From Anaerolineales bacterium (GTDB taxonomy: Bacteria > Chloroflexota > Anaerolineae > Anaerolineales > Villigracilaceae), in the NCBI GenBank assembly GCA_013360875.1, contig JABWAU010000013.1:1-47506 (forward strand): 47,506 nucleotides of DNA, read 5' to 3'. This document shows, piece after piece, positions 1 through 47,506 of this stretch. Every line of letters starts with the position of its first letter. Positions within the stretch are counted from its first letter, which is position 1. The notes below the pieces were generated by a model. It was not told the DNA's origin. It saw nothing but the letters and a program-made list of their open reading frames with translations, and made no database searches. A program made the translations under genes and the position numbers.

Positions 1-2
1 CG

Positions 3-146
3 GAGATCCACCCCGACTACATGAACCCCATCACACACGAAAGCATCCGGCAGACGGCGGCGCGCCTCCGCTCCGAGGTGTGGATGGAGGCGCGTCCCGA
101 AGTGTTGAGCCGGTTTCGCCGGAACAATTCCAAAGGTCAGATTTGA
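3..146 (+). CDS. C-terminal fragment of an unidentified protein
   Basis: The frame is open from the left edge of the window and ends at TGA 144-146, giving the last 47 residues of a protein that begins outside. The tail is hydrophilic and rich in Arg and Glu (it contains [12 protein letters not shown] and ends [10 protein letters not shown]), with no membrane segment. I do not recognise the family. Its last 10 bases overlap the 3' end of convergent folE. That it is real rests on the continuous frame to the edge and the clean stop at the folE boundary, so the call is only moderate. Confidence 0.5.
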
Positions 147-763
147 AGCGGCTTGGCGCCGCGCGAAATGTTATCCAGAAATTCCTGTCTCGTCGCCAGG
201 TTGGCGCGGAAGGCACCGTGCATGGCGGAGGTCGTCATACGCGCGTCGTGTTTTTTGACACCGCGCATCATCGAGCAAAGGTGAACCGCCTCGACCACGA
301 CAGCCACGCCCTGCGGCTGAAGGTTCTTCTGAAGGAAGTCCGCGATCTGCCGCGTCATCCGCTCCTGAACTTGCAGCCTGCGTGCGTACATATCCACGAT
401 GCGGGGGATCTTCGAAAGACCGATCACCATGCCCGCAGGGATGTAAGCCACGTGCGCGCGCCCCAAGAACGGAAGCATGTGATGTTCGCACAAACTGTAG
501 AATTCGATGTCGCGCACCAGCACCATTTCGTCATAACTGATGTTGAAGAGCGCGCCGTTCACAACGCGTTCCGGGTCCATGTCGTATCCGCCGAGCAGTT
601 CGGTGTACATGCGCGCCACCCGATGCGGAGTGTTCTTCAAACCCTCGCGCTGGGGATCCTCACCCAGCGCTTTGATCAAATTCGAAACCAGCCTCCCGAC
701 CTCTTCGACGTTTACGCGCGTCGAAGTCGTCTCGACCTCATCCATATCGTCGTTAAACTCCAT
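137..763 (-). CDS. folE: GTP cyclohydrolase I
   Basis: FolE converts GTP to 7,8-dihydroneopterin triphosphate, the first step of folate and pterin synthesis, in the cytoplasm. The 208-residue product has the usual family length. It shows the zinc-site motif LCEHHMLPF (Cys92, His95) and the third zinc ligand Cys163 in VHLCSMM, with the conserved [16 protein letters not shown] core between them and [10 protein letters not shown] after. The start is ATG 763, preceded by AAGGAG about eight bases upstream. The frame stays open well beyond this point, to about 1048, but that extension overlaps hpf and shows no family similarity. The gene lies downstream of hpf with a hairpin terminator between them. 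Confidence 0.95.
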
Positions 764-780
764 TTTCACTCCTTGAGAAA

Positions 781-810
781 ACCAGTGGCGCCCGGCGCCA
801 CTGGTTTTTT
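781..810. terminator. Rho-independent terminator hairpin between hpf and folE
   Basis: A perfect inverted repeat of 12 bases with almost no loop (arms 781-792 and 794-805) is followed on the + strand by seven T. On the - strand, in which hpf is read, the arm is followed by TTTTC and preceded by an A-run, so it can act in both directions. It lies just after the hpf stop and only 18 bases before the folE start, next to the folE ribosome-binding site. Confidence 0.8.
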
Positions 811-831
811 TATTTACCGTCCTCTGAACCA

Positions 832-1398
832 CTAACCGACCACAGGTTCGATCAATCCGTATGTGCCGTTCCGCCTCCGGTACAGCACCTGAATCGAATT
901 CTGCTCCGCGTTGAAGAAAACGAAGAAGTTGTCGTGCCCGAGCAGCCGCATCTGTTCCACCGCCTCGTCTTCGGTCATGGGGATCAGCACGAATTTTTTC
1001 CGGCGGGCGATCAACGGAAGCAGTTCGCCGGTCTCGTCCACGGGCCATTCCTCCTCGACGACCTCCGCCGCCGAACGACCGTCCCCGCGCCCCCGATAAT
1101 GCCTGCCCTTGTAGCGTTCGATCTGTCGCTGCATTTTGTCGAGCGCGGCGTCGAATGCGGCGCGCAAATCGTCCGCCCGCTCCTCGGTTCGCAGGATAAA
1201 GCCCTTACCGCGCAGGGTGATCTGCGCGACCTGGCGGTCGTTCGCGTTCCTCGCCGCCTTGACGTGCGACACTTCGACCCGAATCTCGTCTATATCCTGA
1301 AGGTAGCGTTCCAATTTGGCGGCTTTCTTCTCGATGTATTCGCGGGTGTTATCAGCCAGCCGCATATTACGTGCCAGTGTCTCAATTTTGTTCGCCAT
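832..1398 (-). CDS. hpf: Ribosome hibernation promoting factor, long form
   Basis: Long HPF binds the 30S subunit and joins two 70S ribosomes into inactive 100S dimers in slow growth. The 188-residue protein has an N-terminal RaiA/S30AE domain (about residues 3-100, with the basic helix around residues 85-100), an acidic linker (about 110-125), and a C-terminal dimerisation domain (about 130-185, [19 protein letters not shown] then FFVFFNAE). This two-domain layout separates it from short HPF or YfiA. The start is ATG 1398, with AGGAG nine bases upstream. Reading further upstream would run into comF and adds no conserved sequence. It is read in the same direction as comF. Confidence 0.93.
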
Positions 1399-1442
1399 AC
1401 AGAATCTCCTAAAAGGGTTATCAATGGCGCAGCGCGCCAATG

Positions 1443-2180
1443 TCAAACGCGGTTCAAATCGTGGTGTGGAAGAGCGCGCGCGATGGTCAATGCGTACACC
1501 TCCCGCGCGCCGGCCGAGCATAACGCCTCTGCGCAGGAGTGGATCGTGGAGCCGGTGGTCGCCACGTCGTCCATCAACAGAACCGACCTACGCTTCACAA
1601 TCTCCGCCTCAGCCTGAAACGCCTTCAAGACATTTTCCCTCCGCTCTGAGATGGTCAAACCGACCTGCGAACGGGTATCCCGGGATTTCCATAACCCCTG
1701 CGGGGCATATTGCAACCCAAGTTCATACGCAAGCGGCCGCGCGACCAGCCCAACCTGATTATACCCCCGCTCTTTCAACCGCTTTTTTCCAAGCGGCACA
1801 GGTATGAGCATGTCCACATTCCACTGCAGGGAACGGACGAAGCCCGCCATATCGCGCGCCAGCGCATCCCCGATTCCCATATTGCGGCGGTATTTCAGCG
1901 TGTGAAGGGCGTTCTGCACAGGGGAATCAAAAACCGCCCACGATCGCATCGTTCGATACGAGGGCGGGTTCGAGGCGCATTTTTCACAGGTAACGGACTT
2001 GTGGACCGGAATCCCGCATTTATCGCAAAACGGCTCTTCAATGCGCGGGACGCGCGCCCGGCAATCCGGGCACCATGCGCTTCCCGCCTTTCCGCAACCG
2101 CCGCACACCGGCGGGAAGAGAAGGTCTATCCCGCTCCACGCCAATCGGTAGATTCGATAGGACCACGGAATGTTATTCAC
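1443..2180 (-). CDS. comF: ComF family phosphoribosyltransferase-like protein
   Basis: The 245-residue product has the ComF/GntX layout. Two N-terminal four-cysteine zinc knuckles are visible (Cys26, 29, 37, 40 and Cys52, 55, 65, 68). A type I phosphoribosyltransferase fold follows, with the PRPP loop VLLMDDVATTGST near residue 205, and GYNQVGLVARPLA is the typical ComF core segment. In competent bacteria ComF works in DNA uptake; elsewhere its biochemical role is unclear, and no other competence gene is visible here. The start is GTG 2180 with no obvious ribosome-binding site, so the true start could differ slightly. The 103-base gap to tadC holds only a weak 5-bp hairpin (2249-2263). Confidence 0.88.
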   Translation of the reverse strand: MNNIPWSYRIYRLAWSGIDLLFPPVCGGCGKAGSAWCPDCRARVPRIEEPFCDKCGIPVHKSVTCEKCASNPPSYRTMRSWAVFDSPVQNALHTLKYRRNMGIGDALARDMAGFVRSLQWNVDMLIPVPLGKKRLKERGYNQVGLVARPLAYELGLQYAPQGLWKSRDTRSQVGLTISERRENVLKAFQAEAEIVKRRSVLLMDDVATTGSTIHSCAEALCSAGAREVYALTIARALPHHDLNRV

Positions 2181-2283
2181 GAATAACGCATTAGAAATAT
2201 CGTAAACGAAGTTCTACGAATTTTCCGTTTTGCCAAATAATGCAGTTGACTGCTTTATGCAGTAAAAGCCTGCCCGAAAAAGG

Positions 2284-3225
2284 TTATAACGTGAACGAAG
2301 CCATGATCTGGATGGCGGCTGGCGTCAGAATAATGATCATAATGGTCGGGAAGATCAGGAACGCCATGGGGAGGACCATCTTGACCGGCGCCTTATGAGC
2401 CTCCTCCTCCGCCGCCTGACGACGCTTCAAGCGCATCTGTTCGGACTGGATACGCAAAATCTTCGCCATGCTCACGCCGAGTTGTTCGCTCTGGATGATG
2501 GCGGCGACGAAGCTGGTCATTTCGGGAATGCCCAGCCTGTCTGCCATGTCCTTGAGGGCGTCGCGCCGCGTTTTGCCGAGTTGTATCTCGCGAATGGTCC
2601 TCGCGAACGCGAGAGCCAGCGCGTTATCCCACTTTTCGCTCACTTTGTTCATGGCGGCGTCGAAACCCAAGCCCGCCTCCACGCAGATCGTCAGCAGGTC
2701 CAACGCGTCCGGCATCGCTTTGCGAATCTCCCTTTGGCGGTTCGTGATCCGGCTCGAGAGCATCAGGTGCGGGAGGTAGAACCCGCCGAAGGTCGCCCCG
2801 AAAATAAATATGGCGTTATCGTTCAGGTTCGGCTCCGGCGAAAGCAGGAACATCGCCGTCACAAAGCCGCCCAGCATCACGGCAAGAATGAACCGTATCG
2901 CCAGAAAAGTGGCGGCATCTATGGGCCAGGGATTGCCCGCCAGTTCCATCCGCCTCGCCGTATCTTGTATCGCTTTTTGAGGGGTAAAACGCGCGGAGAT
3001 CTCCCCGATCCGCCGGACAATCGGAATGATGACCCGCTCGGTAAACGGTTGGGAGAGTTCGATTTCCTCCAGCGACACCACGTCGCCGCGCTGAAGGTAC
3101 TCAGCCAGCCGCGCCTGCAGGGGGTCCTCCTCCTCCTGCGCCCTCTGCCGCAATCCCACTGAAACCACGCCGATGACTACGAGCAAGATGACAAAACCGA
3201 TGGCGATCCATCCAACAATCGGCAT
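2284..3225 (-). CDS. tadC: Tad pilus inner-membrane platform protein, TadC-like (GspF fold)
   Basis: TadC and TadB form the membrane platform on which the TadA motor builds a Flp-type pilus. The 313-residue protein has an N-terminal membrane helix (about 5-24), a pair of helices after residue 100, a long cytoplasmic T2SSF domain (DALDLLTICVEAGLGFDAAM, then ALKDMADRLGIPEM and QSEQLGVSMAKILR), and a C-terminal helix. The ATG at 3225 is preferred over a TTG 12 bases upstream because GAGGTG sits six bases before it. That binding site overlaps the end of tadB, whose stop ends one base before this ATG, so translation is probably coupled. Confidence 0.88.
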   Translation of the reverse strand: MPIVGWIAIGFVILLVVIGVVSVGLRQRAQEEEDPLQARLAEYLQRGDVVSLEEIELSQPFTERVIIPIVRRIGEISARFTPQKAIQDTARRMELAGNPWPIDAATFLAIRFILAVMLGGFVTAMFLLSPEPNLNDNAIFIFGATFGGFYLPHLMLSSRITNRQREIRKAMPDALDLLTICVEAGLGFDAAMNKVSEKWDNALALAFARTIREIQLGKTRRDALKDMADRLGIPEMTSFVAAIIQSEQLGVSMAKILRIQSEQMRLKRRQAAEEEAHKAPVKMVLPMAFLIFPTIMIIILTPAAIQIMASFTL

Positions 3226-3226
3226 G

Positions 3227-4198
3227 TTACACCTCAATATCCGCGATCTTCTGCATCACAAAATAACCGGATACGATCAACCCCACGATGACCGAGATTG
3301 CGATGATCCCGCAGGCCGGCTGAGGGACAATACCGTTCTCGGCAAAAAATTGACCGATGTACTCGGGACTGATGAACCAAAGCGCCAGCGCGAGACCGAT
3401 CGGGATCATGGAAAGAATACCACCGGATGCCCGGACATTTGCCGTCATCACCCGGATCTCGCCCTTGATCCTGACGCGTTCACGGATGGTGAAGGATATG
3501 GTGTCCAGGATCTCGGAGAGATTGCCTCCCACCTCCCGCTGCACATTGATCGCCGTGACGACGAAATCGAGGTCGTCGCTCGGAATGCGGCGGAGGAGGT
3601 TGTCCAGCGCCTTCTCCATCGGAATGCCGATCTGCATTTCCTGAACGACCCGCCGAAACTCATCGGAAATGGGAGAGGGCAGTTCGCGGCTGACCGCCTC
3701 CATTGCCTGCATGGTCGAGTAACCGGCGCGCAAGCCGTTGACCATGAGGTTCAGCATGTCGCCCAACTGGTCGTCGAATTTTCTGATCCTGGCGACCTGT
3801 TGCTGCCTCACGTAAAAACGGGGCAGGAAGAAGCCAATAACCGCGCCGATCGCAAAGGATATATACCAGATATTAGGCTGAAGAAGGAGCGCGACCAAGC
3901 CCACCCCCACTGTGGAAATCACTATCAGCGCATAATACTCCGCGACCTTGAGTTTCAGGTCGGCGCGGGCAAGTTCGCGCGCGATCCGGTCTCCCATCGA
4001 GGAACTGGCGACTCTGCGGTTCAACCAATCCGTCACAATGGACCGGACGGCTGCCTGCTGGGCTTCCCTGGCTTCTTCGTCCTTTTCGAATTGACCGAGA
4101 CGCTCGTCCACGAGGGATCGTTCGCTCACAATCGTAACCACCACCCCCACGATCAGAAGTATCAATATCAGCGCGCCGCCAATCAGAATAAGATTCAT
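3227..4198 (-). CDS. tadB: Tad pilus inner-membrane platform protein, TadB-like (GspF fold)
   Basis: This 323-residue protein is the second GspF-type platform protein of the Tad system. It has an N-terminal helix (about 3-23), a helix pair near residues 90-125, the T2SSF segment (DDQLGDMLNLMVNGLRAGYS, then REVGGNLSEILDTIS) and a C-terminal pair of helices (about 260-315). The motif RAGYSTMQAME followed by EMQIGIPMEKALDNL is characteristic of TadB. It starts at ATG 4198, 20 bases after the tadA stop. It is paralogous to the adjacent tadC, as is normal in tad loci. Confidence 0.9.
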   Translation of the reverse strand: MNLILIGGALILILLIVGVVVTIVSERSLVDERLGQFEKDEEAREAQQAAVRSIVTDWLNRRVASSSMGDRIARELARADLKLKVAEYYALIVISTVGVGLVALLLQPNIWYISFAIGAVIGFFLPRFYVRQQQVARIRKFDDQLGDMLNLMVNGLRAGYSTMQAMEAVSRELPSPISDEFRRVVQEMQIGIPMEKALDNLLRRIPSDDLDFVVTAINVQREVGGNLSEILDTISFTIRERVRIKGEIRVMTANVRASGGILSMIPIGLALALWFISPEYIGQFFAENGIVPQPACGIIAISVIVGLIVSGYFVMQKIADIEV

Positions 4199-4218
4199 AA
4201 CCTTAACCTGCTTCGCAA

Positions 4219-5637
4219 TTAATAGCGCCGCCGTTCTCCAATGCCGAAAATGGACGGCGGCAAATTGATACCCGCCGCTTCGATCTTGTCAATGAACTTG
4301 GGCCTCAACCCGGTCGGTCGCAACCGGCCGATGACCTTTCCGGCTTCGACGCCGGTCTGCTCGAAGACGAAGATGTCGGTCATGGTGATTATATCCCCCT
4401 CCATACCGCTGATCTCGGTGATGTGGGTCACTTTACGAGTGCCGTCACGCATGCGCTCCTGGTGGCAAATAACGTCAATGGCGCTTGCCGTCTGTTCACG
4501 GATGGCGCGTACGGGGAGTTCCATGCCCGCCATCAAACACATCGTTTCCACGCGGGAGAGCGCGTCGCGCGGGGAGTTGGCGTGGGCGGTTGTCATGGAG
4601 CCGTCGTGACCCGTGTTCATGGCTTGAAGCATGTCCAGGGTTTCGCCGCCGCGGCACTCTCCCACGATGATTCGTTCGGGACGCATACGGAGGGAGTTGA
4701 TGACGAGATCGCGGATCGTGATCTCACCGCGACCCTCGATGTTGGGCGGGCGGGATTCGAGAGTGACCACGTGCTCCTGGCGCAACTGCAACTCCGCGGC
4801 GTTTTCGATCGTGATGATCCTTTCATCGTTGGGGATGAAGCCGGACAAGATGTTCAGGAGGGTGGTCTTGCCCGAACCCGTGCCGCCGGAAATCAATATA
4901 TTCAAGCGGGCTTCCACGCACGCCTTCAAAAACTGGATCGCTTCGTGCGTGATCGAGCCGAACTGGATTAGTTGTTCCACCGTGATGGGATTCTTCGAAA
5001 ATTTACGAATGGTCAGCGTGGGTCCGACGAGCGAGATCGGAGGGATAACCGCGTTGACGCGGGAACCGTCGGGCAGGCGGGCATCCACATACGGGCTCGA
5101 CTCGTCAATGCGGCGCCCCAGAGGCGCGACGATACGATCAATGACGCGCATCACGTGATCGTTGTTCTCGAAGGTGACGGGAACGCGATGCAATTTGCCT
5201 TTTCGCTCGATGTAAACATTCTTGGGCCCGTTGACCATGATTTCGGTGATGGTGTCGTCTTCCAACAGCGGCTGCAACGGACCAAGACCGAGAATTTCCG
5301 CCGCGATCTGCTCGAACAGGCGGGCGCGCTCGGGACGGGAAAGAACTATGTTCTCCTCGGCGAGTATTTGCTCGAAGAGGTCCTGGATCGTCCGGCGGAC
5401 TTCCTCCGTCCGGCTGATGTCCATGGTTGGATCCAGTTCGGAAAGCAGTTTGTTCTGGACGCGCGTTTTCAGGTCGAAGTAAGAGCCGGCCTGTGGAGAT
5501 GTGATAGGCGCATTCACCCTTCTCGATTGCAGTGAGGAAAGACGCGATCCTTCACCGCTGCCCTGGCTGGGCGAAGGCGGGGTCCCGCCGGAAGACGCGC
5601 CCCCTTGTCCCTGTTCGATTCTTTTTAAGAGAGACAT
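4219..5637 (-). CDS. tadA: Tad pilus assembly ATPase TadA/CpaF
   Basis: TadA is the hexameric secretion ATPase that drives pilus extension. The 472-residue protein has a disordered Gly/Ser/Pro-rich N-terminus (about 10-50), an N-terminal domain with IMVNGPKNVYIERKG, and the RecA-like motor domain. Visible motifs are Walker A GGTGSGKT (251-258), the Walker B/Asp-box region IIVGECRGGETLDML, and the His box GSMTTAHAN. The start is ATG 5637, and the sequence AAGGAGATGTAAATC lies just upstream. It sits between cpaE and tadB in one transcriptional direction. Confidence 0.95.
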   Translation of the reverse strand: MSLLKRIEQGQGGASSGGTPPSPSQGSGEGSRLSSLQSRRVNAPITSPQAGSYFDLKTRVQNKLLSELDPTMDISRTEEVRRTIQDLFEQILAEENIVLSRPERARLFEQIAAEILGLGPLQPLLEDDTITEIMVNGPKNVYIERKGKLHRVPVTFENNDHVMRVIDRIVAPLGRRIDESSPYVDARLPDGSRVNAVIPPISLVGPTLTIRKFSKNPITVEQLIQFGSITHEAIQFLKACVEARLNILISGGTGSGKTTLLNILSGFIPNDERIITIENAAELQLRQEHVVTLESRPPNIEGRGEITIRDLVINSLRMRPERIIVGECRGGETLDMLQAMNTGHDGSMTTAHANSPRDALSRVETMCLMAGMELPVRAIREQTASAIDVICHQERMRDGTRKVTHITEISGMEGDIITMTDIFVFEQTGVEAGKVIGRLRPTGLRPKFIDKIEAAGINLPPSIFGIGERRRY

Positions 5638-5681
5638 GATTTACATCTCCTTGCGAGTTATCGGCTCGCAATCGCTAAACA

Positions 5682-6899
5682 TTATTCGCCGCCGGATTCC
5701 TGCGCCGCAACCCGGGTTCGGACATTTTCAGCCAGTGCAAAGATACTGCGTGCAACAGGCTGGCTCTTATTATCCATCACGAATGGCACGCCGCGGTTGA
5801 CAGCCTTTACCGCCGTGACCTCGTCCGACGGAATGACCAGCGCGACCTCCTGCTTCAGGTTGTCCGCGACCCGTTCCGGTGTAATGTTCACCTTCCTGTC
5901 GTAGCGATTCATGATGAACATAATGCGGTCGCGTCGGATGCCGAGATTCTGCAAAAGGTCAAGGAAGAGGCGGCTGTTCTTGATGGAGGGGATATCCTGG
6001 GTGGTGACAAGCACAACGAGATCGCTCACGTCAATGGTAGCCAGGGTCAGGTCCGTCAGGATCGGCATGGTGTCAACGATCACGAAGGAATACAGTTGCG
6101 CGAGGAATTCGAGCATTTTACCGAACTGCGCGCTCGATACCTTGTCGGCATATTCAGGGCGGTTCGGCGCGGCAAGAATGTGAAGTCCCGTGGCGGAATG
6201 TTTGACCATGACCTCTTCGACGATCTCCGCGTCCAGTTCTTCCGCGCGCGGCGCGAGGTCGAGTACCGTGTTCTTGCCCTGTTCGTTGATGAACATGGCG
6301 ACGTCACCAAATTGCAGGTTTCCATCCACGAGAGCGACGCGGGTATCGGAATTCTTTAATGCAAGCGCCAGGTTGACCGCGATGGTGGTGCAGCCCGTAC
6401 CGCCTTTGGGACTGTAGACAACGACGATCTTTCCGCGCGGTCCCCGTTGGCCCGCAATCACGCCAGGCATGCCGACGAGGGGAGCAGATTGCACGCGCGC
6501 CGCCTTCGATTTTTCGACCTGCGCCATTTCACCGGCGCGGCGAATGGCGGAGATCAGTTCGTCGCCCATGGGCGGCTTGGTGAGGAAATCCCTGGCGCCC
6601 GCCAGCATGGCGCGTCGCATGTAGTTCTGGTCGCTTTGAACCGATAAAATCACAACCTGAACAGCCTGTTGTTTTGCGCGAATCGCTTCCGTCGCCGCGA
6701 TCCCGTCCATATCCGGCATGTTGATGTCCATCAGGACCACATCGGGATTCAGGTCCTGCGAAGCCTGGATCGCCTCCTTGCCGGTGCGCGCGATGCCGAC
6801 CACTTCCACGTCGGACTCGAATTGCAACAACTTTTTTACGTTCTCGCGCGTCTCGGAAACATCGTCCACGATCAACACACGAACTTTTTCGCCTGGCAT
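5682..6899 (-). CDS. cpaE: CpaE/TadZ-type protein: receiver domain fused to MinD/ParA-like ATPase
   Basis: CpaE/TadZ places the Tad machine, usually at a pole. Residues 6-125 are a response-regulator receiver with all phosphorylation residues present (Asp12/Asp13, acceptor Asp58 in LMDINMP, Ser86, Lys108 in LTKPP). Residues 157-400 are a MinD/ParA fold with a deviant P-loop, KGGTGCTT (165-172). The first signature Lys is kept, but Cys170 replaces the Lys of GK[ST]. Loss of that Lys is common in CpaE/TadZ proteins, whereas an intact receiver is less usual. ATG 6899 is favoured over an in-frame GTG nine bases upstream because AAGG lies at a good distance. tadA follows after 44 bases. Confidence 0.9.
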   Translation of the reverse strand: MPGEKVRVLIVDDVSETRENVKKLLQFESDVEVVGIARTGKEAIQASQDLNPDVVLMDINMPDMDGIAATEAIRAKQQAVQVVILSVQSDQNYMRRAMLAGARDFLTKPPMGDELISAIRRAGEMAQVEKSKAARVQSAPLVGMPGVIAGQRGPRGKIVVVYSPKGGTGCTTIAVNLALALKNSDTRVALVDGNLQFGDVAMFINEQGKNTVLDLAPRAEELDAEIVEEVMVKHSATGLHILAAPNRPEYADKVSSAQFGKMLEFLAQLYSFVIVDTMPILTDLTLATIDVSDLVVLVTTQDIPSIKNSRLFLDLLQNLGIRRDRIMFIMNRYDRKVNITPERVADNLKQEVALVIPSDEVTAVKAVNRGVPFVMDNKSQPVARSIFALAENVRTRVAAQESGGE

Positions 6900-6926
6900 A
6901 CTACGCACCTTGAAAGTGGGTTATTG

Positions 6927-7997
6927 TTACGGTTGAGCCTGGATAATGTCATTGGGCAACAGGGGAGGAGACAGGAAATCAATGCGAGGGTTTTGAGCGT
7001 ATGGAAGTTTGGACGGCAGCGAAATGTTGTATTGGGTCAAAACGCTCGTAAGCGTGGCGGATTGCGCGTCTATTTTGGACGTGTCGTTCGGATTTCGCAA
7101 CGTCATCGAGAACACGGCGCCGCTGTATATAAAGTAGTTCAGGGAAATGGAATCCTGCGGGGAAACCATCAACGTGATGATGTCGGGATTTTGCACGGTC
7201 TGCGTTGGCGTGGTCTGGGCGGCAGGATCCTCCGGAGCGGCAGTCTCCAGCCTGAGGGGGAAGTTTCCGAAATTCAGCACGATGACGTCCTGCAGGATGA
7301 TCTGGCAAACCAGGCGGGGGCGCTGCGGCTCGGAAGGCACCACGTAGATGGGTTTCTGGAAGGTCGGGTCGAGTTCCGTGCGTCCCTGCCGCGCCGCTTC
7401 TCCGGGGGTCGCCGGATCAATCGTGATAATGGGGCGACCGTCTTCCGGGAAGAATATATCCTGCATGGAGGAAAGGTAATTCGGAAGCAGTGATTGGTAG
7501 GCGGGATCAACGTCCACAAGAGTCATGCACACATTGACGTTCACGTGCGCGCCCTTATTGATGGCATAGGCGGACGTGGCGAGACGATTCGTCGGGATGG
7601 AAGCAGCCACCATGCCGACCGGAACCTGGAACGACCACGAAGGAGGAGGCAATTGACCAGCGCCTTCGCCGACCATCGAGGAGGTGATCAAAGTGCCGGG
7701 CTCCAGGTTGAACCGCGCGGTCTGACCGATCAGATTCACCTCCTCGCCCTTCTCGAACATGACCTCAACCACACGTTCCGGGGGCAGGGAGAACGTGCCC
7801 AACATTGCCTCGGTGATCACCGTGCCCTGGGGAATGTTCTGCACGGCATAGTAAACCTCTATTGTAGCCGCCTCGGTGGCAATTGAAACACTCGGCGCAA
7901 TCCCTCCGCCGATCTGGCTGCCGATAGCAAAATATACCAGCGCCAAACCAACGATCACGATCAATATGAGCAAGATCAATATTCTTCCGCGACGCAT
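6927..7997 (-). CDS. cpaB: CpaB/RcpC-like Tad assembly protein with SAF domain
   Basis: The 356-residue protein starts MRRGRI, followed by a single membrane helix (about 6-26) and an extracytoplasmic part. Residues about 45-110 match an SAF domain (QNIPQGTVITEAML, then LPPERVVEVM and GTLITSSMV), the hallmark of CpaB/RcpC proteins. The rest has low complexity with Pro/Thr/Gln stretches around residues 225-265. In diderms RcpC works with the secretin RcpA. No secretin is present here, so the partner is unclear. ATG 7997 has AGGAG upstream, and the frame before it shows nothing conserved. It is the first gene of the tad operon. Confidence 0.82.
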   Translation of the reverse strand: MRRGRILILLILIVIVGLALVYFAIGSQIGGGIAPSVSIATEAATIEVYYAVQNIPQGTVITEAMLGTFSLPPERVVEVMFEKGEEVNLIGQTARFNLEPGTLITSSMVGEGAGQLPPPSWSFQVPVGMVAASIPTNRLATSAYAINKGAHVNVNVCMTLVDVDPAYQSLLPNYLSSMQDIFFPEDGRPIITIDPATPGEAARQGRTELDPTFQKPIYVVPSEPQRPRLVCQIILQDVIVLNFGNFPLRLETAAPEDPAAQTTPTQTVQNPDIITLMVSPQDSISLNYFIYSGAVFSMTLRNPNDTSKIDAQSATLTSVLTQYNISLPSKLPYAQNPRIDFLSPPLLPNDIIQAQP

Positions 7998-8056
7998 AGG
8001 AAATTCTCCTCTCACAGTGTCCGCCAGGAACATCGGCAGATGTATCAGATTGAAAT

Positions 8057-8062
8057 ATTATA
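8057..8062 (-). promoter_or_regulatory. Candidate -10 box of the tad operon promoter
   Basis: On the - strand a perfect TATAAT lies about 60 bases before the cpaB start, in a local AT-rich patch just after the kinase operon terminator. No convincing -35 hexamer is seen at 16-18 bases, so this may be a weak or activator-dependent promoter. Its position after a terminator suggests the tad genes are transcribed separately from the kinase-regulator pair. Confidence 0.5.
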
Positions 8063-8090
8063 CAGTATAACCCCCAATTAATCATTTGGG

Positions 8091-8121
8091 AAAAAAGTAA
8101 GGCTCTGCCGCCGGGCAGAGC
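8091..8121 (-). terminator. Rho-independent terminator of the kinase/regulator operon
   Basis: Read on the - strand, the perfect 8-bp stem GCTCTGCC/GGCAGAGC (arms 8114-8121 and 8102-8109, four-base loop) is followed within a few bases by six T (complement of 8091-8096). It lies 29 bases after the kinase stop. Confidence 0.85.
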
Positions 8122-8149
8122 GATATTTACCGAAAATGGGGAAGACTAA

Positions 8150-9172
8150 TCAGGAACGGGCTGGAACGGCAAAGGTAATTCGAGCGCCTCTTCCAACCGC
8201 GCTGTCCACTTCGAAATTTCCACCCAGCATTTCCGCCCGTTCACGGATCAACTTCAACCCGAGACTGCCTCCCTGTTGAACGACATCCGGATCGAATCCC
8301 CGTCCATTATCGTCCACGCTGACGCGCACGCGGTCCTCGCCCATATCCAGCATGACCTTCACCTGGGTCGCCTGGCTGTGACGCGCGGCGTTCCCCAGCA
8401 ATTCCTGGAGCGCGCGAAACATCATGACCTCCAGATAAGGTTCGAGCCGCCTCTCGTTGCCCGTCACTGTCACGGTCACGTCGAGGGAGTTCTGTTCCTT
8501 GAACGCATCGGCATAGCGGCGGACGGTCGGCACCAGTCCAAGATCGTCCAGCATCATCGGGCGCAACTCGAATATGAAGTTACGCACCTTCTGGAACGTT
8601 CCCATTGCAGACGATTTGAGGTTGTTGAGTTCCTCCTTCGCCTGAGCGGGATCCACGTCGAACAAGCGCATGGCGATTTCCGTTTGCAGGATGAAATTGG
8701 ACAATGCCTGGGCGGGACCGTCGTGCATTTGCCGCGAGAGACGCTGGCGTTCCGTCTCCTGGGCGTTGACGAGCATTTCCACGCTTGCCAGGGTGCCGCT
8801 CTTGGCGCCGCCCGAAGCCGGGGCGGAGGCGGGATTGGACGGCGATGCCTGAACTCGTTCAAGGACAGTCTTGAGGCGTTCCAGGTGGTTCTTTTCAGCC
8901 TGGAGTTTTTCCAACTGTCCCCGCATCACAAAAAGGCGCTGCTGGGCGTCCAGGGCGGAGTCATAGGCGTTGCGAATCTCCTGCGGCGGCATGGAATCCA
9001 TCTGACCCTGCACCTGTTGAAGGTGAGCCGTGATCGCGGTATTACGCTGCGTAAGTTTGGAGAGTTCGCCCTGACTCTGCTCGATCATCAGGGTGACCTC
9101 GCGCAGGGCTTTCGTGGTTTCCTCGAGTTCCTGCTGAAGATCTAGTTCCGGGCCGGATGGATTTTCCATCAT
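8150..9172 (-). CDS. Cytosolic histidine kinase, DegS/NarX-type (HisKA_3)
   Basis: The 340-residue protein lacks any membrane segment. Residues about 10-110 are a heptad-rich coiled coil (Gln/Glu/Leu), then a short Ala/Pro/Gly linker, then the HisKA_3 phosphoacceptor helix QRLSRQMHDGPAQALSNF with His150. The C-terminal ATPase shows LLGNAARHS (N box), DDNGRGFDP (G1) and GSLGLKLIRERAEMLGG (G2). This layout resembles Bacillus DegS, which senses through its coiled coil. Its stop precedes a terminator, and its ATG lies four bases after the stop of the response regulator, so the two are co-translated and form a cognate pair. The input signal is unknown. The tad operon next to it is a plausible target, by position only. 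Confidence 0.93.
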   Translation of the reverse strand: MMENPSGPELDLQQELEETTKALREVTLMIEQSQGELSKLTQRNTAITAHLQQVQGQMDSMPPQEIRNAYDSALDAQQRLFVMRGQLEKLQAEKNHLERLKTVLERVQASPSNPASAPASGGAKSGTLASVEMLVNAQETERQRLSRQMHDGPAQALSNFILQTEIAMRLFDVDPAQAKEELNNLKSSAMGTFQKVRNFIFELRPMMLDDLGLVPTVRRYADAFKEQNSLDVTVTVTGNERRLEPYLEVMMFRALQELLGNAARHSQATQVKVMLDMGEDRVRVSVDDNGRGFDPDVVQQGGSLGLKLIRERAEMLGGNFEVDSAVGRGARITFAVPARS

Positions 9173-9175
9173 TCT

Positions 9176-9883
9176 CTAATGCTCCTGAGGTTTGATTCCC
9201 GTGTCCTGCAACTTTACCCAGCCGCGTTTCAGCGCATACACAACTGCCTGCGTGCGATCTTCCACGCTGAATTTACGCAGGATGGACGTTACGTGATTCT
9301 TGACGGTCTGGTGACTGATCCCCAACATGCTGGCGATCTCCTTATTGCTCATACCGCGCACGACGCAGGAAAGGACCTCCATCTCGCGGTCGGAGAGGGG
9401 ATGAAAGGGCGAGCCGGGCTCGCTATAGGACTTGCGCGCACCTTCCATTTGTTCGTCTATCCAGGCGTCCAGTTCGCGGCGGGTAAAGATGTTCCCCGCA
9501 ATGGCGTATTTCCCATCTGCCACCGCGCGGACGGTGCGCGCAAGAGCATCCGGTTCGATCTCTTTGGCACAATAGCCTGCCGCCCCAGCCAACATCGCGT
9601 GGATCGCCTGTTCGACGTCGTCGTACCCGGTCAACAGGATCACGCGCGTCGGCAGATGCTCGGAAGTGACCTGGTGAGTCACCTGTTGACCATTCATCTC
9701 CGGCATGTTCACATCCAGCACGGCGACCATCGGCTTGACCGAACGAATCAGGTTGATCGCTTCCATCCCGTTCGACGCCTGAGCGATCACGCGGAAATCC
9801 CTTTCGAGCGCCAGCACATCCACCACACCCTGACGGAACAACGGATGATCGTCTGCAATGATCAGTGTTATCTCTTTCATCAT
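9176..9883 (-). CDS. NarL/DegU-family response regulator
   Basis: The 235-residue protein has a receiver domain (residues 4-122; Asp11/Asp12, acceptor Asp57 in VLDVNMP, Thr85, Lys107), a linker of about 35 residues, and a C-terminal LuxR/GerE helix-turn-helix (about 163-222; LSDREMEVLSCVVRGMSNKEIASML then QTVKNHV). It binds DNA when phosphorylated by the adjacent kinase, by family analogy. The start is taken as ATG 9883 (a second ATG follows directly). Upstream reading would pass through the promoter. It is the first gene of a two-gene operon with a good promoter 35 bases upstream. Confidence 0.93.
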   Translation of the reverse strand: MMKEITLIIADDHPLFRQGVVDVLALERDFRVIAQASNGMEAINLIRSVKPMVAVLDVNMPEMNGQQVTHQVTSEHLPTRVILLTGYDDVEQAIHAMLAGAAGYCAKEIEPDALARTVRAVADGKYAIAGNIFTRRELDAWIDEQMEGARKSYSEPGSPFHPLSDREMEVLSCVVRGMSNKEIASMLGISHQTVKNHVTSILRKFSVEDRTQAVVYALKRGWVKLQDTGIKPQEH

Positions 9884-9917
9884 TAGTCTCAATCCCTGGA
9901 AGATAGGTCTTGACAGG

Positions 9918-9946
9918 AGTATAGCACACTCGCCCCGGACGGGCAA
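9918..9946 (-). promoter_or_regulatory. Sigma-A-type promoter of the response regulator/kinase operon
   Basis: On the - strand, TTGCCC (complement of 9941-9946) and TATACT (complement of 9918-9923) are separated by 17 bases. TGC directly before the -10 gives an extended -10 (TGnTATACT). The predicted start leaves a leader of about 28 bases before ATG 9883. Confidence 0.7.
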
Positions 9947-9985
9947 TTAAACAATCGAATTGCAGGCGTGGATTCCTTCAAAACC

Positions 9986-11452
9986 CTACTTCCATTGATA
10001 AACGCTCATGTTATCGTTAAAAGGAAAATCGTCGTCGCCTGCCTCGAAAAGCGGAGTTCGATCTGCGATCATCTGCGGATACCATTCCGGGAAAGTCACG
10101 AGATAATCGGCGTGCCCGTCGTTCAAATATTCGGCGAGACGCGCCTCATTGCGGATGAACGGAACGACCTCCGGCGTGACCAGCCCGGCAAGGTCAATCA
10201 AAGGGTTCCTCGTAAAATAACCGATCGCGCCGATGTCATGTGCAGCCACCAACGCGTCCGGCGGCAAATTTTCGTTCATCCATTGCGCCGTTTTCACCAT
10301 TTGAGTTTCGATCAGAACCACGTCCAACGCGTTCTGCCGCGCGCCCGCCCACTGAAACGAAACGGTCAAAACCACGAGCGACGCCTGCCACAACAAAACG
10401 ATCCGTTGATTCGACCCTTGCCTCGCGGCATATCCGATGAATCCCAACATGCCCCACAAATACAAGGGCGGAAAGGAGGGAATGATATACCGTCCGTGCT
10501 GATAGGCGGGCAGGCGCATGAAATAGATCCCGATGTAGCCGAGCACCCATAACAAACCGGCGATCGTTCCCCAACTCCGATCACGGATGCTTTTATGGAG
10601 CCAAAGGAACAACCCCGGCACAAGGACGACGAACGGGCTGGCAACGACCGGCAGGATGTAATCGGTCAATCGCCCGGACAAGGATCGGGAGAGCCAATAA
10701 TCTCCATACTCCGCCTGCTTTGCGTAAAAGGTACTTGGCATGGGCTTTCCGGAAAGCGCGAGATTGAAAAGCAGATAAAAGACGAACAATATCCCAAAGC
10801 CGATGAATACCTTCGTCAATGCCTTGCCGCGCGCTCTGAACGTATTCTCCCGAAGAAAGGCGGTGAACAGGACCGGTCCCAGCAGGGTCAAACCGTCGGG
10901 GCGGACCCAGACACTTAGCCCGGCGAGCAAGCCCAGGGTCAGGTAACGAGGCGAGCTTTCCATCAACATGCCGAGGACGTTCAGGACAATCAATCCGTGC
11001 AAGAGGGTCTCCATCCCCGAAACCGCCGACCAGGTCAAATGCCAGGCAAAGGCGATGAACAATCCAACCCAGGGAAGTTTGGAGCGATAGGAAGTAAGGA
11101 CCGCGCGCGCGATGCCTTCCGCACGCATCGCCGTCAGGCTCAGCACGACCCAGCCGAGAAAAAACGTCCATGTGTAGGGAGCGAGGTCGAGCAAAAATCC
11201 CGCCGAAAGCAAAGCCGTCCACAACGGAGACGTGGAACCCGCCGAAGCATCGCCGAGGCGGAACGCCCATTCGCCGTGCAAGGCAAAGTTGCGCGCGTAC
11301 GTAAGATGAATCCACGCGTCGTCGAGCGGAAAACCGATCCGATACGTGAGCGCGCTGACGATCAAAAAAAATCCGACTCCAAGCAACGCGGCAGGCGGGA
11401 TTAAAAAGCGCGGGTCAACGTTCGGGATTGATGATGTAGAGTTTCGCCTCAT
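9986..11452 (-). CDS. Polytopic membrane protein, probable GT-C-type glycosyltransferase
   Basis: The 488-residue protein has about ten to twelve hydrophobic helices, with the first extracytoplasmic loop carrying an acidic pair in PLDDAWIHLTYARN, then STSPLWTALLSAGF. An Asp pair in the first loop followed by a conserved Trp/His segment is typical of GT-C enzymes, which use polyprenyl-phosphate sugars. The C-terminal part (from about 390) is a soluble domain. The exact substrate cannot be read. ATG 11452 is chosen because GGAG lies seven bases upstream. It overlaps the end of the upstream gene by 38 bases. Last gene of a three-gene set of similar proteins. Confidence 0.65.
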   Translation of the reverse strand: MRRNSTSSIPNVDPRFLIPPAALLGVGFFLIVSALTYRIGFPLDDAWIHLTYARNFALHGEWAFRLGDASAGSTSPLWTALLSAGFLLDLAPYTWTFFLGWVVLSLTAMRAEGIARAVLTSYRSKLPWVGLFIAFAWHLTWSAVSGMETLLHGLIVLNVLGMLMESSPRYLTLGLLAGLSVWVRPDGLTLLGPVLFTAFLRENTFRARGKALTKVFIGFGILFVFYLLFNLALSGKPMPSTFYAKQAEYGDYWLSRSLSGRLTDYILPVVASPFVVLVPGLFLWLHKSIRDRSWGTIAGLLWVLGYIGIYFMRLPAYQHGRYIIPSFPPLYLWGMLGFIGYAARQGSNQRIVLLWQASLVVLTVSFQWAGARQNALDVVLIETQMVKTAQWMNENLPPDALVAAHDIGAIGYFTRNPLIDLAGLVTPEVVPFIRNEARLAEYLNDGHADYLVTFPEWYPQMIADRTPLFEAGDDDFPFNDNMSVYQWK

Positions 11453-12980
11453 CCACCTCTCCCAAATAAATGAACGCGCTGTTTCCCTGCGGGTTATCGT
11501 AAAGTTCCTGGATCCAATCGAACGTGCCGCTCCCCTCCAGCACAAGAAGGCCCGCACCGTAACGTTCCGCAACATCCTGGATGACCGACTCATCGCCGTA
11601 AGGCAGCGCAATGGCGGGACGCCCCGAACTGATGTAATAGCCCGGCGGATTACGGACGATCACGCCGACCTCGGGGCTGATCCCGTTTTCGATGAACTTT
11701 TCCTCCACCGACGCGTAGACTCCGTCCTCGGTCGCCCATTCGCCCAGCACGCGCAGGTTGACCAGATACAAGGTCATGGACGCGGCGAGGACGACGAGCA
11801 TCCCCTGAAATACAACGTAGGCGTTATCCGCGAACATGCCGCGCCGGCGCGCCGCGGCGATCACACGATCCAAGCCGACGGGCGCCGCGACCCACCAATA
11901 AGGCTGGAGCGCCGCGCCCCCGTGGAAGAAACTTCCGCGCGCGCCCGCAAACGGAAAGATGACCGTCATTACAACGAGAAGTATCAACCAGCCTGTTACC
12001 GTGAGCCTCGTGCGGAATTCCTTTCGCAGTTCCCACAATCCAATGAGGATGAACGGGAATAGAAAGATGCCGCCCTGCGCGGCAAAGGCATTGCCGGCGT
12101 TCGCGTTCAAAGCCCTGAGACGGTCCTCCAACGCGGCGGACCAGCCTGCTTGCAGGAATCTCTCGCGGGTAATACTCTCGGCGGGATAACTGAAGGTCTG
12201 GTTGTAGGATTCGAGCCACAGGAGCCGCCCGCCGCCGGGGGTCATGAACGAACCGAAGGACGAATAATTGCGATAATGCCACCAGCCCATCACGAGGAGA
12301 TAACCGAGCAGGAGGAGTAAACCCGCACGAACCACCGTCACCGCTTCGACTTTGCTCAATGCAAGCCTGGGACTCGATACAGAGTGCCACACAATGGTCA
12401 AACCTGCCAGCCCAAGCCAAAGCAGACCGTCGCTGCGCGCGAGGGTCATCAAGCCAGCCAGCGCGCCGAGCGCGAGCGGAATCCATTTTTGTTTGCGCGG
12501 CACGAGGAGAAGAAACGCTCCGCCGAGCAGCATGTAAATGGCATAGTTGTCAGGGACGGGCATGAAAGGCGCGTAATAGAGCGAGAAGATCGAGAGGAAG
12601 CCAGAGACCATCGCAAGCCGCGCGCGGCGGGAAATGTCGAAGGCAAGAGACGCTGTCAGCAATGGGACGCAGGCTGAAAGGAGGATGAACGGGAGGCGTC
12701 CCGCCGCGTAGGTGGTTTGACCGGCGATCCACATGCCAACGGCGGAGACGATGGAGGCAAGGGGCATCCAATAGGTGTGCGACGGATGCGGAAGTCCCTG
12801 CGGGTCGTCGAGATAGTTCCAAAGGTAGGGTTCGGTGAAACCGTTGCCTTTTGCCAGTTCGACGCCGCCCGCGAAGTAATAATCGGCATCCATGTAACCG
12901 GGCAAATGTTGAAAGCGCGAGATCGCAAACGGGACGATCAAGCCGATAACGAACAAAGCCAGATAGTGACGAGGTTTCAT
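11415..12980 (-). CDS. Polytopic membrane protein, GT39/GT-C-like
   Basis: The 521-residue protein starts MKPRHYLALF and has many hydrophobic helices. The first outer loop contains YMDADYYFAGG, a DxD-like motif where GT-C enzymes hold metal-independent catalytic acids, then HPSHTYWMPLASIV. A C-terminal soluble part of about 100 residues follows the last helix (near 410-430) and ends INPER. It probably acts on lipid-linked sugars at the outer face of the membrane; this is inferred from topology and motif placement. ATG 12980 has GAGG upstream and overlaps the preceding stop by 4 bases (ATGA), so translation is coupled. Confidence 0.65.
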   Translation of the reverse strand: MKPRHYLALFVIGLIVPFAISRFQHLPGYMDADYYFAGGVELAKGNGFTEPYLWNYLDDPQGLPHPSHTYWMPLASIVSAVGMWIAGQTTYAAGRLPFILLSACVPLLTASLAFDISRRARLAMVSGFLSIFSLYYAPFMPVPDNYAIYMLLGGAFLLLVPRKQKWIPLALGALAGLMTLARSDGLLWLGLAGLTIVWHSVSSPRLALSKVEAVTVVRAGLLLLLGYLLVMGWWHYRNYSSFGSFMTPGGGRLLWLESYNQTFSYPAESITRERFLQAGWSAALEDRLRALNANAGNAFAAQGGIFLFPFILIGLWELRKEFRTRLTVTGWLILLVVMTVIFPFAGARGSFFHGGAALQPYWWVAAPVGLDRVIAAARRRGMFADNAYVVFQGMLVVLAASMTLYLVNLRVLGEWATEDGVYASVEEKFIENGISPEVGVIVRNPPGYYISSGRPAIALPYGDESVIQDVAERYGAGLLVLEGSGTFDWIQELYDNPQGNSAFIYLGEVDEAKLYIINPER

Positions 12981-14242
12981 TTCCGATCCTCTATTTGATC
13001 GAACCAGATGCGCGGCGAACGAACCGCCCACCAGCGCATCCAGTACAAACCGACGATCGCCGCAACGGGCGGAAGGACCGCCAGCAGGTCGGAATATAGT
13101 TTCGGGTATCCCGCCATCAGGCGGGCATGCAACCAGAAGGGAATTGCAAAAGAAACCAGCAGGATCAGCAGAACGTACAAAACGCGCCGCCGCCTCCATC
13201 GTTCCCACACGAGCATGACGATCAGGATCAACGAGGGGAGCAGAACCGCGTGATTAGATGGGAAGATCGCAAATCCCATCAGCGGCGTGACCGCCAGCGA
13301 CAGGCAGGCTGTCCAAACGATGCGGCGGAAATGCGCGTCAACCGAACCCAGCCATTCCAGGAAAAGGATGACGCCCAACAGGATCGCAGTCCACGAACCA
13401 ATGGAAACCCCTGCAGCCGGGAACCACAGGGACATGACGTGACCGAACGTCAGGTTCGTGCTTCGATACCAATCGGTAAGCGCGCCGCGCACGTAGGGAA
13501 GCGCCCAGCCGGGATAAATGAGAAACGAGATGGCAAGCAACACGGCAAGGGACATCCCGAACCCGCCCAACACCCTCCACCTGCGATTGGCAAAAACAAA
13601 CACAAAGATAAAAAGGAAGAACAGCCCGCTCACCTCCCATTGATAGGCGACCAGAAACAGGAGCGCGCCCGCCAGTTCGTCCGCGAACGAATGCAGGGAA
13701 TACAGAACGGCGAGGAACAAAAACGTCATGGGAATCGCCGGGGACCCCGAGCCCACAGCCATCAGGCTGTAATACCCGAACAACCCGGAGACCATCAACA
13801 GAAGATACAACCAGCGCGGCGGCTCCCATTCCAGGGAACGGATCAGGGTGTGAGCGAGCGCGATCAAAAGCATTTCGGACAGCAACATCCAGATGCCGCG
13901 CGCAACGGCAAAATCCGGGAACAATGCCAGCGGGACGTAAAGCAATACGATGTGGAACGGGTCGTTCAGGGCATAGGGATATTCGCTGGAAAAAGCCTGC
14001 CTCCCGTAAGCGACAAGTTGCGTGCGGATCGCAACTTCCGCGCCGTACGGTTCGATCTGCTCGACGAGGAAGGCTCGCGCGCCGCTCCACCGCAGGAAGA
14101 ACTGCTCTCCGCCGGGCAACGTCCGCGCGAGATAAATGTTCAGCGCAAGCAGACCCGCAAAAAGAAACAATGCCAGCAGAAGTAGGCGGGTCTCCTCCGC
14201 GCTCAACCATTTTCGCTTTTTGCGAATATCCTGAAATGCCAT
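12977..14242 (-). CDS. Polytopic membrane protein, GT87/DUF2029-like
   Basis: This 421-residue protein has a basic N-terminus (KKRKW) and about ten to eleven helices. The first outer loop has FFLRWSGARAFLVEQIEPYG and later EYPYALNDPFHIVLLYVP, which resembles the GT87 (polyprenol-phosphate mannosyltransferase, DUF2029) pattern of an Arg/Asp-rich loop followed by PY and a P-rich helix. The family assignment is tentative. It is the first gene of the three-gene set 14242-9986 and ends in a 4-base overlap with the next gene. ATG 14242 follows CAGGTTTGA, a weak binding site. Confidence 0.6.
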   Translation of the reverse strand: MAFQDIRKKRKWLSAEETRLLLLALFLFAGLLALNIYLARTLPGGEQFFLRWSGARAFLVEQIEPYGAEVAIRTQLVAYGRQAFSSEYPYALNDPFHIVLLYVPLALFPDFAVARGIWMLLSEMLLIALAHTLIRSLEWEPPRWLYLLLMVSGLFGYYSLMAVGSGSPAIPMTFLFLAVLYSLHSFADELAGALLFLVAYQWEVSGLFFLFIFVFVFANRRWRVLGGFGMSLAVLLAISFLIYPGWALPYVRGALTDWYRSTNLTFGHVMSLWFPAAGVSIGSWTAILLGVILFLEWLGSVDAHFRRIVWTACLSLAVTPLMGFAIFPSNHAVLLPSLILIVMLVWERWRRRRVLYVLLILLVSFAIPFWLHARLMAGYPKLYSDLLAVLPPVAAIVGLYWMRWWAVRSPRIWFDQIEDRK

Positions 14243-14272
14243 TCAAACCTGCGTATGGAAAATATCTCCTGT

Positions 14273-14341
14273 GGGCACGGATAACACGGACGCCTAAAAA
14301 ATTTACCGATTTTTCCGCCCATTCCGTGAAAACCGTGTCCC
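14273..14341. repeat. 69-base nested palindromic element
   Basis: Nested inverted repeats lie between the GNAT stop and the next gene on the - strand. The outer arm GGGCACGG (14273-14280) pairs with CCGTG-T-CCC (14333-14341, one bulged base). The inner arm CACGGA (14285-14290) pairs with TCCGTG (14323-14328). The spacers between arms are matched (ATAA and AAAA), and the centre has an A-run and a T-run. It could fold as a long hairpin. It lacks a terminal T-run, so it is not a standard terminator; a REP-like or miniature element is possible. Confidence 0.55.
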
Positions 14342-14354
14342 AAACTGACCTTGA

Positions 14355-14924
14355 CTACTTTTTTATCACATATCTGAATATGGGACGCGTTGGCGAGTTG
14401 CGCGCCACTTCCTCGAAGCCTGCCTTCTTGAACGCGGAGGCGGTCCCCGTGTATACGAACGGCGCGGGCATGTCATTCTCCGTCTCCACCGGATATCCCT
14501 CCACGATCCTCCCGCCCTGACTCTTGACGTGCTTGACCGCGGCTTTCAACAACTCGACGGTGATTCCCTTGCGGCGATGCTTCCTTGCCACGTAAAAACA
14601 GGTCACAGACCAGACCTCCTGATCGTCCACGGGCTTGAGGACGCGCGAGTGCGCCAGTTTTTCGTACGCGTCCCGCGGCTCCACCGCGACCCATCCGACG
14701 ACTTCGCCATGCAGGTAGGCAAGCAAACCGGTCGCAACGCCTGAATCGATAATGGATTTGTGCATCTGGCGCGTGGAATATCCCTTTGCCTCGTCGAAGG
14801 CTTTGCCGCGTAACTTCCAATACATACACCAGCAGCCTCCGCACGCGCCGTTCAATCCGAAGAGTTCTTCAAGGTCTGTCCAAAGATCTCGTTTGATGGG
14901 TTTGAAGGAAAGTTCAGTCGTCAT
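14355..14924 (-). CDS. GNAT family N-acetyltransferase
   Basis: The 189-residue protein shows the GNAT fold: a central strand CLUSTER with VTCFYVARKHRRKGITVELL, where the acetyl-CoA pyrophosphate loop is RKHRRKGIT (a variant of Q/RxxGxG/A), followed by a helix and EGYPVETEN, then a C-terminal AFKKAGFEEVARN segment. An N-terminal Cys-rich stretch (GACGGCWCMYWKLRG) is typical of a GNAT subgroup of unknown substrate. It starts at ATG 14924, two bases past the lipid kinase stop (one-base gap), so it is in the same operon. The acetyl acceptor is unknown. Confidence 0.85.
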   Translation of the reverse strand: MTTELSFKPIKRDLWTDLEELFGLNGACGGCWCMYWKLRGKAFDEAKGYSTRQMHKSIIDSGVATGLLAYLHGEVVGWVAVEPRDAYEKLAHSRVLKPVDDQEVWSVTCFYVARKHRRKGITVELLKAAVKHVKSQGGRIVEGYPVETENDMPAPFVYTGTASAFKKAGFEEVARNSPTRPIFRYVIKK

Positions 14925-14925
14925 C

Positions 14926-15828
14926 TCAGGGCAGGATCATGTTCAAGCGTTTCGGGAAAATTTCGTACTCGAAATCCTTGATCCACTCGGAAAACAATTC
15001 CCCATCCGTGTGCGCGGGGGAAGGTTTGTCGAGGTGGATGGAGATGCGCGTTGCATGGACCTCGTACATGCCCTCCAGTTCGACGTAACTCCCTTCCTCC
15101 TCGTTAAAAGCCTTCGGAAGCGCCGTCAACAATCCCAGACGCGTGCCGCGATAGCCAAAGGCGAGGGTCAATTTTCCGTCGAAGGGATCCGCATGAGGCG
15201 TCATGAAGAACCCGCCCGTGCGTCGTCCATTGCCGACGGAAACGAGGGATAAAAGCCCCTCGTAGGAGCCGTCATCCCATTTGACCGTCCCGCGCCATTC
15301 GGGCTTGTCCATGATCGCCCACACCGCCGCGACGAGGTAACGCCCCATGCCCTTGATCCAATGGATGCGCTCGTGCTTCGTGGTGGTGTATGGCTCGAGC
15401 CCCGCACCCGAATTGTTGACGAAATATTTGTCGTTCACCTTTCCGAGATCCATTGCCTTCGTTTTCCCCGCCGCGATCACCTTTGCCGCCTCGTTCAAAT
15501 CCGTTGGCAGACCGAGCGAATAAACCAGATCGTTCGCGGAACCGAGCGGCATGATTCCCAACGGACCCAGCGTTTCCTTTTTGGACCTTGCGGCTCGCGC
15601 CAAGCCGTTGGCGACATCGCCAATTGAACCGTCCCCGCCCGCGGCGATGATCGGCGAAAACCCGTCACGGACAGCCCGTTCCGCCAACTCGATAAGATGT
15701 CCCTTTCTCTCCGACACAACCAGTTCGAAATCAACGCCCGCGGCTTTGAGGGCGGCTTCAGCCTGGGGCCAGCGCTTCTGTGAGTTCCAGCGGTTCGAAT
15801 ACGGATTCAAAATCACTTTGGCGGTCAT
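14926..15828 (-). CDS. Diacylglycerol kinase family lipid kinase
   Basis: The 300-residue protein has the DAGK catalytic domain: residues 3-12 VILNPYSNRW, then the nucleotide loop IIAAGGDGSIGDVANGL (GGDGS at 64-68), then GIMPLGSANDLVYSLGLP, the second typical loop. The C-terminal half is the beta-rich lipid-binding domain. Such enzymes (DgkB, YegS, LCB5-like) phosphorylate diacylglycerol, undecaprenol or other lipids on the inner face of the membrane. The substrate cannot be read from sequence. Its ATG overlaps the stop of the EamA transporter gene by 4 bases, so the two are translationally coupled. Confidence 0.9.
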   Translation of the reverse strand: MTAKVILNPYSNRWNSQKRWPQAEAALKAAGVDFELVVSERKGHLIELAERAVRDGFSPIIAAGGDGSIGDVANGLARAARSKKETLGPLGIMPLGSANDLVYSLGLPTDLNEAAKVIAAGKTKAMDLGKVNDKYFVNNSGAGLEPYTTTKHERIHWIKGMGRYLVAAVWAIMDKPEWRGTVKWDDGSYEGLLSLVSVGNGRRTGGFFMTPHADPFDGKLTLAFGYRGTRLGLLTALPKAFNEEEGSYVELEGMYEVHATRISIHLDKPSPAHTDGELFSEWIKDFEYEIFPKRLNMILP

Positions 15829-16706
15829 CTGCCCTCCACGAGGTGGTTTCGGTCAATTGTACCTGAATACCCCTTCAATTGAGAAAGTCCCACCGCGAGG
15901 AAAATGATGATACAGCCCAAGATCTGAATCCCCGTGAGCAGTTCGTTCAGCAACAACCAGCCCGCAAGCACCGCAAACACGGACTCGAGACTCAAAATCA
16001 ACGCCGCGTCCGCAGGCGGCGTATGTCTCTGCGCCCAGACCTGCAATGTGTAACAGAGTCCCAGCGACATGACCGCCGTATAGATCGCCGTGCCAGCCAA
16101 AGTCCAAGTGAAGACCGGCTGTTCGACGAAGATTCCCAGAATCAAATTCAGGAGTCCGCAGACGAACAACTGTCCCACCGAAAAGGACATCGGCTCGAAA
16201 CGCGAGGCGAACTTGCCAAGCAATGCGACGTGCATCGCCCAAAACAGAGCCCCGACGAGTTCCAGCGCATCGCCCCTCTGGACTTCAAACTGTCCGCTCG
16301 TTGACAGGAGGTACGCGCCCGCCCCAGCCATCCCCACCGAGACGATGGACAACCAATGCGGTTTTTCCTTCCAGCCGAAGAACAATACCACAGGCACCAG
16401 CACCACGTACAGACTCGTGATGAACCCTGCATTGCCTGCCGTCGTATATTGCATCCCTGCCTGCTGGAACGCCGCCGCAATAAAGAGCAAAAAGCCTGCG
16501 GCAGCCATCCATTTGAATTGTGTGCGCGGGTAGGCGGAAAGCGCCTCCCACCGCACGAAGGGGATGACAACCAAACCTGCCAGCGTGTAGCGCACGCCGT
16601 TGAACAGGTACACACTGCCGAGCTGCCCTGCCAGCCGCTGTGCGACGAATGCCGTCCCCCAAATGACGGCGATGAAGAGAAGGGTAAGGTCTGCTTTGAG
16701 GCGCAT
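15825..16706 (-). CDS. EamA/DMT-family exporter
   Basis: This 293-residue protein has ten predicted helices arranged as two EamA repeats. The first carries AVIWGTAFVAQRLAG and a long helix-rich half. The second starts near residue 145 (ELVGALFWAMHVALLGKFASR) and ends with SLESVFAVLAGWLLLNELLT, the classic EamA C-terminal signature. DMT proteins export small metabolites; the substrate is not predictable. ATG 16706 is chosen over an in-frame TTG 12 bases upstream. It heads the operon EamA-lipid kinase-GNAT and is divergent from the DUF1905 gene. Confidence 0.9.
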   Translation of the reverse strand: MRLKADLTLLFIAVIWGTAFVAQRLAGQLGSVYLFNGVRYTLAGLVVIPFVRWEALSAYPRTQFKWMAAAGFLLFIAAAFQQAGMQYTTAGNAGFITSLYVVLVPVVLFFGWKEKPHWLSIVSVGMAGAGAYLLSTSGQFEVQRGDALELVGALFWAMHVALLGKFASRFEPMSFSVGQLFVCGLLNLILGIFVEQPVFTWTLAGTAIYTAVMSLGLCYTLQVWAQRHTPPADAALILSLESVFAVLAGWLLLNELLTGIQILGCIIIFLAVGLSQLKGYSGTIDRNHLVEGR

Positions 16707-16821
16707 AGTTCGTTTCAAGAATCAAGTTTCAAATGTCGGGCTTCAAGAGTGGGATGAAAACAGGTTGATTGTACTGTAAAATAAATGCCCCCCATTGGGG
16801 TTTGTTGAAAACCTGCGGGCT

Positions 16822-16830
16822 TGATATACT
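16822..16830 (+). promoter_or_regulatory. Extended -10 promoter, predicted leaderless start
   Basis: TGATATACT (extended -10, TATACT at 16825-16830) ends six bases before the ATG of the DUF1905 gene. Transcription would therefore begin at or next to the start codon, and no ribosome-binding site is present (CTGTTTCAATG). A weak TTGTTG lies 17 bases upstream of the -10. Confidence 0.55.
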
Positions 16831-16836
16831 GTTTCA

Positions 16837-17124
16837 ATGAATTTCGAATTCAGCGGCAAGATTTTTCACTGGCGCGGACCGGCTCCCTATCTTTTCGTAG
16901 AAGTTCCGCCGCAGCAGAGCGGGGAGATTCGAGCGGTTTCGAGGCTGGTCACGTATGGCTGGGGTGTGATTCCGGTTCGTGTGCGCGTCGGTAAGACTGA
17001 GTGGCAAACGTCGCTGTTCCCCAAAGACGGCAGATACCTGGTGCCTATTCGCATGAGCGCCCAAAAAGCAGAAAACATCAAGGAAGGCGACAGAATCACC
17101 GTTCATCTTGAGATTCGTCTGTAA
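16837..17124 (+). CDS. DUF1905 domain protein
   Basis: The 95-residue protein consists of one DUF1905 domain, a small beta-barrel: FSGKIFHWRGPAPYLFVEVP, YGWGVIPVRVRVGKTEWQTSLFP, then KDGRYLVPIRMSAQKAENIKEGD. Members are found alone or fused to YdeI/OmpD-like domains; the biochemical role is unknown. There is no signal peptide or membrane helix, so it is likely cytoplasmic. The ATG sits six bases after an extended -10 box, which predicts a leaderless transcript. Confidence 0.88.
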   Translation: MNFEFSGKIFHWRGPAPYLFVEVPPQQSGEIRAVSRLVTYGWGVIPVRVRVGKTEWQTSLFPKDGRYLVPIRMSAQKAENIKEGDRITVHLEIRL

Positions 17125-17243
17125 GCGGCGTTTCTGATTGACCCAGCCCGATGGTGAGACGATGATGAGAGTTTGCCCGACCCGGAAAAAATGCGAGAGA
17201 ATCGGCGTTGTCCTTGAGTTGGATGAGAGAGTACAGGAGCCAA

Positions 17244-18203
17244 ATGACCAACTTTTTTGAATCCACCAATAGCGTCAAAACGGAATTGAACAGGCAAAAG
17301 TACATCGCGTCGGATGAAATTGCCACGATCGTGTACCTGGCGCACAAACTCGGCAAGCCGCTCCTGGCGGAAGGTCCTGCCGGCGTAGGCAAGACTGAAC
17401 TCGCCAAAGCCATCGCCGCCGCGACCGGGCGCGAGTTGATTCGCCTGCAATGTTACGAGGGCTTGGACGAGTCGAAAGCGCTGTACGAGTGGGAATATTC
17501 CAAGCAGCTGCTCTACACCCAACTTCTGCGCGACAAGTTGAACGACACGCTCGGCAAAGCCGAGTCGCTCGCCGAAGCCGCAGATAGACTCGCGAAGGAG
17601 GAGGATGTCTTCTTTTCGGAACGCTTCTTACTTCAACGCCCGCTGCTGAAGGCAATTCTGAGCGACAAACCGACCGTCCTTTTGATTGACGAAATTGACC
17701 GCGCCGACGCGGAGTTCGAAGCCTTTTTGCTCGAAGTGTTGAGCGACTTCCAGGTATCTGTGCCAGAGTTGGGAACGCTGACCGCCAAACACAAACCGTT
17801 CGTAGTGCTGACCTCCAACAACACCCGCGAACTCTCCGAAGCGTTGAAGCGGCGCTGCTTGTATCTGTTCATTGACTACCCAACCATAGATGAGGAACTG
17901 GCGGTTGTGCGGCTCAAAGTCCCAGACCTGAACCCGAAACTCGCCCGCCAAGCCGTGGAATTCGTTCACAAGCTCCGCAACGGAGACATGCGCAAGTCTC
18001 CCTCCATCAGCGAGACGCTGGATTGGGCGAACGCGCTGGTTGCCTTGAACGCCTCCAACCTGGACAAGGATACGCTCGAGGAAACGCTCTCGGTGCTGCT
18101 CAAGCATGAAGCGGATTTGCAAAAGGCGAAGCGGCAGATCGTCAACCCGCCGCAGCCCAGGCAGAAACCGCCTGATGAGTTGGGCAGGTTTTATGGGAAT
18201 TAA
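17244..18203 (+). CDS. MoxR-family AAA+ ATPase
   Basis: The 319-residue protein is a MoxR-type AAA+ chaperone: Walker A GPAGVGKT (44-51), sensor-rich region GLDESKALYEWEYSKQL, Walker B VLLIDEIDRAD, and SNNTRELSEALKRRCLYLFIDYP (sensor 1 and arginine finger region). MoxR proteins act with VWA proteins to mature or insert cofactors in partner enzymes. The next gene codes for such a VWA protein. ATG 17244 has AGGAG seven bases upstream. An alternative, more upstream in-frame start has no binding site. The C-terminus is Pro/Gln-rich. Confidence 0.93.
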   Translation: MTNFFESTNSVKTELNRQKYIASDEIATIVYLAHKLGKPLLAEGPAGVGKTELAKAIAAATGRELIRLQCYEGLDESKALYEWEYSKQLLYTQLLRDKLNDTLGKAESLAEAADRLAKEEDVFFSERFLLQRPLLKAILSDKPTVLLIDEIDRADAEFEAFLLEVLSDFQVSVPELGTLTAKHKPFVVLTSNNTRELSEALKRRCLYLFIDYPTIDEELAVVRLKVPDLNPKLARQAVEFVHKLRNGDMRKSPSISETLDWANALVALNASNLDKDTLEETLSVLLKHEADLQKAKRQIVNPPQPRQKPPDELGRFYGN

Positions 18204-18248
18204 GCTTTGCAGGGATGCAGCGGCATTGTGTCCCTGGAGATTTATGAA

Positions 18249-19628
18249 ATGGAATCCCGCATCTTACAGTTAATCTCAGCCCTGCGCGCCAGCGGGGTGC
18301 GCGTATCCCTGGCGGAAAGCGCGGAGGCGTTCTCCGCGGTGGACATCATGGGGATTCAAGACCGCGAGGAGTTCCGCCTGTCGTTGCGTTCCACGCTCAT
18401 CAAGGACGTGAAAGACATCCCCACGTTCGATAAATTATTCCCTCTCTTCTTTGGCGCGGGGCAGCCGCCCCCGATGATGGGCGGCAACCCCATGGACGAT
18501 ATGACGCCCGAGGAAGCGCAACTGTGGGCGGAGGCAATGCGTCAGTTCGCGCAGAGTCTGCGTCAGCGGATGGAAAGGTTGATGAACGGCGAGCCGCTTT
18601 CGAGGTCCGAACTGGATGCGCTGGCGCAGTTGGTCGGCTTGAATCAGGCGGACGACCTCCGTTATCAAAACTGGATGGCGCAGCGCATGATGCGCGCGCT
18701 GGCGTTCCCCGAAGTCCGCCAGGCGTTGAAGGAGTTGATGGAGCAACTCCAGCAGATGGGCATGAGCCGCGACCGCATCGAGCAGATGCGTGAAATGATT
18801 CAGCAAAACATGGACGGCATGCGCGAACAGATCGAACGCTTTGCGGGCGAGCGCATCGCCGAGAATATGAGCGAGAAACCGCGCGGCGAAAGTGTGGACA
18901 ATCTGCTCAACCGCCCGTTTCATGCGCTTTCGGAGGAGGAGAAAAAGATTTTACAGCGCGAGGTGAGGCGGCTCGCCGCCATGCTGCGCACGAGAATCGC
19001 GCTGCGGCAGAAGCACGCCAAGAGCGGTCAACTCGACCCAAAGGCGACCATCCGCGCCAACCTGAAATATCACGGCGTGCCGATGGAGATTCGCCACAAA
19101 GACCGCGTGCGCAAACCGAAGATTGTGGTGCTTTGCGACATCAGCACTTCGATGCGCTTTTGCTCGGAGTTGATGCTGAGTTTCCTCTTTGCGCTTCAGG
19201 GACAGGTGCGCAAGACGCATGCCTTCGCGTTCATTGACCACCTCGAATCCATCTCGGAGGACTTCAGCGGCTCGAACGCGGACGAGGCGATTGCCTCCGT
19301 CCTTTGGCGCATGCCCAGCGGACATTACAACACCGACCTCGGCTGGTCGCTGCAAAATTTTCAGGATGAGTACATGGATACGCTCAACGGCGGGACGACG
19401 CTCATCATCGTCGGCGACGGGCGCAATAATTACTATGACCCGCGCCTCGACATTTTCTCCACGATGACCCGCCGCGCCGCGCGGACCATCTGGCTGAATC
19501 CCGAACCTCCGCATCTGTGGCACGGCGACAGCGACATGCCCAAGTACGCGCCGTTGTGCGATAACGTGTTGAAGGTGAGCAATTTGAGGGAACTTACAGA
19601 GGCTGTGGATGCATTAATGACGGCGTAG
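18249..19628 (+). CDS. CoxE-like VWA domain protein
   Basis: The 459-residue protein has an N-terminal helical region, a Met/Gln-rich middle (residues about 75-200, with many MxxM and QQM repeats) and a C-terminal VWA domain. The MIDAS motif is DISTS (297-301), followed by GGTTLIIVGDGRNN. This is the CoxE family, the usual partner of MoxR ATPases. It probably works with the gene just upstream in metal- or cofactor-dependent maturation of an enzyme; the client is not known. The start is ATG 18249 (GGAG 11 bases before). A TTG at 18207 is in frame, but has no binding site. Confidence 0.9.
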   Translation: MESRILQLISALRASGVRVSLAESAEAFSAVDIMGIQDREEFRLSLRSTLIKDVKDIPTFDKLFPLFFGAGQPPPMMGGNPMDDMTPEEAQLWAEAMRQFAQSLRQRMERLMNGEPLSRSELDALAQLVGLNQADDLRYQNWMAQRMMRALAFPEVRQALKELMEQLQQMGMSRDRIEQMREMIQQNMDGMREQIERFAGERIAENMSEKPRGESVDNLLNRPFHALSEEEKKILQREVRRLAAMLRTRIALRQKHAKSGQLDPKATIRANLKYHGVPMEIRHKDRVRKPKIVVLCDISTSMRFCSELMLSFLFALQGQVRKTHAFAFIDHLESISEDFSGSNADEAIASVLWRMPSGHYNTDLGWSLQNFQDEYMDTLNGGTTLIIVGDGRNNYYDPRLDIFSTMTRRAARTIWLNPEPPHLWHGDSDMPKYAPLCDNVLKVSNLRELTEAVDALMTA

Positions 19629-19655
19629 AAATTTCATCACCGATTGGATGGCTGT

Positions 19656-20027
19656 ATGGCAAAGGTCATGGTCGTTGACGACGACGAGGATTTCACGAAT
19701 TTATACAAGGCTTCCCTCCGGGCGGCGGGATATGACGCAATCGCCGTGAACCAGAGCACCGCGGCCGTCGAAATGGCGTATCTCTCCAAACCGGATGTTT
19801 TTCTCATTGACCTGATGATGCCCGAACTCGATGGCTTCCAGTTGTGCAGGTTGATAAGAGCGGACCCCGTCCTCAAACACATTCCCATCATCATCGTCAC
19901 CGCGCTCACCGACCTGGACAGCAGGCTGGTCGCCTTGGGCGCAGGGGCGAACGATTACCTCACCAAGCCCTTTCACATCGAGACGCTCAAATCGAGGATC
20001 AACGCGGTGTTGGAGGAAGTAACGTAG
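19656..20027 (+). CDS. Stand-alone response-regulator receiver protein
   Basis: The 123-residue protein is a single receiver domain with no output domain: VMVVDDDED (acidic pocket), phosphoacceptor in LIDLMMPE, Thr in IVTAL, Lys in LTKPF. Such proteins act by protein-protein contact or as phosphate carriers. It starts 27 bases after the VWA stop. It shares long identical stretches (PIIIVTAL, GAGANDYLTKPF) with the receiver at 23970, so the two are recent paralogues. ATG 19656 is preferred over an in-frame TTG at 19644. Confidence 0.9.
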   Translation: MAKVMVVDDDEDFTNLYKASLRAAGYDAIAVNQSTAAVEMAYLSKPDVFLIDLMMPELDGFQLCRLIRADPVLKHIPIIIVTALTDLDSRLVALGAGANDYLTKPFHIETLKSRINAVLEEVT

Positions 20028-20079
20028 GACGGGGGCGGCGATTTGGGAAAATAGACGGGAATGTCAAGGGTTTTTTTTC

Positions 20080-20235
20080 GATCTTGCCGAGTTGACGATC
20101 TGGGCAGTCGAATCTCGCTATCCTGGCAGTACCCCCGATGTGGTCGAACACGAAGCGCGCGAGACTCTTCATCTGGCAGAGGCGGTGTTCAATGCGGTCA
20201 AGGAGGAACTGGAAAGTCGGATGCAGAACCGGTGA
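20080..20235 (+). pseudogene. Truncated HEPN-domain protein (C-terminal remnant)
   Basis: One frame from about 20080 to TGA 20233-20235 reads DLAELTIWAVESRYPGSTPD, then EARETLHLAEAVFNAVKEEL. This matches the end of HEPN-domain proteins: the AVE.RYP turn followed by the final Ala/Leu/Glu helix. No start codon or N-terminal part can be found in this frame; just upstream is an eight-T run and unrelated sequence. The remnant lies between the receiver gene and the epimerase gene. It is most likely a decayed relative of an HEPN nucleotidyltransferase partner protein or toxin. Confidence 0.55.
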
Positions 20236-20266
20236 ACACGGCGATCGGATTGATAAGATTACGATC

Positions 20267-21109
20267 ATGAAAATCCTAATCGTTGGCGCAACAGGCGCCC
20301 TAGGCAGACATGTGACGCCGCGCCTCATCGAGCGCGGACATCACGTGCGCGCAATCGTACGAAGCAAGACCCATGACGCATCGCTTCGAGAAATGGGCGC
20401 CGAGCCCGTTATGGGCGATATTTTCGACAAAGTCAGCCTGCAGGAAGCGGCGCAGGGCTGCGAGGTTGCGATCCATATTGCGACCGCGATTCCGAAATCG
20501 GGCAGCGTTGATTGGAGTTTGAATGATCGGGTTCGGAGGGAAGGCACCCGCAATCTTCTTGAAATCGCAGGAGATCAGGGGATGAAAAGGTACATCCAGC
20601 AGAGTGTTACTCTTCTTTACGGCGACCATGGACAAACGATCGTGGATGAATCTGCGCCATTCAAGCCATCCGAAATCGTTCAATCCGCTTCGGATATGGA
20701 GGAGTTAGTCCGTGCGTCGGCATTGGATTGGTGTATTTTACGCGGTGGTTTGTTTTACGGTGCCGACACCGGCCGCGAAGATGGGTGGCGCAAATCTGCA
20801 CAACAAGGCAGGTTGACCATCCCCGGTGATGGCAGCGACCTGCTTTCCCTCATTCACGTTGTGGATATGGCGCGGGCTGTCGTTGCCGCTGCGGAGGAGG
20901 CTCCTCCCAAAAGTTTATATAACATTGTGGACGATCATCCTGTAAGTTACAGGGAAGTGTTCAATTACGTGTGCGCACAATTGAATGTTTCCCCTCCTCA
21001 GCCGGGCGGAGCGAAATTTCTACCGTCGCTGGGATGCAGTAACGTCAAAGTCAGGCGCGAACTGGAATGGGCGCCTTTGTATCCAAGTTACCGTTCAGGA
21101 CTGGCGTAA
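20267..21109 (+). CDS. Extended SDR-family NAD(P)-dependent epimerase/reductase
   Basis: The 280-residue protein starts with the Rossmann motif MKILIVGATGALGRHVTPRL (GxxGxxG) and continues with VMGDIFDKVSLQEAAQGCEV, the cofactor-binding second half. The expected catalytic Tyr-x3-Lys is not obvious: the matching region reads QQSVTLLYGDHG. It is therefore an atypical SDR whose activity is uncertain. The ATG at 20267 follows TGATAAGAT by seven bases, so the transcript may be leaderless. Its own terminator is at 21177. It ends with a hydrophilic tail. Confidence 0.8.
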   Translation: MKILIVGATGALGRHVTPRLIERGHHVRAIVRSKTHDASLREMGAEPVMGDIFDKVSLQEAAQGCEVAIHIATAIPKSGSVDWSLNDRVRREGTRNLLEIAGDQGMKRYIQQSVTLLYGDHGQTIVDESAPFKPSEIVQSASDMEELVRASALDWCILRGGLFYGADTGREDGWRKSAQQGRLTIPGDGSDLLSLIHVVDMARAVVAAAEEAPPKSLYNIVDDHPVSYREVFNYVCAQLNVSPPQPGGAKFLPSLGCSNVKVRRELEWAPLYPSYRSGLA

Positions 21110-21176
21110 AATACAGGCAACGGTGAATACGGTGGACACATTGGCAGTGAAGCAATCGTTGACGATGGTAAACTAG

Positions 21177-21210
21177 GTGACAGTGAATTGACTGTCACTT
21201 TTTGTTTTTC
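21177..21210 (+). terminator. Rho-independent terminator of the epimerase gene
   Basis: An 8-bp perfect stem, GTGACAGT (21177-21184) with ACTGTCAC (21191-21198) and a six-base loop, is followed by TTTTTTG and TTTTT. It ends just before the next gene's ribosome-binding site. Confidence 0.85.
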
Positions 21211-21226
21211 CGAAAGGGAATTGACC

Positions 21227-22003
21227 ATGCCCTCCCCCATCCTCACCCATCAATATGAATCAATCCTCGAAATCACCCTCAACCGACCAGAGACATACAA
21301 CGCTTTCGATCTCGACATGATGGTCATGCTCGGCGACGCGCTGGCGTCCGCTGCAACGGATGAATCCATCAAAGGAGTTATGATCACCGGCGCAGGGAAG
21401 GCGTTCTGCGCGGGCGGCGATTTGAAATGGATCAGCCAGCAGACCGGGGATGCGGGGTCGGTCCTGCACAGACTCGCGCCGCAGTTTCACATTGCCATCA
21501 CCGAGATTCGGCGCATGCCAAAACCTGTTGTCGCGGCGATCAACGGGATTGCGGCAGGCGGAGGCTTCTCGCTCGCGCTGGCGTGCGACTTCCGCGTGAT
21601 GGCGGCGTCGGCGGTGCTGCGTCAGGGCTACACATCGAACGGCTTGAGCATAGACGGCGGCGGGACGTTCGCATTGCCGCGTCTCGTTGGGCTGGCGCGC
21701 GCGCTGGAGATCGCCGCGTTCGACCAGCCGCTTTCAGCGCCGAAGGCTTGGGAGTGGGGACTGGTCACGAAGGTCGCGGCAGACGCGGATGTCAGGAAAG
21801 AAGCGCTCGTCATGCTGGAGGGATTGGCGAAGTCCGCGTTACATTCGTTTGCGTGGTCGAAACGATTGTTGACCGAATCCTTCACCAACACACTGGAAAC
21901 GCAACTCGAACTGGAACGCCAGGGCATCAGCGATTGCGCCCGTCACCCAAACGGAAAGGAAGGCGTCAGGGCATTCGTCGAAAAACGCAAGCCGACATTC
22001 TAG
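21227..22003 (+). CDS. Crotonase-superfamily protein, PaaG-like enoyl-CoA isomerase rather than hydratase
   Basis: The 258-residue crotonase-fold protein has the oxyanion-hole segments AFCAGGDLKW (59-68) and NGIAAGGGFSLALACDFRV. Both catalytic glutamates of enoyl-CoA hydratase are absent: Ser115 and Tyr135 occupy those positions. Asp143, in SNGLSIDGGGT, lines up with the catalytic Asp of PaaG and related enoyl-CoA isomerases, and the end, EGVRAFVEKRKPTF, is also PaaG-like. It most probably isomerises enoyl-CoA or epoxy-CoA intermediates. The start, ATG 21227, has AAGGGA eight bases upstream. No phenylacetate genes are nearby, so its pathway is open. Confidence 0.82.
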   Translation: MPSPILTHQYESILEITLNRPETYNAFDLDMMVMLGDALASAATDESIKGVMITGAGKAFCAGGDLKWISQQTGDAGSVLHRLAPQFHIAITEIRRMPKPVVAAINGIAAGGGFSLALACDFRVMAASAVLRQGYTSNGLSIDGGGTFALPRLVGLARALEIAAFDQPLSAPKAWEWGLVTKVAADADVRKEALVMLEGLAKSALHSFAWSKRLLTESFTNTLETQLELERQGISDCARHPNGKEGVRAFVEKRKPTF

Positions 22004-22032
22004 GGTATGTATGCAAAATATTGTTTGAAGGT

Positions 22033-22098
22033 GGTCGAGTAGGCGGCAGGGTCTCGATACGCCCTTACGGACTACTCGACCGCCGCCGTATCGAGACC
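22033..22098. repeat. Intergenic element with two interleaved inverted repeats
   Basis: In the 176-base gap before the HD-GYP gene, two pairs of perfect arms are interleaved. GGTCGAGTA (22033-22041) pairs with TACTCGACC (22073-22081), and GGTCTCGATAC (22050-22060) pairs with GTATCGAGACC (22088-22098). GGCGGC (22042-22047) also pairs with GCCGCC (22082-22087). The order is A, B, A', B', so both hairpins cannot form fully without a pseudoknot. The sequences GGTCTCGATACG and CTACTCGACC recur in intergenic palindromes of many GC-rich bacteria. It appears to be a REP-like element. Confidence 0.65.
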
Positions 22099-22158
22099 AT
22101 ACTTGGAATTTGCATACACGCCCCAGCGTGCAAGACGAGCGTCGAGGGGAAATGGACG

Positions 22159-22164
22159 TATAAT
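22159..22164 (+). promoter_or_regulatory. Candidate -10 box for the GAF-HD-GYP gene
   Basis: TATAAT lies 15 bases before the ATG at 22180, giving a leader of about nine bases that still holds AAAGG. No good -35 hexamer is visible. Confidence 0.45.
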
Positions 22165-22179
22165 GGATGAAAGGTTCCT

Positions 22180-23844
22180 ATGGCGAAGGAAAGCAAGCTT
22201 ACAAGTACCGCCCTGGCGACGGACGACGAAACTTCACACCTCTATCGCATCCTGACCCGCGCCAACCAGATCGCCAGCAACACCGAACTGGACGACCTTC
22301 TCGATCAGATGCTCGACCTGATCATCGAGGTCTGCGGCGGGAACGCGGGGACTCTCTACCTGCTCGACGCGGAACGCGACGAACTCGAATTCAAGGTGAT
22401 ACGGGGACCCAACAGCGACCAGAGCCTGATCGGAAAACGCATCAAAACGGACCTGGGGATTGTCGGCGCGACAATGAAGCAGACTCAGCCCCTCGTCATC
22501 GAAAACCTGCCGGACGACCCGCGCTGGCAAAAGATCGCGAACAGTTCCAAAGACCTGCGGAACGTCATCTCCACCCCCCTGTACCTGCGCGGCGGACCGA
22601 TCGGCGTCGTTCAGGTATTCAATTATTCCCATACGCCACTGCACATCGTACAAATGCTCAGCGCGCGCATGGCGTCCGAGATCGAAAAGGCTGTGCTGCT
22701 GGAAGCCAGTCAGGGACGGAACGCGCGCCTCGAAGCGCTGATTGACATCATCGGGATCATCGGTTCGAACCTCGACCGGGACCGGGTCCTGCAATTGATC
22801 GTTCGCTACGCCCGCGACCTGCTCCACGCCGAACACGCCTCGCTGTTCCTGATTGACGAGGAGAGGGACGACATCGTCCTGCACGTCTCATCCAGCGAGA
22901 CGAAAGTCCCTGAATTGCGAGTCCCGCGCGGCAAAGGGATCATCGGTCACGCCATCGAGAGCGGCGACATCCTCTTCGTCCCCAACGTGCATGAGGACGA
23001 ACGTCATTTCGCGCAGGCGGAGCCCATCACCGGCATCGCCACCACCTCGCTGATCGCCGTCCCGCTCGTCACGCGAACGGTTCAACTCGGTCAGGGACTT
23101 GGCGCCTCCCACACCAAGATCATCGGGGGCATCGAAGCCATCAATCGAAAGGACGGGACGTTTACACGCGAAGACGCCGAACTCCTGCTCACCCTGGCGA
23201 CCCAGGCTGCGACGGTCCTTCAGATCGCAAAACTTTACGAGGAGGCGAACGAACTCTTTCTCGATACCATCCAGGCGATGGCGGCGTCCATTGACGCGAA
23301 AGATCCATACACCAACGGGCACTCCCGCAGGGTGAGCGAATTTTCCGTCGCCATCGGACGCCAAATGAACCTGCCCCCGGAGGAACTGCATCAGTTACGC
23401 ATCGGCGCGTTGCTGCACGACATCGGCAAGATCGGAATACCGGATCACATCCTGGGAAAACCCGGGCGGCTGACCGAGGAGGAGTCCAACAAAATGAAGG
23501 AACACCCGACCATCGGCGCGGACATCATGAAAAACGTGCGCCTGTTGCGCGAGGAGTTGCCCGCCCTCGCCGAGCATCACGAGCACATTGACGGAACCGG
23601 CTATCCTAACGGCTTGAGGGGCGAACAGATCTCCCTCTTCGGGCGGATCGTCGCTGCCGCGGACGTGTTCGACGCGCTGACTTCCGACCGCCCCTACCGC
23701 CGCGCCCTCGACGTGGAGGAGGTTCTTCATCGCATGCAACGCGAGTGCGGTGCGCATTTCGACGAGGCTTGTGTCCGGGCGCTGATACAGGCTTACCTCG
23801 CCGGCGAGATCAAAACACAAATGGATCGGCAGACTCCGAAGTGA
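22180..23844 (+). CDS. GAF-GAF-HD-GYP protein, probable cyclic-di-GMP phosphodiesterase
   Basis: The 554-residue cytosolic protein has two GAF domains (about 40-175 and 195-355) and a C-terminal HD-GYP domain (about 360-545). Motifs are HSRRVSEFSVAIG, LLHDIGKIGIPDHILGKPG (HD pair), HPTIGADIM, and HHEHIDGTGYPNGLRG (GYP). These metal-binding residues are all present, so hydrolysis of c-di-GMP or a related dinucleotide is expected. The GAF domains probably bind a small ligand or partner. A receiver paralogue follows 125 bases downstream. ATG 22180 has AAAGG close upstream. An operon with the receiver is possible. Confidence 0.9.
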   Translation: MAKESKLTSTALATDDETSHLYRILTRANQIASNTELDDLLDQMLDLIIEVCGGNAGTLYLLDAERDELEFKVIRGPNSDQSLIGKRIKTDLGIVGATMKQTQPLVIENLPDDPRWQKIANSSKDLRNVISTPLYLRGGPIGVVQVFNYSHTPLHIVQMLSARMASEIEKAVLLEASQGRNARLEALIDIIGIIGSNLDRDRVLQLIVRYARDLLHAEHASLFLIDEERDDIVLHVSSSETKVPELRVPRGKGIIGHAIESGDILFVPNVHEDERHFAQAEPITGIATTSLIAVPLVTRTVQLGQGLGASHTKIIGGIEAINRKDGTFTREDAELLLTLATQAATVLQIAKLYEEANELFLDTIQAMAASIDAKDPYTNGHSRRVSEFSVAIGRQMNLPPEELHQLRIGALLHDIGKIGIPDHILGKPGRLTEEESNKMKEHPTIGADIMKNVRLLREELPALAEHHEHIDGTGYPNGLRGEQISLFGRIVAAADVFDALTSDRPYRRALDVEEVLHRMQRECGAHFDEACVRALIQAYLAGEIKTQMDRQTPK

Positions 23845-23969
23845 CGATTGCTCCAAAATTACAATGTTACAGGGAACGGGAAATCGCAAAATTCGGCGTA
23901 TAATTCCGGGCATCCGGCGCAGGACGCGGAGTCAAATACGAACAAATCAAATCGCATTGGAAAGAAGTT

Positions 23970-24344
23970 ATGACAAAGATCATGGTCGTGGACGACGACA
24001 AAGACGCAACCGCCTTGTTCGAGGAGGTGCTTCGGGCGGAGGGTTACGATCCCATCTTGCTCAACGAAAGCGCAAAGGCAATACAGATCGCAAAACAGGA
24101 AAAACCCTCCCTTTTCATTCTCGACCTGATGATGCCCGAACCGGACGGATTCAAGTTGTGCCGCATGCTTCGCAGGGAACCCGAATTCAGGAACACCCCC
24201 ATCATCATCGTCACCGCGCTCAACGACACCGACAGCCGCATCGTCGCCATCGGCGCGGGAGCCAACGATTACCTCACCAAACCTTTCCGCCTCGACGAGT
24301 TGTACGCGAGCATCAAGGATCATCTCGACGATCTTGAGCTTTGA
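23970..24344 (+). CDS. Stand-alone response-regulator receiver protein
   Basis: The 124-residue protein is a lone receiver domain, with VMVVDDDKD, acceptor Asp in ILDLMMPE, Thr in IVTAL and Lys in LTKPF. It closely resembles the receiver at 19656. It follows the HD-GYP gene, which suggests that it could deliver a phosphorylation signal to that phosphodiesterase, but this is only from position. A TATAAT at 23899-23904 may give it its own promoter (leader of about 60 bases). ATG 23970 follows GGAAAGAAGTT. A bidirectional terminator lies just downstream. Confidence 0.9.
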   Translation: MTKIMVVDDDKDATALFEEVLRAEGYDPILLNESAKAIQIAKQEKPSLFILDLMMPEPDGFKLCRMLRREPEFRNTPIIIVTALNDTDSRIVAIGAGANDYLTKPFRLDELYASIKDHLDDLEL

Positions 24345-24375
24345 AACCGGCTTCATCGCCCGGCGCAAAAAAAAG

Positions 24376-24406
24376 AAAGGCGGCTGCAGGAATGAAGCCG
24401 CCTTTT
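24376..24406. terminator. Bidirectional terminator between receiver and lipoprotein genes
   Basis: A 10-bp stem, AAAGGCGGCT (24376-24385) with AGCCGCCTTT (24396-24405), is flanked by an A-run on one side and TTTT on the other, in a convergent gene interval. It suits both genes. Confidence 0.85.
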
Positions 24407-24454
24407 CCGTTCAACCGGTGAGTTCGGGATGGGGAATTCTCCCAAACCCGCCCC

Positions 24455-24868
24455 CTATTGGACGGTGAATTCGACCGCGCCGATCAGCGCGTCGTTGAAA
24501 AAGATCTCCACTTTGTACAAACCGAGGGGCCAAAAGCCGTCCACCGGCGGGGGATAGTAAAAATAAACGGTTCCGTCGAACCCTTCTTCGTCAATGGTGA
24601 TATCCGCCTCGTCGAAGAGAAGGTTCGGTTCGGTGTTTTCCACGTCCACCGCGTACCACTTGGAGGAGATCACGTTCCCCACTGCGCCGTTCGAGAGGTC
24701 GCTCACCACGTAAATGGTATCCGTCGTGGAAAAAACGGAGGACGGTTGGTTGCCGTCCTCATCCTTTGCCGTGCGGACATTGTTCAGGGTCGGCTCCCCG
24801 AACGAACAGGCGAGGGTCGCGGCGACCAGCGACGCGACCGCAAACAGGATGATCAATTTGTTTTTCAT
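24455..24868 (-). CDS. Small secreted lipoprotein of unknown function
   Basis: The 137-residue product starts MKNKLIILFAVASLVAATLAC, a type II-like signal with a Cys at about residue 21 (lipobox-like TLAC, not perfect). The rest is a beta-rich globular domain with SSVFSTTDTIYVVSDLSN and TVYFYYPPPVDGFWPLGLYKVEIFFND, similar in style to carbohydrate-binding or Ig-like modules, but I recognise no family. It is probably lipid-anchored at the outer face of the membrane. ATG 24868 is chosen over a nearer ATG at 24874 because AAGGAG then lies eight bases upstream. Confidence 0.75.
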   Translation of the reverse strand: MKNKLIILFAVASLVAATLACSFGEPTLNNVRTAKDEDGNQPSSVFSTTDTIYVVSDLSNGAVGNVISSKWYAVDVENTEPNLLFDEADITIDEEGFDGTVYFYYPPPVDGFWPLGLYKVEIFFNDALIGAVEFTVQ

Positions 24869-24901
24869 TTGCATTCTCCTTATAGTATTATTTTGCGTAG
24901 A

Positions 24902-24919
24902 CGACGTTCTCTAACGTCG
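24902..24919. other. Short inverted repeat in the leader of the lipoprotein gene
   Basis: CGACGTT CTCT AACGTCG is a perfect 7-bp stem with a four-base loop, 33-51 bases upstream of the lipoprotein start on the - strand. It lacks a T-run. It may be a leader hairpin or an operator site. Confidence 0.35.
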
Positions 24920-24997
24920 CCCCTAAGAATACGTCGCCCAGGTCGCCTTTGGGTTGCGAATGAAAATCGCGTTACGAAATATGGGCGGAAGTATATC

Positions 24998-25717
24998 CTA
25001 TTCGACCTCGATGTAGATGCGTTTGTTGATTGCCCCTTTACTCTTATAGTCCGTCACGCGGATCTTGCCGATCTCGTTCGTGCTGCGGACATGCGTGCCC
25101 CCGTCGGCTTGCAGGTCGAGTCCCACGATCTCCACCGTTCGCACCTGCGTAATGCCCTCGGGCAAAAGGTTGATCTTCGTGCGGATCAGGTCCGGGATTT
25201 GAAACGCCTCTTCGCGCGATAAAATCCTGACCCTGATCTCGCGCCCCGCTGCCGCCTCCCTGTTGACTGCGGCTTCGATTTCGCGCACCAACTCCCCGCG
25301 CATGGTCTCGAACTCGAAATCCATGCGTCCCTTGAGCGGTTCCATATCCCCGCCGGTGACGAGCGCGCCGTAATCACGGAACACTGTCCCGCACAATACG
25401 TGGAGCGCGCTATGGGTACGCATCAATTTGTATCGCCGCGCCCAGTCCAGGGTCCCGCGCGAAGCGGAACCGGGAGCGGGCAAAGGCGCGTCGCCGCCGA
25501 GGAAGTGCAGGACGTCGTCCCCCTGCTTCTTCACCTTTTCCACCGGATAGGTTACGCCCGCAACGGACAGCGCTCCAAGGTCGCAGGGCTGTCCTCCGCC
25601 GCCGGGGTAGAACGCGGTCTTATCGAGGATGACCGCGCGGGTCTCCTCCTGCGCTGCGGCAATGACCGCGTCGAACTCCCGCAAATACGAATCGGTTTGA
25701 TAGAGCAGTTCCGTCAT
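24998..25717 (-). CDS. alaX: AlaX-type alanyl-tRNA editing protein
   Basis: The 239-residue protein resembles the editing half of alanyl-tRNA synthetase: TAFYPGGGGQPCDLGAL, then the zinc motif HSALH (His102, His106), then ADGGTHVRSTNEIG with His209. It hydrolyses mischarged Ser-tRNA(Ala) or Gly-tRNA(Ala), by family. The usual zinc-binding Cys of CGGTH is replaced by Asp205 here (ADGGTH); some AlaX subgroups share this change. ATG 25717 has GGAGG seven bases upstream. It is divergent from the 25797 gene and lies 129 bases before the lipoprotein on the - strand. Confidence 0.9.
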   Translation of the reverse strand: MTELLYQTDSYLREFDAVIAAAQEETRAVILDKTAFYPGGGGQPCDLGALSVAGVTYPVEKVKKQGDDVLHFLGGDAPLPAPGSASRGTLDWARRYKLMRTHSALHVLCGTVFRDYGALVTGGDMEPLKGRMDFEFETMRGELVREIEAAVNREAAAGREIRVRILSREEAFQIPDLIRTKINLLPEGITQVRTVEIVGLDLQADGGTHVRSTNEIGKIRVTDYKSKGAINKRIYIEVE

Positions 25718-25748
25718 GGCGCCTCCATTCCATAAAGTGTAAAGCAAA

Positions 25749-25757
25749 TGATAAAAT
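25749..25757 (+). promoter_or_regulatory. Extended -10 box of the tail-anchored protein gene
   Basis: TGATAAAAT (extended -10; hexamer 25752-25757) precedes the gene at 25797 and would give a leader of about 33 bases containing GGAGTGAGAG. Confidence 0.5.
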
Positions 25758-25796
25758 CAGCCAATGGACGAACGCCCGTTGATTTAGGAGTGAGAG

Positions 25797-26327
25797 ATGA
25801 ACACAACCCATATCGTGATTGACGGCAGGGTGTATAACAGCGTGGAAGAAATGCCGCCGGAAGTGCGCGCAAAATACGAACAGGCAATAAGCGCGTTCAA
25901 GGACGAAAACCGGGACGGCGCGCCGGATGTGTTCGAATCGCCTTCATCGTCACAAGTCGTTACCAACGTGACAAAATTCGTCGTGGACGGTGTGGAATAC
26001 GACCGCCTCGAAGACCTGCCGCCCGAAGCGCGCGCCAGATACGAAAAGACCATGGGAATGCTGGATAAAGATCGAAACGGCATCCCCGACTTTGTGGAAG
26101 GTTTTATGAACGCGACGGAACAGACCCCGCCCCCCGCCTCCGCCTACGGGACGGCTGCCCCGCGCCAATCAACCTTTTCCAACCCCCAGCGCAAACCGAT
26201 CTCCCCCACTCCCGCCCTCGCGCCGGATACATCGAACGGATGGATGCTCGCGCTTGCCGGCATCTTCCTCCTCCTGTTGTGTATTGTTGGTGCGGCCGGC
26301 GTCTGGTATTTCTTCCTGAACAGATAG
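25797..26327 (+). CDS. Tail-anchored protein with duplicated calcium-loop-like motif
   Basis: The 176-residue protein has two repeats 54 residues apart: VIDGRVYNSVEEMPPEVRAK (7-26) and VVDGVEYDRLEDLPPEARAR (62-81). Each is followed by a loop with the EF-hand/dockerin spacing DxNxDGxxD (36-44) and DxDxNGxxD (90-98). A Pro/Ser/Thr-rich linker (about 110-145) leads to one C-terminal membrane helix (149-172). No signal peptide is visible, so a cytosolic N-terminus is the simplest topology. I know no function; a membrane-bound divalent-metal sensor is one possibility. The start has GGAGTGAGAG directly upstream. Confidence 0.75.
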   Translation: MNTTHIVIDGRVYNSVEEMPPEVRAKYEQAISAFKDENRDGAPDVFESPSSSQVVTNVTKFVVDGVEYDRLEDLPPEARARYEKTMGMLDKDRNGIPDFVEGFMNATEQTPPPASAYGTAAPRQSTFSNPQRKPISPTPALAPDTSNGWMLALAGIFLLLLCIVGAAGVWYFFLNR

Positions 26328-26509
26328 ATTGCCGCCGGGAACGTCAATTAGGCCGGGAGACTCCTCGAATATAACTTTGGAGTCAGCCAGCGTCGCGTGA
26401 CGCCGCGCAACACTTGCCGGCGCACTTCGGAAGCAAACTCCCCGATTCCATAATGAGTTTGTGAATTGTCTTACAAATATTAGCGTTTGATTAGAATGTT
26501 ACAACCTGC

Positions 26510-26538
26510 TTGACTTTGATTTTGAATTTCTGTATAGT
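26510..26538 (+). promoter_or_regulatory. Sigma-A promoter of the GldA-F-G-type ABC operon
   Basis: TTGACT (26510-26515), a 17-base spacer and TATAGT (26533-26538) form a near-consensus promoter. The leader to ATG 26623 is about 78 bases. The 295-base gap from 26328 to 26622 otherwise holds a modest inverted repeat (GACTCC with GGAGTC) and no gene. Confidence 0.8.
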
Positions 26539-26622
26539 AATTTACGATCACAAGATTGGCACGGTTTGCCCACCGGCAGGCGTGCCTTTTGTTTGTCAAC
26601 CCATCCCACTCAAGGAGAACCA

Positions 26623-27555
26623 ATGATTCAAGTCAATGGTCTCGTCAAAGACTATGGAGTTCGCCGCGCCCTCGACAGCATCACTTTCGACGCCAACCAG
26701 GGAGAGATCGTCGGCTTTCTCGGACCGAACGGCGCGGGCAAAACCACCACCATGCGCATCCTGACCGGGTACATGCCGCCCAGCGGAGGGGAAGCCGTCG
26801 TGGCGGGATACGACGTGGTGGAGGAATCGCTCGAAGTTCGCAAACGCGTCGGCTACCTGCCCGAAACCGTTCCGCTCTACAACGACATGACCGCGCTGGA
26901 TTACCTCAAATTCATGGCGCAACTCCGGCAGTTGCCCAACGCCGAAGACCGCGCCTGGGAAACGCTGGACATGGTCAACCTCGATGAGCGCGCCAACAGT
27001 TACATCGGGAACTTTTCCAAAGGTATGCGCCAGCGCATCGGACTCGCGCAGGCGCTGCTCCATCGCCCCGAAGTGCTTATACTCGACGAACCGACCATCG
27101 GACTGGACCCGGCGCAAGTGGTCGAGATCCGCAACGTGATCCGCGAGATCGGCAAGGACCGCACCGTGCTGTTCTCCACGCACATTCTTTCGGAAGCGCA
27201 ACAGATCAGCGACCGCGTCCTGATCATCAACCGGGGAAAGATCGTCGCGGAGGACACCCCCGAAAACCTGCAATCACGGGTGCTGGGCGCGGATCGCGTC
27301 GTCCTGCGCGTGCGCGGCGACGCGGACGGGCTGGATGAGACCGTCAAAAAGGTCAAGGGGACGCGCAAGGTGGAAACCAAAGGCGAAGACACGGTCGAGT
27401 TCGAGTTCTCCGCCGGGCAGGACGTGCGTCCGCAGGTGGCGAAGGCGATCGTGCAGGCTGGCTACGAATTGCTCGAGATGCGCCCGGTGGGCATGAGTCT
27501 CGAGGAAATCTTCCTTGAACTGACAGACGACAAATCAGCGGGCAAACGCCAGTGA
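26623..27555 (+). CDS. ABC transporter ATP-binding protein, GldA-like
   Basis: The 310-residue ATPase has Walker A GPNGAGKTTT, signature SKGMRQRIGLAQAL, Walker B LILDEPTIGLDP, and a C-terminal extension of about 90 residues that regulates or binds its partner. It is of the ABC-2 type (GldA, CcmA-like) and most likely works with the permease right after it. ATG 26623 has AAGGAG seven bases upstream; an in-frame extension upstream lies across the promoter. Together with the next three genes it forms one operon. Confidence 0.93.
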   Translation: MIQVNGLVKDYGVRRALDSITFDANQGEIVGFLGPNGAGKTTTMRILTGYMPPSGGEAVVAGYDVVEESLEVRKRVGYLPETVPLYNDMTALDYLKFMAQLRQLPNAEDRAWETLDMVNLDERANSYIGNFSKGMRQRIGLAQALLHRPEVLILDEPTIGLDPAQVVEIRNVIREIGKDRTVLFSTHILSEAQQISDRVLIINRGKIVAEDTPENLQSRVLGADRVVLRVRGDADGLDETVKKVKGTRKVETKGEDTVEFEFSAGQDVRPQVAKAIVQAGYELLEMRPVGMSLEEIFLELTDDKSAGKRQ

Positions 27556-27563
27556 GGTGAATC

Positions 27564-28313
27564 ATGCGAAATATTTGGACAATTGCGAAAAAGGAATACG
27601 ATCAATACTTCATCAGCCCGGTCGCGTACGTCGTCGCGTTTGCGATCCTGCTGACCACCGGCGTGCTGTTCGGACTCAACATGTTCTTCTACACCCAAAA
27701 CGCCTTCCAAAACTTTGGCGCCGTACCGAACTTTGCCCCGATCTCCGGCTCCTTCACTTTTCTGCTCGTGCTTTCCGCCCCGGCGCTGACCATGCGCCTG
27801 ATCTCGGACGAAGCGCGCATGGGAACGCTGGAATTGCTCCTTACGGCTCCCATCCGGGACTTCGAACTGGTCATTGGAAAATGGCTTGGCGCGATGCTCT
27901 ACATTCTTTCCCTGCTGGCGGTGACGCTGGTTTATCCCATCGTCATCAGCCGCTTCGTGACACCGGGCATTGACTGGAACGTGATCCTGACCTCCTACCT
28001 CGGCATGATCCTGCTGGCAGGCGTGTTCCTCTCTTTGGGGACGGCGGTCTCCGCCATGTTCACGAACCAGATCACGGCGTTCTTCGTTTCGCTGGCGTTG
28101 TTCGTGACGCTTTGGTGGCTGGTTGGTTTCCCCGCCAGCGTGATCACCGGCGACGCCGCGAGACTGTTCGAATATCTCGACTTGAAAACACATTTCTACG
28201 GGGCTCTGGACTCGGGCGTCATCAACCTTTCGAGTCTCGTCTATTATGCCAGCCTGATCGCGCTGGGCTTTTTCACGGGGACGACCGCCGTCGAAATGAG
28301 GAGATGGAGATAA
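27564..28313 (+). CDS. ABC-2 type permease, GldF-like
   Basis: The 249-residue protein has six predicted helices and the conserved ABC-2 loop APALTMRLISDEARMGTLELLLTAPI, which carries the EAR/GTLE motif typical of GldF and NosY. It starts nine bases after the ATPase stop, with GAGGTG seven bases before the ATG. Its stop (TAA) overlaps the ATG of the next gene (TAATG). It is the membrane channel partner of the ATPase. Confidence 0.93.
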   Translation: MRNIWTIAKKEYDQYFISPVAYVVAFAILLTTGVLFGLNMFFYTQNAFQNFGAVPNFAPISGSFTFLLVLSAPALTMRLISDEARMGTLELLLTAPIRDFELVIGKWLGAMLYILSLLAVTLVYPIVISRFVTPGIDWNVILTSYLGMILLAGVFLSLGTAVSAMFTNQITAFFVSLALFVTLWWLVGFPASVITGDAARLFEYLDLKTHFYGALDSGVINLSSLVYYASLIALGFFTGTTAVEMRRWR

Positions 28314-29902
28314 TGGCAAAGAAGAAACAACCCGCCTGGCATCGCTACACCTTCATCGCGCTGGTCGCCGCCGGGCTTGCATTGCTCAGCGCGATCCTGT
28401 TCCTCATCACGCGAGGATTATTGAACATCGGCATGTTCAGCGGCGCGACGACGGACACGTTGAATCGCGGCACGCTCATCAGCCTCGCCGTCTTCGTCCT
28501 CAGCCTGGCGATCTACGCCATCCTGGAACCGCAAAAGACCCGACAGGCGTTCACCGGCCGGCAGGCGCGGTACGGGAGCAACACCGTCATCACCTTCGTC
28601 GCCTTCCTGGGAATCCTGTTCGTCGCAAACTGGTTCGTCTACAACAACCCCCAACGCTGGGACGTGACCGAGGACAGGGTCAACACGCTCGCCCCGGAAA
28701 CGGTCCAGGCGCTCGAAACCCTCCCTGAGCCGGTCACTGCGGTCGCATTTTACGCCAGTCTCTCCACCGAAAGCGCGACGGAAATGCTGGAGAACTTCAA
28801 AGCCAACAGCAACGGCAAATTCGATTATCGCTTCGTCAACCCGGATACCGATCCTGTCGCCGCGCGCGAGGCGGGCATCACCGGCGACGGCAAGATCATG
28901 CTGGTCATGGGCGAACGCCGGGAGATCGCCAACTTCGCCTCCGAAACCGAACTCACGAAGGCTCTGATCAAATTGATCAACCCCGAGGCGCGCGCCGTCT
29001 ATTTCCTCACCGGGCATGGCGAAGCCTCGCTCGAATTCAGCGAAGTCAGTTTCTCCACCGCCAAATCCACGCTCGAGAGCAAGAACTACACGGTCAACGC
29101 CCTGAACCTGCTGGCTGAGAACAAGATTCCCGAAGACGCGCTGGCGGTCATCGTCGCCGGTCCCATGAAGCCCGTTTCCGAACAGGAGGTGAAACTTCTC
29201 AAGGAATACGTGGACGCGGGGGGCTCGCTCGTCGTCATGGAAAACCCGGTCCTCCTGACGGACTTCGGCAACGCGCCGGATCCGCTCGCCGATTATCTCG
29301 CCAGCGATTGGGGCATCGCGCTGAACAATGACATCATCATTGACCTCAACAGCCAGCAGCCGTTGAACGCCATCTCCGCCTCCGCCAGCCAGCACCCGAT
29401 CACAGCCAACCTGAGCGCGAACTATCTGGTCATCATGCCGCAGGCGCGTTCGCTCAGCCTGACGTCTCCCGCGGACGGCATCACACAAACCGCCCTGCTG
29501 TTCACCTCGCCCAATTCGTGGGGCGAAGTGAGCTTCACGAGCGCGGAAGGCACGCAGGTTTCATTCGACCCCGAGGATTTCCCGGGTCCCCTCATCATGG
29601 CGGCTTCCGGCGAAAACGCGGCGACCAAAGGACGCGTGGTCGTGTTCGGGAATTCCCTCTTTGCGACCAACGACGCATTCGATGCGTATGGCAATGGGAA
29701 CATGTTCGTCAACTCGGTGGACTGGGCGGCGGAACAGGAAGACCTGCTCGACATCACGCCCAACACGCCCACCGCCCGCACCTTCGTCCCGCCGACCCAG
29801 ATCCAGTTGCTGATCATCCTTCTCGGTTCGGTGTTGCTCATCCCCGGTCTGGTCGTATTTGCAGGTTTCTCCTCCTGGCTTGCCCGCAGGCGGCAGGGAT
29901 AA
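28313..29902 (+). CDS. GldG-family ABC accessory protein
   Basis: The 529-residue protein has about three N-terminal helices (to about residue 110), an extracytoplasmic region with NWFVYNNPQRWDVTEDRVNTLAPETVQAL, FLTGHGEASL and GGSLVVMENPVLLTD, and a C-terminal helix. This is the GldG/ABC_transp_aux layout (ThuA-like and substrate-binding-like fold). In Flavobacterium GldG is needed with GldA and GldF for gliding; in most phyla the substrate is unknown. The ATG overlaps the permease stop by one base, with GGAG upstream, so translation is coupled. Confidence 0.9.
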   Translation: MAKKKQPAWHRYTFIALVAAGLALLSAILFLITRGLLNIGMFSGATTDTLNRGTLISLAVFVLSLAIYAILEPQKTRQAFTGRQARYGSNTVITFVAFLGILFVANWFVYNNPQRWDVTEDRVNTLAPETVQALETLPEPVTAVAFYASLSTESATEMLENFKANSNGKFDYRFVNPDTDPVAAREAGITGDGKIMLVMGERREIANFASETELTKALIKLINPEARAVYFLTGHGEASLEFSEVSFSTAKSTLESKNYTVNALNLLAENKIPEDALAVIVAGPMKPVSEQEVKLLKEYVDAGGSLVVMENPVLLTDFGNAPDPLADYLASDWGIALNNDIIIDLNSQQPLNAISASASQHPITANLSANYLVIMPQARSLSLTSPADGITQTALLFTSPNSWGEVSFTSAEGTQVSFDPEDFPGPLIMAASGENAATKGRVVVFGNSLFATNDAFDAYGNGNMFVNSVDWAAEQEDLLDITPNTPTARTFVPPTQIQLLIILLGSVLLIPGLVVFAGFSSWLARRRQG

Positions 29903-29904
29903 AT

Positions 29905-30504
29905 ATGCGCCGCTCCACCATCGTCTATCTCCTGCTCTTTGCAGCCGTATTGGGCGCGGCGTATTACTTCAACAACCGCCAGGCGACTGCCGAGGACGAG
30001 ACCGCCACCGAAACCGTCGCGCCCGTCGAATACCTCTTCACCTCCGCAGATGGATTGCCGACGCGCATCCGCATCGAATCGAAGGATGGGGAGGTCGTCG
30101 AGGTGGCGCGTAACGCGGAGAATGCCTGGGCGTTGATCCTGCCCCAGGAAGCCGCGGCAGACCAGGGGGCGGTCGAGGCGGCGGCTGGTCAGGTCTCCAC
30201 CCTGCAGATTTTGGAACGCGTCCCCGGCCTTGCGCCGGAGGCGGCCGGTCTGGCTGATCCCGAATATACGATGACGTTCCAATTCACCGGCGGCGTGGAA
30301 CGGAACATCCAGATCGGTGTTCTCACCCCTACAGAACGCGGTTATTACGCGCGCGCGGAGGACGGAGAGGTCTTGATCGTGAGCGTCAGCGCGGTGGATT
30401 CGCTCCTGAGACTCCTGACGGATCCGCCTTACGCGCCGACCGCCGTCCCGCCTCCCGCGTCGCCCGAGGCTGGTTCGACGACCGAGGCGACCGCCGCGCC
30501 TTAG
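29905..30504 (+). CDS. DUF4340 domain protein
   Basis: The 199-residue protein has an N-terminal membrane helix (5-21, STIVYLLLFAAVLGAAYYF) and an extracytoplasmic DUF4340 domain with beta-strand repeats (IRIESKDGEVVEVARN, then GYYARAEDGEVLIVSVSAVDSLLRLL). It ends with a Pro/Ser/Thr-rich tail. DUF4340 proteins are standard fourth members of GldA-F-G-type operons, with no known activity. AGGGA lies seven bases before the ATG. A strong terminator follows. Confidence 0.88.
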   Translation: MRRSTIVYLLLFAAVLGAAYYFNNRQATAEDETATETVAPVEYLFTSADGLPTRIRIESKDGEVVEVARNAENAWALILPQEAAADQGAVEAAAGQVSTLQILERVPGLAPEAAGLADPEYTMTFQFTGGVERNIQIGVLTPTERGYYARAEDGEVLIVSVSAVDSLLRLLTDPPYAPTAVPPPASPEAGSTTEATAAP

Positions 30505-30534
30505 CCGTAACATTTTATGAAGCCGAGCGTCTAT

Positions 30535-30563
30535 AAAAAGCAATGGAAATGGTATTGCTTTTT
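30535..30563 (+). terminator. Rho-independent terminator of the ABC operon
   Basis: A 10-bp stem, AAAAAGCAAT (30535-30544) with ATTGCTTTTT (30554-30563), ends in its own T-run. It lies 31 bases after the DUF4340 stop. Confidence 0.85.
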
Positions 30564-30583
30564 ACCCAAAAAAAGCGTATTCT
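30555..30583 (+). promoter_or_regulatory. Candidate promoter of the sigma factor gene
   Basis: TTGCTT (30555-30560) and TATTCT (30578-30583) are separated by 17 bases. The -35 lies inside the downstream arm of the preceding terminator. The leader would be about 24 bases. Confidence 0.45.
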
Positions 30584-30612
30584 GATAGCGACAAGGAAAC
30601 GAATAGGAGAGA

Positions 30613-31827
30613 ATGGACGTAGACAAGATCTTGATGGTTGACGAAGAAGAGGAGTTTCCCGCAATCGCCCGGCTCGTGGAGTTGGGGCGTCAAAAGGGAT
30701 ACATCACCCTGGACGATATCGTCCACTTCTTCCCCGAAGCCGAGCAGGACGTCGAGCAATTGGAAGAGGCGTTTTCCGCGCTCTTGAGCGCGGGCATCCC
30801 CTTTGTGGAAGACGCCAATCTCGCCGAACCCAGCGAAGACGAACTGGTGGCGGTGGAGGCTTCCGGGGATGTCGAACCCGAAATTGACCCCACGCTCGAC
30901 GACTACCTCGCGAACATTGATACGGACGATACGATCGGTTTGTATCTCAAGGAGGTCAGCCGCGTGCCCCTGCTGACGGCGGACGAGGAAGTGGCGCTCG
31001 CCCAGCGCATCGAACGCGGGCGCATGGCGCGCGAGGAACTTGCAAAGGGAAACGCCAGTCCGCGCCGCCGCTCCGAACTCCGCAAACTCATCGAGGATGG
31101 CTGGTCGGCGCGCGAACATCTCATCACGGCGAACTCGCGCCTGGTTATTTCGGTCGCCAAGAAATACATGGGGCGCGGCGTCCCGTTCCTGGATCTGATC
31201 CAGGAGGGGAACATCGGTCTCATCCGCGCCACCAAGAAGTTCGATTACCGCCGCGGACACAAATTCTCCACGTACGCGACGTGGTGGATCCGCCAGGCGG
31301 TCACCCGCGCCATCGCCGACCAGGGACGCACGATCCGCGTGCCGGTTCACATGGGCGACCAGATCAACAAACTCCTGCGCGTGCAGCACCAGTTGACGCA
31401 GCGTCTCGGACGCGAACCGAGCGTGGAGGAACTTGCAGAAGCGCTGGACGTGCCGCCCAAGAAAGTGGAAAACATGATCCAGGTGGCGCGCCGTCCGCTT
31501 TCGCTGGAAACGCCGACCGACGATGAGGAAGATTCCGTGCTGGGCGATTTCATCGAAGACGACGAGGCGCCTCCGCCCGACGATACCGCCACATACAATC
31601 TTCTAAAGGAACACCTCGGCGAAGTATTGAATGGACTGCCTCCGCGCGAGGTCCGCATTTTGCAGTTGCGTTACGGCCTGCTCGACGGGCAGGCGTACAC
31701 TCTCGAGGAAGTAGGGCGCAAGATGGGCGTCACGCGCGAACGCGTGAGGCAGATCGAAGCGCAGGCATTGAGCCGCCTGAGGCATCCCACCATCCGCAGG
31801 AAATTGCGGGATTACCTGGGAGAATAG
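30613..31827 (+). CDS. rpoD: Primary RNA polymerase sigma factor
   Basis: The 404-residue protein contains region 1.1-like sequence ([20 protein letters not shown]), region 1.2 ([22 protein letters not shown]), the region 2 core ([20 protein letters not shown], then [20 protein letters not shown]), region 3, and region 4 ([18 protein letters not shown], then [20 protein letters not shown]). The long non-conserved insert of E. coli RpoD is absent, as in SigA of Gram-positives. It is the housekeeping sigma that reads -35/-10 promoters of the type listed here. AGGAG lies seven bases before ATG 30613. A strong terminator follows. Confidence 0.97.
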
Positions 31828-31832
31828 AACGA

Positions 31833-31869
31833 AAAATGACCCCGTGTGGACGGGGTCATTTTGTTTTTT
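31833..31869. terminator. Strong terminator after rpoD
   Basis: A 13-bp perfect stem (31833-31845 with 31850-31862, four-base loop GTGG) is followed by GTTTTTT. It separates convergent rpoD and the - strand membrane protein gene. Confidence 0.92.
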
Positions 31870-31878
31870 GTAAAACCG

Positions 31879-32733
31879 CTACAACCCAAACCCGTGAATG
31901 AGGCCGGCGATCCACATACCGATCACGGCGACCACGAGTTGAAAGTCATACCGCAATAACCCGACAAGCGCGCTTGCCCACGAATGATAGGCAAGGTAGG
32001 GCGAAAGAAAGGGCGACGCCGCCATCCCATAATCCATGCGGCGGTCGCGGATGGACAATGCGGTCAATACGAGACCGATGGGCAACGCCCAGGGCCACAG
32101 ACTGGCGTTCCAGAATGAGTCCAGAAGATCGCTTTGACGACCGGCGACCCAATTCCCAAAGATAAGGAAGGAAAGCACCAGGCAGATCGCTACGGGGGCG
32201 AACGTCCGCGTCACGGATTTGATCCCGCCTGCGCGCCAGGCTTCAGCCAGCCAGTACAAGACCATGACGATTCCCATTTGAGGTTTGATCAGTACGAAGA
32301 ACAATCCCAAAGGCGCAGGGAGGGTAAAACCGATGAGAACCAGAAAATCAACGTTCAACATACGCAAACCGTAAACGACCGGCGGGGAAACCATGAAGGC
32401 GATGAACGCCAGCGGGCTTGCCTTGAGGCGATACGCCACCCATGCGTAGCCTGCAATGCTCGCCATGAAATACAAAATCCCGCCCGTATCTTCGGAAAAA
32501 AGCGCAAAAGGCAAAAGCAGGAGTACCGTCCACGGGACGTTTCGGAAGGTCGGCACATCGTAGGGAGTCTCTCCGCTCAACGTCTTTTGAAGCGCGGGAT
32601 AAAACGTCTCGCGCCAGTCAATTCCCACCAAATGCCAGACGAACGAGGAAAGCCAATAGAAGACGATCAGCAGTATCAGGCTCCCCAGGATGGAGGTTAT
32701 CAGTGAGCGGGGGTTCTTTGTCTTTATCATCAT
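31879..32733 (-). CDS. Polytopic membrane protein, GT87/DUF2029-like (short)
   Basis: The 284-residue protein has about eight helices and an outer loop containing WRETFYPALQKTLSGETPYDVP, in which PY after a Gly-Glu turn matches GT87-like mannosyltransferases. KPQMGIVMVLYWLAEAW is the conserved central helix. It is shorter than typical GT87 proteins (about 400), so it may be a truncated or minimal form. It starts at ATG 32733 (second ATG at 32730); no good binding site is seen. It is downstream of the PIG-V-like gene on the same strand, 22 bases after its stop. Confidence 0.55.
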   Translation of the reverse strand: MMIKTKNPRSLITSILGSLILLIVFYWLSSFVWHLVGIDWRETFYPALQKTLSGETPYDVPTFRNVPWTVLLLLPFALFSEDTGGILYFMASIAGYAWVAYRLKASPLAFIAFMVSPPVVYGLRMLNVDFLVLIGFTLPAPLGLFFVLIKPQMGIVMVLYWLAEAWRAGGIKSVTRTFAPVAICLVLSFLIFGNWVAGRQSDLLDSFWNASLWPWALPIGLVLTALSIRDRRMDYGMAASPFLSPYLAYHSWASALVGLLRYDFQLVVAVIGMWIAGLIHGFGL

Positions 32734-32755
32734 CCGTTTCTTCGAAAGAGGGAAT

Positions 32756-34120
32756 TCATCCCACCCACCCCCACAGGATGAATTGCGCGCTCAAATACAA
32801 CTGCAACGCCAGGGACAGGTACACGATGACGCGATTGACCCATTTATTTTCTCCCCAAAAACCAAACACCATGAAGGCGGGAAAAATCGCGAGGGCGTAA
32901 CGCATCATGCTGACGAGAGGCTGGGTGGCGTTCATTCGAAATAACGGGGTGATCAACATAACGATTGAATACAGGGAATATTCAACAGGAAGATTTTTCC
33001 AGATGGCAAACATCATGGCGATGAATCCAAGAGTCACGATGAGGTTCATGGTATCAATGATCCCCCCGTCGGGACTCATCAATAGAGTGATCGATGCCCA
33101 AACATTCGCCCAGGGAAATACGAAGCTTGCATGCCAATTGCCTTGCAAGGCAGTGATCATTGAAAAGTTAGAAAAGATAAAGAATGCAAGGGTCGCGGCT
33201 GGAATGATCACCAGAGGTAGGGCCCGAAGAAATATGTTCCTTGGCGATGGATTTTTATTTTCATTCCAAATCATATACAGTAATGGGAAAAACAACAGAA
33301 TGCCCTGCAGCCGCGTCAGCGCAGAAAGCATCCCCAGGGCCGCCGCACGCCGCCAATGTCGGCGTGACGCGGCGGATAAAGACCCAGTTGCAAACAACAG
33401 GAACAGCGATTCAGTGTAGGCAGCCATAAAAAAGAAGGAGGTGGGAAAGACCAGAAAATAGATCAGCGTCCGGCGGGCCGCATGTTCATCCGCCAAACGT
33501 GATACAAGTCGATATAAAAGCACCAGAACACCGAACAATGCGATATTCGAGACCAACACAGCCGCTATCATGGGTTCGATCACAAAAGATAGCAAACGAA
33601 TCAAAATTGGATACAAAGGGAAATAAGCAGTGCTGCCGGCCAGTCCCTGATAACCATAGGCGGCGATCCTGAGATACCAATTGGTGTCGAATCTTTGCCA
33701 TAGGGCAAGCGCCTCGTTTTGTGAAGGCGGCACTCCTAAATAAGGAAAAATATTTTCGACCGCGTATGCGGACGGTTTCAGCGAAGTCCCCGCATAATTT
33801 CCCTGAATTGCGCGCCCCTCGCGCATGGACCACACGCTCCCGGTCTGATCGTCCAGCATGTATTGATCGTCCAATGCGCGGAACGTAAGTGTGGTTTCAC
33901 CGACCGCCCGGGAATACGCGTATCGTTCGCTCGTCCGTAAATCGAAAACGGTAAGCGCGGGTTCGCCGAACAGGTCGAGGTTCTGCAACGCGACCGGAAA
34001 AATCCAATACACGACAAACGACCACAGGGTAAGGGCGAGCCGCGCAACCAGAAACGCGGCGAGCGCGAAACGCCAGGCGGACGGGATGCGATTCCAAAGG
34101 GAGGAAAGTTTTTGCAGCAT
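32756..34120 (-). CDS. PIG-V-like (GT-C) mannosyltransferase-type membrane protein
   Basis: The 454-residue protein has about ten helices. An outer loop has ALWQRFDTNWYLRIAAYGY followed by AYFPLYPILIRLL, then FLVFPTSFFFMAAYTESLFL and GMLSALTRLQGILLFFP. This is the PIG-V/GPI mannosyltransferase II pattern (WDxxWY, FPLYP, P...YTES). Acceptor and sugar are not known in bacteria. An in-frame upstream extension to 34762 would run through the divergent gene and is rejected; the conserved part starts at MLQKL (ATG 34120). It shares its very short promoter region with the gene at 34163. Confidence 0.7.
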   Translation of the reverse strand: MLQKLSSLWNRIPSAWRFALAAFLVARLALTLWSFVVYWIFPVALQNLDLFGEPALTVFDLRTSERYAYSRAVGETTLTFRALDDQYMLDDQTGSVWSMREGRAIQGNYAGTSLKPSAYAVENIFPYLGVPPSQNEALALWQRFDTNWYLRIAAYGYQGLAGSTAYFPLYPILIRLLSFVIEPMIAAVLVSNIALFGVLVLLYRLVSRLADEHAARRTLIYFLVFPTSFFFMAAYTESLFLLFATGSLSAASRRHWRRAAALGMLSALTRLQGILLFFPLLYMIWNENKNPSPRNIFLRALPLVIIPAATLAFFIFSNFSMITALQGNWHASFVFPWANVWASITLLMSPDGGIIDTMNLIVTLGFIAMMFAIWKNLPVEYSLYSIVMLITPLFRMNATQPLVSMMRYALAIFPAFMVFGFWGENKWVNRVIVYLSLALQLYLSAQFILWGWVG

Positions 34121-34147
34121 GAACGACCCGAATGAGGCGGTCGGGCA

Positions 34148-34155
34148 ATTATAAT
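34148..34155. promoter_or_regulatory. Palindromic shared -10 element between divergent genes
   Basis: ATTATAAT is its own reverse complement and presents TATAAT on both strands. On the + strand it ends eight bases before ATG 34163, with no ribosome-binding site, so that transcript would be leaderless. On the - strand it gives a leader of about 21 bases for ATG 34120. The whole gap is only 42 bases, and no strong -35 is present on either side. Confidence 0.55.
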
Positions 34156-34162
34156 ACCCCGC

Positions 34163-35647
34163 ATGAGGCTGATAAACTTTTTCCTCCCGCGCCTTGAACA
34201 CATTTTCTTCGCGGCTGTCTTTTTCGGGATCGCCGCAGGCGGGCACCGGTTGTTGAATTTCGACGGAGACCTGCCGCGTCATCTCCTCACGGGAGAACTG
34301 ATCCTGCAAACCCGAAGCGTCCCCACCGTTGACGTTTTCTCGTTCCGCACGACGGGCTTTCCGGGCATTCCGCACGAGTGGCTTTCCCAGGTCATCTTCG
34401 CGGGCGCGTACGAATGGCTTGATCTGAACGGCGTCGTCCTGCTCGTCGCTTTGATTATGATGCTGGTGTGGATGACGGTTTTCCGCGAGGCTCATTCTCG
34501 ATCGCGCAGTTTGTTCTTCGCGCTGATCTTTACCGCGCTGGCGGCGGGCGCAAGCCAGATCCACGTCCTTCCGCGTCCGCACATCTTCACCTATCTTCTG
34601 ACTGCGATATGGGTGGCATTGCTCGAACGCGTTGGAAAAACGGGCTGGGCAAAGTGGTGGCTGTTTCCGTTGATCATGCTGGTCTGGGTAAACCTGCACG
34701 GCATGTTCGTGCTTGGGATCATTTTGTGGGGGATCTATTTGGTCGGAAGTTTCCTCGATCAACCATCCCGCGCCTGGTTCTCGGAGAGGAAAACGAAATT
34801 CATGTCATTCGCCGGCGCCTTCTCCCTGGTTGCCACTTTCTTCTCCCCCTCCGGCGTTCATATTTGGGAGACGATCGTTTCGCTGGGGAGCAACTCGTAC
34901 ATCACCTCGAAGATCACCGAATATCAATCCGCGAATTTTCATCTGCCGGAGACCTGGCTCTTTCTGGCGCTCCTGCTCCTGACCATGACAGGTTTCGCCC
35001 GCGCGAAAAACATCGGCTGGACGCACATCCTGTTGACGGTCGCTTTTGCGTTCCTGGCGTTGTACACCAGCAGGATGATCCCGTTGTTTGCCATTGTCGT
35101 CGCGCCTGTGACGGCAAAAGCCTTCGCAGAATGGATTCGGGAGGAACATCCGCAAAGCCGTTTCGCAGCATTCGAAGCGAGGATCGCACAAACCAACTCG
35201 TCCGCCAACGGCTGGATTTGGATACTCCTCGTCGTTCTTGGGACCGCCGCCCTGATCCAGCAGGGGGTCGCTTTGGATGCCGAAGGAAAGGGCAACGTCT
35301 TCGACGATCAATTCTTCCCGGTCCGCGCCGTGGACTGGCTCGCATCAAATCCGCAGGAGGGGCGCATGTTCAACGAGTTCGACTGGGGCGGATACATCCT
35401 ACTCCGCTTATGGCCCCGCGAGCAGATCTTCATGGACGGTCACACGCACATCTACGGCGAGGCATTGACGCGGGAATACGAGCAGGTCGCAACGCTCAGC
35501 CCGGGGTGGGAGGATGTCCTCGAGAAATACGACGTCGCCTGGGCGATCGTGCGCGCCGCGAACCCGGTGGAAGAGGCGTTGTCCGCGCGGGGGTGGCGCG
35601 AGGTTTATCGTGACGAGACCGCCGTCATATTAAAGCGTGAACCGTAA
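34163..35647 (+). CDS. Polytopic membrane protein with C-terminal soluble domain, GT-C-like
   Basis: The 494-residue protein has about ten to twelve helices and a soluble C-terminal domain of about 110 residues. The first outer loop carries FDGDLPRHLLTGELI and PHEWLSQVIFAGAYEWL, resembling other lipid-linked sugar transferases. The soluble part has EGRMFNEFDWGGYILLRLWP followed by FMDGHTHIYGE, which is conserved in a widespread uncharacterised family. The exact reaction is not known. ATG 34163 lacks a binding site and sits next to a -10 box. The next gene begins nine bases after its stop. Confidence 0.65.
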   Translation: MRLINFFLPRLEHIFFAAVFFGIAAGGHRLLNFDGDLPRHLLTGELILQTRSVPTVDVFSFRTTGFPGIPHEWLSQVIFAGAYEWLDLNGVVLLVALIMMLVWMTVFREAHSRSRSLFFALIFTALAAGASQIHVLPRPHIFTYLLTAIWVALLERVGKTGWAKWWLFPLIMLVWVNLHGMFVLGIILWGIYLVGSFLDQPSRAWFSERKTKFMSFAGAFSLVATFFSPSGVHIWETIVSLGSNSYITSKITEYQSANFHLPETWLFLALLLLTMTGFARAKNIGWTHILLTVAFAFLALYTSRMIPLFAIVVAPVTAKAFAEWIREEHPQSRFAAFEARIAQTNSSANGWIWILLVVLGTAALIQQGVALDAEGKGNVFDDQFFPVRAVDWLASNPQEGRMFNEFDWGGYILLRLWPREQIFMDGHTHIYGEALTREYEQVATLSPGWEDVLEKYDVAWAIVRAANPVEEALSARGWREVYRDETAVILKREP

Positions 35648-35656
35648 CGGGGCGTC

Positions 35657-36871
35657 ATGCGAAACATCAATTTCCATCGCATCTTCATCGCTGCCGGAAT
35701 CGCTTCCCTGCTCGTTTCCTATCTGGCAGTCTGGATTCGATTGATCAACGATCCGGTCGAGCGGACCGGCTCCGACTTCATCGCGTTTTATACCGCCGGA
35801 CGGATCGCGCAGGAGGAAGGCGCGTCCCGCGTGTACGACATCGGATTACAGCGCCGGGTGGAGGAGGAACAGGTCGGCTTTGCGCTTGCGCCGGGTCAGG
35901 TGCTGCAATACAACCACCTTCCGTTTCTCATCCCCATTCTGCAAGTAATCGTAACTCCCGATTACGTTGCTTCTTTCCACAGGTGGGCGTTGTTCATGGC
36001 GGCGATCTACGTCGTCGGCATCGCCATCCTCGGGCGGACTTTGAAGCAATCGGGGATGGATCCCGTCTCCATTCGAATCGCCTTGATTGGAGCCTTGCTT
36101 TTCCTTCCCCTCTTTTTCAGCCTGATGAACGGACAGGATACCGGCATTCTCCTGCTCGGTGCAGCCATTTGGGTTTACGGGTTATTCTCTGGCAGGGAAT
36201 GGATCGCCGGGCTGGGCTTAAGCCTGACCACGGTGCGCCCACACATCGCTCTTGTCCTGGCTCTCCCGATGCTGTTCAGGCATTACAGGGTGTTTCTGGG
36301 GTTTGTCATCGGTTCGGGGATGCTTGCCCTCTTCAGTCTCGGAATCCTGGGCTGGCAGGGCACGCAGGAATTCGTCAACGTCATCCTCGTCAGCGCGGGC
36401 GGCGATTGGTATGGGATCAAGCAGAATGTCATGTTCAACCTGATTGGTCTTCTGATGCGAACGTTTCCCTCGGTGGAGGCGAATACAATTCGCGGCGTCG
36501 GCTGGGTCATCTATGGAGCGACGATCCTTGCGCTGGTTTTTATCTGGCGCAGGACAAAAGGTCGAAAGGAGTACCTGATCGGGACGACAGCAACGCTTGC
36601 CGTGCTGGTCGTCCCCCACCTTCACTTCCACGATCTCACGTTAATTCTTATCCCGCTCTTTATGTTGATGCGCACCAGCCCAATCGGGCGGATGAAAACA
36701 TCGTTCACGGCATCCCTGCCCATCGCGCTCTCGCTATTGCTCCTCATAAGCAACGCCGCCCCCTTTTTGCAATTTACCGTTCCATACCTGATTTCATTCT
36801 CCCTGATCGCCTATTTTCAGTTCTTCTCGAAAGCGCGTACATGGAGTTCTCTTACGCCAAATTTGCGCTAG
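35657..36871 (+). CDS. GT87/DUF2029-like polytopic membrane protein
   Basis: The 404-residue protein has about ten helices. The first outer loop has ERTGSDFIAFYTAGRIAQEEG, with an acidic residue typical of GT87 mannosyltransferases. The conserved segment YNHLPFLIPILQV and GQDTGILLLGAAIWVYGL, then LTTVRPHIALVLALPML (a GT87 hallmark KP/RPH), follow. It probably transfers a sugar from polyprenyl phosphate. It has GGGGCG just before the ATG. A convergent gap of 76 bases follows, with a weak hairpin (CACGA with TCGTG). Confidence 0.7.
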   Translation: MRNINFHRIFIAAGIASLLVSYLAVWIRLINDPVERTGSDFIAFYTAGRIAQEEGASRVYDIGLQRRVEEEQVGFALAPGQVLQYNHLPFLIPILQVIVTPDYVASFHRWALFMAAIYVVGIAILGRTLKQSGMDPVSIRIALIGALLFLPLFFSLMNGQDTGILLLGAAIWVYGLFSGREWIAGLGLSLTTVRPHIALVLALPMLFRHYRVFLGFVIGSGMLALFSLGILGWQGTQEFVNVILVSAGGDWYGIKQNVMFNLIGLLMRTFPSVEANTIRGVGWVIYGATILALVFIWRRTKGRKEYLIGTTATLAVLVVPHLHFHDLTLILIPLFMLMRTSPIGRMKTSFTASLPIALSLLLLISNAAPFLQFTVPYLISFSLIAYFQFFSKARTWSSLTPNLR

Positions 36872-36947
36872 AGAGCGCAGACTACACGAGGGTTTCGTGA
36901 TCTACTGATTTTTGTCGTTTCGAGAAATCCTCCGGGACATCCCCCGA

Positions 36948-38510
36948 CTACCGTTCCCTGTAGATCATCACGTCATCCGTTTCGTACGCCACTTCGTATC
37001 GTTCGTCGCCTTGCACGCGCGCCGCAAAATACGCGAAGGTTCGGGCGGGAACGAGCGGCGCGCAGTTCTCCGCGCGCAACACCTTCGAAAGATAAACGTA
37101 ATCGTACTCCGTCGAATCCACCAGCCCGTCAATGCACGAGGGGTCGTCGCCAGCGCATGACTGCAACGCGACCGCCTCGCGAATGAACGGCTTGAACTCG
37201 TCGCCCTTCATCCATTCCGCGCCCTGGATCGTGAACAAACTTCTCCTGCCCGTCAGCGCAGGGAACCATTCGGAGGTCGCGTCGCAGGCGACGGAGTTTG
37301 CGCCGGAGAGGACCAAAAAGCGCGCATCCTCCGGCGTGTTTTCTTTCACCCACAACATCGCGTCACGTTCGGGTTCGGAAAGCGCCGCGCCCGACAATTG
37401 AAACCCAAATTGATATGCGGAGAAAACCGTGTAAAGCAAAAGATAGAGGAGAATGTTCCTCTCGATGGGTGAAACCTGAACGGACTGCCCCGCATCTCCC
37501 CTACCCGACGCCTGCAGAGCCGGCAAAACGACCTCCGCCAACCCGAGGGCGGCGAGCATCGCCAGCGGAATCACAACCAGGTTCGTTGCGCTCCGTCCCG
37601 CCGCGAAGAAGGGAATCGCCATCCACAACGGGAGCAGGTAGTCCCTGCGGACGAGGCGGTGGGCGATCCCGATCAAAGCCAGGACCGCGATTATCGTCAT
37701 GTAAGGTTCTTCCGTAAACGTAAAAAAGAGGAGGTGGAGGAACGCAAGCGGATTCTCCCCGGTTTGCGCCGCGCGGAGAAGAGGTTCGATCCCATGAAAG
37801 CGGATCACCGTCCCCCACCAGGGCGCGGCGATGAGCAGCACGAGAAGCGCAACCAGGACGGATCGCATGAACGCGACGCGTGTGCGCGAAAGCACAAGCC
37901 ACAGAAAGATCGCCGAAAGGAGCGTATGCGCCGCCGCTTCCGGGTGACTCATCACAGCCAGCCCGCCGAATATGCCCGCGAGGACAACGTCGGCGCGGCG
38001 GTCTTCCCGATAGAGACGGACGATCGCTCCCAACGCGAGCAGCATGAAGAATTGACCCGGCGCGCGCGTCACGCCTCCGCCCATGACGAACCAGAAAAAG
38101 GCGCGGGGCGTCAGGGCAAAGAACAGGGCCGAGAGCGAGGCGTAATATTTGTCCCGCAGGAGGCGCAGGGAGAGGAAGTAAAAAGCCGGGATGGAGAGCG
38201 AGGCAAAGAAAGCAGGCGTCCATCGCGCGACCTGTACCGAATCCAGACCTAACATGTCCGCCGCGAGCGCGCCGAAATAAAATCCAAGCGGCGGGTATGC
38301 GAAGGGAACCTCCGATTGATTGTATGAGGTAAAAGCGGGGACAAGATAATGATTTGTCCGCAGGTCGTCAATCATCACCGCGAACATCCCGCCGTCGTTG
38401 ATGGCGAACCCCGCGAGCAGGGTCGGGTTGAAACGCAGGAATGCGCCGAGGGAGATGGCGAGCAGCAGGATCAGGTCAGCCCACTCGCCGCGGGTGATGG
38501 ATTTTTTCAT
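36948..38510 (-). CDS. GT39-like (GT-C) polytopic membrane protein
   Basis: The 520-residue protein has about eleven helices. The first outer loop has FAINDGGMFAVMIDDLRTNH and VPFAYPPLGFYFGAL, the typical GT39 arrangement with an acidic residue in loop 1 and PPLG/YPPL. A soluble C-terminal domain of about 130 residues with four cysteines (Cys residues in SVACDATSE, LQSCAGDDPSCIDG, AENCAPL) follows. ATG 38510 has GGAG six bases upstream and lies 18 bases after the haem synthase fusion gene. It may be read through from the oxidase assembly operon. Confidence 0.7.
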   Translation of the reverse strand: MKKSITRGEWADLILLLAISLGAFLRFNPTLLAGFAINDGGMFAVMIDDLRTNHYLVPAFTSYNQSEVPFAYPPLGFYFGALAADMLGLDSVQVARWTPAFFASLSIPAFYFLSLRLLRDKYYASLSALFFALTPRAFFWFVMGGGVTRAPGQFFMLLALGAIVRLYREDRRADVVLAGIFGGLAVMSHPEAAAHTLLSAIFLWLVLSRTRVAFMRSVLVALLVLLIAAPWWGTVIRFHGIEPLLRAAQTGENPLAFLHLLFFTFTEEPYMTIIAVLALIGIAHRLVRRDYLLPLWMAIPFFAAGRSATNLVVIPLAMLAALGLAEVVLPALQASGRGDAGQSVQVSPIERNILLYLLLYTVFSAYQFGFQLSGAALSEPERDAMLWVKENTPEDARFLVLSGANSVACDATSEWFPALTGRRSLFTIQGAEWMKGDEFKPFIREAVALQSCAGDDPSCIDGLVDSTEYDYVYLSKVLRAENCAPLVPARTFAYFAARVQGDERYEVAYETDDVMIYRER

Positions 38511-38528
38511 GCAACTCCGATGGAAAGC

Positions 38529-39845
38529 CTATAACACCGCGTCCACCATGATCGCCAGGAAGATGAACACGAGATACGTGCTGGACCACTTGTACATGCG
38601 CCAGGCGACCTTGTTCCCACCCTGCTTCCAAACCGCCCAGGCGGCATAGAGCAGCGCGCCGCCCAGAACAAGCGAAGAGACGAGATACACCGTCCCGGCA
38701 AGGTTTAGGAGCGGAAGCAATAACGTGACGATCACCAGTTCGATGGTGTAGACGAAGATCTGCTTGCGCGTTTCCAGTTCGCCGCGCACCACCGGCATCA
38801 TGGGCACGCCCGCCTTTTCGTAATCCTTCATGCGGACGATCGCCAGAGCCCAGAAATGCGGGGGCGTCCACATGAAGATGATGGCAAAGAGGATCCACGC
38901 CGTCCAGTCGAGAACGCCGGTCGCGGCGGCATAACCGACCATCGGAGGAATCGCTCCCGCCCCGCCGCCGATGACGATGTTCTGCACGGTCGCCTTCTTC
39001 AACCAGAGACTGTACAGGATCACGTAATAAACGATCCCAGCCAGCGAAAGCAAAGCCGCCAGCGAGTTCACGAAACATGCCAGAATGTAATAACTGACCA
39101 GCGATAGCCCAAGACCGAACGCGAGTCCCTCGGCATCCGTCAATCGTCCCTCCGCAAGAGGACGCCTGGCTGTGCGCTGCATCTTGCGGTCGAGTTCGCG
39201 GTCAATGTACTGGTTCAACGCGCTCGACCCGCCCGCCGCCAGCGCGCCGCCCAGCAGCGTCCACAGGGTCAATGAAAAAGAGGGCCACTGTTTCCCTCCG
39301 ACGACCAGCCCGCCGTAGGTCGTGATCAACAACAAACCCACGATCAGCGGCTTCGATAGGGCAAAGAAGTCCTTGGCGCGTTGTTTTTTATCAAAAGTCT
39401 CCGGCGGTGTCTCGGCCCTGATTAGCAAACCGGAAACGTAAACCAGCAAAAGGAGCGCGATCCACAAAGCCCACGTCGTCAGCCTGTGCAGAAGGATGAG
39501 ATGCCCCGCGCCGGGCTGAGTCACTTGAACGGCGCCCACCAAAGCCTGACCGAAGAACATGACCGTCAAAATGGTCGTCAGCGGCAGGATCACGCGCTGA
39601 TTGCGCTGCTCCCTCCACGCCTTGCGGAATACACCGAGCATCAAAATGGACGCGACTCCCACTAGCGACATGTGCGCCAATTTCATCCAGCCTGCGGGAG
39701 CGGTCGGCGCGCACAGGGGCCAGCCTTTGCAGAATGCCTCCGCGCCGGTCAACGTCACGATGCGCCCGGCAACCGTCAGCGCGACCACCGCAAAGAACAA
39801 CACGAAAACGTATTTCGAGAACGAAGACTGGAGCGAATATCTCAT
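38529..39845 (-). CDS. Fusion of half-length haem A synthase (CtaA) and haem O synthase (CtaB)
   Basis: Residues 1-145 are CtaA/Cox15-like: four helices, a Cys pair (Cys39, Cys45; CKGWPLC) and His58, His115 and His120. This is about half of a normal eight-helix CtaA, similar to the compact archaeal type. Residues about 155-438 are a UbiA prenyltransferase (CtaB): NQYIDRELDRKM (Asn211, Asp215, Asp219), KKATVQNIVIGGGAGAIPPM and FMWTPPHFWALAIVRMKDYE. CtaB makes haem O from haem B and farnesyl-PP; CtaA then oxidises it to haem A for the oxidase. The ATG overlaps the SURF1 stop by 4 bases, with AGGA upstream. Confidence 0.88.
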   Translation of the reverse strand: MRYSLQSSFSKYVFVLFFAVVALTVAGRIVTLTGAEAFCKGWPLCAPTAPAGWMKLAHMSLVGVASILMLGVFRKAWREQRNQRVILPLTTILTVMFFGQALVGAVQVTQPGAGHLILLHRLTTWALWIALLLLVYVSGLLIRAETPPETFDKKQRAKDFFALSKPLIVGLLLITTYGGLVVGGKQWPSFSLTLWTLLGGALAAGGSSALNQYIDRELDRKMQRTARRPLAEGRLTDAEGLAFGLGLSLVSYYILACFVNSLAALLSLAGIVYYVILYSLWLKKATVQNIVIGGGAGAIPPMVGYAAATGVLDWTAWILFAIIFMWTPPHFWALAIVRMKDYEKAGVPMMPVVRGELETRKQIFVYTIELVIVTLLLPLLNLAGTVYLVSSLVLGGALLYAAWAVWKQGGNKVAWRMYKWSSTYLVFIFLAIMVDAVL

Positions 39846-40576
39846 GCTTCCTGTTTCCTCAAATAGAACGGATAACCCGCGAACAAAATCGTCGCGAACG
39901 TGAACCACTGCAAAGCATACCCAAAATGCGGACCTTCCGTCAACTCGATCTCCGGCTGGTACGGGATCGGGGGAACGACGTCTCCCGCCGCCGCATCAGG
40001 CTGAACGTAAATAGTCAGTGCGGGATACGGCATCTGACGCGCGATCCTCTCGATGTCGGCGTTGTTCCACACCCAAAGCGGACTTCCGTCCGCAGGCAGC
40101 GCGTCGGCAACCCCGCCGAAGGCTGGTTTGCCCTGCCCGAGCCGTATCTGCCCCGTGACCGTCACGACGCCCGGCTCATCGTACTTGCGCCAGTCTGCCG
40201 GGGTGGAATTGCCGTCAGCGGGGATCCAGCCTCGGTCCACGAGGACAGCCGTCTCTGCGAAACGAAGCGGGGTCAGGAGGTGGTATCCGTATTGGTCGCC
40301 GTGATACTGATTGCGGATCGCGATCTGATTCTCGAAGTCATACTCCCCGGTGACCATCGCCGCGCGCCATTCCATTGCCGCAATCGCATCAAAGCCATCG
40401 GAATTCAAATCCAGCGGCGGCATGGCGCGCATCGTCTCAACCTGTGTGTTGAAGGCCCGCCGCTGATCGAGACGATCCAACTGCCAGATGCCCAAACGGA
40501 CGCACAGCGCGGTCCCCAGGAATACAAGGGTGGTCGTGAACAACCACCTGCGATGGAACATCCTACGCACGAGCAT
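39842..40576 (-). CDS. SURF1 family oxidase assembly protein
   Basis: The 244-residue protein has the SURF1 layout: N-terminal helix (about 11-29), LGIWQLDRLDQRRAFN, a large outer domain with GYHLLTPLRF and LVDRGWIP, then a C-terminal helix preceded by GPHFGYALQWFTFATILF. SURF1 proteins help insert haem a into subunit I. The ATG at 40576 gives a 14-base overlap with the previous gene; a second start at 40561 is also possible. It is coupled to the CtaA-CtaB gene by a 4-base overlap. Confidence 0.9.
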   Translation of the reverse strand: MLVRRMFHRRWLFTTTLVFLGTALCVRLGIWQLDRLDQRRAFNTQVETMRAMPPLDLNSDGFDAIAAMEWRAAMVTGEYDFENQIAIRNQYHGDQYGYHLLTPLRFAETAVLVDRGWIPADGNSTPADWRKYDEPGVVTVTGQIRLGQGKPAFGGVADALPADGSPLWVWNNADIERIARQMPYPALTIYVQPDAAAGDVVPPIPYQPEIELTEGPHFGYALQWFTFATILFAGYPFYLRKQEA

Positions 40577-41063
40577 CTTTTTTCTTCACGGGAAGGATGA
40601 AACTATACAACGCGATCAGGACGCCCATGGGAATGCCCGCAAAAAGAATGCCGTACAGGCGCGTGCCGATCGTGAGGGGCTCGCGCACGTCCAGCCCGAA
40701 ATAATTGCCGGGCTGAAAAGTGCATTCGTAGGCGAGGCTTTCCACCCGTCCAAGAGGCAACCGCGCCGACGAGTTCGCGGGGATCCACAACGGACCCAGT
40801 TTGTGGTCAACCGCATCGTCGTTCCTTACCACGAGCGTATCGCCGACCACGAAGACCATATCCGTCGGGATGGAGGGAGGCTGTTCGCCGCGCGCAACCT
40901 GCTCCGCCGCGCCGGGCGGAATGACCAGCGCGATCTCCTGCGGAGGGCGAGCCGTCTCCCGCAAAAAGATGAACGGTATCTCGCTGATCGCCGCGCCGAG
41001 GATCAGCCCGACCGCCAACGAAATGAAAAGCCTTTTGAGAAGAATATTCAGTGGAGGCATCAT
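40563..41063 (-). CDS. Uncharacterised membrane protein of the oxidase assembly operon, cupredoxin-like outer domain
   Basis: The 166-residue protein has two helices (about 10-28 and 136-157) with about 100 residues between them that would lie outside. The outer part is beta-rich: TDMVFVVGDTLVVRNDD, then His87, LWIPANSS, Cys114 and FQPGNYFG. This pattern resembles a cupredoxin-like sandwich, but a full type 1 copper site is not visible; one His and one Cys are candidates. It is fixed between SCO1 (4-base overlap) and SURF1 (14-base overlap), so a role in copper delivery or oxidase assembly is likely by context. I do not recognise the family. Confidence 0.75.
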   Translation of the reverse strand: MMPPLNILLKRLFISLAVGLILGAAISEIPFIFLRETARPPQEIALVIPPGAAEQVARGEQPPSIPTDMVFVVGDTLVVRNDDAVDHKLGPLWIPANSSARLPLGRVESLAYECTFQPGNYFGLDVREPLTIGTRLYGILFAGIPMGVLIALYSFILPVKKKDARA

Positions 41064-41674
41064 CCACCCTCTTTGAGAATCAACTTGAGATCGTGAACGA
41101 TGTCCTCCACGGGCGTATCGAACCCGAACGAGAGGCGCAGGTTCCCGTTCCCGTCAACCAACGTCACGCGCGCCGTATGATTCACCAGATACCCCGCCGC
41201 GGACGTGCCTTCCACAATCTCACGGAACACGCCATAGGCGTTCCAGACTTTCGACAATTCCTCCTCGGGCCCGCTCAACCCGATGAAGTCCGGGTTGAAA
41301 TGATTCACGTATTCCTGCGCGCGTTCGGGCGTGTCGCGTCCGGGGTCGACCGTGACGAACACGACCTGCACTCGCGCGGCTTCCTCCGCCTTCAGGCCCT
41401 TCATCGCCTGGTTGAGTTCCGCCAGCGTTGTGGGACAAATATCCGGGCAGGAGGTATAGCCGAAGAAGAGCAAGACGACCTTCCCCCGCATCCCGCTCAA
41501 CTGGAACCTGCTCCCGTCCGCCCGAGCCAGCGTAAAATCCGACGCGGGAGGATACGGTTCGGTGTAGATCGTGCCGCGAAACCCGGCGGGCTTTACAAAG
41601 AAGACCGTCCACGCGGCGACCATGCCGATCAAAACGAGTGAGCCGAGACCAACGAGCAACGTTTTTCGATCCAT
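41060..41674 (-). CDS. SCO1/SenC copper chaperone
   Basis: The 204-residue protein has an N-terminal helix (about 5-27) and a thioredoxin-like outer domain with TSCPDICPTTL (Cys76, Cys80) and His166 (LVNHTAR), the three copper ligands of SCO proteins. It delivers copper to the CuA site of subunit II. The start is ATG 41674 with AGG upstream. It is the first gene of the assembly operon SCO1-unknown-SURF1-CtaA/B, and its TGA overlaps the next ATG (ATGA). Confidence 0.93.
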   Translation of the reverse strand: MDRKTLLVGLGSLVLIGMVAAWTVFFVKPAGFRGTIYTEPYPPASDFTLARADGSRFQLSGMRGKVVLLFFGYTSCPDICPTTLAELNQAMKGLKAEEAARVQVVFVTVDPGRDTPERAQEYVNHFNPDFIGLSGPEEELSKVWNAYGVFREIVEGTSAAGYLVNHTARVTLVDGNGNLRLSFGFDTPVEDIVHDLKLILKEGG

Positions 41675-41717
41675 GACAATACCTGAAAATTATTGAGCGA
41701 TGTCACACCCGGTTACC

Positions 41718-41733
41718 GCGAGATTTATCTCGC
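41718..41733. promoter_or_regulatory. Perfect inverted repeat upstream of the oxidase assembly operon
   Basis: GCGAGAT TT ATCTCGC is a perfect 16-base palindrome 44-59 bases upstream of the SCO1 start, between the ctaE terminator and SCO1. Its size and place suit an operator site. On the - strand GTGACA (complement of 41701-41706) lies between it and SCO1; the same hexamer is the -35 of the structural operon. Confidence 0.4.
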
Positions 41734-41765
41734 CTGGCAAACTGACGTTTATCAATCATACACCC

Positions 41766-41799
41766 AAAAATCGGAGCGACCCGTTCGGATCGCCCCGAT
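41766..41799 (-). terminator. Rho-independent terminator of the oxidase structural operon
   Basis: On the - strand a stem of about eleven pairs (41771-41798, loop GAAC, one G-T pair and a further wobble) is followed by TTTTTG (complement of 41765-41770). It lies about 40 bases after the ctaE stop and separates it from SCO1. Confidence 0.75.
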
Positions 41800-41837
41800 C
41801 ATTACCAACTCTAATTGCGTTCTTATGTCGCCTGCGT

Positions 41838-42605
41838 TTACACAATGGCGGTGCCGACCAGATAGAGCGCGGGGTAGAAAACGATCCACACCACGTCCAC
41901 GAAATGCCAGTACACCGCCGCGGCTTCGACCGGGTAGTGCTTTTCATCGTACAGTCCGCGCCGGCCGTTGAACCAGACGATGGCAAGGAAGATCAAACCG
42001 GTGAACACGTGGAAGGCGTGCATTCCGGTCATCATGAAGAAAGCCGCGCCTGCGGGTCCGTTGTCGGGCTTGATCCCCTCGTGGATGGCGTTGGGCCACT
42101 CCACAAAGACCACGCCGATCAAAAAGCCAAGTCCCAGGAGGAACGTGATCAACGTGTTCGCGAGGAAACCCCTTCGATCCCCGTTCGCGATCATGGTCTC
42201 GCCGCGGTTCATAAAGAAGGACGAGATCAGCAGGATGGCGGTCACGAACAAGCCGAGGGTCTGGTCCAGGTGAGGACGCGTGAGTCCGAGCAGGTTCATG
42301 CGCATCACCAGCAAGCCCCCGAACACGAACGAGTCCGAGACGAGGAACAGCCACAATCCCACGCGGTTCGTGCCGGACTTGTATTCGTAAGAATGGTGAT
42401 CGCCCTCGTGTTCGGCGTTCAGTTTGTAGATGTGCATGTAGTAGTAGACGACCAGCGCGCCCTTGACGAGCGCCACCGCGACCAGCACCGCGGTCGAATT
42501 GAAGGAAAGCGCAACGAGAAATTCCAGGACGGTCAATACTGCCAGGTAGACGAAAATGAATACGCCCTGGTTCAACATGGACCTCTTGTTTTGTGTATGT
42601 GCCAT
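41838..42605 (-). CDS. ctaE: Cytochrome c oxidase subunit III with N-terminal COX4-like segment
   Basis: The 255-residue protein has two parts. Residues about 12-62 form two helices ending LVKGALVVYYYMHIYKL, which resemble bacterial subunit IV (COX4_pro, helix with K and FMHL-like end). Residues from about 78 are a short, five-helix COX3, with GTNRVGLWLFLVSDSFVFGG, FMMTGMHAFHVFTGLIFL and AVYWHFVDVVWIVFYPALYL. Subunit III supports stable activity of the caa3 oxidase. GGAGG lies about ten bases before ATG 42605, 17 bases after ctaD. An alternative reading is that the two helices are simply helices 1-2 of a seven-helix COX3. Confidence 0.88.
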   Translation of the reverse strand: MAHTQNKRSMLNQGVFIFVYLAVLTVLEFLVALSFNSTAVLVAVALVKGALVVYYYMHIYKLNAEHEGDHHSYEYKSGTNRVGLWLFLVSDSFVFGGLLVMRMNLLGLTRPHLDQTLGLFVTAILLISSFFMNRGETMIANGDRRGFLANTLITFLLGLGFLIGVVFVEWPNAIHEGIKPDNGPAGAAFFMMTGMHAFHVFTGLIFLAIVWFNGRRGLYDEKHYPVEAAAVYWHFVDVVWIVFYPALYLVGTAIV

Positions 42606-42622
42606 TGTTCTCTTCCTCCCCT

Positions 42623-44677
42623 TTAGTGTTTTCCGCCCCTGGCGGGAATGAATTCGACGTATTTCGACCCGGGCAGACCGTAATCGTACGGTTCGCCGAC
42701 CACCTCGAAGGGTTGTTCGTAGTTATGCGAGGGCATCGGCGAGGGGACCTGCCATTCCGGCGAGCGCGAGTTCCACACGTTGCCCTCCGCTTTTTCTCCG
42801 TGCTTGATGCTGTGGAAGAGGTTGACGATGAATATCAACACGGAGAGCGCAATGGCGAACGCGCAGATCGTCAGGATGAGATGCGTAAAGTCGAAGCCGA
42901 GCGCGGGGTCATAGTCCGCGATGCGTCGGCGCATTCCCAGCAAGCCCACGCGCATCATGCCGAAGGTCAGGATGAGAAACGAGGGCGTCATCAGCCAGAA
43001 ATGAACCTTGCCCCAGAACTCGTTCATGCGGCGGCCCGTCGCTTTGGGGAACCAGTAGTAGATGGCGGCAAAGAACGGGAAGACGAATCCGCCGAAGATC
43101 GTATCGTGGAAGTGACCGACGATGAAATAGGTGTCGTGCAGGTGCAGGTCAACGGAGACGGTGGCGTTCGGAGGTCCCGAAAGACCGCCCATCAGGAAGA
43201 CCACGATCGCGCCAAGCACGAACAACATCGGCGTGGGGGTCGAGATCTTGCCGTTCCAGATGGTCGCCACCCACGAGAAGAACTTCACGCCGGTCGGCAC
43301 GGCGACGAGCAGCGTGCTGTACATGAACGGCACGCGCAGGTATTCGTTCATGCCGGAGGCGAACATGTGATGCGCCCAGACCAAAAAGCCGACCAGGGCA
43401 ATCCCCAGCGAGGACATGGCGACCCAGCGATACCCGAACAACGGCTTGCGGACGAAGACCGGCAGCAGTTCGGAGATCACGCCCAGGCCGGGAAGCACGA
43501 ACACGTACACCGCCGGGTGCGAATAGAACCAGAAGAGATGCTGGAACAATACCGGGTTGCCGCCCTTTGCCGGGTCGAAGAATCCCATGCCGAACAGACG
43601 CTGGAACATCACCAACTGGAACGAGAGACCGATCAACTGCGTGGCGGTCAGGGCGATGATGGAAGTGGCGATCGAAGCCCAGACGAAGATCGGCAGGCGC
43701 ATGGAGGTCATTCCCCTGGCGCGCATCCGCAGGACGGTGGCGATCACGTTCAACGCGCCCAGGATCGAAGACCAGCCAGCCACAAACACGCCGAGGAAGA
43801 ACATCTGTTGACCGACCGGCGCCTTCGCGGAGAGCGGGGGATATCCCGTCCAGCCGGTATCGAACCCACCAAGCACGAGGCTCATCAGCAGAAGCACGGA
43901 GGCAGGTACCGAAACCCAATAGGCGAACGCGTTCAGGCGCGGGAACGCCATATCCTGCGCGCCGAGCAGGAGAGGCACGGCGTAGTTGATGATGCCCGAA
44001 ATGCCCAGCAGGATCGAGACGATCATGATCATCCCGTGCAGGGACATCAACGTATTGTAGAGTTGCGGTCCGTTCTGACCGAAGAGGCTCATGTCCACGT
44101 TGAGGAATTGCAAGCCCGAAGCCGCGAGTTCCGTGCGGAATATCAACGCGAAGGTGCCGCCCACCGCGATCAGGAACAAAGCGGTAATCGTGTACTGGAT
44201 GCCGATCACTTTATGATCGAGCGAGACGCCCAGATATTTTTCCCAGCCCGGTTCGTCTTCGTGATGTTCGGGAGTGTCAATGCCGCGCGCCCATTTGACC
44301 CAATCATCCATGACGCCGACACCGAACAGGAAGGCGACCGCGCCAGCCAGCGCGCCGAACACCCAGGCGGGCTCGGTGAAGAAGAAACCGCTAAAAACCG
44401 ACAGTCCCCTCGCGGCGCGGATGCCGGTCACGATGAAGCCGCCAATCAGCGTCCACACGACTTGATAGACCAGCCCGCGCGTGATGCCGCGGTAGCCATA
44501 CACGCCGAAGAAGAAGGCGGTGAAGGCAAAGAGCAGCGCAAACGCCGAAGGCACGGGAGCCGTCCAGCGCACGCTCTTCATGATGAGCGCGTCAATTCCC
44601 AGCCCGATGAAGTAACCAATTACCCCGGCAATCAGCAGGAACAACAAACCGCTTCCTACGGTATATTTTCTTTCCAT
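42623..44677 (-). CDS. ctaD: Cytochrome c oxidase subunit I, A2-type, with N-terminal extension
   Basis: Residues about 150-640 are COX1: LHGMIMIVS (haem a His), FWFYSHPAVYVFVLPGLG (CuB His; YS motif in place of the D-channel Glu), WAHHMFASGMN (CuB His pair), PTGVKFFSW (K-channel Lys) and VGHFHDTIFGG (haem ligands). The YSHP form marks an A2-type oxidase. Before the core there is an extension of about 150 residues with four extra helices, which normal subunit I lacks. The total is 684 residues. The start, ATG 44677, has GGAGG nine bases upstream. It lies between ctaC and ctaE in one operon and reduces O2 with proton pumping. Confidence 0.95.
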   Translation of the reverse strand: MERKYTVGSGLLFLLIAGVIGYFIGLGIDALIMKSVRWTAPVPSAFALLFAFTAFFFGVYGYRGITRGLVYQVVWTLIGGFIVTGIRAARGLSVFSGFFFTEPAWVFGALAGAVAFLFGVGVMDDWVKWARGIDTPEHHEDEPGWEKYLGVSLDHKVIGIQYTITALFLIAVGGTFALIFRTELAASGLQFLNVDMSLFGQNGPQLYNTLMSLHGMIMIVSILLGISGIINYAVPLLLGAQDMAFPRLNAFAYWVSVPASVLLLMSLVLGGFDTGWTGYPPLSAKAPVGQQMFFLGVFVAGWSSILGALNVIATVLRMRARGMTSMRLPIFVWASIATSIIALTATQLIGLSFQLVMFQRLFGMGFFDPAKGGNPVLFQHLFWFYSHPAVYVFVLPGLGVISELLPVFVRKPLFGYRWVAMSSLGIALVGFLVWAHHMFASGMNEYLRVPFMYSTLLVAVPTGVKFFSWVATIWNGKISTPTPMLFVLGAIVVFLMGGLSGPPNATVSVDLHLHDTYFIVGHFHDTIFGGFVFPFFAAIYYWFPKATGRRMNEFWGKVHFWLMTPSFLILTFGMMRVGLLGMRRRIADYDPALGFDFTHLILTICAFAIALSVLIFIVNLFHSIKHGEKAEGNVWNSRSPEWQVPSPMPSHNYEQPFEVVGEPYDYGLPGSKYVEFIPARGGKH

Positions 44678-44696
44678 TCCAGATTCCTCCGCCAAA

Positions 44697-45704
44697 TTAT
44701 TTCAGCGTCTTGATGTATGCAATGATGTCCGCCACCTGCTCATCGGTGAAGTTGTAGGCAGGCATCTGCTGCGCTTCGAATCCAGCCACGATCTTCGCCT
44801 GAGGCTGAAGGATGGATTCCTTCAGGAAGGCATCATCCGCAACGACCGTCCCGCCGCCGCTGAGCGGCACTTCGGAGCCAGCCAATTGGAACCACGTCGG
44901 ACCGACTCCCCCTGAACCGTCAATCGAGTGACAGGCACGGCAGCCATTGGCAGTCACCAGCGCCAAACCGCGTCCTTCGGGGGTTTGCCCGGCTTCCGAC
45001 GCCAGCGCCTGCTGCTCTGCCACCCATGCCTCGAAAGCGACCTTTTCCACCACAATCACCGGCGCTTCCATGTAGGCGTGTGAAGTGCCGCAGATTTCGG
45101 CGCAGCGCACCTTGTACGTATCACCAATCAGTGTCGGAGTGATGCGAAGTTCGGTCACGCGGCCAGGCACGAGGTCCTGTTTGACGCGGAATTCAGGCAC
45201 CCAGAAGGAATGGATCACGTCCCGCGATTCCATCTTCAAAAGCGCCTGTCTGTTAACCGGCAAATACAATTCATTCGAGGTGATTCCGTAATCGGGATAA
45301 TCGAACGTCCATCCCCACTGGTAACCGGTGACCCGTACCACCATCGCGTCGGGATCCACGCGGCGCGTTTCCGCAAGATTTTCCGCCCCGATATACGCCA
45401 TTCCCAAAACCATGAAGAGCGGAATGATCGTCCATACGATCTCAAGTGTGGTGTTCCCTTCGATGTGTTCGGCGTCGCTCGTATCCCCCTTGCGCCGGCG
45501 AAAAACGAACAGGCTGTACACCATGGGAACCACGATGAGCGCAAATAGGAACGTCATGGCTTTGATTTGCAGATCCCAAAGCCAGTCAATGGGACCGGCT
45601 TGAGCGCTCGCAGGGACTGGCATTAGCCCCACCGTGTGGAGTCCCAGGTATGTGAGGACCGCCACCGCAACAACCAGAATTCCCACAACCACAAAGTGTC
45701 GCAT
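44697..45704 (-). CDS. ctaC: Cytochrome c oxidase subunit II with fused cytochrome c (caa3 type)
   Basis: The 335-residue protein has a hydrophobic N-terminal segment (4-22), two helices of subunit II (about 45-68 and 88-108), and the CuA domain with His165 and CAEICGTSH/M (Cys201, Glu203, Cys205, His209, Met212). A C-terminal cytochrome c domain carries CRACH (Cys255, Cys258, His259) and a distal Met in QQMPAYNF. It accepts electrons and passes them to subunit I. AGGAG lies about ten bases before ATG 45704. It is the first gene of the structural operon. Confidence 0.96.
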   Translation of the reverse strand: MRHFVVVGILVVAVAVLTYLGLHTVGLMPVPASAQAGPIDWLWDLQIKAMTFLFALIVVPMVYSLFVFRRRKGDTSDAEHIEGNTTLEIVWTIIPLFMVLGMAYIGAENLAETRRVDPDAMVVRVTGYQWGWTFDYPDYGITSNELYLPVNRQALLKMESRDVIHSFWVPEFRVKQDLVPGRVTELRITPTLIGDTYKVRCAEICGTSHAYMEAPVIVVEKVAFEAWVAEQQALASEAGQTPEGRGLALVTANGCRACHSIDGSGGVGPTWFQLAGSEVPLSGGGTVVADDAFLKESILQPQAKIVAGFEAQQMPAYNFTDEQVADIIAYIKTLK

Positions 45705-45761
45705 ACAAACTTTCTCCTGGTACAAAATGAAACTTGGACTTCTCCAGTCCACAACCGCTCT

Positions 45762-45790
45762 AATTTACCAAATTTTCCTCTATTTGTCAC
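45762..45790 (-). promoter_or_regulatory. Candidate promoter of the caa3 oxidase operon
   Basis: On the - strand GTGACA (complement of 45785-45790) and TAAATT (complement of 45762-45767) are separated by 17 bases. A small inverted repeat, GGACT/AGTCC (45736-45750), lies in the leader. The leader is about 50 bases. Confidence 0.55.
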
Positions 45791-45842
45791 GAAATACGGG
45801 GGACGAAAAACCGCCTCCCACCGCGCCGACGTTCGATCCTGA

Positions 45843-46310
45843 TCAAGCGGCTGCGCCCAACGCTGAAAGCACCTCTGCGCTATGCTCCGCGGGGCGCACG
45901 TTCTCGAACACCTTGACGATGTTTCCGTTGCCGTCAACCAGGAAAGTCGTCCTCAAGACTCCCATGTACTCCCTGCCCATGGATTTCTTCAGCCCCCATA
46001 CCCCGTACAGGTCGCAGACCTTGTGGTCTTCGTCCGCCAGCAACGGAAAAGGCAGATCGAATTTCTTCTTGAATTTCACGTGCGATTTCACATCGTCAGG
46101 GCTGACGCCGAGAATGACGACATTCGCTTTTTCGTATGCGGAATAATCGTCGCGAAAATTGCAGGCTTCCGTCGTGCAACCGGGCGTATCGTCCTTCGGA
46201 TAAAAATACAGGACGACGTTCCTCCCGCGAAAATCGGATAACCTGCGAAGCGTACTCGTATCGTCGTACAACTCGAATTCAGGGGCTGGGATTCCGGATG
46301 GGATCGGCAT
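45843..46310 (-). CDS. bcp: Thioredoxin-dependent peroxiredoxin, Bcp/PrxQ type
   Basis: The 155-residue protein has YFYPKDDTPGCTTEACNFRD, with peroxidatic Cys45 and resolving Cys50 (the C-x4-C spacing of Bcp/PrxQ), then VILGVSPDDVKSHVKFKKKF and the typical C-terminal FLVDGNGNIVKVFENVRP. It reduces hydrogen peroxide and organic peroxides in the cytoplasm with thioredoxin. ATG 46310 has GGAGAG nine bases upstream; the longer upstream frame crosses the promoter and is rejected. Confidence 0.95.
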   Translation of the reverse strand: MPIPSGIPAPEFELYDDTSTLRRLSDFRGRNVVLYFYPKDDTPGCTTEACNFRDDYSAYEKANVVILGVSPDDVKSHVKFKKKFDLPFPLLADEDHKVCDLYGVWGLKKSMGREYMGVLRTTFLVDGNGNIVKVFENVRPAEHSAEVLSALGAAA

Positions 46311-46364
46311 GACACTCTCTCCTCTTTGACTTTGTGGTTTGAATGCAAAATGGCGCAAGCGGCT

Positions 46365-46392
46365 ATTATACTCTCGACCTTCATTATTGCAA
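46365..46392 (-). promoter_or_regulatory. Candidate promoter of the peroxiredoxin gene
   Basis: TATAAT on the - strand (complement of 46365-46370) has TTGCAA 16 bases upstream (46387-46392). The leader to ATG 46310 is about 50 bases. Confidence 0.6.
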
Positions 46393-46424
46393 CACAAAAC
46401 CGCCACAGTTTTTTCGGTGGCGGC
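46393..46424 (-). terminator. Rho-independent terminator after the receiver gene
   Basis: On the - strand CCGCCAC (46417-46423) pairs with GTGGCGG (46400-46406), loop CGAAAAAACT, followed by TTTTG. It lies about 25 bases after the receiver stop and next to the peroxiredoxin -35 box. Confidence 0.7.
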
Positions 46425-46447
46425 TTTGCGTTCAGTCAAGAGGGGCG

Positions 46448-46819
46448 CTATGGGAGCATCTTCGCCTGTTTCAACGCCACCTCCAGCGAATCAATCGTGG
46501 CAGGCTTGATGATCATGGCGGTGGCGCCGAGTTTCATCACCTTATTTTGCGTCTCCGGCTGGTCGTCGGAGGTGATGACAAATACCGGCACATGCCTCAA
46601 GCGCGGTTCGCGTTTGAGGAACGCCAGCACCTCCGTCCCATCCACGCCGGGCATGTTGATATCCAGGCAGATGAAGCCGGGCGTAAATCCAGTCCCCAAA
46701 AGTTCCATTGCGGGGCTCGAGCCGTACGAAACACGCGTCTTGAAGCCCAGCGCCTTCAGCATTTGCATCAGCGCGTCCGCCGTCTGACGGTTATCGTCAA
46801 TTACCAGTCCTTCAGTCAT
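46448..46819 (-). CDS. Stand-alone response-regulator receiver protein
   Basis: The 123-residue receiver domain has DD at the start (VIDDNRQT), acceptor Asp in CLDINMP, Thr in VITSDD and Lys in IIKPA. It has no output domain and is less related to the other two receivers in this window. ATG 46819 has GGAGG eight bases upstream, inside the last codons of the previous gene, whose stop codon ends at the base just before this ATG. The two genes are therefore almost certainly co-translated. Confidence 0.9.
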   Translation of the reverse strand: MTEGLVIDDNRQTADALMQMLKALGFKTRVSYGSSPAMELLGTGFTPGFICLDINMPGVDGTEVLAFLKREPRLRHVPVFVITSDDQPETQNKVMKLGATAMIIKPATIDSLEVALKQAKMLP

Positions 46820-47506
46820 CTAATCCTCCAAAATGATCGCGCCCATCACAGACACGTCATAACCCGGCAGTTGAGAAACGGCGTTTCGGAATGCTGAGTC
46901 AGCCAAAAGTCCGAAAAGAGGCGCAAGCAGTTCGTCACCCGCAAATTGCTTTGGGATCACAAGGTCATAACGTTCCTGAAACAACGGGACGAAATCCAGA
47001 TCCAAAGCCTGCGCGGCGGCCGCAATTCCCAACCCGCAATCCGCCCGACCCGATGCAACCGATGCCGCAACACCGAGATGAGTATACTCTTCCTGTTGAT
47101 AGCCTTCAATGGAACTTTGGGGTATTGTCATCAAATTCAAATGATAGTCGAGCAGGACGCGCGTGCCAGCGCCACGCTGACGGTTCACAAACTGGATGCT
47201 TCGACCCGGCTCAGCACGACGCCCCGTTCTGGCGAGGTCTTCCAGGCTTTTGATTCCCTTTGGGTTTCCCTTCTTCACGATCAAGCCCTGTTCACGTCCC
47301 ACCAATGCGACGACTTTTACCGGGATATCCGGCATGTATTGACGGATGTATGAGATGTTGTATTCGCCCGTTTCGGGATTGAGCAAATGCGACCCGGCAA
47401 AGTGCGCTTCGCCGCGCCGCAGCGCCACCAGCCCGCCCTGCGAACCGACGTTGGCGGAGGCAAGACGCCGGTCGTGCGCAGCCAGGAATTGCGCCATCAG
47501 GTCGAG
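46820..47506 (-). CDS. PBP-like (substrate-binding type) domain protein, N-terminus beyond the window
   Basis: The frame is open to the right edge of the window, so the start is missing; 228 residues are visible. The sequence SANVGSQGGLVALRRGEAHF followed by AGSHLLNPETGEYN and VNRQRGAGTRVLLDY is the PBP-like domain (PF12727 type) found at the C-terminus of MoeA-like molybdopterin proteins and of ModE- or HTH-linked regulators, where it binds molybdate or a related ligand. Without the N-terminus I cannot say which. The stop adjoins the receiver start. Confidence 0.75.
   Translation of the reverse strand, partial: LDLMAQFLAAHDRRLASANVGSQGGLVALRRGEAHFAGSHLLNPETGEYNISYIRQYMPDIPVKVVALVGREQGLIVKKGNPKGIKSLEDLARTGRRAEPGRSIQFVNRQRGAGTRVLLDYHLNLMTIPQSSIEGYQQEEYTHLGVAASVASGRADCGLGIAAAAQALDLDFVPLFQERYDLVIPKQFAGDELLAPLFGLLADSAFRNAVSQLPGYDVSVMGAIILED

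Follow-up and report, generated by a model that had tools for sequence, protein, structure and literature searches.

Gene X and the oxidase gene cluster

The complete stretch of DNA that was analysed (47,506 bp; contig JABWAU010000013.1 of the Anaerolineales bacterium assembly GCA_013360875.1) is referred to below as the window. It contains a cluster of cytochrome oxidase genes, all on the minus strand. Read in that direction, the cluster comprises ctaC, encoding oxidase subunit II with the CuA motif CAEICGTSHAYM and a cytochrome c domain (frame as listed bp 44697-45752, portion searched bp 44700-45707), and ctaD, encoding subunit I with the sequence YSHPAVY (bp 42623-44695, PF00115); we take YSHPxVY in CtaD to be the signature of A2-type oxidases. 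These are followed by ctaE for subunit III (bp 41838-42605, by Pfam), a SCO1/SenC gene (bp 41060-41674, PF02630 with E 1.2e-41, plus a CXXXC motif), the gene under study, which we call gene X, a SURF1 gene (bp 39842-40576, PF02104 with E 4.5e-41) and a gene for a CtaB-type (UbiA) protein (bp 38529-39908, by Pfam). The CXXXC motif of SCO1 and the CuA motif of CtaC indicate that the oxidase of the window has a CuA site that needs loading. Two of the products look like oxidase gene fusions: CtaE starts with a COX4_pro match just below threshold, and in the CtaB-type protein a weak, sub-threshold COX15/CtaA match in the N-terminal half precedes the UbiA domain.

Gene X occupies bp 40563-41063 (stop codon included) and, according to the open reading frame list and its translation, encodes 166 residues from an ATG start. 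It overlaps the SCO1 gene by 4 bases (ATGA, bp 41060-41063) and the SURF1 gene by 14 bases (bp 40563-40576). Hydropathy analysis showed hydrophobic windows of 19 residues starting at residues 3–18 and 132–142 on either side of the middle part of the protein; they correspond to an N-terminal helix (about residues 7–35, bp 40959-41045) and a C-terminal helix (about residues 132–157, bp 40593-40670). His87 (codon at bp 40803-40805) and Cys114 (bp 40722-40724) are the sole His and the sole Cys of the protein. The gene length, both overlaps, the two strongly hydrophobic stretches and the count of one His and one Cys all agree with the preliminary description of the locus, which gave no strand. Lys10-Arg11 are close to the beginning of the first helix, and the second helix is followed by KKK; from this placement of charges both termini are probably inside, with the domain on the outer side of the membrane. 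Of the 78 copies of the family, 77 have the N-terminal helix and 44 the C-terminal one. We annotate the product as a putative membrane-anchored degenerate cupredoxin.

Distribution of the family and gene order around gene X

Among 298 genomes of the class to which the window belongs, a single-sequence search yielded X matches in 38 (own genome and weak matches counted); among 400 genomes of the phylum Chloroflexota, a profile search did so in 64 (own genome counted). At E up to 10, the window's own genome (a 3.99-Mb assembly) had a single match. Among named relatives, the nearest are on a contig of Chloroflexi bacterium CFX6 (97% identity) and in an Anaerolineales MAG (69%). Five close copies, compared in all 10 pairings, had a dN/dS of 0.10–0.19. 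Since the matches recur across class and phylum and the dN/dS is low, we consider gene X to be a real gene, beyond chance. A contig scan that reached close relatives only revealed 3 X loci, titled Chloroflexi or Anaerolineales; loci L031-L033 may be from species that are also represented among the sampled genomes. Viral contigs, searched with the profile of the 25-copy close set, contained no X, and plasmids, searched with the X of the window and the copy of L061, gave no match. The protein of the window matched no family in Pfam or NCBIfam, and so the earlier statement that it belongs to no known family holds for these two collections.

The family set consists of 78 X copies from Chloroflexota, the close set of 25 copies, and the context set of the 77 copies besides that of the window. 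Left out of the neighbour and residue counts were six class matches with E 1e-3 to 5e-3 (G169, G227, G096, G200, G172 and G071) and nine weak phylum matches with E 2e-5 to 8e-4 (G449, G483, G392, G446, G338, G469, G625, G544 and G627), which might be located away from SCO1. Neighbour distances are based on stop-to-stop frames, and in some cases the contig ends near X.

SCO1 was the commonest neighbour of X among those tested; on the strand of X, it was no more than 400 bp away in 54 of the 77 loci and no more than 1.6 kb away in 64. CtaC, CtaD or CtaE was encoded on the strand of X in the fetched stretch of 35 loci, and 69 loci had either one of these genes or SCO1 within 1.6 kb. PCuAC was found within 1.6 kb in 24 loci, 22 of which also had SCO1; its identity was confirmed by Pfam models in L111 and by PF04314 in L053, L054, L066 and L122. 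The prevailing order was SCO1-X (39 loci), followed by PCuAC-SCO1-X (11) and SCO1-PCuAC-X (8); the orders X-SCO1 (3), X-SCO1-PCuAC (2), PCuAC-X (2) and X-PCuAC-SCO1 (1) were less frequent, and in 11 loci neither gene was near. In L116 and L136 the mutual order of SCO1 and PCuAC is not settled, because both match one frame; these frames beside X (L116, bp 5467-6741; L136, bp 6152-7705) suggest fused SCO1-PCuAC proteins. Within the window's own family, L122 has the order SCO1-PCuAC-X-SURF1 inside an oxidase cluster. The X copies are related, so that neither the loci nor the counts are independent, and the varied gene orders across families are a better argument for linkage than the raw counts.

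The preliminary description had raised the question whether homologues always lie beside ctaC/D/E or SCO1. This is the case for most copies, not for all: in 8 of the 77, SCO1 was not within 1.6 kb and the stretch had no cta genes (L047, L060, L062, L066, L098, L134, L135 and one of the two X copies carried by L105). Of these, L066 and L134 have PCuAC adjoining X. The X of L047 (genome G233) precedes SURF1 and a CtaB-type gene, and four upstream genes with Pfam matches are unrelated. In four loci (L099-L102) X follows CtaE, and SCO1 was not found nearby. The proposed link to A2-type oxidases stood in part, with CtaC, CtaD or CtaE in 35 of 77 loci, against 42 copies outside a visible oxidase locus, some of them because of a contig end. 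SCO1 was within 1.6 kb in 34 of these 42; the tie of X to copper chaperones is stronger than that to the A2 oxidase.

In the window's clade, most of the fetched loci had SURF1 on the strand of X. Together with the 14-base overlap in the window, this would fit a role of X in haem A delivery with SURF1 and CtaA/B; however, SURF1 was not found in the loci of the distant X copies, which adjoin SCO1 and PCuAC instead. We therefore regard haem A delivery as extremely unlikely, and haem assembly, one of the two functions suggested earlier, is not supported, the loci in which SURF1 was found being those of the window's clade. Copper delivery, the other function, has kept its support (SCO1 within 1.6 kb in 64 and PCuAC in 24 of the 77 loci), which is still of the positional kind from which the suggestion had been made.

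The same association was seen in the gene content of the genomes. In the order to which the window belongs, SCO1 (counted by hand) was present in 24 of the 25 X-containing genomes and in 1 of the 11 without X (Fisher P 5e-7, kinship ignored), and COX2 in 25 of 25 and 2 of 11, respectively. In the phylum sample SCO1 was detected at E 1e-10 in 57 of 64 genomes with X versus 179 of 336 without (Fisher P 2e-8, kinship ignored). The latter 179 genomes show that SCO1 does not need X. Seven of the 64 genomes with X had no SCO1 at E 1e-10, and one of these (G233) also had no PCuAC at the threshold used. PCuAC was present in 21 of 25 chosen genomes with X, including the window's own, where it is on another contig; X is therefore not a stand-in for PCuAC. 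Aerobic life alone may be the cause of the co-occurrence of X, SCO1 and COX2.

Several loci have an unusual composition. In three of them (L060, bp 7039-8685; L062, bp 6476-8020; L057, bp 325-1563) the X domain forms the N-terminal part of a longer protein, which ends in a cytochrome c domain in L060 and contains CxxCH in L062. In L055 (bp 6880-7635) one protein has a YtkA-like domain (PF13115, E 1.2e-9) and, after it, the X domain, with SCO1 and PCuAC downstream. L056 (bp 4014-9221) contains X, a protein with cytochrome c domains and SCO1, in this order, with a NosD/ABC protein and an ABC-2 permease upstream; given these neighbours, the X of L056 may serve another copper enzyme, for instance nitrous oxide reductase. 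Finally, in L111 (bp 821-4320, genome G402) PCuAC-SCO1-X is located beside type III-A CRISPR genes (Csm2 and Csm1/Cas10).

The probable cupredoxin fold and the ligand positions

Profile-profile comparison supports the placement of the predicted outer domain with the cupredoxins. In hhalign, the profile of the 78 X copies matched a set of 29 local cupredoxins (29 of 30 loci found in relatives) at 97.4%, with P 1.2e-11 for this one comparison. The close set alone (25 copies) matched at 91.9% (P 6.9e-7), and 41 distant copies alone at 97.6%. The His and Cys columns of X superposed on the copper-ligand positions of the cupredoxins. Alignments of SCO1, SURF1, CtaC and CtaE gave only 0.25–0.97% (SCO1 0.79%, CtaC 0.97%), and 30 column-shuffled X profiles reached at most 1.7% against the cupredoxins. 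The cupredoxin set did match CtaC, whose CuA domain is cupredoxin-like, at 92.1%, whereas X did not; the evidence for the fold of X thus comes from one comparison set. The earlier label "cupredoxin-like" is supported at the level of these profiles (97.4% against at most 1.7% for unrelated controls).

As regards the Greek-key beta sandwich of cupredoxins, AlphaFold models, made from an input of four sequences (window, L031, L032 and L033), had a pLDDT of 48.6 for the whole protein and 43.3 for the domain alone. With values this low, the fold is deduced from sequence only, and the beta-rich character of the domain in the preliminary description is predicted from the cupredoxin profile match only. 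Against solved structures the X profile had 3 matches up to E 10, the best ones weak. Blue copper protein 5fc9 and amicyanin 1sfd matched at E 0.3 each, which is suggestive only. The top match, a biofilm surface protein (E 0.01), covers profile positions 36–83 only; it looks like chance and was rejected.

A family scan of 25 members at E up to 1 returned 12 families, mostly unrelated and each in at most 3 members, Copper-bind being matched by one member (E 0.11). Sub-threshold matches to cupredoxins in Pfam were seen in 3 of 10 distant members, and to plastocyanin or amicyanin in NCBIfam in 2 of 10 (a set that partly overlaps with the former). The curated cut-offs of PF00127, PF13473 and the NCBIfam plastocyanin and amicyanin models were reached neither by the X of the window nor by the distant members scanned. 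Because unrelated families score equally good E-values in distant members, the cupredoxin matches in these family scans alone prove nothing.

The conservation of His87 and Cys114, the two residues singled out in the preliminary description, differed between the close and the complete set. Both were present in all 25 copies of the close set. In the complete set Cys114 was conserved in 77 of 78 copies and His87 in 57, being absent in 21. These residues occupy the Cys position and the first His position of cupredoxins. The second His position is residue 117, three residues after the Cys; it is Gln in the window (codon at bp 40713-40715) and His in 31 of the 78 copies. All 31 copies with His117 have the spacing C-x2-H-x4-[M/I/L/F], which is the loop spacing of plastocyanin. 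In 76 of 78 copies the Cys was accompanied by one or both of the ligand-position histidines. The exceptions are L135, with Val, Cys and Ser at the ligand positions, and L134, with an alignment gap at the Cys column and a Cys just after it in the reading frame.

Different combinations prevailed in different parts of the family. The window has His-Cys-Gln and consequently lacks the complete type-1 set of His, Cys and His; the same combination was found in 27 of 78 copies (window included), all within the window's tree clade of 37 rows. In the remainder of this clade, residue 117 is Arg, Val, Ile, Leu or Cys in 7 copies and His in 3. Val, Ile or Phe, followed by Cys and His, was found in 20 copies, mostly of families f71 and f107, which presumably are Chloroflexus-type. 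His-Cys-His was complete in 11 copies, and 67 lacked at least one His. In the X copy of L047 (bp 7409-7918, genome G233), residue 117 is a second Cys (CSFC).

The tree of X was made from 78 rows and 89 columns and is unrooted; 39 of its 74 inner branches are open and several branches are long. On this poorly resolved tree the fewest changes were 1 for the presence of His87 and 12 for the state at position 117. The absence of His87 from 21 copies and these 12 changes show that the site is not uniform. A natural reading, on a tree without a root, would be that an ancestral type-1 site gave up opposite histidines in different branches. A Cys with one His could plausibly bind Cu(I) at low coordination but would be poorly suited as a type-1 site.

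These data bear on three other explanations. X could be an electron-transfer cupredoxin or an accessory subunit of the oxidase that feeds CuA or stabilises electron entry, as AcoP of Acidithiobacillus ferrooxidans, which maintains optimal oxidase activity (available text of PMC4059628). The cupredoxin profile, the cta genes in 35 of 77 loci and the 11 copies with His-Cys-His are in line with this. However, AcoP has the putative ligand set H85, C159, H166 and M171 (available text of PMC4059628), whereas at least one type-1 His is missing from 67 of the 78 X copies, and of the 42 loci without CtaC, CtaD or CtaE in the stretch 34 have SCO1 within 1.6 kb; we consider an electron-transfer role unlikely.

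Within the site Cys114 varies least, and it is the only Cys in the X of the window; SCO1 is the commonest tested neighbour. X could thus be a thiol partner, with Cys114 forming a mixed disulfide with, or protecting, the CXXXC of SCO1 or the cysteines of CuA, and with the His tuning the thiol. The copper-site Cys of cupredoxins is usually shielded from solvent, however, and the ligand-position His that accompanies the Cys in 76 of 78 copies would be unneeded for such a role, which makes a thiol partner quite unlikely.

A metal-free scaffold, tethering SCO1, subunit II or subunit I by means of its helices and a dead cupredoxin domain, would account for the presence of a helix at each end of many copies (44 of 78 have the C-terminal one) and for the incomplete ligand set in 67; it is very unlikely in view of the Cys and at least one His still present at the ligand columns of 76 copies. 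The SCO1/PCuAC context and the retained Cys and His are the reasons for which we prefer copper delivery.

Putative role in CuA loading and comparison with known systems

X is probably an unrecognised part of the copper-insertion machinery for cytochrome oxidase. In the proposed mechanism, X would be a cupredoxin derivative tethered at what is predicted to be the outer face of the membrane, and would belong to the copper-delivery module for CuA loading, with SCO1 and, in many loci, PCuAC. Most copies would have a type-1 site minus one His, in which the Cys and the other His are retained, and would no longer be blue-copper electron carriers. Cu(I) would be held by Cys and His at low coordination and passed at the membrane surface to or from SCO1, or to the CuA site of subunit II, the direction and the contact with SCO1 being conjectural. 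We favour this mechanism as a whole, with modest confidence. A more specific proposal is that SCO1, PCuAC and X form a three-part CuA relay of the Chloroflexota, in which the fold of an electron carrier would now serve to carry Cu(I) at a two-coordinate Cys-His site, different branches of the family having lost opposite histidines; we put this forward tentatively, as a possibility.

We therefore describe X as an unnamed cupredoxin-like family of Chloroflexota and a putative member of the CuA metallochaperone module. If this is true, an unnamed family linked to SCO1 and PCuAC across a phylum adds a component to that module, which according to the available text of a 2019 review is always built from a few protein families (PMC6696091). 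The opposite absences of His among the branches would constitute a natural mutant series for the possible conversion of a blue-copper site to one of copper transfer, and a protein without any Pfam or NCBIfam model would obtain a concrete, testable function.

Our search of the open-licence literature found no description of an X protein, nor a report on SCO1 with cupredoxin and Chloroflexus. In the available part of the genome paper on Chloroflexus aurantiacus, SCO1 genes and auracyanins are named and gene X is not mentioned (PMC3150298), and "Chloroflex" is absent from the main text of PMC9145763. For Anaerolinea thermolimosa, the available part of PMC8756737 lists GAP05465.1 (SURF1) and GAP05467.1 (SCO) but does not include GAP05466.1. 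The latter would fit X.

Of the known systems, bacterial CuA loading uses Sco and PCuAC, the latter being cupredoxin-like (available text of PMC9145763 and PMC6696091). PCuAC (PF04314) shares with X the cupredoxin-like fold and the outer location, both predicted in the case of X, and its being encoded with SCO1 in many X loci, and it acts on CuA (same sources), as X is proposed to do. Unlike PCuAC, X has helices; with its one His the X of the window cannot hold the PCuAC motif H(M)X10MX21HXM, and it gave no match to PF04314.

Type-1 cupredoxins such as plastocyanin and amicyanin (PF00127, PF13473) share the His and Cys columns with X, and the copies with His117 share the loop spacing; X differs in lacking one His in 67 of 78 copies and in having a helix at one or both ends. 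AcoP, a membrane-bound protein encoded beside oxidase genes, is to our knowledge the nearest oxidase-associated cupredoxin. As may hold for X, it is a cupredoxin acting together with a cytochrome c oxidase, but from its description it is set apart by a full putative ligand set with the spacing C-x6-H-x4-M (available text of PMC4059628).

SCO1/SenC (PF02630), the neighbour of X, is likewise a membrane-anchored copper protein with Cys and His that functions in CuA assembly, the copper role of X being putative. It differs from X in its thioredoxin fold and its CXXXC motif; X has one Cys, no match to PF02630 and a profile-profile value of 0.79%. Finally, CtaK of Bacillus subtilis is an extra CuA assembly factor besides Sco (available text of PMC9145763). 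X would resemble it as a small additional factor, its role being putative, and is set apart by the description of CtaK as a lipoprotein with conserved His and Met.
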